DNA of 27,852 nt from a virus (IMGVR_UViG_3300001242_000079:1-27852), one strand, 5' to 3'. Shown: positions 1 to 27,852, numbered from the stretch's first letter. Translations and numbers: made by a program. Notes: a model not told the origin generated them from the letters alone.

Positions 1-332
1 CCCGCCAGTAATTTCGCCAGCGTTTTCTGCCCGCCCCATTGGATCACGCCCTGCTTTACGTAGCCAAGCGTATAGATCGTCCCGCCAAAATCCAGTCCCT
101 CGCCGCAGATAAAACCACCCGAATATCCGGTGTCTGTGGGTTCTGTTACCGTCACACCCTCATCCGGGAAGATCGTCAAATCGCTCACGGTGAGGCGTCC
201 TTCGGTGATCTCCTCGATCTGGAGCCCCGGCCTTCTTTCCAGCTCTTCCAACCTCAGCTCGAACGCCGTCATGCGGTCGAGGATGTTATCCGGTAGGTTG
301 TCGAGCGTGGTTGCTAATTTAGGGTCATCCAT
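1..332 (-). CDS. Partial tail-region protein, C-terminus outside the window
   Basis: An open reading frame starts at the ATG at 330-332 and runs off the left edge (about 110 codons visible). An SD-like AGGAGC lies just upstream of the start. It follows the tail hub-like gene by 12 nt, so it continues the tail operon. The first 35 residues look helical and charged (an RLEELERRP stretch). They are followed by a beta-rich, Gly-rich part with GYSGGF and ICGEG. By position it could be a minor tail, fibre or baseplate component, but I do not recognise the family. The function is inferred only from location. Confidence 0.7.
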   Translation of the reverse strand, partial: MDDPKLATTLDNLPDNILDRMTAFELRLEELERRPGLQIEEITEGRLTVSDLTIFPDEGVTVTEPTDTGYSGGFICGEGLDFGGTIYTLGYVKQGVIQWGGQKTLAKLLA

Positions 333-344
333 GTTTGCTCCTAT

Positions 345-1343
345 CTATATCGCCAATCCCACCGAGCCGTCCGCTGGGTCATAGGCCATGGCCCTCACCA
401 CGCGCTCCGTGGACTCATAGCCCAGGCCGTTGTCGCTAAAACCCTGTCCCACAAGGCGCGTATAGGTGGCAAGCGCCCCGGGTGTCAGTTTCTGAAACGT
501 ATCGTCCTTGTTCAATGCCGAGAGTGGAAAACTTTGCTTCGGCTGCTTCATCGCGTTCAATCGGTTCGCGGCCGTCGCATTCAGCGACGCCTGGCTCTTG
601 GTGCTGATGGATGCCGAGTATTGCCTCAGCCCATAATCCTCGATGCTCTCTTCATCCTTCGCTATAGCCAGGATTCTCTTTTCCCAATCGTTCCCAATGC
701 CATACACCAGGACATCATTGACCGGCGCGCTTTCCGTCATTGGATGGTCGCCCGAAACGTTGTAGCCGTCCTGGAGGATCAGCCCCGTGTCCATCACCAG
801 GCTTGGAAACCAGTCGGCGTAGATGGTGAGCTGTCCATTGTTTACCTCGGGCCTCCACCGATACCCTTCGCCGGACCGTTGCAGGATGCGCAGCAGGTCG
901 TTCGTCAGGACCGTGGGGTTGATCGTTTCTTCCATGCGTGCTGTGTCGCTGTCGATTTCGCCGTCCACGAGTACCGTGTCCTCCAGGCTATTGATGTAAC
1001 GGATCATCTTCGCGAAGATTTCACCCGCGTTGCCGGTCAATTTTCGGCTCCTTGGCCCGCGGCGGTAGAGGAAATACCTCTCTGGCGTATAAGCCCACAC
1101 CACGCACGCGCCGCCTTCGAAGCCGCGCTGGTCGATGACTCCCACCCAGTCTGGCAGACCGTCTGAATTCTCAACCAGCACCAGGTTTCCGTAGTTCAAA
1201 ACAAATGGGTTGCATTTTGTGTCGTAGACCGATAGGTAGAACTTAGCGCTGGTTTCACGGGTGATCGCCCAGCTGCGCTCTACCGACGTGCGGATCTGCT
1301 CGATCCAGATTCCATCCGGGCTGAATATCCTGACCTGGTCCAT
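345..1343 (-). CDS. Tail hub / tail-associated protein, Gp37-like
   Basis: This is a 332-residue protein beginning MDQVRIFSPDGIWIEQI and lying directly downstream of the distal tail protein; its ATG overlaps that gene's TAA stop (TAATG). The N-terminal half has the look of siphovirus hub proteins: a beta-rich stretch describing a local frame (WVGVIDQRGFEGG), then WAYTPERYFLYRR, followed by a helical segment and TIYADWFPS. This resembles the 'siphovirus ReqiPepy6 Gp37-like' group and the hub part of Tal/gp27-type proteins. That resemblance is from memory of the family, not a search. The likely role is the ring that closes the tail tip below the distal tail protein. No peptidase or lysozyme domain is visible, so it is a short hub. 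Confidence 0.6.
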   Translation of the reverse strand: MDQVRIFSPDGIWIEQIRTSVERSWAITRETSAKFYLSVYDTKCNPFVLNYGNLVLVENSDGLPDWVGVIDQRGFEGGACVVWAYTPERYFLYRRGPRSRKLTGNAGEIFAKMIRYINSLEDTVLVDGEIDSDTARMEETINPTVLTNDLLRILQRSGEGYRWRPEVNNGQLTIYADWFPSLVMDTGLILQDGYNVSGDHPMTESAPVNDVLVYGIGNDWEKRILAIAKDEESIEDYGLRQYSASISTKSQASLNATAANRLNAMKQPKQSFPLSALNKDDTFQKLTPGALATYTRLVGQGFSDNGLGYESTERVVRAMAYDPADGSVGLAI

Positions 1344-3280
1344 TAGAGCGCCCTATTATGTTTCTTGATAACGATGTCAACATCCCCGGTCGGAGACGCA
1401 ATATACTGAAGAATGTTGTCTCCTCGAATGAATTTGAGCCATTCCGTTCGGATCGAATCTAAAGAGATCGCCTTGATAACGTTCATGCCCTTGTAGGTCA
1501 CCTCCATCGCATCGGTGTCGATGATAAGCGTCTCTCCTTGCGAGACGGGATAGTCCAGGAATATAGACTCATCGGTAGCGCCATTGTGGATCTCGATGGT
1601 GAAGTGATAGCTGGAGATTTCGCCGTTCATCCCCACCTGGATGACGTTGGCCGACGTGAGCGCCAGCGTCAAAGAATCAATCTCAAGCCGCGCGTAATTA
1701 TTGAGCAGCCCATTGACCGATCCCTTAAGGCGAAAGCGGATATATTTCGTTCCGGCTGGCAGATTCTCTAATGAAGTATTTGTCAGAGGGTCCCATGTGG
1801 CCGGGTTTCCGGGGGCGGCTTCGTTCCACTCCTGCACCCACGTGATTCCATCTTTTGAGCTTTCCAGCCCCGCGATCTTCGGCCACGTTGAATTGGCAAA
1901 GGATTTGTATTTTTCTCCACTGGTCGTTACAGATGCGATCCCGGCCGGGTGGTAGAACTCCCAGGCCAGCTCCGCGCTCTCAGGGCGTGGACGTCCCTGC
2001 ACCTCGTAGGACGCAATTTCCATTCCCATGTCGGTGGCCGGGTCAACCTCGGCCTCTGCTGCCTGGTTGCCGGAATACACTCGCGATTCCTTTCCCAGGC
2101 CGTCATTGATCACCTGGCTTTTGAAGCTCCCCGCCCTCAGGCCGCGCGCATCCGCGAACTCGGCATAGACGCGTGACGCCAGGGTGCTGCTTGTCATATT
2201 GAAGACCGGCTTGAAGAGATCACTGTACGAAGGAGCCGCAGCGCTCGAGTTCCCGTAAATTACTTTGATGTCATGCTCCACCCACCAGCACACGTCCCCT
2301 GCGGCGTGCGCGGCCATGGATGTTCCGCGGATCGCGCGCCTCTCGATGGATGCCCTGCACAGTGCCGGCGACAGATTTTTATAGGAGATCTCCTCGGTAC
2401 CGACGCGGATCATGCCCCGCCTGGGCAGTTTCTTGAGCGCAGCCTTTACGGCCGCGGTGACTGCCCATTCTATATGGGTCGGTGTTCCTGAAGCCGCGAT
2501 CGCGGTCTTGAGCGGCATGGATCGGCCCGGAAGCCATCGCTGCCTGATAAAGACCTTCGTGGTCGCCGAGTTGATCCCGCCTCCTCCGAACCAGCGCGGG
2601 ATTTGGACGCCGTCCATGACGACGCGCAGATCGTCCCCAGTCGCCAGCATTTTGCCCGCCCCGATCAGTGCCGCGGTATCCCATCCGCTGCCGGTGATGT
2701 CAATCGAGTCCGTCTGTGCATACGCGATGGGGTTGTAGTTTTTGATATATTGCTTGTACGGATAATACCCGGCCGGTGCGCCTGGCGTGATCTCTAACAC
2801 AGGCCGCGCGATCTGGTTTCCTCCCACGTTGATCGTGTGCGTGTCGCCATCGGCTGTGATGTGCCAGGTCTCCGAGTCCTCCGTGACTGCGGTCCACGTC
2901 GGGTCGTCGCATTCGAAGATATATCCGAACTGGCCTGTTTTCTCACTGGTGGATTCTGTGTTCAAACCGGTGCAGACGGCGTTCACGTACCAGGTCTTCC
3001 CGAACTCGTCCAGCGCATAGAGTGGGTGTTGCTGGTCTCCGGAAACATCCATCGCGATGACCAGGCTGTCCTTGTCGGCGTCCACATCGTTCAGCGTCAC
3101 ATTGACGACCTTCACGCCTCCCGTATATATCTTTCCCGAATATTTGGGGCGGTTCTGGTTGCGCGCAATGTTATTGGTGGAAATGCCGCCGATGTTCCAG
3201 TCGAAATCATCGAAGGAACTGACCACTCTCTGTCCCTGCTGGAATTGGAAACCGTTGAAACTCTTTGGGAAAAGGCGCAT
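1343..3280 (-). CDS. Distal tail protein (Dit-like) with a discoidin-like insertion
   Basis: A 645-residue protein follows the tape measure, with its ATG overlapping the tape measure TAA. The N-terminus (FNGFQFQQGQRVVSSFDDFDW) and the domain ending near residue 120 (FGYIFECDDPTW) fit the first beta-sandwich of Dit proteins, which form the hexameric ring at the tail tip. The C-terminus also fits: FLDYPVSQGETLIIDTDAMEV and a late WLKFIRGDN are like the conserved closing part of Dit. Between them, around residues 455-545, is a segment (STWPKIAGLESSKDG, then GTKYIRFRLKG and LEIDSLTLAL) that looks like an F5/8-type discoidin carbohydrate-binding fold. Such 'evolved' Dit proteins carry glycan-binding inserts, so it may contribute to host recognition. 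Confidence 0.72.
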   Translation of the reverse strand: MRLFPKSFNGFQFQQGQRVVSSFDDFDWNIGGISTNNIARNQNRPKYSGKIYTGGVKVVNVTLNDVDADKDSLVIAMDVSGDQQHPLYALDEFGKTWYVNAVCTGLNTESTSEKTGQFGYIFECDDPTWTAVTEDSETWHITADGDTHTINVGGNQIARPVLEITPGAPAGYYPYKQYIKNYNPIAYAQTDSIDITGSGWDTAALIGAGKMLATGDDLRVVMDGVQIPRWFGGGGINSATTKVFIRQRWLPGRSMPLKTAIAASGTPTHIEWAVTAAVKAALKKLPRRGMIRVGTEEISYKNLSPALCRASIERRAIRGTSMAAHAAGDVCWWVEHDIKVIYGNSSAAAPSYSDLFKPVFNMTSSTLASRVYAEFADARGLRAGSFKSQVINDGLGKESRVYSGNQAAEAEVDPATDMGMEIASYEVQGRPRPESAELAWEFYHPAGIASVTTSGEKYKSFANSTWPKIAGLESSKDGITWVQEWNEAAPGNPATWDPLTNTSLENLPAGTKYIRFRLKGSVNGLLNNYARLEIDSLTLALTSANVIQVGMNGEISSYHFTIEIHNGATDESIFLDYPVSQGETLIIDTDAMEVTYKGMNVIKAISLDSIRTEWLKFIRGDNILQYIASPTGDVDIVIKKHNRAL

Positions 3281-5295
3281 TATCTCAATCCATTCAGAAT
3301 ATCCTGGAGACCGCTTTGATTGGAGACGTTGAACCGCGCCCCGAACAGGTAATTTCGTGTGGCATGGCTGGTGTTGACGATGGAACCGAACTGTCCGGCC
3401 ATCGAAGACCCCGGAACGTCTCGCACGGTCGCTAGTAGGTTTAGCTGGTATGCCACGGCGGGCAGGGCCGCCTTCGCCATATCTTTGAACTGCTCATTGA
3501 TTCCGCGTAGCCCCAATTCGAGCGGCGTGGGTGAGCCTGGGGTAAGCCAGGGCGGAAGTTCGATGGAGCTCAGGGCCGTGATTAATTCTTCGATCCAACC
3601 AATCAGGAATTGGATCGCTTCGGTAATCCCGTCGAATGCGGCCGCCAGAACGTTGCTGAGAAATTCGGAAAGTGGTCCAAGCGCCGGCAGCAGCACGTTG
3701 TTGACGATGTCCGCCGCAGCCTCGAAGATGGGGTTGAGGTCTTTGCGGATGCCGTCTGCCACTGCCTGGATCGCAGGCTGAAGTACGTTTTGCCACAGCC
3801 CGGCCAGCGCTGTGATCGCCAATGTCATCACGACATTCATCAGCCGCGCGATGGCGTTGAACAGCGGGATCAGGTTCGTGCTGATCCAGCCCCACACCGC
3901 GGTGATCGCAGGCAGGAGTGTGTTCGTCCAAAAATTACTGAGGTTCTGTATGGCGAGCGGGACATTGGTCGTCAGCCACTGCACGAGCGAAATGAATAAC
4001 GGAATAAGGTTGTTGACCGCCCACTCGAAGACCGTCTGTATGGCAGGCAGCAGCACATTCGTCCAGAATTCGCTCAATGCCTCCAGCGCCAGCGGGACGT
4101 TTACACTCAGCCACGCCATCAACCCATCGAAGATCGGCTCGAGCACGGCCCAGACCTCCGCAACCTTCTCCTGGATGCCTCCCCAGTTCTCGGTCCACGC
4201 CTTATACAACAATCCCACCACCACGCCGACCACGGCCATCACCGCGATGATGGGAGCAAATGAAGCAATGGTCGAAATGGCGGTAAAAGCAGCAATAATA
4301 CCGAATGCCGCCATCGCCACGCCGAGAGCCGCCAACACACCCACAATGATCGGCTTGTTTTCAACAAACCATGTGCTTAGGTTTTCGATAACGGTGAAAA
4401 CATCAGGGAGCTTGTCCAGGACGGTTTCGGCAAAGCCGCCGATCTTAATCCCAAGTTCGGTGAAAAATGTAACCGTGCGCGGGTCATTGGCAAACTCCGT
4501 GATACGGTCGAACACATCAGAAAGGGAATTAAGCAGGCCGCTCCCCAGCGCTTCCTGCAAATTTCCCAGTGCGGTCTGCATGATCGTCATCTTGCCCTTG
4601 GCGGTATCCCCCATAGCCTCACCCAGGCCGATGATCCCCTTTTCCCTCAGCCGGTCCAGAATGAACTCCGTTGTACTGGCGGTGTCCCCTGTCTCCTTGA
4701 GTTTCTTGAGCGCCTTTTCCTGCGCATCGGTAAGCGTAATGTTAGCGCTTTTGAACAACCTCATGGCCTTGTCGGGATCGGATATTGAAAGTGATAATTC
4801 CCGCATGGCAGATGGCAAGTCTCTGCCGGTCCATGTGGCTAGGTCGGCTGCCGCGGTGATGAGCGGTTGGATATTATCCTGGTTGACGCCGTCGAATGTC
4901 AGCCCCATCGTAATGGCAGATGTAATCACCTCATCATCGATTGGGACGATTTGAGAGAGAGCATCCGCCATCTCTCTGACTTCATCGCTGGTCACTCCCG
5001 TCCGTTCCCCCACGTTGTCCACCACGAACTCCATGCGCGCCATGACCTGCTCGGCATCCATCGCCGCGTCCACGGCCACGTACAGCTCCGCGGTCATGGC
5101 CGCGATGCCGATAGCTAAGGCCTGGAATGCAATCGCCCCAACAGATGCCAGGCCATCCCATATATCGGACATCTTGCTTCCAGCCGATTCGGTCGAATCA
5201 GATGAATCGGAAACAGACTTGTTGTACTCGGAAATGCCTTTTTGGAAGTCTTCGTTCTCGAAGACGGCTTCCAACCCAATCTTGTTGTCAGACAT
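3280..5295 (-). CDS. Tail tape measure protein
   Basis: The start at 5295 (MSDNKIGLEAVF) is preferred over an upstream ATG at 5328 because AGGAG lies 9 nt before it, while the upstream ATG has no SD and sits inside a promoter. The protein has 671 residues. It has the order expected of tape measures: a helical N-terminal part with an Ala-rich hydrophobic stretch, then a region (near residues 90-250) typical of phage tape measure cores (MADALSQIVPIDDEVI, SLSISDPDKAMRLFKS). Strongly hydrophobic segments around residues 310-370 could cross a membrane, and long Trp/Leu/Ile-rich repeats follow. Tape measures set tail length and help DNA entry. By the usual scaling, this length would give a tail of about 100 nm, which is an inference. 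A mobile insertion sits just upstream. Confidence 0.92.
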   Translation of the reverse strand: MSDNKIGLEAVFENEDFQKGISEYNKSVSDSSDSTESAGSKMSDIWDGLASVGAIAFQALAIGIAAMTAELYVAVDAAMDAEQVMARMEFVVDNVGERTGVTSDEVREMADALSQIVPIDDEVITSAITMGLTFDGVNQDNIQPLITAAADLATWTGRDLPSAMRELSLSISDPDKAMRLFKSANITLTDAQEKALKKLKETGDTASTTEFILDRLREKGIIGLGEAMGDTAKGKMTIMQTALGNLQEALGSGLLNSLSDVFDRITEFANDPRTVTFFTELGIKIGGFAETVLDKLPDVFTVIENLSTWFVENKPIIVGVLAALGVAMAAFGIIAAFTAISTIASFAPIIAVMAVVGVVVGLLYKAWTENWGGIQEKVAEVWAVLEPIFDGLMAWLSVNVPLALEALSEFWTNVLLPAIQTVFEWAVNNLIPLFISLVQWLTTNVPLAIQNLSNFWTNTLLPAITAVWGWISTNLIPLFNAIARLMNVVMTLAITALAGLWQNVLQPAIQAVADGIRKDLNPIFEAAADIVNNVLLPALGPLSEFLSNVLAAAFDGITEAIQFLIGWIEELITALSSIELPPWLTPGSPTPLELGLRGINEQFKDMAKAALPAVAYQLNLLATVRDVPGSSMAGQFGSIVNTSHATRNYLFGARFNVSNQSGLQDILNGLR
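3709..4113 (-). repeat. Three tandem 45-residue repeats inside the tape measure
   Basis: The pattern FWTNxLLPAI recurs with its Trp codons at 4063-4065, 3928-3930 and 3793-3795, exactly 135 nt (45 residues) apart. Flanking words recur in the same register (WLSVNVPLA and WLTTNVPLA; NLIPLF twice, NLNPIF-like once). A weaker VNNVLLPAL copy follows after 30 residues. Tandem units in tape measures are thought to pack along the tail tube, and their number varies between relatives. Confidence 0.8.
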
Positions 5296-5321
5296 GGATG
5301 CTCGCTCCTGAAAATTGGGGG

Positions 5322-5350
5322 TTGACATGGCGGCGTAAAGCCGCTATACT
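5322..5350 (+). promoter_or_regulatory. Near-consensus sigma70 promoter for the RHH gene, leaderless
   Basis: TTGACA at 5322-5327 and TATACT at 5345-5350 are separated by exactly 17 nt. The expected start site, about 7 nt after the -10 box, is the A of the ATG at 5357. No SD precedes that ATG, so the transcript is probably leaderless. The promoter points against the phage late operon. Confidence 0.85.
5330..5344. promoter_or_regulatory. Operator-like inverted repeat in the promoter spacer
   Basis: GCGGC (5330-5334) and GCCGC (5340-5344) form an inverted repeat around GTAAA, filling the spacer between the -35 and -10 boxes. A further GCGGC follows at 5352-5356. Proteins of the Arc/MetJ type bind short repeated half-sites and often repress their own promoter, so this is a natural binding site for the product of the next gene. 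That role is inferred. Confidence 0.5.
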
Positions 5351-5356
5351 GGCGGC

Positions 5357-5548
5357 ATGGTAAAAATCACAATTCGCATCCAGGAAGAATCGCTTCACAA
5401 AGCTCTTGTAGAGACGGCCAAACAGAATCGCCGCTCGATGAATGCCGAAATCCTGCGCGCGATTGAGTACTACCTGAAGAATGCACCCGAAGCGCACTAC
5501 CAGGTAGGACCCGTGAAGAAGATCCGGAAGAAGGAAGCGAAGCCCTAA
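5357..5548 (+). CDS. Arc-like ribbon-helix-helix DNA-binding protein
   Basis: A 63-residue protein with the ribbon-helix-helix plan: an N-terminal beta strand (VKITIRIQEES), helix A (LHKALVETAKQNR), the turn RSMNAEI, and helix B (ILRAIEYYLKN). The segment NRRSMNAEILRAIE aligns by eye with the NGRSVNSEIYQRVME part of phage P22 Arc. A basic tail (KKIRKKEAKP) follows. Such proteins act as dimers or tetramers, inserting the strand in the major groove. It begins at the predicted transcription start of a strong promoter whose spacer holds an inverted repeat, which suggests autoregulation. It may also control the neighbouring 136-codon gene and tnpB. It is unclear whether it belongs to the mobile element or is a passenger or phage gene. 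Confidence 0.88.
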   Translation: MVKITIRIQEESLHKALVETAKQNRRSMNAEILRAIEYYLKNAPEAHYQVGPVKKIRKKEAKP

Positions 5549-5563
5549 TTCCCCAAGCAAAGC

Positions 5564-5598
5564 GAGCCGCAAGTGTGTTGAAGGCACACAGGCGGCTC
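5564..5598 (+). other. Long hairpin downstream of the RHH gene
   Basis: GAGCCGC (5564-5570) pairs with GCGGCTC (5592-5598), and an inner GTGTG (5573-5577) pairs with CACAC (5585-5589). No T-run follows, so it is a poor intrinsic terminator. It could be a subterminal hairpin of an IS200/IS605-like left end, or a processing or regulatory structure. The GCCGC/GCGGC arms repeat the half-site seen in the RHH promoter. Confidence 0.55.
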
Positions 5599-5633
5599 TA
5601 ACCCACCGCCGTGAGCAATCCACGACAACGGGC

Positions 5634-5652
5634 TGATGATATTCTATCATCA
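5634..5652. promoter_or_regulatory. Perfect 8-bp palindrome ahead of the 136-codon gene
   Basis: TGATGATA (5634-5641) and TATCATCA (5645-5652) form a perfect inverted repeat around TTC. It stands alone between two other hairpins, 31 nt before the next start codon. It may be an operator or a hairpin at the end of a mobile element. No convincing -35 box accompanies the TATTCT within it. Confidence 0.5.
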
Positions 5653-5686
5653 CACGGCGGATTAACCCCAATAAGGAGCCGCCGTG
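5653..5686 (+). promoter_or_regulatory. Leader hairpin that buries a GTG start codon
   Basis: CACGGCGG (5653-5660) pairs perfectly with CCGCCGTG (5679-5686). The 3' arm contains the GTG start codon of the following gene (5684-5686), and the 18-nt loop holds its SD AAGGAG (5673-5678). Folding would pair the start codon and constrain the SD, suggesting translational control. The string CCGCCGTGA occurs a second time at 5606-5614, so an alternative pairing partner exists. Confidence 0.6.
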
Positions 5687-6094
5687 ATTGATTCTACTTA
5701 TCCCGATCCCCTCACCATATCTAAACTCCACACCATCCGCCAGATGGAATCCTGGCGAGCCAATGGCCTCAGTATCAGCTTGGATGTCATCCTGTGGGCG
5801 TCCAAGTTGCGCGCGCCGATGAAGGTTCGCGTTCTGGTCGCCAACGTTTGCACAAATTGTGTAATTCTGACCGCTCCCCTTCTGACCGACGATGTCGTAA
5901 ACGATTGGAAGCGCGCGGCTGAAAAGCAAGCTGCCGCCCGCGCTCATACCGCCGATTTCTTCTGCTGTCTCAGGGAATATCCGGCCATTTGCTACCGCGC
6001 AATGATGGGTAGCTGGATTGGCGTAGTCAATTTGTATGGCTCGGCCTTGAGCGCCACGCTTGCCGCATTGGTCAATCGAGTGTTTCCGCGGTAA
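5684..6094 (+). CDS. 136-residue protein of unknown function next to tnpB
   Basis: The start is GTG at 5684 with AAGGAG five bases upstream. I do not recognise the product. It has no HUH or Tyr motif of a Y1 TnpA and no serine recombinase motif, so it is not the usual transposase partner. Visible features are a helical N-terminal part with a Trp (RQMESWRANGLS), a central NVCTNCV cysteine pair, a charged helix (VVNDWKRAAEKQAAARAH), FFCC and a hydrophobic C-terminal stretch (SALSATLAALVNRVF). Its stop lies 6 nt before the tnpB ATG, and tnpB has no SD, so tnpB translation probably depends on translation of this gene. The long minus-strand frame over it looks like a shadow. Confidence 0.65.
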   Translation: MIDSTYPDPLTISKLHTIRQMESWRANGLSISLDVILWASKLRAPMKVRVLVANVCTNCVILTAPLLTDDVVNDWKRAAEKQAAARAHTADFFCCLREYPAICYRAMMGSWIGVVNLYGSALSATLAALVNRVFPR

Positions 6095-6100
6095 CAGTGA

Positions 6101-7225
6101 ATGAACCGCACCTACAAATACCGCTTGAACCCGACTAAAGAGCAGGATGCCACCTTGGATTTCCTGCTCTGGCAGGGTCGCAAGGTCTGGAACGAAGCCC
6201 TCGCTCAGCGTATTGCGATTTACGAAGAGAAACGCGCAACACTGAATCAAATGAACCAATGGCCGTATTTTCGAGACCTGCGCCACGACAACCCTGAGAC
6301 GTTGGGTAAGTTGAGCGCCGACTCTATGAATAAAATTTTGCGCCGCCTGGACAAAGCCTTTCAAGCCTTCTTCCGTCGCGTGAAGCAAAAGGGTGGAAAG
6401 CCGGGTTTCCCCAGATTCAAAAACCGGCAGATGTTCACCAGCCTTGAATTTACCTATGGCAATGGCGTTGCGCTCTGCTACGACGGAAGCACTCCGCGCC
6501 TTTATGTTATGAATGTCGGCGAAATTAATATGACCTATCATCGGCCAATTCCTGAATGCGCCACCCCCAAAATGATCATCATTTATCGCCATGCGTGCAA
6601 ATGGTATGCCGTGATCCAGCTTGAACTGCCAGACCCAACGGCCAAACATCCACACCCGCGCCGCTCGGTAGGTATTGATATTGGCCTTAAGTCGCTCGTC
6701 GCCACAAGCAAGGGCCAGATCGTCGAGCATCATCACCTGCTTCAAAAGAACCTCGCGCGCTTGCGAGTGCTTCAACGCAAGGCCGCCCGGCAGGTCAAAG
6801 GTAGCAAGCGGCAGAAAGAAACCTACCAGCAGATCGCCAAGTTGCATGAGCACATCGCCAACCAGAGAGGCGATTTTTTTCACAAACTCTCTCACGACTT
6901 GGCAGATGAATACGCCCTGATCGGAATCGAAAATCTTCCGCTTGCCTTCATGAATCGAAGTAAATACCTTGCAGCTTCCTCCTACGATGCCGGTATTGGC
7001 GCGTTTCGAGATATGCTCATTTACAAGGCCGAGGAGTGCGGCGGCAGAGTTATCGCCGTGAACCCAGCCTACACTACCCAAACGTGCAGCAAATGCGGTC
7101 ATCGAGAGCGAAAGAAACTTTCTCAAAGGTTTCATCATTGTCCTAAATGCGGCAAGAAGCTGGATCGTGATGTGAACGCCGCTAGAAACATCCTCAGGCT
7201 TGCGAAGGCAAAGCAACTCAAGTAA
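6101..7225 (+). CDS. tnpB: TnpB RNA-guided DNA endonuclease
   Basis: A full-length 374-residue TnpB starting MNRTYKYRLNPTKEQ, the usual opening of the family. The split RuvC nuclease looks intact: Asp193 in GIDIG, Glu277 in IGIENL and Asp357 in LDRDVNAARN. Between the last two is the zinc finger with Cys329, Cys332, Cys347 and Cys350. TnpB uses the RNA made from its own 3' end to cut DNA next to a short target-adjacent motif, which keeps the element in place after transposition. There is no SD before the ATG; the stop of the preceding gene is 6 nt upstream, which suggests coupling. It is transcribed against the phage late genes. Intact catalytic residues argue against a dead, regulator-type (TldR) derivative. 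Confidence 0.95.
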   Translation: MNRTYKYRLNPTKEQDATLDFLLWQGRKVWNEALAQRIAIYEEKRATLNQMNQWPYFRDLRHDNPETLGKLSADSMNKILRRLDKAFQAFFRRVKQKGGKPGFPRFKNRQMFTSLEFTYGNGVALCYDGSTPRLYVMNVGEINMTYHRPIPECATPKMIIIYRHACKWYAVIQLELPDPTAKHPHPRRSVGIDIGLKSLVATSKGQIVEHHHLLQKNLARLRVLQRKAARQVKGSKRQKETYQQIAKLHEHIANQRGDFFHKLSHDLADEYALIGIENLPLAFMNRSKYLAASSYDAGIGAFRDMLIYKAEECGGRVIAVNPAYTTQTCSKCGHRERKKLSQRFHHCPKCGKKLDRDVNAARNILRLAKAKQLK

Positions 7226-7239
7226 GCAGCATAATTTTG

Positions 7240-7325
7240 TTAATCACATCGGCCCGGAGTAGGCCGTCAGGCGTGAACGTGGCTCAATGGAGCGAGCGTT
7301 GCCTGAGAAGCGAAAGCAACTCACC
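7240..7325 (+). ncRNA. Probable omega RNA (TnpB guide RNA scaffold)
   Basis: Directly after the tnpB stop is a compact run of hairpins. GGCC (7251-7254) pairs with GGCC (7262-7265). A long stem has TCAGGC (7267-7272) with GCCTGA (7301-7306), AACG (7276-7279) with CGTT (7297-7300), and GCTC (7282-7285) with GAGC (7290-7293) closed by AATG. A small GC-GAAA-GC stem sits at 7310-7317. This matches the place and style of the TnpB guide scaffold, which covers the end of tnpB and the right end of the element. The guide would then be the flanking phage DNA from roughly 7325 onward. The exact ends are inferred. Confidence 0.7.
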
Positions 7326-7351
7326 AGCACGAAAGGATGCGTGGAGTTTGG

Positions 7352-7613
7352 CTACTGCCTGCTTCCTCGTCGTCGTTGTTCTGCGAGCTTTTTTTCCAGT
7401 TCATAATCTTCTACCGCTCGCATTTCATAATAAGTTTGCATGTAAGCGGTCATATAGAGTTTATCTTCGACGCTCGAAGCCAAAAATTCCGAAGGCCTCA
7501 TGCCCCAGAAATGGGCAACCTCGAGGTCATTCCACGTCTGGCTTTTGGCCTTCCACTTTCCCTTGTTTCGCGCGCACTCGCTGATTGGCTTTCCGTTGTG
7601 CTCTAATGCGAAA
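7352..7613 (-). CDS. Frameshifted extension of the tail assembly chaperone (T-like)
   Basis: In the +1 frame relative to the preceding chaperone gene, an open frame runs from a TGA at 7676-7678 to the TAG at 7352-7354 without any ATG, GTG or TTG start near its beginning. Its product reads as a real protein: KWKAKSQTWNDLEVAHFWGM, then RPSEFLA, DKLYMTAYMQTYYEMRAVED and a charged helical end. The mix of 'WGM(R)PSEF' and an acidic helical tail, placed between chaperone G and the tape measure, fits the T part of siphovirus GT chaperones. These are usually made by ribosomal frameshifting. The start given is the proposed slip site. The region overlaps the end of the in-frame chaperone gene by about 90 nt. 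Confidence 0.7.
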
Positions 7614-8108
7614 GGAAGCGCGGAGTTTACCGACTGCCTCCTCGTCGATCTGGCTGACAGAAAGTATTTCCGCGATCAAGTTGCCGATGTCTTCCTGCGT
7701 GCCCAGAAATTCATTGTAGACATAGAAGGCTTTGCGCTCGATGGGATTGTCTGGAATCTTGATCTTGAAATACTCACTCGACTTTTGCCATTCGCTCTCT
7801 GCGTCTGGCACTTCGACAAAAACGCCTTCCCATATCAGGAGTTCTGCAAAACGCTTGGCAAATTCCGCCTCTTTCTTTTGCTTCTCCTTGATATAGGCGT
7901 TCCATTCATCCAGGCGGCCCTTATTTTTAGCGATCTCTTCATCCATCGGAATCAACAGGGAGTCGCCGCCCGCCACTTTTGTTTCATAGGTGGGTACAGG
8001 GATCTCCTCTTTGGACGCACGCAGGGTATCGATCTTGAATTGCGACACAGGTCTCAATTCAAGATCGGCGCCTTTGGAAGACGAGAAGGTCTTGTGATCG
8101 CTATCCAT
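7527..8108 (-). CDS. Tail assembly chaperone (G-like)
   Basis: A 193-residue, highly charged protein between the tail tube gene and the tape measure, which is the conserved place of the first tail chaperone. The ATG at 8108 lies two bases after the upstream stop. The N-terminus is loose and beta-like (GADLELRPVSQFKID), the middle is a long Lys/Glu-rich helix (KNKGRLDEWNAYIKEKQKKE), and the C-terminus is basic. A second frame overlapping its end encodes a T-like extension. In lambda-like systems G and GT proteins bind the tape measure and recruit tube subunits. The assignment rests on position, composition and the overlapping frame rather than on a family signature. Confidence 0.75.
   Translation of the reverse strand: MDSDHKTFSSSKGADLELRPVSQFKIDTLRASKEEIPVPTYETKVAGGDSLLIPMDEEIAKNKGRLDEWNAYIKEKQKKEAEFAKRFAELLIWEGVFVEVPDAESEWQKSSEYFKIKIPDNPIERKAFYVYNEFLGTQEDIGNLIAEILSVSQIDEEAVGKLRASFRIRAQRKANQRVRAKQGKVEGQKPDVE
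7610..7616 (-). other. Candidate +1 ribosomal slip site (TCC TTT C)
   Basis: Within the chaperone gene the codons TCC TTT are followed by C, so a Phe tRNA can move forward one base from TTT to the better-paired TTC and enter the T-like frame. A second possible place is GGGAAAG at 7556-7562, the motif used by lambda G/T. A -1 shift there meets a stop after about 20 codons, so it would have to be a -2 shift. Which site is used cannot be decided here. Confidence 0.4.
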
Positions 8109-8110
8109 GG

Positions 8111-9559
8111 CTAATCCCAGGTCGCCTTGATGATCATGGCCGTTCCGCTGTTGGCATTGCCGGCCGCGTAAAACGTATTGAGATCTGCGACGGCCAGCGA
8201 GTTTAGTCCGCTGTTGGCCGGGGTCGTAATGGCCTTCCAGGTATAGCCGCCATTGATCGTCACAAGGATTTCGCCGACGGGTGCGGCACTGTTGTGGATG
8301 GCGTATCCAACCAGGTCATTTGCAAATGCAACATCGGCGATCTCGCCAACACCCGAACCACTGAAGTTGCGGACCGTCCACGTATCGCCGTCGTCTTTGG
8401 TGTAGTAGAGTTCACCCGCATCCGTGCCGACCCACCAGAAATCACCCGAGGGAGCCACGCATGTGATACTGTCGCCGGAGCCTGTAACCGCTGTGGTCAG
8501 TTCCCAGGTCGTGCCGCCGTCCGATGTCTTGAGCAGGATGTCATCCGCAAACCCGGCCATGCCGTTATTCTCGTCCAGGAATGCGATGCACATACCGTCT
8601 TTTACGGTCAACGTTCCGGCGGTCTGGGTTGTCCAGGTCGCGCCGCCATCATCCGAGAAATAGACATAACCTTTCGCGGATGCGAACCAGACGTGACTCT
8701 GATCCAGCGCAAACAGTGCACCCGAATCAACCGCACCATGTCCCAGGATCGGGAATACGACCTCCGTCCAGGTTGCGCCGTTGTCGTCGGAATAGGAAAC
8801 GCGTCCGAAGGTGGTCGCCACAGCTTTCTGGGCAACCAGGATCCGAGTGACGGTATTGCTGATCGGGAATGCGACAATCGAGAGGACGTCCTCGCCCGCC
8901 GCGAACGGATCGGCGGCAAGGATTGACCAGGTTGCGCCTCCGTCTGTCGTCTGTAAAACATCCTCGTCGTAGGCGCTGGTATCGGTTGCTCCAACGGCAT
9001 ATTCACCGGGTGTGGGGCAGGCATCGTCGCAATCAATCGGGGTGTAAACGGAGATGTCGTTCAGGTCATTCGTTTCACTTGTGGTCTGACGGCGCAGGGT
9101 CAGCGTACCCGTCCGCAGCACAGGAGGCCAGGCCTCGATATCGCGGCTTTGGGTGGAGCCGGCCTCCGTTTCGTGGTGGACGATATTCTTGTCCGTGATG
9201 GAGACCACGCGCGCATTGTTCAAAATGATCGCGCGCACGTAATTGGTGAAAATATCAGGCTCACCGCATTCGCGTTGCAGCGAGTACAGCGTGAACTTAC
9301 AGGAGAGTTTCTCCAGCCAGTCGCGGACGCCAAACGTAAGGTTTTCCACGGATGTGGTGATCGCATCGGGTGGAGCCTGTGTGCTGCCAACCGTTCTCCA
9401 GCCGCCCTTTTTATTCATGCAGCGCAGCAGCTCGATGCTGCCCATCTTTTCAGAGATGTCGCCGAGATCGTGACAGCCAAGGAAATGCACGGCGGTATTA
9501 GGTCCGTCGGGCTGGACCCATAGTGCGCCTTGTCGTGTGGTTAAAGTGTTATCGGCCAT
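8111..9559 (-). CDS. Tail tube-like protein fused to an Asp-box beta-propeller
   Basis: The start at 9559 (MADNTLTTRQGALWVQPDG) is chosen because AAGGAG lies just upstream; a longer frame from 9628 has no such site. The protein has 482 residues. Residues 1-190 are beta-rich and occupy the major tail protein slot, just before the tail chaperone gene. From about residue 200 there are six Asp-box (BNR) motifs of the S/T-x-D-x-G-x-T-W type: TTDGGATWS, SDDNGATWT, SDDGGATWT, TSDGGTTWE, TKDDGDTWT and TINGGYTWK. They are spaced as blades of a propeller like that of sialidases and Ycf48. Many tail tube proteins carry an extra Ig-like domain on the outside of the tube; here a whole propeller seems to take that place. 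It may bind glycans. The tube assignment is partly positional. Confidence 0.72.
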   Translation of the reverse strand: MADNTLTTRQGALWVQPDGPNTAVHFLGCHDLGDISEKMGSIELLRCMNKKGGWRTVGSTQAPPDAITTSVENLTFGVRDWLEKLSCKFTLYSLQRECGEPDIFTNYVRAIILNNARVVSITDKNIVHHETEAGSTQSRDIEAWPPVLRTGTLTLRRQTTSETNDLNDISVYTPIDCDDACPTPGEYAVGATDTSAYDEDVLQTTDGGATWSILAADPFAAGEDVLSIVAFPISNTVTRILVAQKAVATTFGRVSYSDDNGATWTEVVFPILGHGAVDSGALFALDQSHVWFASAKGYVYFSDDGGATWTTQTAGTLTVKDGMCIAFLDENNGMAGFADDILLKTSDGGTTWELTTAVTGSGDSITCVAPSGDFWWVGTDAGELYYTKDDGDTWTVRNFSGSGVGEIADVAFANDLVGYAIHNSAAPVGEILVTINGGYTWKAITTPANSGLNSLAVADLNTFYAAGNANSGTAMIIKATWD

Positions 9560-9941
9560 TGTGATTACTCCTTTTCTCGTGTAGAGCCAATTTGAGGACT
9601 TTCGAGATGTTGTCGGCATAGGTTGCATTCAACGCCGACCATAATTTCTGCGGATATTTCAATGCATCCTCGACGGTCCAGATCCCCAATTGATGCAGCT
9701 CATTTGAGAATTTCTGGCCGTCAAAGGTCATTTCCATCTCATCCCACGGATACCCATAGGGGATGCCGCGCGCTAGAACAGTATCCAGTACCAACCCCTC
9801 GCCGATTTCATCGACGGGGATATATTTTCTGGTCGCCGAACCATCTACTTCGTATTGCACGAGAGCGGTCTCGCCCTTTTTGCTGACAACCGTAACGCGG
9901 CTTCGGCTGTAATCCCTTGTTGTTTTCGTGTCCTTGCTCAT
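9549..9941 (-). CDS. Conserved-type phage protein in the tail terminator position
   Basis: A 130-residue protein whose end overlaps the next gene by 11 nt and whose start overlaps the preceding stop (ATGA-type). The first part is basic and beta-rich (RSRVTVVSKKGETALVQYEVDG, with ATRKYIPVDEI). The second part is mixed, with YPWDEMEMTFDG and a helical end (KLWSALNATYADNISKVLKL). I do not recognise the family. Between a gp10-like neck protein and the tail tube, phages usually encode a tail terminator or tail completion protein, so such a role is possible but rests on position only. Confidence 0.75.
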   Translation of the reverse strand: MSKDTKTTRDYSRSRVTVVSKKGETALVQYEVDGSATRKYIPVDEIGEGLVLDTVLARGIPYGYPWDEMEMTFDGQKFSNELHQLGIWTVEDALKYPQKLWSALNATYADNISKVLKLALHEKRSNHNGR

Positions 9942-10390
9942 ATTGCGTGTCCTGATTCTCTAATTGCAGCTTGCAGGTGCTTGTCGAAATAGTCTGGCAT
10001 CAGCCCTACCCAGATATCGCGGATCGTCTCGCTTATCTTTTGCGCCTTGATGCCTTTGACCTCATGGCCCATCGAGAATCTATCTTCGCCGGTGGATTCG
10101 TCTACCCAGTGGAGCACCTTGGCGCGCACTGGCTTGATGAAATGAGCTATCGTGCCTTGATCAACGAATTTGAATATCTCATCAGTAGTGCCGACGCTGA
10201 TGTAAATCAGGTCGCTGCCGAGCCGTACGTAGCCTCTCCACACGGGTTTGTGTCTCCATGCCGATGTTGCATCTTCGAACGCGCCTTTCACATCCTTCTC
10301 CATCTCGCGCGCGGCCTTCTCGAAAGCATCCTGGAATACTCCAGGGGGCAGTAATTGGGGAATGATGGTTTTGAATCTTGCGCGCGCCAT
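9938..10390 (-). CDS. HK97 gp10-like neck / tail completion protein
   Basis: The start at 10390 (MARARFKTIIPQLLPP) follows AGAGG closely. A longer frame from 10438 would overlap the preceding gene by 34 nt and has no SD. The 150-residue protein has an N-terminal amphipathic helix (FEKAAREMEKDVKGAFEDATS), then YVRLGSDLIYISVGTTDEIFKFVDQGTIAHFI and a C-terminal helical part (RDIWVGLMPDYFDKHLQAAI). The 'FVDQGT..H.I.P' core with a preceding strand is typical of the HK97 gp10-like family. These proteins join the head connector to the tail. The position, after the connector genes and before the tail tube, fits. Confidence 0.75.
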   Translation of the reverse strand: MARARFKTIIPQLLPPGVFQDAFEKAAREMEKDVKGAFEDATSAWRHKPVWRGYVRLGSDLIYISVGTTDEIFKFVDQGTIAHFIKPVRAKVLHWVDESTGEDRFSMGHEVKGIKAQKISETIRDIWVGLMPDYFDKHLQAAIRESGHAI

Positions 10391-10404
10391 GATGCCTCTA
10401 TACG

Positions 10405-10863
10405 TTAGCTTCCAACGGCTTCGCCGTCTGCTGTCCACACGAATTCAGATACAGGCCTGTGCATATGACAACCAATACAATAAGTGGAACCATAAAAGTG
10501 CGGATCTCTGGCATAGGTTTCGGATAATCCTTTTCCCATAACCGTAACAACTCCACAACCATGATTGTCCAGCTGCTCTTGTGTCCAGAAACGACCCGTA
10601 CGCGGAGCCATGCTATCTGGATACATTTCAAACTTCACATAATTCTCAGATGCGTAACGTTGCTTTTCTTCGTCGGTCAGATCGCGCAGAGTGTACTTTG
10701 GTTGATTTCCCAAATGGCGGTAACTATCTCGATAAGGTCTTACAAATCCTTTTGCGCGTTCTTCTGGAGACAAAACAAGATAAACCTCATGTTGAGGAAC
10801 GGGTTTATCATCAGCACCATGACCCAATTGAGGGTCGTTCGGGTCAGTTGTCAGCCTGCTCAT
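10405..10863 (-). CDS. Phage protein with a C-terminal Cys/His cluster
   Basis: A 152-residue protein with a good SD (AGGAG, 5 nt before ATG). The N-terminus is Pro/Asp-rich (DPNDPQLGHGADDKPVP), followed by EVYLVLSPEERAKGFVRPYR, which I associate with a widespread small phage protein family of unknown role. The C-terminus has HGCGVVTVMG, then YARDPHFYGSTYCIGCHMH and PVSEFVW. Together these supply Cys and His ligands for a zinc-ribbon-like knot. The CIGCH string matches the heme motif CxxCH by chance; nothing else suggests a cytochrome, and there is no signal peptide. It sits in the neck gene cluster. Function is unknown. Confidence 0.8.
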   Translation of the reverse strand: MSRLTTDPNDPQLGHGADDKPVPQHEVYLVLSPEERAKGFVRPYRDSYRHLGNQPKYTLRDLTDEEKQRYASENYVKFEMYPDSMAPRTGRFWTQEQLDNHGCGVVTVMGKGLSETYARDPHFYGSTYCIGCHMHRPVSEFVWTADGEAVGS

Positions 10864-10870
10864 TTTTCTC

Positions 10871-11914
10871 CTAAATAAAACTCATCCGCACGTGCCGGTT
10901 TTTGTTGGCGTAGTTCCACGCACGCCACGCACCATCCTGTACGCCGAACAAACTATTCGCGCGCTCGGCGGTGATCGTGCCTGGAATGGATCGGTCGCTC
11001 TTCCACAGCATCATGAGCGGGTCGCAGCCCGGGCATGGCTCGATCGGCATCAGTGCGTGAGCCAGGTGCAGGATGGCATCCTCGGCCACTGGGTCCATCG
11101 GCTTGCCCGCGCAGTAATTGATTCGGATTTCCGACGCGCCGTGCCAGACGCAAACATCGTTATCGCTGGGCAGCAGGGTTACGATCCCGCTTTCGTTCGA
11201 GCGGATATAACCGCAGGCGGGTTCCGTGTCTTCGCCGCATTCGGGTTCGCAGCCGTCGCCCAGCGGCCACACGAACCCGCCCACATCGGTTGAATCCGTG
11301 TAAACCCGCTTGATATCCACAGTCTGTGCATAAGGTCCACCTGGTGCCGTATCGGCATAAGTCAGGCCTGTGTCTGGGTTATCCTGAGATGCTTCCAGCA
11401 CTAGCCGCGCGCGCGGGAAGGTAGCTGTCACCGTGCCGCCGGACAAGATCAGGCTGTCGGGATAAACCTCTATATCCGTGCCAGGTAGATAGAAATGGAT
11501 CTCGCCATCGTCCGTTACGGTCGTAACGGTGGCCGGGATGGTCGCGGGATCGGTCGCGTGGCTAAGCGCCACACCCAGGGCGATATCGGTCACCGCGCGC
11601 ACGCCCAGGGACTGGACATAACTCCATCGCGTAAAGAACCGTCGGGTATTGCGATGCATCTCGGCGGTGTACCATTTCTGGCCCAGCGGATAACCCAGCA
11701 CCTGCTCAATCATCGCCTGTGCCTCACCCAGGTAACGCGCGATCATGTTGCGTTCGAGCTTCTCCCAGATCTTGCGGCAGTCGCGATCGCGATTGTTTGG
11801 ATGATTGATCCCGAAGAATGCGTTTTCGTTGTATCTCACAATTTGTGCATAGCGGGCCAGCGTCAGGCTGCTCGTATCGAGCGTAGCGTTGAAGACGGAC
11901 GGAATGACAGTCAT
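10871..11914 (-). CDS. Head-tail connector / neck structural protein
   Basis: A 347-residue protein whose ATG overlaps the stop of the preceding membrane protein (ATGA). It opens with a helical part (KIWEKLERNMIARYLGEAQAMIEQVLGYPL), as in head-tail adaptor proteins that open with an alpha-helical bundle. A long beta-rich part follows (FYLPGTDIEVYPDSLILSGG, then FPRARLVLE), with Cys-rich loops (CEPECGEDTEPACGY; EPCPGCDP). It ends in a helical region (AEDAILHLAHALMPIEP). The gene lies after the capsid and before the gp10-like gene, which is the connector slot. The Cys clusters are unusual for this role and might bind metal or form disulfides. The family itself is not recognised. Confidence 0.65.
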   Translation of the reverse strand: MTVIPSVFNATLDTSSLTLARYAQIVRYNENAFFGINHPNNRDRDCRKIWEKLERNMIARYLGEAQAMIEQVLGYPLGQKWYTAEMHRNTRRFFTRWSYVQSLGVRAVTDIALGVALSHATDPATIPATVTTVTDDGEIHFYLPGTDIEVYPDSLILSGGTVTATFPRARLVLEASQDNPDTGLTYADTAPGGPYAQTVDIKRVYTDSTDVGGFVWPLGDGCEPECGEDTEPACGYIRSNESGIVTLLPSDNDVCVWHGASEIRINYCAGKPMDPVAEDAILHLAHALMPIEPCPGCDPLMMLWKSDRSIPGTITAERANSLFGVQDGAWRAWNYANKNRHVRMSFI

Positions 11915-12219
11915 CGTTGGCGTCCCAAACTATTTGCAAAAATCGACTGCAATCCCGCAATTGCCAGTGAGAAAAGAATGTAATTGGCGAAAGAGGATGC
12001 AAAGAACAGGCCAAACATAAAGGCCAGCCAGAAACCGGTGCAGTGAACGCATAGCAGCAAGTTGGCGATATTCCGTCGAAGAGAATTGTCGAAAGGCACT
12101 CGGTTGAAAGACCCGCGCAAATTCATAAACACATCGAATGGACCGCTGTCTATGACGAATAATTCGGCGAGTCGAAAAACCGCCAGCGCACAGATGATGA
12201 GGCGGACAAGAATATCCAT
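11911..12219 (-). CDS. DUF1360-like small membrane protein
   Basis: A 102-residue protein beginning three bases after the preceding TAA-containing stop context, with AAGG upstream. It has an N-terminal hydrophobic helix (ILVRLIICALAVFRLAELFV), a polar loop, then LLLCVHCTGFWLAFMFGLFF and a third hydrophobic helix near the end. The C-x-H-C-T-G-F-W motif at the start of a membrane helix is typical of DUF1360 proteins (related to the Bacillus spore protein YjcA). Proteins of this type are common as small genes in phage genomes. The function is unknown; an inner-membrane location is likely. Confidence 0.8.
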   Translation of the reverse strand: MDILVRLIICALAVFRLAELFVIDSGPFDVFMNLRGSFNRVPFDNSLRRNIANLLLCVHCTGFWLAFMFGLFFASSFANYILFSLAIAGLQSIFANSLGRQR

Positions 12220-13383
12220 TTACTCGACCTTTTTGAACAACGGATGTCCATGATCGGTGAGTTCGAGAAAGCCAGGGCTTTGGCGGCTCTGTGTGATGGC
12301 ATCTCGCGCATCGATGTAGAGCTGCTTTTGTGTGCCGCCTGCAACATAGCGGACGCCGGTCACGGGTCCGTACCATGGCATTTTGCCGGCGTTCCCGCCG
12401 ATATACTCGATCAGGATCATTCCGTCCGCACCTGGCATGAGGGTATGCGCGGCAGGGGGAGTGTAGGGTGTGGCAGCTAATGCCTTATTTCCGCAGCACA
12501 TGGGGGGATAAACTCCTTTGTAGATGTTGGCATGGTAGGACTGGATCAGTTTCTTGGTGTTTTCCCATTCCGGGGTGTGTTTGTGCGAGCCTACGATGCC
12601 GTTGTGTTGCCTGTACCAGTACAGCACGTCCTGAATGGCTGTGCCGCAGATCCCTTTTTCGCCGGCGGTCAACCAATAGTCCCAATCCTCCAAAAACGGG
12701 AGCGACTCTCTGTAGCCGCCGACGGTTTCCCAATCGGCTTTCCTTTGCAGCGCGCCGTTCGGGAAATAGACCATCTTCATAATCTCGCCGAAGTCGTAGG
12801 GTTTCGCGGCATAAAGATGCTGGTCGCCCGAACCGCGCTTACTGTTGAATAGCATCGTTGCGCCATACAGGAAACCCTTTTCAGGGCGTTTGTTATATGC
12901 CGTTTCAATTGCCTCTCTCGCAAGCCAGTCATTCGCATCGAGCGGGAAAAAGAATTCGGTGTCGCTGGCTCGAATGCCGGCATTCCTCGCGCGGGAAAGT
13001 CCTTTGTCAGAATGAATGATTGAAATAAGGCCTTCGGTATTTTCGAGGAACTGCGAACCATTCTCGATGACGACACATTTGCAAGAGACGGTTTGCTCGA
13101 TCACGCTTTCGATGGCTTCTTCAAGCCATGCAATATCTTGTTCATCCTTGAGATAGGCAGGGACGATGATGGTGACGGGAACGACGGGTCTCAAATCCAG
13201 GGAGGTATTTGCTTCGCGTATTCGGCCAAGAAGTCTCTCGGCAGCACCGTTCCCGACTTCAAATGGATGATGCTCTTGTTGCTGCTCACCGCTCTGTTCA
13301 ACCAGGGGAACGTCTCCGACAGGCCGTTCGGGCTTCGAAGCAGGCACGTCCACTTTTGATGACTTTGATTTTCGAGCGACCAT
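12220..13383 (-). CDS. Family 2 glycosyltransferase with an extra C-terminal domain
   Basis: The start at 13383 (MVARKSKSSK) follows AAGGAG by 7 nt. Of 387 residues, the first 66 are low-complexity, charged and Pro-rich and are encoded inside the end of the preceding gene. The GT-A domain runs from about residue 67 (PVVPVTIIVPAYL) to 270. It has the metal-binding D-A-N-D at 149-152 in place of the usual DxD, and the acidic LEDWDYW motif near 231-237 that probably holds the catalytic base. After a Cys pair and a Pro-rich linker, residues 317-387 form a separate small domain (MILIEYIGG, WYGPVTGVRYVAGG, YIDARDA). I associate this domain with small phage neck-region proteins. The fusion may tether the enzyme to the virion or assembly complex. 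Confidence 0.82.
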   Translation of the reverse strand: MVARKSKSSKVDVPASKPERPVGDVPLVEQSGEQQQEHHPFEVGNGAAERLLGRIREANTSLDLRPVVPVTIIVPAYLKDEQDIAWLEEAIESVIEQTVSCKCVVIENGSQFLENTEGLISIIHSDKGLSRARNAGIRASDTEFFFPLDANDWLAREAIETAYNKRPEKGFLYGATMLFNSKRGSGDQHLYAAKPYDFGEIMKMVYFPNGALQRKADWETVGGYRESLPFLEDWDYWLTAGEKGICGTAIQDVLYWYRQHNGIVGSHKHTPEWENTKKLIQSYHANIYKGVYPPMCCGNKALAATPYTPPAAHTLMPGADGMILIEYIGGNAGKMPWYGPVTGVRYVAGGTQKQLYIDARDAITQSRQSPGFLELTDHGHPLFKKVE

Positions 13384-14978
13384 AGGGTCTCCTTCGTGCA
13401 TTCATCGTAGGTATCTAAAACGATTGTGATTTCCGCGTCTCGTTCCGAGATTGGGGCGTTGTAATCCAGTTGACCTCCAAGCCACCAATTCGGGAACCCG
13501 CTCAGGCTGATGTTATTGCCGTGTATCCTGTAATCCATCAGCGGCTTGCTGGAGGCCCTGCGCGCGCTGCCGCCGAGTTGGAAAATTTTCAGCCAGAGGT
13601 GGGCATCTTCGGCAGGCGTAAACCGTTTGTCGTAACCGCCAGCCCGCATCCACCAGTTTTTTCGGAACATGCAGCAGGATGGGATTTGGTTCCTGCCCAT
13701 CGCGTGCAGGGCGGGCCTTGCCTCGTCCCTGAACATCTGCTGTTTGCGCGGCTGTCCGTTTTTATCAACCAGGTTGATCGGCGCGTACGCGATCGCGTCG
13801 GCGTTCGAGCGGAAGGCTGCCAGGTGTTTCTCGGCAAAGTCGGGATACATCCTGTCATCTGCGTCCAGGCAGATGATGTATTCACCATTCGCCTGGCGGA
13901 TGGCTTTATTCCGTGCCTCTGCCACTCCGAGATTGATCTCGTTTTCGATAACCGTGACGCCGCCGTATTGCCTTGCGACCGCAACGCTGTCGTCCGTGCT
14001 TTTGTCGTCGATGACGATGACCTCGCAGGGGATGGTTTGATTGAGCGCACTCTGGATCGCTTCGCCGACGAAGCTGCAGTAGTTGTGGCACGGGATAACG
14101 ATGGATACTGATTTGCTCTCTGGTGTGTTGTTGACCCGTTCATAAATTCCGAGCAGCTCGTTGATCACTGGCTGCCAGTCGAAGATTTGGGCATAATCGC
14201 GCGCCGCGGCACTGTACTTCTTCCAATTGCCCAGCACCTTCGAGACCGCTTCTTTGAGCGCAAACTGATCGCCAAAGGGGACCAGCTCGCAGCCATCGCC
14301 GTTTATCAACCACTCGGCGTTGAAGCCGATGTCATAGCCGACCACGGGAACTCCCATGATCATTGCCTCCATCGTCGCCATGCTGTTATTCTCTTTTGTC
14401 GTTCCGAGATAGACAGCGCAGCTTTTCAACGTGGAGATGAAACCATCGCGGCTCAATTTGCCTGTGGATTTGACGCCCTTGATCGGGGCAACAGACAGTA
14501 GGTTGAAATTTGTTTGCCCCTTCAGATACAGCACATCGTCAGGCTTCGCATTGGCGTCCAGGTTGACCTTCGGAAACAACACCGGGCCGCCTTGAGATCC
14601 GCCGCGCTTGTAATCTCTTATCCATATCCCATTTCGGGTAACGATCGGATTGATGTGCAATTTATGCCGCAGGATGTTGGCGCTGAACTCACTGATGCAG
14701 ATCGTAACTTTGGCCTTGAGCGCATTCGATAAAACAATGTCATTCGCGCGAGAGAAGGATTTATCGAAATATCCTTCGCCAATTGGGTACAGACCATGAC
14801 AGTGAAAGACGTCTACGTTCTCGCTTTGTGCGAGAGCGTGGACGATGTTCAGGCCGCCGCCGTTGTTGATCTCGCAGCCTGCTGCCAGGAATCCGAGCGC
14901 ATGATCAGATACAACAGAGTTGACGCCGCCCGGGATATTGGCGCACGTGATCGGATTGGGATCGATGTTAAGGTTCAT
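13191..14978 (-). CDS. Two-domain glycosyltransferase (GT-B plus GT-A)
   Basis: The ATG at 14978 (MNLNIDPNPITCANIPGGVN) is favoured as the natural opening of a GT-B domain; a frame from 15017 has no SD. Residues 1-280 form a GT-B enzyme: GGVN near the start, NLLSVAPIKGVKSTGK, and the nucleotide-sugar-binding end (TKENNSMATMEAMIMGVPVVGYD). From about residue 290 a GT-A domain of family 2 begins (VSIVIPCHNYCSFVGEAI) with the metal site LDADD and a late HLWLKI segment. The last 70 residues begin another GT2-like strand (ITIVLDTYDECTKETLWSL). The gene follows the major capsid gene and overlaps the next glycosyltransferase by 193 nt. Tandem activities would suit building a two-sugar or longer glycan. 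Confidence 0.85.
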   Translation of the reverse strand: MNLNIDPNPITCANIPGGVNSVVSDHALGFLAAGCEINNGGGLNIVHALAQSENVDVFHCHGLYPIGEGYFDKSFSRANDIVLSNALKAKVTICISEFSANILRHKLHINPIVTRNGIWIRDYKRGGSQGGPVLFPKVNLDANAKPDDVLYLKGQTNFNLLSVAPIKGVKSTGKLSRDGFISTLKSCAVYLGTTKENNSMATMEAMIMGVPVVGYDIGFNAEWLINGDGCELVPFGDQFALKEAVSKVLGNWKKYSAAARDYAQIFDWQPVINELLGIYERVNNTPESKSVSIVIPCHNYCSFVGEAIQSALNQTIPCEVIVIDDKSTDDSVAVARQYGGVTVIENEINLGVAEARNKAIRQANGEYIICLDADDRMYPDFAEKHLAAFRSNADAIAYAPINLVDKNGQPRKQQMFRDEARPALHAMGRNQIPSCCMFRKNWWMRAGGYDKRFTPAEDAHLWLKIFQLGGSARRASSKPLMDYRIHGNNISLSGFPNWWLGGQLDYNAPISERDAEITIVLDTYDECTKETLWSLENQSHQKWTCLLRSPNGLSETFPWLNRAVSSNKSIIHLKSGTVLPRDFLAEYAKQIPPWI

Positions 14979-14983
14979 AGGGG

Positions 14984-15007
14984 GAGGCTGCCATTTCTGA
15001 CAGCCTC
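14984..15007 (-). promoter_or_regulatory. GAAA-capped hairpin between capsid and glycosyltransferase
   Basis: On the minus-strand RNA, GAGGCTGUCA and UGGCAGCCUC form a 10-bp stem (one G-U pair) closed by a GAAA tetraloop. The G-U pair would be a mismatch in the other strand's RNA, so the structure belongs to the late transcript. It lies 13 nt after the capsid stop and 5 nt before the ATG at 14978. AGGA abuts its 5' side. No T-run follows, so it is not a simple terminator. Confidence 0.7.
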
Positions 15008-15020
15008 TCCTCATCAATGA

Positions 15021-16313
15021 TTAGTAAGGAAAGTAGGTATTCCAGGGGTCGGCGCTCAACACACCACCGGGCACGTCACAGACAACGTCCTGGATGCGAG
15101 CCTGCGCCCAGGGCGCCCACATCAACAAACGAGGCTGCATTTCCACAACCTGCACTTCGCAGGTGTGGCGGTCTTCGGCCCAGTTCAGGAAACGCCCGCC
15201 ATCGGTCGCGCTGAACTTATCAGCGCGTTCGCTTGCGGCAATGGTCAGGTCATTGAACTGGCCCTGGATGATCTTCACGTTGCCGACTGCGCCGGTCAAC
15301 AGATAGCTGTCGAACGTCTGGCCGGAGTTGATGAGGCCCCAGTCGTACGGCATGATCGGGATTTCAAAACCGTCGAGTGTGATCTTCCCTGCGCCAAATG
15401 CACCGCCGTTCAGCTGCTGACGGAAGTTGCGCGCCTCGAACGATCCAATCCCAACCAGGTCGCCGTCGCAGACAGACCAACACGTGAAGGAGTCCAACAC
15501 GCAGCCAGCGAAATCCTCGGGCAGAAGCAGGATCATGTCGCCGACGCGCATCCGTTGCGCCGCGAGAGCCGGTGCCATACGAATGCGGTGACGAATGCGG
15601 CGGAAGGCTGCTTGAAGCAGGTCGATGTACCCGTAGGTATTGGCGACTGCCGCACCGTTCCAGGTAATGCCGTCCCCGCCGTCCATGTCGTTGTCGTTGA
15701 AGTCGATGACGATGGAATCCATCGCGGGGCACAGTGAGCCGTCCGCATCGGTGTAGCCGGTCTTGACCAGCAATTCCAGTCCGCTGAACTGCCCCGATGT
15801 GGCTTTGTTGCCTTCCACGATCATGGGCTTCAGGTCCTGCAAAAGGACTTCCGTCGCCATACGGAAATCATATTCACGCTGGTTGGTGATCTGCGATCCA
15901 TCTAGTCTATACCGCGGCTGAACGTCGCAATAGCGCAGTCCAGACTTGGTGATATCGCGCGTCGGGCTTTCGCGGCGCAGGCGGGCGAAGTCGGTCAATG
16001 TGAAATCACAGTAATCGACTTCGAAACTGTTGGGGTCTGCACAGGGGTCGGCCAGCCAGCCGGCCGATTTCGCATCCTGGCCGGTATTCTCGGCGCGGAC
16101 GAAATTGATGAATGCCTTTTTGATCACACAGACATCCGTCTTTTCCCAGCCGATCCAGTCCAGGAACGGAGCGGTTCCCTCGAACGAGAGGGACATCAAA
16201 GCCGCGTCGGTGCAGATGTCAAACAATGCCTCGCAGCCGAAGATTGGGGTGGGGGTGGTATCGAGCACCAATTCATCGTTTGCGGTTTCAGAAGTTGCGC
16301 GTTGTTTCTTCAT
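15021..16313 (-). CDS. Major capsid protein (HK97-like)
   Basis: A 430-residue protein with a strong SD (AAGGAG), directly after the prohead protease/scaffold gene. This order is diagnostic for HK97-type heads. Its features fit a coat protein: an alpha/beta pattern, a helix followed by IKKAFINFVRAENTG, the QREYDFRMATEVLLQDLK segment that resembles the spine helix, then FRRIRHRIRMAPALAAQRMRVGDMILL, and a C-terminal beta-rich part ending WNTYFPY. Several Cys residues are present (CTDAAL, CDFTL, CVLDSFTCWSVCDGD), more than is usual. No long N-terminal delta domain is visible, in keeping with a separate scaffold. Three glycosyltransferase genes nearby make this protein a candidate glycosylation target. 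Confidence 0.85.
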   Translation of the reverse strand: MKKQRATSETANDELVLDTTPTPIFGCEALFDICTDAALMSLSFEGTAPFLDWIGWEKTDVCVIKKAFINFVRAENTGQDAKSAGWLADPCADPNSFEVDYCDFTLTDFARLRRESPTRDITKSGLRYCDVQPRYRLDGSQITNQREYDFRMATEVLLQDLKPMIVEGNKATSGQFSGLELLVKTGYTDADGSLCPAMDSIVIDFNDNDMDGGDGITWNGAAVANTYGYIDLLQAAFRRIRHRIRMAPALAAQRMRVGDMILLLPEDFAGCVLDSFTCWSVCDGDLVGIGSFEARNFRQQLNGGAFGAGKITLDGFEIPIMPYDWGLINSGQTFDSYLLTGAVGNVKIIQGQFNDLTIAASERADKFSATDGGRFLNWAEDRHTCEVQVVEMQPRLLMWAPWAQARIQDVVCDVPGGVLSADPWNTYFPY

Positions 16314-16341
16314 GGTAAATTCTCCTTATTGGATAACCCAA

Positions 16342-16869
16342 TTAACTCGTCGGGCTCATTTGGGACAGAGTCTCTTCGGCGATCTCTGCCAGGTTGACGT
16401 CCCTGTTTTTGGCATGGGGCAGGATGGCAGCGCGTGGGCGAACGATGCGCTGCCGCGTGATCTTCGAGGGCAGGTCTTCCAGGATCTCGGCGATCTGCGC
16501 CTCACGCGACTTGGTCAGTTCAGCCACCTGGCCCGCCAGCGCATCCACCTTCTCGATCAGCGCGGTAAGTTGTTTGTTTTCCCGCTCCACAGCTTGCGGC
16601 TCAGGTGTGGCCACGGCAGGGGCAGGGGCAGGCGTGCTCTGGGCGAGAATCTTTTCGACAATCGCCGTGACCTTTTCCTCGAGCTCTGCATCGGTTGCTT
16701 CAGCCGTGACGGGTGCCGGGGGTTCGGTGGCAGGGGCAGGATTGGCTTCGCGGCTGATCATGCCTTCTGCGCTGCGATTCACGCTGTCGATTTTTTCGAC
16801 GAATTCGTTGAACAGCGCGTCGTCATCGCCGGTGAGTTTTCTGAGTGCGGCTTTCATTTTGTCATTCAT
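16342..16869 (-). CDS. Possible nested scaffold protein from an internal start
   Basis: Within the protease/scaffold gene, in the same frame, the ATG at 16867-16869 (MNDKMKAALRK) is preceded by GAAGAGG about 8 nt upstream. Starting here would yield a separate 175-residue scaffold that lacks the protease, as lambda makes Nu3 from inside gene C. The start matches the domain border. This is inferred from the SD and layout only. Confidence 0.35.
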   Translation of the reverse strand: MNDKMKAALRKLTGDDDALFNEFVEKIDSVNRSAEGMISREANPAPATEPPAPVTAEATDAELEEKVTAIVEKILAQSTPAPAPAVATPEPQAVERENKQLTALIEKVDALAGQVAELTKSREAQIAEILEDLPSKITRQRIVRPRAAILPHAKNRDVNLAEIAEETLSQMSPTS

Positions 16870-17676
16870 GCGGTTTACCTCTTCAACAGTTGAAATGGAT
16901 GTCAGGATTGACGCGGCGGCATCCTCAGGGAGCAGTGAGATATAGAAATTGATGCCATCATTAAAAACAGGGATTTTGATCCCATCTTTAGACCTGATAA
17001 TTTCAGGTTCTTTCGTGGGCAGATAGGAGATACTCAACCCCCAGTAATCGCTGTCTTCTTCCAGGCTTTTGGCGGCGGCTCGAGCGATGGGCGTGTCGTA
17101 AAACAAGCCGGACGCGCAGTAGTTCACGCCATCACGTCCAACCCAGTCAGCCTTGCCTAGACACACCTGCTCGCGAGAATGGAAGAAATCCAATTCGGGA
17201 TAATTGCCCGTCCGCTCGGCATATTCGACGAAGCCATCGAATAGCTTGCGGCTGTCGATTTCACCGTCGCGATTGAGAACGGCGGTACAGGCGGGCATGG
17301 CGAACCAGCGCAGCTTCCCATCCGCGGAGCGCTTCACCTGCAGCTGCCGACCTGTCACAGGAGCGAATTCCATAACCACTTCCTGGTATTCGCCGATGCT
17401 GATCTCGTCGCTCGCGCTCACAGTCACGACGGCCTTGTAGAGTTTCCCGTCTTTGGCGATCAGGGCATAGGTGGAATCGTTGGAAATATAGACATCAATC
17501 ACATTCCCCGAAGACATCATGCCGCCTGAAACATTCCCGGCGGCGACCACGGCATCGACATCCAATTTATCCTGGATGAAATGCCAGATATCGCCTATAG
17601 TCACAGCACGTTCCTTCACGTGGCTCTTGACCACATCGGTGACGGCCTGTAAAAGTTGAACGATTGGATTTTTCAT
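16342..17676 (-). CDS. Prohead protease fused to a scaffold
   Basis: A 444-residue protein with AAGGAC before its ATG. The first 110 residues are not recognised. The protease part (about residues 115-250) has the S78 look: LDFFHSREQ with His166, a GRDGVNYCASGLFYDTPIARAAA segment split over several strands and a catalytic Ser215 in WGLSISYLP. From about residue 270 the protein becomes scaffold-like: a charged helix (MNDKMKAALRKLTGDDD), an Ala/Pro-rich linker with PAPAPAVATP, and a coiled-coil helix (LIEKVDALAGQVAELTKSREAQ). The protease matures the head by digesting the scaffold and itself. It is the first gene behind the strong promoter at 17774-17802 and its attenuator-like leader. Confidence 0.82.
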   Translation of the reverse strand: MKNPIVQLLQAVTDVVKSHVKERAVTIGDIWHFIQDKLDVDAVVAAGNVSGGMMSSGNVIDVYISNDSTYALIAKDGKLYKAVVTVSASDEISIGEYQEVVMEFAPVTGRQLQVKRSADGKLRWFAMPACTAVLNRDGEIDSRKLFDGFVEYAERTGNYPELDFFHSREQVCLGKADWVGRDGVNYCASGLFYDTPIARAAAKSLEEDSDYWGLSISYLPTKEPEIIRSKDGIKIPVFNDGINFYISLLPEDAAASILTSISTVEEVNRMNDKMKAALRKLTGDDDALFNEFVEKIDSVNRSAEGMISREANPAPATEPPAPVTAEATDAELEEKVTAIVEKILAQSTPAPAPAVATPEPQAVERENKQLTALIEKVDALAGQVAELTKSREAQIAEILEDLPSKITRQRIVRPRAAILPHAKNRDVNLAEIAEETLSQMSPTS

Positions 17677-17694
17677 GGTTTGTCCTTAACACGC

Positions 17695-17740
17695 AAAAAG
17701 TCGGCGCGAACTCGGAAGGTTTCCGAGAGCGCACCGACTT
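17695..17740 (-). terminator. Terminator-like hairpin in the protease leader (attenuator)
   Basis: On the minus strand, AAGTCGG pairs with CCGACTT (outer arms at 17734-17740 and 17698-17704), with inner TGCG/CGCG and CTCGGAA/TTCCGAG pairs and an ACC loop, followed by a run of five Ts (17695-17699). It lies after a strong promoter and before the gene, so transcripts must pass it. A competing small hairpin, GACTT-TTG-AAGTC (17736-17748), uses the same 5' arm, which could serve as an antiterminator. Confidence 0.75.
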
Positions 17741-17773
17741 CAAAAGTCTACGGCTCTTTATTTAGCTGTCAAA

Positions 17774-17802
17774 ATACTAGCACATTTTGTACTGAGTGTC
17801 AA
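17774..17802 (-). promoter_or_regulatory. Strong promoter for the protease-capsid genes
   Basis: On the minus strand, TTGACA (17797-17802) is followed after exactly 17 nt by TAGTAT (17774-17779), and the -10 box has the extended TGC just before it. The predicted start near 17767 gives a leader of about 90 nt to the ATG at 17676. It lies in the longest gap of the upstream operon, just after the stop of the 99-codon gene. Confidence 0.82.
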
Positions 17803-17828
17803 TTACAATTTCATCTTCTTCGGCTCAG

Positions 17829-18128
17829 TCACCTACAAAAAGTTTCTTTACGGATAAGTCGGATCGTGTTCGAATCAACCCAATCGAATTTGTAGACGCC
17901 AATTTCGATTGGCGCACTCTTTATGGCATTCACGAATATCTTGGCGCTTGTAAGAGATGAAACCTGAGAAACATCGTATCCATTCACGCCAGTGATCATT
18001 GCTCTTACAACATGCTTATTGCACATAGAAGTATATAAGCCGCCGCAACCCTCGAACCACACATTGAAAGTCGCCGGATTCCGGCAGACTTCTCCCGGTG
18101 AAGGGTGACACAAACGAATCGGCTTCAT
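17829..18128 (-). CDS. 99-residue Cys-rich protein of unknown function
   Basis: The ATG at 18128 overlaps the stop of the methyltransferase gene (ATGA) and follows GAGGG. A longer frame from 18674 exists, but its first part is a shadow of the methyltransferase. The N-terminal half has spaced Cys and His residues (IRLCHPSPGEVCRNPATF, then EGCGGLYTSMCNKHVV) that could bind zinc. The C-terminal half is a beta-alpha mix ending VYKFDWVDSNTIRLI. It is the last gene before the internal promoter. The function is unknown. Confidence 0.75.
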   Translation of the reverse strand: MKPIRLCHPSPGEVCRNPATFNVWFEGCGGLYTSMCNKHVVRAMITGVNGYDVSQVSSLTSAKIFVNAIKSAPIEIGVYKFDWVDSNTIRLIRKETFCR

Positions 18129-18763
18129 ATTACCCTCATCACCGCGCACCCATTCCACCAGATCTCGCCCATATCCTCGTGGTCGCCCATGGACCCCATA
18201 ACGAACTGAAAACGGATTTTGTCGATATGGTTTGCAACGAACTGGTTGATCGAGTGGATGACCTCCGGGTATGAATAATCGTCCACCAGGATGATCGAGC
18301 CGGATCGCAGGTACGGCCAGGCGGCTTCCATGCCGGCCAATTGCGTCTCGTAGTCGTGCGCACCGTCGTAGTAATAGACCTGCACCTTGAAATCGTTGGG
18401 GACGTTCGCAAAGAAATCCTGATAACTCATGTTCCTCAAATCGACTCGCTCCGCTACACCGAATTGATTCAAGTTGCCCTGTGTGCGCTCGAGGCTGTTG
18501 GTAGTGCTGAATTCGGCAAACGAATCCACGCCAATGGCCCGCGCCTGGTTTCCCAGCAGAGCCGAAATGAGCGAGCCGCCCTGATACGTTCCGACCTCCA
18601 GATACAGTTCCCCTTCGTCCATACAGGACACGATGGCATTGAGCACGGCATACACGCGCGCGCGTGACATGCAATGGATGTTTGAAATGACATCGGCAAA
18701 CCGTCCATCGTGTTTGCCCGCCAGGACTTCCTCGAGTTGCGTTCTAAGTTGATGGTAATTCAT
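18125..18763 (-). CDS. Class I SAM-dependent methyltransferase
   Basis: The start at 18763 (MNYHQLRTQLEEVLAG) follows AGAGG; the longer frame from 18808 lacks an SD. The 212-residue protein has the SAM-binding motif I ELYLEVGTYQGGS near residues 52-64, an acidic residue ending the next strand (AIGVDSFAEF), and VQVYYYDGAHDYE then SGSIILVDDYSY. These match the Methyltransf_24 type, whose members often methylate sugars or small acceptors. It lies between two glycosyltransferase-rich parts, so a likely substrate is a glycan or glycosylated virion protein. This is inferred from the neighbourhood. DNA methylation is unlikely, since no N6/C5 motif is visible. Confidence 0.85.
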   Translation of the reverse strand: MNYHQLRTQLEEVLAGKHDGRFADVISNIHCMSRARVYAVLNAIVSCMDEGELYLEVGTYQGGSLISALLGNQARAIGVDSFAEFSTTNSLERTQGNLNQFGVAERVDLRNMSYQDFFANVPNDFKVQVYYYDGAHDYETQLAGMEAAWPYLRSGSIILVDDYSYPEVIHSINQFVANHIDKIRFQFVMGSMGDHEDMGEIWWNGCAVMRVI

Positions 18764-18771
18764 GGTTCCTC

Positions 18772-18927
18772 TTATGGTCTCCAGAAAAAGAATATCACAA
18801 AACCGCACACAATTATTATTGCTCCAACAATCTCCAATATTAGCCTACGGCAGAAACTATCAAGCTCACGCATCAGTTGTGCGTGCCGCGCAGCTTCCGA
18901 AACATATTCGGATTCATCGTCCGTCAT
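18772..18927 (-). CDS. 51-residue single-pass membrane protein
   Basis: A short gene with AGGAGAGG 9 nt before its ATG at 18927, overlapping the end of the upstream glycosyltransferase by 14 nt. The product has an acidic N-terminal part (MTDDESEYVSEAARHAQL) and a single hydrophobic helix (EIVGAIIIVCGFVIFFFW), followed at once by the stop. Its role is unknown. With a sister 61-residue two-helix protein beside it and a DUF1360-like protein nearby, it belongs to a set of small membrane proteins among virion genes. Confidence 0.7.
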   Translation of the reverse strand: MTDDESEYVSEAARHAQLMRELDSFCRRLILEIVGAIIIVCGFVIFFFWRP

Positions 18928-19618
18928 CTTGATAATCCTCTCCTGACTTCAGCCATAACGTATGTGGCTTGATCTCGGGATGCTCCTGCATGGAAAATTG
19001 ATATTGTTTCTGTTTTCGCAGATGCACGTCCTCATCCCGGCTGCTTCTGTGCATCTGGTGCAGATGGTAGAAATGATGCGACGGGTCCAACGACTGCCAG
19101 TAATAGTTGGTCGGATATCCAGCGACAAACGTATCAGGACTCTCGAATGGATAGGTCCCCCTCCATTTGCTTTCGACCGAAAACACAGCCTGACGCGAGA
19201 CGCCCGTCAGTCCATGCTCTGTCCCCAGCATCCAACACTCGCCATTCGGCAGTTCTGTGCATTCAATCCCATAGGTAAATCCGCTCATCGCGTTCTCAGG
19301 CATCGGGTGATCGTGGATGAACTGCAAATATTTTGTTGGATAAAGTTCGTCTGCATCCACAAGCATGGCGTGAGTTGCGCCAAACAGCTCCCTGGCCTTT
19401 GCCTGCATCCAGCCGCGGCACTGACCAACCTCCTCGGGGGAGAGGTTGTCATACGTCATCAGCGTGACACCTGGCACTTTAGCGATCTGCTCGCGCGTGC
19501 TGTCTGTGCTGCCCGTGTCGGCGACGATGGCATTGCCGAATACGCGGATAAGTGGAGTGAGGACGCGTTCGATCCAGATCTCCTCGTTCTTGCAAAGTAC
19601 GATGGGAATCACGATCAT
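18914..19618 (-). CDS. Family 2 glycosyltransferase
   Basis: The ATG at 19618 (MIVIPIVLCKNEEIW) overlaps the preceding stop in ATGA form; the longer frame from 19693 would run far into the previous gene. The 234-residue protein is a compact GT-A enzyme with an opening strand and CKNEE, then IVADTGSTDSTRE and the metal site VDADELYP near residue 94. It includes a hydrophobic segment with FPFES-like aromatic residues and HHFYHLHQMHRS. Family 2 enzymes transfer a sugar from a nucleotide-sugar donor. Its partner is likely the methyltransferase and the glycosyltransferases behind the capsid gene. Acceptor and donor cannot be told from sequence. Confidence 0.82.
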   Translation of the reverse strand: MIVIPIVLCKNEEIWIERVLTPLIRVFGNAIVADTGSTDSTREQIAKVPGVTLMTYDNLSPEEVGQCRGWMQAKARELFGATHAMLVDADELYPTKYLQFIHDHPMPENAMSGFTYGIECTELPNGECWMLGTEHGLTGVSRQAVFSVESKWRGTYPFESPDTFVAGYPTNYYWQSLDPSHHFYHLHQMHRSSRDEDVHLRKQKQYQFSMQEHPEIKPHTLWLKSGEDYQDDGR

Positions 19619-19800
19619 TGCGGCTTCTTTCTCCCATGTGCGACCGCCGACGCCATCAACGCCACGACAAAGAATATTACAAAGAAGGCCCACGTCAGCG
19701 CATCGGATGGGGCCAGTCTAAGGACGATCAGCCAGCCCAGAACGAACACACTGATCCAGCCAACGACCGCAAGTAATTGAGACAAATTTTCAATTTTCAT
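19615..19800 (-). CDS. 61-residue two-helix membrane protein
   Basis: Both ends overlap neighbours by ATGA junctions, a sign of coupled translation. The protein has two hydrophobic helices (LLAVVGWISVFVLGWLIVL and LTWAFFVIFFVVALMASAV) joined by a short polar turn, and a basic C-terminus (HGRKKPQ). A holin-like shape is possible, but the position among head genes and the lack of an endolysin nearby argue against a confident call. Confidence 0.65.
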   Translation of the reverse strand: MKIENLSQLLAVVGWISVFVLGWLIVLRLAPSDALTWAFFVIFFVVALMASAVAHGRKKPQ

Positions 19801-20135
19801 TTCTTTCTGGCTCTCTTCCTGCTTTTGTAATTATTGAGCAGCTCCATCGCTGATGGCATGGTCGGCGGCATCATGGATGAAATGACCTGGACGGGTTGCT
19901 TCGTCGGTTCGGGAATGGCGATCTGGCCGCCAACAGAATGGATCACGGTTCTCGCCATCTGTTCGGGCGTCAATAACGGCTTCAGGTACGCACGCAGCGC
20001 CGCTTCCGATTTAAACACGCGCAGATGGCCTTTTCCGTCACTTAGATAGTTCCGCTTCTTCCCGTTCTGCTGGTAGGCTACCCAGAATTCCAGATGGTTC
20101 ATTGGATTTTGCGGCTGGTTCGTTTGCTGATCCAT
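19797..20135 (-). CDS. 112-residue basic protein of unknown function
   Basis: The ATG at 20135 has GGAGAGG seven bases upstream. The gene starts 98 nt inside the end of the preceding gene, in another frame. The product opens with a Gln/Asn/Pro-rich segment (MDQQTNQPQNPMNHLEF), a beta-rich part (KGHLRVFKSEAALRAYLKPLL), a Pro-rich linker and a very basic tail (YKSRKRARKK) that could contact DNA or RNA. I do not recognise the family. It may be a minor head component. Confidence 0.65.
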   Translation of the reverse strand: MDQQTNQPQNPMNHLEFWVAYQQNGKKRNYLSDGKGHLRVFKSEAALRAYLKPLLTPEQMARTVIHSVGGQIAIPEPTKQPVQVISSMMPPTMPSAMELLNNYKSRKRARKK

Positions 20136-20340
20136 TTTTCATCCTCTCCACAATGACTGTTAGCGGCGCTTCCACGAAACGAGACCCGCGGCATTTGCTC
20201 CTCATGCGGTCGTGGTCGTAGAATTGCAGGTAAAGTTTCCCATCCCGCTCGACCAGTCGAAACATGGGAATGCCGTCCAGTTTCGCCAGGCCATCGTCGG
20301 CTATTTTTATCAACGCACCGTTTGGGTCTACGACTGCCAT
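20038..20340 (-). CDS. 100-residue protein of unknown function after the portal gene
   Basis: The ATG overlaps the portal gene's TAA (TAATG), so it is translated by coupling. The product has a beta-rich N-terminal part (AVVDPNGALIKIADDG, with LVERDGKLYLQFYDHD) and a charged, loose tail. The last 98 nt are shared with the next gene. The family is not recognised. Confidence 0.65.
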   Translation of the reverse strand: MAVVDPNGALIKIADDGLAKLDGIPMFRLVERDGKLYLQFYDHDRMRSKCRGSRFVEAPLTVIVERMKNGSANEPAAKSNEPSGILGSLPAEREEAELSK

Positions 20341-22424
20341 TACCTGTATTCCTCGCCTGTCTTGAGATTCACCCAGTAGTGTTCACAATGATATCCGTGG
20401 CATGAATATTCTGTCGTGCCAGGATAGGGCTTCAAATCGTTTTCGAGAATATATTTTATGGTATGGCGTTTGCCCTTCATGGCCTGGCATTCCGGGCAAG
20501 ACTCCTGTCCGTCGTCTCCGACAAACTCGCAAGTGGCGTTCTTCGCGCCCATCATTTTCGCCTGGCTAAATACCGCGTCCAGCGTCGCGGCGTAGCCGTC
20601 CGCGCGCGCAAACGCCTCTGCGATTGGGTCGATCCCGTCCCACTCCTGCTTCAGGCGGGAGAACAGATCCACAATGAAACCTCGCTCCTCAGCGACCCGG
20701 CCACCCAGCCACGACTGCGTATCGTCATCGAGTGGTAGTTCGCCGCCCGATTCCTGATACCCGTCATAAACAGCATCGGTAAACGACTCAGACATGGCAA
20801 CCAGCATCTTGTTCCTGAACGCGGTGACAGGACGGTCGCTTGTCAGGTATCCTTCGATACTGTCGTAGACTTCCGCCCAATAATTATTTCGGATCGCTTC
20901 GTAATCGGCCATTGATCTCTTTTTTTTTACGGGATGTGCCACGCGGATCTGAAACTTACGCGCGCCCGCACATCGGATCACTCGATATTTGTTGTCGCGG
21001 AATGAATACCTGACGATGTCCTCATCGGGGAATCTATCCATTGCCATTCGCACACGCTGGCGCTCCACGGCCTCGCCTGCGTCGTCCGTATCGGCAACCT
21101 TGATATCCTCTTCCTGGGTTGTCCAGTCGTCATGGATCAGGTTCGCTTCGACCAGCAACTGCCGCGCTTCATCCTGGGTAATCAGGATCTCGCCGTCCGC
21201 GTTGACACTCTTGTACATCTGATCCACCAGGTTTAGGCTGGCTTGCCTGAGCGTTGTCTCGGAAATATCCCCGTCCACGTCACGCTGCTCGAATTCGAAG
21301 TCGAGCGTCTCTGGCAGTTCCTCCTGGATCTTCTCCTGAAAGCTCAGTGCAAAATCCAGGCCGCCTTTGCTCGATGCCTTCCTGTGCTGCGATTCGCTTT
21401 CCGTCGCCGTCCCCAGCGCGCCGCTGGATACCGGCCAGAACTCGCGTGGATCGTAACCAAATGCCAGCGCATACCCAAAGATGATCATGTCTGTGAATGC
21501 GCGGTGATCAAAGTCTTCTGGCAGATTGGAAAGTGAAGTTAACTTAACTTCTATAGGTGCAGTACCAGCCCCTGCCAATACCTGTACGCCTGAGTAATAC
21601 TCGCGTTCCAGACTCTTTAACTCGGCGGTGCTTTCCTCGAGGCTTTTCAGCCATTGATCCTGTGTAATGTTGTTGACCGTTAGGATGCCCTTCGGGGCTT
21701 TCGACGCCAGCTTTTCGCGGTCGTGCTCGAACACGCTCACCAGCAGCTTTGCCAGTTCGATGCAGCGACTCACTGCACAGAAACCGAGGCCGTTCATTTC
21801 CTCCGCCGGATTCGGAAACGATGCCACGCGGAAATAATCATTTGACGTCCACTTTCCCTTATCTTTCCCTGCATTCCCGTATTGCAGTGGAGCATCCATA
21901 TTCCCCGTCAACCTGCATTTTTTCGGGTCCACCGTGTACATGGCGGCCAGCACGCCATTTTTTTGGAGCCGGCCGATCTCGACCACACCGCCCAGGTCCG
22001 CCTGATAATAATTCTGCGCAGTCACTGATGCACCAGGCCGCCAGCCATAGATGTCAGGGGCGACACTGAAGTTGTGCAAAATGTTCGTGAACTTTGCGAC
22101 CTGGTTCCTGCCGCCGACCATGGTCCATCCGCGGCTTTTGTCTATGGACACAACAGATTGCAGGACGCCCAACAAATATGGCTCTTTCGTGACAGCCTTT
22201 GCGAGCCATTCATCGCGCTTGCGGCTGTCAGCCATGTATTTAGGCTCATTAAAGATAAGCTCTTTCACCCATCCATAAACCGCGAAGAAGAACTGCGCCG
22301 TGTTTTTGGTATTGATGTCGAAGCGCGGCTGCTTGCTCTGCGCGGCTGTCTGCCTCGCGCGCTCGATCTCTTCCGCCGCATGGTCTAGCGCCCTGATTTG
22401 TTTTTGTGTGTGTTTTCTCGCCAT
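20340..22424 (-). CDS. Portal protein fused to a MuF-like Cys/His-rich domain
   Basis: The start at 22424 (MARKHTQKQIRALDHAAEE) is chosen because AGAGG lies 7 nt upstream; the longer frame from 22643 overlaps the preceding small gene. The protein has 694 residues. Residues 50-400 look like a phage portal: a helical wing, LGVLQSVVSIDKSRGW, QADLGGVVEIGRL, and the clip/stem part FDHRAFTDMIIFGYALAFGYD with SESQHRKASS. From about residue 520 a helical domain follows, ending in a compact zinc-like cluster (ESCPECQAMKG, then YSCHGYHCEHYWV). This resembles the MuF minor head domain, which is often a separate gene. The portal forms the dodecameric DNA gate; fused portals of this kind may carry a co-packaged minor head part. 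Confidence 0.82.
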   Translation of the reverse strand: MARKHTQKQIRALDHAAEEIERARQTAAQSKQPRFDINTKNTAQFFFAVYGWVKELIFNEPKYMADSRKRDEWLAKAVTKEPYLLGVLQSVVSIDKSRGWTMVGGRNQVAKFTNILHNFSVAPDIYGWRPGASVTAQNYYQADLGGVVEIGRLQKNGVLAAMYTVDPKKCRLTGNMDAPLQYGNAGKDKGKWTSNDYFRVASFPNPAEEMNGLGFCAVSRCIELAKLLVSVFEHDREKLASKAPKGILTVNNITQDQWLKSLEESTAELKSLEREYYSGVQVLAGAGTAPIEVKLTSLSNLPEDFDHRAFTDMIIFGYALAFGYDPREFWPVSSGALGTATESESQHRKASSKGGLDFALSFQEKIQEELPETLDFEFEQRDVDGDISETTLRQASLNLVDQMYKSVNADGEILITQDEARQLLVEANLIHDDWTTQEEDIKVADTDDAGEAVERQRVRMAMDRFPDEDIVRYSFRDNKYRVIRCAGARKFQIRVAHPVKKKRSMADYEAIRNNYWAEVYDSIEGYLTSDRPVTAFRNKMLVAMSESFTDAVYDGYQESGGELPLDDDTQSWLGGRVAEERGFIVDLFSRLKQEWDGIDPIAEAFARADGYAATLDAVFSQAKMMGAKNATCEFVGDDGQESCPECQAMKGKRHTIKYILENDLKPYPGTTEYSCHGYHCEHYWVNLKTGEEYR

Positions 22425-22432
22425 AACAACCT

Positions 22433-22696
22433 CTACTTTATCTCCAACATGCACGGCTTCAGCCGGTTGCGCAGTACGATATATTTCCAATTCTTTGTTG
22501 TGTCTATCCACATGGTGCCCATTGCAAAGTAACCAAGTTTTGCAGTGATCTCGACATCCTGGTATGGCATAAGCCTGTGAAAGAAATCTCCGGTCACGTC
22601 GTAGACACACAAAAGGTTTTGCCACTTTCCTCGTCCGCGACACGGCCTTGGTTGTCTATTAGGTCTGACATGACTAAGTGTTCTTTTTGCTTTCAC
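22433..22696 (-). CDS. 87-residue protein of unknown function
   Basis: The best start is GTG at 22696, with GGAG about 11 nt upstream. The N-terminal third is basic (VRPNRQPRPCRGRGKW) and may be a poor match to the true start. The rest reads as a compact fold (LLCVYDVTGDFFHRLMPYQDVEI, GYFAMGTMWIDT, WKYIVLRNRLKPCML). The stop lies 8 nt before the portal ATG. No family is recognised; by size and place it could be a head accessory protein. Confidence 0.6.
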   Translation of the reverse strand: MKAKRTLSHVRPNRQPRPCRGRGKWQNLLCVYDVTGDFFHRLMPYQDVEITAKLGYFAMGTMWIDTTKNWKYIVLRNRLKPCMLEIK

Positions 22697-22741
22697 CTGA
22701 CAAGCAACTCCATGCGTGTGTTTTACGAAGAAATATCCGAT

Positions 22742-23029
22742 TTATTCCACACGAACGACAGTCAGCGGCAAAATATTTTTGAGTTGCTGGTTGGCGGCTT
22801 CGTGTTGACCGCAGCACGCCAGGCCGCCCATCAAACGACCCTGCACAACAAAATAAGAAATACGACAGCCACACTCGAAATACAGGGTTACATCGTCATC
22901 TTTGGTGAGTGTTTCGGTCGGTTCAGTGTTTTCAATGCGTTGATTGACTTTGCTAATTCTCGCCGCCAGACCACCCATCTCTAGGCAGATGTCAACCAGT
23001 TCCTTTTTGAGTTCATCTTTTTTGCTCAT
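22742..23029 (-). CDS. 95-residue coiled-coil plus Cys-cluster protein
   Basis: AAAGG lies five bases before the ATG at 23029. The first 45 residues are a charged amphipathic helix (KKDELKKELVDICLEMGG, then ISKVNQRIENTE). A beta part has CGCRISYFVVQGR and GGLACCGQHEAA, giving five Cys and one His that could form a zinc site. The function is unknown. A shifted frame of 66 codons over its end is a shadow. Confidence 0.72.
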   Translation of the reverse strand: MSKKDELKKELVDICLEMGGLAARISKVNQRIENTEPTETLTKDDDVTLYFECGCRISYFVVQGRLMGGLACCGQHEAANQQLKNILPLTVVRVE

Positions 23030-23051
23030 TGTTGCCTTTCAGATGTTCGTT

Positions 23052-23141
23052 CTATTTAGCCACCATGATCGCACCAACCAGCACGCACACGAACAGCCAG
23101 AAGGCGATCAATAGGTCAATGATTGAGAAACGAATGTTCAT
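23052..23141 (-). CDS. 29-residue single-helix membrane peptide
   Basis: A very short gene between the beta-helix protein and the 95-residue protein. The ATG at 23141 and the TAG at 23052-23054 enclose MNIRFSIIDLLIAFWLFV and then a hydrophobic run ending MVAK. This is a clean single membrane helix with a short charged end. The SD is weak. It fills most of an otherwise empty 119-nt gap and joins the other mini membrane proteins in the operon. Confidence 0.45.
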   Translation of the reverse strand: MNIRFSIIDLLIAFWLFVCVLVGAIMVAK

Positions 23142-23148
23142 TCTATTT

Positions 23149-24573
23149 TCACGCGCCTGTGCTGTGCGTGTCGTTCCCTGCCACATCGTATCCAGTCCAC
23201 GCAGCCTGCAATTCTGCCAATGATTGAACATCGGTATCAGCTCTCACTAATCCGTATTTGTTCACACCTACCACATAGGTGTTATAGTCACAAACCCCGC
23301 CCCCTAAATCATTATCGCTATTTCCCCATGACAGGAGCTTTGCGGTTCCGCTTGCCGTGAGGGTGTTGCCTGTAAATGTGATGTTCTGGCACTTGTTCCC
23401 GGTGGCAGAATTGACAATGATCTGCATGAGGTTGGCTTGCGCGGCTGTAATCGCGTTTCCTGTGATGGTCGCATTTTTAGCTCCCTTGCAATATATTCCC
23501 GCCACCGATCCGCCCGTGATCGAGTTGCCTGATACAGTGTTCCCGTCGCACTCTTTTAGCACCACGCCATACGCGCCACTCCCGGCATTGATCGTATTAT
23601 CTTGTGCCACCATGCCAGCACAATCGCCTCCCATCAAAACAACGTGATTATTTCCTGATACGGTGCAGTTACGGACAATTCCTGCAATCGTTCCGATTGC
23701 CACGCCGTCCTGACCAAGTTGTAGTGCATAATTTCCCGCTGCTCCCTGTGCAATTGTGCAGCCGTCGAACAGCAGCCCCGTGTAAGACAATCCCGACGCG
23801 GTATTAACCTCGACCATACCAGGGATGTTACATTGATAGAACTCCAGATTTTCAACAGTTGTCCCGCCTGACCTGAGAAACAAAACAGCCCGCGACGCGC
23901 CAGAGACAGGGGTCAAATCTAAATTCTCGAACCGTAAGTTTTGCGCTGTGTTCAACCAGATATTATAGGTAGCGTCACCATTGCCGCGAAGAACTACCGA
24001 ACCATATACCCCGCTTTCAGGAATGATGTATTGCAACCCTGTGAACCGTCGTGCTATCTGAAAATAATTATTCGCTCCGGTAACTTCGTTATATGTCCCA
24101 TCCCCAACAATGATTGCCCCGCCTCCACCGATAGCGACGCTTGCAATTGCTTTTTGTACAGTCAACCAGGGCGTACCCGTTGACCCGTCGCCCGTGGTGT
24201 CGTTGCCTGTTTTGCGGACGTAGACAATTGTGGAGAAGTAGCGTATGGAAAACTGAACCGCTGCCGTGTTGGCATTGCCTGCCGCGTCTGTGCTTACACC
24301 CGCAGCTACATCTACCGTGACTGTCCCGGTTGCAGTTGGAGTGATGACAGCGGTATAGACCGAACCCGAAACAGCGTTGAATGTCCCGGCTCCTGCATTG
24401 GCAGAAACGGTAATGTCACCAAGTGCAAAACCTGTCACATCCTCCGAGAATGTGAAGGTTGCCGTAAATGCTCCTGCCGTTGTTCCGCTGGCTGCGCTTG
24501 TGATAGTGCAGGTCGGCGCGGTGGTATCGCTCGGCCCTGCCAGCACCGTCATCAGCAGCCTATTTCTCAGCAT
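23149..24573 (-). CDS. Ig-like plus right-handed beta-helix virion protein
   Basis: A 474-residue protein with GAGGT before its ATG. After a short N-terminus, residues 15-105 match the bacterial Ig-like group of the Big_12 kind ([44 protein letters not shown]). From about residue 118 ([15 protein letters not shown]) a right-handed beta-helix follows. It starts with the usual '[11 protein letters not shown]' box and runs as Asn/Gly-rich coils ([36 protein letters not shown]). Such helices occur in tailspikes and in pectate-lyase-like depolymerases. Its place between terminase and portal rather than with the tail genes hints at a head fibre or decoration. No catalytic residues can be fixed by eye. 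Confidence 0.75.
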
Positions 24574-24603
24574 GGCGACCTCGCGATAGAAACTTTATTC
24601 TTT

Positions 24604-24993
24604 TCATGTCTGGTAGACCAGGTGGGCATTGTCCCCGGTTGCGACGAATACCCCGAGCGACGTGATGTTCGAGAATGGTCCAATCAAGCGAATGTTGTTC
24701 TCCGGGCAATGGAATCCGGCAGCCGCAATAGATGCGGACGTACCATTGACCGTGCACCCTGCCGGACCACCCTCCGCCATTACGAAGACCGTCGTTGTCC
24801 CTGCCGGAATGGTCGCGTTTTGGTTCCCGTCATTCCCGGCAATCACCTGCTGCCCAAGATACGTACCCGGCGTCAACTGCGCCTCAGGAGCAGCTTCGAC
24901 GTGAGTCCCATCGCCGTTGTCAACCCAGCGCACTCGTATCCTGACCTTCGAATCTGCGGTCTTAATTTCTTTTTCCTCGATTACATCAGACAT
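24604..24993 (-). CDS. Small beta-rich protein, possible head decoration
   Basis: A 129-residue protein with a strong SD (AAAGGAG) before its ATG at 24993. A charged lead (MSDVIEEKEIKTADSKVRIRV) is followed by Thr/Ala/Gly-rich beta strands (NATIPAGTTTVFVMAEGG, TVNGTSASIAAAGF, ITSLGVFVATGDNAHLVYQ). It has the look of a small virion decoration or fibre base. It is paired with the Ig/beta-helix gene 30 nt downstream. The role is inferred. Confidence 0.65.
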   Translation of the reverse strand: MSDVIEEKEIKTADSKVRIRVRWVDNGDGTHVEAAPEAQLTPGTYLGQQVIAGNDGNQNATIPAGTTTVFVMAEGGPAGCTVNGTSASIAAAGFHCPENNIRLIGPFSNITSLGVFVATGDNAHLVYQT

Positions 24994-25021
24994 GGTAGTC
25001 TCCTTTACTCATTGTTCGTTT

Positions 25022-26386
25022 TTACGCTACTGTGCGTACCCAACCACCCGATAGATGCAGCAATTCGTTATACATTCCGCTGGCTGCATCCATATCGTCG
25101 TCATGCGTGCCAGGCTGCCCATCTTGTGCATGCATACGATTCAGCCATCTTTCATTCCACGCCCCGCGCAATAATTTCACATTGCCTGCCAACGCCTGAG
25201 CCGCCAATGGTTTCGCTCTCGTGATTTTGTCACCTTGTGGAGGTGTGCCGCGTACGTCGTATCCAGCCAGCATGGTCACAATATGATGGGCATCCCGCAC
25301 ACCACTCGCTCCACCCTCCTGCTCGAATCGAATGGCGACGCCTTTTCCATCCTGACTGGCTGTATTTTTCATTGTCTCATCGGTACGAGCTGGATCTATT
25401 TGTTCATTAGTCGCATCCAGGATGTAAACAACTTCACTAACGATCTTGCCTTTGCAGGACGCAGTGGAATCGGCGGTTTTCTTCGACGTTGCAGCCAGGT
25501 CCCAATTGCGAAGCTCACGCCCGCCCGCTGGCACCGCGTCCACGATCTCAAACCAGGCCTTGTTGAATACTTTCCCCGCAGCTGGCTGGATTTTCCAATT
25601 CCCGCCGCGCGTGCTGTCCCCTAGGAGTCTTTGACGCTCAACATAATCAAGCGCCTGAAGGTTGGCAAGATACCCGGGGTCTTTTTGCATTCCAATCTGA
25701 TTATCGTAAATCGTAGACAAAATAAATGTCACGCTTTTGGGCATACTGCTGGGATACTCGGTCTGCAACTGATTTGGGTCGTCACTCCAATAGGTTTGAT
25801 CGTTTTCGCGTACCATCCAACGGATAACGCCGCTTCTCTCGGGAATAGTCCAGCCGTCATCATCTATCCACCATGCGAGGAATTCGGCCAGCCAACCCGG
25901 CTCGGGATTGGCGCTTGCGCGAATGTACGGCCTTATCCCACAAGTCGAACGGTTGCGGGAAAACATATAAAAGAATTGCGATGCTGTAAAGGTTTCCAAT
26001 TGATCGAACTCTATCAGCGCGATCTGTGCGGATTTCCAGGAATATTTATCGCTCTCATATTGCATGGCAGCGAAGGTGATCTTTGCCCCGCTCTTGAATT
26101 TGTAACTATGCTCTTGGGCATTGGGTTTGCCATCCAAAAGCGGATATAAATTACCAGCCTCGTCCCACAAGCCGCCCTCGCGCGTGATCTCTGGGATTGT
26201 GCGCCGAAAGATGACCGCACCGAAACCGTTGTTATCAATGTGACGTAATGGCTCAATTTCGAGCGCATAGGTTTTCCCGCCAAATGCTGCACCGCCGAAT
26301 ACAACCACGTCGGCAGCACTGGATAGGAATTGTTCCTGCCGAGGCTGAGGACGAATCTCGATGATTGCAGGCGCTTCAGCTATCAT
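25022..26386 (-). CDS. Terminase large subunit
   Basis: A 454-residue packaging motor. The ATPase part has a Walker A motif GAAFGGKT at residues 32-39. The Walker B region is ALIEFDQLETF around residue 128; relatives usually read FDEL, so the usual catalytic Glu is replaced by Gln129 here. A coupling motif (RASANPEPGW) follows. The C-terminal nuclease part shows Asp296 in NWDLAAT and a late acidic DDDMDAASG near residue 430. The order and spacing match the Terminase_6 type that packages DNA into HK97-like heads. It overlaps the preceding helix-turn-helix gene by 11 nt. The Gln could weaken ATP hydrolysis, or Glu126 or Glu131 may serve instead. Confidence 0.9.
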   Translation of the reverse strand: MIAEAPAIIEIRPQPRQEQFLSSAADVVVFGGAAFGGKTYALEIEPLRHIDNNGFGAVIFRRTIPEITREGGLWDEAGNLYPLLDGKPNAQEHSYKFKSGAKITFAAMQYESDKYSWKSAQIALIEFDQLETFTASQFFYMFSRNRSTCGIRPYIRASANPEPGWLAEFLAWWIDDDGWTIPERSGVIRWMVRENDQTYWSDDPNQLQTEYPSSMPKSVTFILSTIYDNQIGMQKDPGYLANLQALDYVERQRLLGDSTRGGNWKIQPAAGKVFNKAWFEIVDAVPAGGRELRNWDLAATSKKTADSTASCKGKIVSEVVYILDATNEQIDPARTDETMKNTASQDGKGVAIRFEQEGGASGVRDAHHIVTMLAGYDVRGTPPQGDKITRAKPLAAQALAGNVKLLRGAWNERWLNRMHAQDGQPGTHDDDMDAASGMYNELLHLSGGWVRTVA

Positions 26387-26921
26387 TGCGTTTATTGTCC
26401 GGGATGTAAATCAAAACCGGGGATTCAAAAGGCTTATCCCCAGCAGGATTTGTCGGCGCAATTTTCTTGGGTGCATCAAGACCAAGCAATTCACAGCGCT
26501 TATTGATACACCATTCGATGCCCCTCAAAAATGCGGGGTTGCCGCTCTGCCCCTCAGTGCGCTTCGTATCTTTAATAGGAGTTATGCGCGATTTAGTCTT
26601 GCCTTCCTTCTCTACATCTACGCCCTTTTTGACGACAATCCGGATCTCTGCATCCTCCTGGCTTCGCTTCCATGCGCTCCAATACTCGCGTTCTAAGTCG
26701 TCTACCCTTGCCAGTTCATACGCCTTGCGATCGTTGATGTCAATCAGGGATGACTGCCGCCACTCATTCTGTAGAGTAGCCAAATCATTGCTAACGGTAG
26801 ACTGCGAGAGTTTCAACTCCGCAGCAATGTCAGCTTGTAAGTCACCGCGCAGGTACATCTTTGCTATACGTCGGCGGTCACGTTCTATCTGGGATGCGGA
26901 ACGATGTTTCTTGGTGGTCAT
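26376..26921 (-). CDS. Small terminase-like helix-turn-helix protein
   Basis: A 181-residue protein just before, and overlapping, the large terminase gene. The N-terminal part contains a helix-turn-helix (IAKMYLRGDLQADIAAELKL, then SQSTVSNDLATLQNEW), as in small terminase subunits that bind the packaging site. A charged helical middle (YELARVDDLEREYWSAWKRS) would serve oligomer formation, and the C-terminus (CINKRCELLGLDAP) is a common ending of this family. The start at 26921 has only a weak SD. The role is inferred from motif and position. Confidence 0.78.
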   Translation of the reverse strand: MTTKKHRSASQIERDRRRIAKMYLRGDLQADIAAELKLSQSTVSNDLATLQNEWRQSSLIDINDRKAYELARVDDLEREYWSAWKRSQEDAEIRIVVKKGVDVEKEGKTKSRITPIKDTKRTEGQSGNPAFLRGIEWCINKRCELLGLDAPKKIAPTNPAGDKPFESPVLIYIPDNKRNDS

Positions 26922-26967
26922 GGAATCGGCTCAAGTATTAATTTTCATAATTTGGAAATATCGATGG

Positions 26968-27744
26968 TTACGGGTGATACGGCCCCGGCACAACTTCGTC
27001 TTCCTTGAGCACACGCACCCGGCTGGCTGGCAGAAGCACCGTATCCTCGTTGGCAATAAATAAGGTCGGCACAAAATTGCCGTCCAGCTGCCAGAATGGA
27101 GTTACCCTATCTTCGCGTCCCCATGTATGTGTTTGATCGTTATAGTCATCTCTATATGACAGAGTAGCACCATAAACCCTGCCGTTGCGACCATCTGTAT
27201 ACCTTTGGATGATCGGCAGTGGCTTTAATGCATTGATGCAGTAAGCGCGGTAGCACTCAGTCTCTACAAGACTCCCGTCCTCCTCTCGGTATCTCTCAAT
27301 GACCTTCGCTGTGCTTACCAATTCGGTAATCGCGCCGCCCATTAGAAGGGTTTGCACGCCTATCGGTTGCGCATCGAGATTTGTGCCGCACACGTATGAT
27401 GCCCGTGAATCTGACCCCTGCGAGTTGGTAATAACCCTATCGCCCTTCATAAAACTCCACCACTGTTTTTTGACGGTCTCCAAATCCATATTCGATGGTG
27501 CGTAGGACTTGAATATGTCAAACCAATAAAACTCCAGGGACGGAGTCATCTTTACACGGTCAAAGCGTGTCATAGCCGGCAGTGTTTCGGGCAGGGATTT
27601 ATGCTCTGGCCCGGCTTTATTGCGCGTGGGCCTTGAACAGCCGAACACATCGAAGTCGTGCCGGATAAATCCGAATACGCCTTCGGGTTTTCCGTTCCTG
27701 CGCACCCTGCCGTTCGGCAGGGTGCTAATAGACCTTGTTTCCAT
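26968..27744 (-). CDS. 258-residue protein of unknown function
   Basis: The ATG at 27742-27744 is preferred to a TTG one codon upstream; GAAGAG lies about 9 nt before. It overlaps the preceding partial gene by 20 nt. The product is not recognised. Visible features are a basic, loose N-terminus (LPNGRVRRNGKPEG), an aromatic-rich centre (LEFYWFDIFKSYAPSNMD, then QWWSFMKGDRVI), a YRAYCINALKPLPII segment and a late beta part (TPFWQLDGNFVPTLFIANED). It lies directly ahead of the terminase genes, where phages often place small regulators or additional packaging factors. Confidence 0.75.
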   Translation of the reverse strand: METRSISTLPNGRVRRNGKPEGVFGFIRHDFDVFGCSRPTRNKAGPEHKSLPETLPAMTRFDRVKMTPSLEFYWFDIFKSYAPSNMDLETVKKQWWSFMKGDRVITNSQGSDSRASYVCGTNLDAQPIGVQTLLMGGAITELVSTAKVIERYREEDGSLVETECYRAYCINALKPLPIIQRYTDGRNGRVYGATLSYRDDYNDQTHTWGREDRVTPFWQLDGNFVPTLFIANEDTVLLPASRVRVLKEDEVVPGPYHP

Positions 27745-27852
27745 CAATCGTCTCTTCGATGGTTCCGTTGTCGTAGACTTTGGTCTCGATGACGTGCACG
27801 ATCTTCGGCTCGGTTGTTGGTGGTGGCGGCTCGACCGGCGGCGTTACCGTCG
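27725..27852 (-). CDS. Partial proline-rich protein, N-terminus outside the window
   Basis: The last 42 codons of a frame that enters at the right edge and stops at the TAG at 27725-27727. It reads TVTPPVEPPPPTTEPKIV, then HVIETKVYDNGTIEETIDGN and KVY. A Pro/Thr-rich linker followed by a small beta hairpin suggests the C-terminal anchor of a multi-domain protein. It shares 20 nt with the next gene. Confidence 0.6.
   Translation of the reverse strand, partial: TVTPPVEPPPPTTEPKIVHVIETKVYDNGTIEETIDGNKVY

Follow-up and report, generated by a model that had tools for sequence, protein, structure and literature searches.

Introduction

How the enzymes that glycosylate a virion locate their targets has, to our knowledge, no explanation, and virion glycosylation in phages is known chiefly from mycobacteriophages. 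The question is posed by a virus record of 27,852 bases (hereafter the window, meaning the whole stretch of DNA that was analysed), a fragment of an uncultured siphovirus in which genes for glycosyltransferases (GTs) and a methyltransferase are placed amongst those of the head. An earlier note on this DNA proposed that the products decorate the head or tail with a glycan.

The head locus of the window

The structural genes are all on the minus strand and comprise those for terminase, the portal region, protease, capsid, adaptor, tail protein, tape measure and Dit. The terminase large subunit (25022..26386) matches phrog_979 (8.6e-128). One end of the head locus is marked by a portal protein with a C-terminal extension (20340..22643), for which there is no family match; the assignment is made from position and conservation, with homologues at the equivalent place in relatives. 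Rfam and tRNA scans of the window gave no matches.

Catalytic domains were assigned with Pfam. On the portal side of the capsid gene are a GT2-type enzyme (18914..19693, minus strand, likely start ATG 19618; Glyco_tranf_2_4, 2.5e-7) and a TylF-like class-I SAM methyltransferase (18125..18808, minus strand; Methyltransf_24, 1.1e-13). On the other side a GT4 (GT-B) domain is joined to a GT2 (GT-A) domain in one protein (13191..15017, minus strand, likely start ATG 14978; Glycos_transf_1, 4.5e-8, and Glycos_transf_2, 8e-35), and this is followed by an open reading frame delimited mechanically as 12220-13401 (Glycos_transf_2, PF00535, 7e-12). The GT4 domain carries an E-x7-E signature (ENNSMATME), the window GTs have the metal-binding motifs LDADD, LDAND and VDADE, and the last GT2 has in addition (E/D)DW. 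The earlier count of three GT genes with one GT-B and three GT-A domains is matched by these Pfam assignments and signatures, and the coordinates agree with its statement that the protease and capsid genes have GTs and a methyltransferase around them, to either side. Two features are to be added. Firstly, the 13191-15017 protein ends in a third, GT2-like stretch of about 80 residues that lacks a DXD motif. Secondly, and missed in the earlier note, the last 93 or so residues of 12220-13401 constitute a distinct and conserved module, which has an internal start of its own.

The first 70 or so residues of the mechanical frame overlap 13191-15017 by 211 bases. Within this overlap the GC content by codon position speaks for the upstream frame. 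Translation of the downstream protein therefore probably begins at TTG 13194, in a TTGA stop-start overlap, or else involves a frameshift. No canonical -1 slippery heptamer was found by eye at the 13191-13401 overlap, and the stop-start arrangement is preferred. The protein would then be a fusion of 324 residues (12220..13194, minus strand).

A structure model of the last GT2 with the module that follows it (pLDDT 85.8) has a GT-A fold, with a VIA Z of 23.4 to the chondroitin polymerase K4CP. Similarity of fold extends over several GT2 polymerases and wall GTs (E. coli K4CP, WrtF, TarS/TarP and RmlT; VIA Z 18.7-23.4), but sequence identity to these is about 15-20% and it is only here that the GT2 is followed by the module. 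A 60% identical copy of the 13191-15017 protein adjoins the capsid gene in a related locus, L002; a search of viral contigs with this protein alone gave no pattern match.

The major capsid protein (15021..16313, minus strand) has no family match in Pfam or PHROGs, and has homologues at 38 other loci. A model built with 33 homologues (pLDDT 80.1) has the HK97 fold, with a VIA Z of 14.8 to HK97 itself (1ohg) and 18.5 to the capsid of cyanophage A-1(L), so that the capsid assignment made in the earlier note is confirmed at the level of a predicted structure. The protease assignment (16342..17676, minus strand) is likewise supported by a His and a Ser that are nearly invariant (38 of 39 homologues) and by the position of the gene before that of the capsid protein. 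The C-terminal region of this putative maturation protease is scaffold-like. Upstream of it an internal Met is kept in 35 of the 39 homologues, and at 33 of these 35 there is a Shine-Dalgarno (SD) match of at least 5 nt. The corresponding start in the window is ATG 16869, behind GAGGT, which opens a nested scaffold-like frame of 175 residues (16342..16869, minus strand). As judged from sequence, the protease gene has a nested layout with an internal scaffold start, like that of the GT gene described below.

Relatives and hosts

Capsid profiles matched 34 viral contigs, together with a further four in metagenome-assembled genomes that are without exception Chloroflexota (Ardenticatenia, Caldilineae and, in two cases, Anaerolineae). 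The hosts of these uncultured phages are probably Chloroflexota bacteria, an assignment based on the genome bins together with a CRISPR-array junction in L036, which we interpret as a chimera of the assembly, joined at a spacer that matches the phage GT gene. Amongst 50,697 records of phage isolates there is no detectable relative of the capsid protein; searches of the isolates with the capsid protein, the module and the fusion returned no relatives of capsid or module, and matches to the GT2 domain only.

A GT2 domain (E<=0.001) is present in 31 of 35 related virus records, nearly always encoded by one of the two genes that follow the capsid gene, and in several records of 60-89 kb the sole GT2 matches are to this post-capsid gene. 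The recurrent order is protease, capsid, the module with or without GTs, a DUF1360 protein and the head-tail adaptor, with inserted genes in some relatives. The DUF1360 product is a small membrane protein (phrog_781; 11911..12219 in the window, minus strand), and the module nearly always lies just before it. The earlier remark that few phages have so complete a set at the structural locus was understated with regard to these relatives, in which a set of GTs is common.

A conserved module fused to the glycosyltransferases

The module, which we term CCG after its M-x-CCG start, has a beta-rich fold and is placed at the C-terminal end of whichever GT is closest to the next conserved gene. It has no match in Pfam and weak matches only in PHROGs; a structure search with the whole GT-CCG model returned lists that were filled by the GT part and had no known fold for CCG among their entries. 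The post-capsid architectures are GT2-CCG, GT2-GT2-CCG (the majority), GT4-GT2-GT2-CCG and CCG alone. The third of these is a single open reading frame of 863-970 residues in L026, L029, L031, L038 and L039, and in the window the same order is divided over two frames. In all 34 non-redundant fusions the GT and CCG are joined in frame within the head locus. L028, L033, L064, L002, L019 and L036 were not counted as fusions because the post-capsid gene is incomplete (at contig ends or, in L036, by interruption) or, in L028, because none is shown.

CCG is a stand-alone gene with no GT in L006 and L021, the latter having two copies. Since these two relatives manage without GTs, glycosylation is not essential to this type of capsid.

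An internal start for the module

When the CCG modules are aligned, a Met just ahead of (x)CCG is found in every fusion, at the point where the stand-alone genes start. At the DNA level an in-frame ATG coincides exactly with the start of the module in each of the 28 non-redundant fusions, as it does in all six loci of a hold-out set, which were found via the GT instead of the capsid protein. Ahead of it are sites resembling AGGAG or GGAGG, usually at a spacing of 6-8 nt and in differing codon phases, and the SD is retained though the residues preceding the module are unrelated (SKEAVK, DGGDS, DRRNE and SGRFP, for example).

We scored an SD as a match of at least 5 nt to the anti-SD complement, 4-11 nt from the ATG, in the 28 non-redundant fusions, and took as the null the same residues recoded synonymously with the codon usage of each locus in 5000 trials. 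An SD is present at the internal ATG of 21 fusions compared with a mean of 6.6 in the null, which never exceeded 14. For comparison, the rate is 4.9% at the remaining internal ATGs of these proteins, 5.8% at all in-frame codon positions and 48% at the starts of neighbouring genes. In the hold-out set five of the six loci have a perfect SD of 6-8 nt, a count reached in none of 20000 null trials. The window copy, ATG 12501 behind AAAGGAG at 11 nt, is weaker than the usual 6-8 nt arrangement; it opens a frame of 93 residues beginning MCCGNKAL (12220..12501, minus strand). The evidence is comparative and the loci tested are kin, though diverged. Within that frame, the internal start and its ribosome-binding site appear to be under selection.

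Such an ATG and SD would also be left behind when a GT gene was joined to an existing CCG gene, in which case they could be relics of an old fusion and the fused protein the sole product. We consider this very unlikely. The median identity of CCG is only about 30%, and even so SD sites are more frequent than in the synonymous null for both sets of loci and occur with differing residues and in different codon phases. The conserved ATG, mostly accompanied by an SD, points instead to a nested gene, and we infer that it yields a separate free CCG protein as well as the GT-tagged form.

Inheritance with the capsid and exchange of the enzyme domains

In the capsid tree the window groups with L002, L007 and L009 (supports 98-100). 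Its CCG is closest to those of L007 (49%) and L009, and its adaptor to that of L007 (48%). The GT2 domains of the window, in contrast, are closest to those of L026, L029, L031, L038 and L039 (29-32% for the last GT2 and 37-42% for the penultimate one), which constitute a distant capsid clade. Because GT and CCG of the window differ in their closest relatives, we conclude that the GT heads were swapped at the module boundary and that CCG stayed with the capsid. Over all loci, distances for both CCG and the last GT2 correlate with capsid distances (Mantel r of 0.62 and 0.58, respectively, compared with 0.79 for the portal and 0.38 for the adaptor), so these two parts are mostly inherited with the head genes. 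The median identity among loci is 30% for CCG and 41% for the last GT2.

The GT2 enzymes might have their site of action elsewhere in the cell. They might alter polysaccharide on the host surface, at a late stage of infection or during lysogeny, by receptor masking or O-antigen-like conversion, with CCG an unrelated small late protein that was fused by chance. The nearest PHROGs of the GT domains are 'GtrB-like O-antigen conversion' and other moron families, the small DUF1360 membrane protein is encoded downstream, and L037 carries a tyrosine integrase, which suggests that some relatives are temperate. The likeness to the O-antigen conversion systems (GtrA/B/C) lies in the GtrB-like GT2 domain, as classified by PHROG. 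The window genes, however, are in the head operon, and no GtrA-like gene was detected by Pfam among the window genes scanned, from 11911 to 22643. Head-locus position and in-frame CCG are moreover kept in every one of the non-redundant fusions, and CCG co-varies with the capsid. We regard an action on the host surface as unlikely.

Proposed docking of the enzymes on the particle

Our preferred explanation, which we consider reasonably probable, is that CCG serves to dock the GTs on nascent particles, where they glycosylate the virion. The post-capsid gene region would yield GTs ending in CCG and, from the internal start, free CCG. The module most likely associates with the capsid or procapsid, as gene order and the analogy with lambda suggest. 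In lambda the C/Nu3 gene encodes a protease with a structural C-terminal part that is also made alone from an internal in-frame start. The predicted arrangement here is alike in that a structural protein would form the C-terminal part of an enzyme and have its own in-frame start, and differs in having a glycosyltransferase as the enzyme; these genomes have a nested protease/scaffold pair as well. Free CCG and the CCG-tagged enzyme would assemble together on the nascent head, in the way expected of free scaffold and protease-scaffold, and the docked enzymes would make a short glycan on one or more virion proteins, perhaps the capsid protein or CCG itself. The methyltransferase, or the sulfotransferases of relatives, may cap this glycan, the benefit of which might be shielding or adhesion.

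We favour docking on the strength of the conserved position, the fusion, the stand-alone module, the selected internal start, the protease/scaffold layout and the catalytic motifs. These features, like the HK97 capsid and the exchange of GT heads, are read from sequence and prediction, and from them we infer head binding by CCG, the two products, the glycan, its acceptor and its benefit. With regard to the original proposal, glycosylation of the virion is the best explanation and is strengthened by the finding of conserved head-locus GTs fused to a module that co-varies with the capsid; decoration of the tail has no specific support.

More tentatively, and with slightly less than even confidence, we suggest a modular capsid-modification machine in which one gene provides a head adaptor and adaptor-tagged, interchangeable GTs, such that lineages swap heads, keep the adaptor that matches their capsid and diversify their virion glycans. 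If true, the answer to targeting across this clade of uncultured viruses is encoded in the sequence, an enzyme being tagged with a head-locus protein by a nested gene. Predictions are that CCG interacts with the capsid, that each gene gives two products and that heads are glycosylated, and sulfated in some relatives. Similar systems might be sought as enzyme domains preceding an internal start in structural genes.

The linker of CCG was considered as an obvious glycan acceptor. Its Ser/Thr content is 17% compared with 11-13%, and the idea was dropped; the enrichment is mild, so no acceptor stands out.

Genes related to glycans in the relatives

Pfam tallies of the open reading frames from portal to protease or from capsid to adaptor contain sulfotransferases, extra GTs, sugar epimerases or dehydrogenases and methyltransferases of several kinds; in the same position the window has the TylF-like methyltransferase and the additional GT2-type gene. 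Sulfotransfer_3 domains occur in nine of 32 records and by coordinates are in the head locus in all nine. Epimerases occur in four records, in three of them in the head locus and in one a few kb beyond the fetched stretch. FkbM methyltransferases were found in four out of 26 records, and at least two of the four have them in the head locus.

These neighbours bear on two other readings. Since the module to which the GTs are fused is encoded next to the capsid gene, GT-CCG might itself be a virion component, the GT domains serving mainly as a non-enzymatic, sugar-binding decoration of the head, held there by CCG and used in adhesion. Variant DXD motifs in some copies (LSADD, LGADD and LDAND) are consistent with this, but the second part of the motif and (E/D)DW are nearly invariant, and the methyltransferases, sulfotransferases and sugar epimerases near the GTs of relatives suggest that a glycan is built. 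We judge such a role distinctly unlikely. The second reading, that the GTs glycosylate modified phage DNA while it is packaged, is most improbable. The genes do adjoin those for packaging and the head, but DNA-modifying phage GTs are usually grouped with early or replication genes, no base-hypermodification genes were found in the window, and the co-occurring sulfotransferases and FkbM methyltransferases are a better fit to surface glycans. That phages have DNA-modifying GTs is noted, with citations, in PMC12619734.

Comparison with the mycobacteriophages

Glycans have been observed on subunits of the capsid and of the tail tube in Che8 and related mycobacteriophages (Freeman et al., 2023, cited in PMC12619734 and PMC11256854). 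There, as proposed here from genes alone, phage-encoded GTs are thought to act on virion proteins. The viruses are different, however, and it is in the present loci that the GTs are fused to CCG, with an internal start, beside the capsid gene. The Che8 relative Maravista has its GTs near the 3' end of the genome (PMC11256854).

Modification genes and conserved motifs of the head locus

Sulfotransferases are unusual in phages. Nine related phage records carry them within the head locus, examples being L006 (17300-18100), L020 (6656-7495), L035 (6863-7897), L012 (1621-2277) and L022 (7006-7635), the five for which coordinates are given here. Their presence in relatives would predict virion glycans that carry sulfate.

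In the small CCG module the motif reads C-x2-C-G instead of CCG in four related loci, L053, L059, L065 and L034 (MGCASCGR, MACAGCGR, MAGCNGCG), and this variant suggests that the paired cysteines bind metal or form a disulphide.

The protease gene of the window contains a nested scaffold-like ORF (16342-16869, minus strand) with a conserved internal start. The internal methionine is kept in 35 of 39 homologues, and 33 of these 35 also have a Shine-Dalgarno site. This protease/scaffold layout resembles that of lambda Nu3, in a different phage group. In the related locus L004 the capsid ORF is interrupted around 10001-10118 by stop codons ahead of residue ~80 in the aligned frame, either an assembly error or a split gene.

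Possible host link

In L036 (7281-12953), an Ardenticatenia MAG contig, type I-E-like CRISPR repeats (two copies of GTCCACCCCCACGCGTGTGGGGAATAC) directly abut a phage GT2 ORF and are followed by cas1 and cas7-like genes. The junction probably arose during assembly, where a host spacer matches the phage GT gene; if so, it would tie these phages to Chloroflexota hosts.

Tail region and other genes

The window's putative major tail protein (8111-9628, minus strand) has Asp-box/YCF48-like beta-propeller repeats (PSII_BNR, 2.9e-11). Relatives encode a homologue of comparable size, about 480-500 aa, at the corresponding position; the protein is possibly a sugar-binding tail decoration. The gene for a protein with an Ig-like domain and a right-handed beta-helix (23149-24573, minus strand) separates terminase from portal, where a fibre-like protein is unusual. 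Between the tape measure gene and the gene upstream of it lies a TnpB gene in the opposite orientation (OrfB_IS605/Cas12f-like TNB domain; 6101-7225, plus strand).
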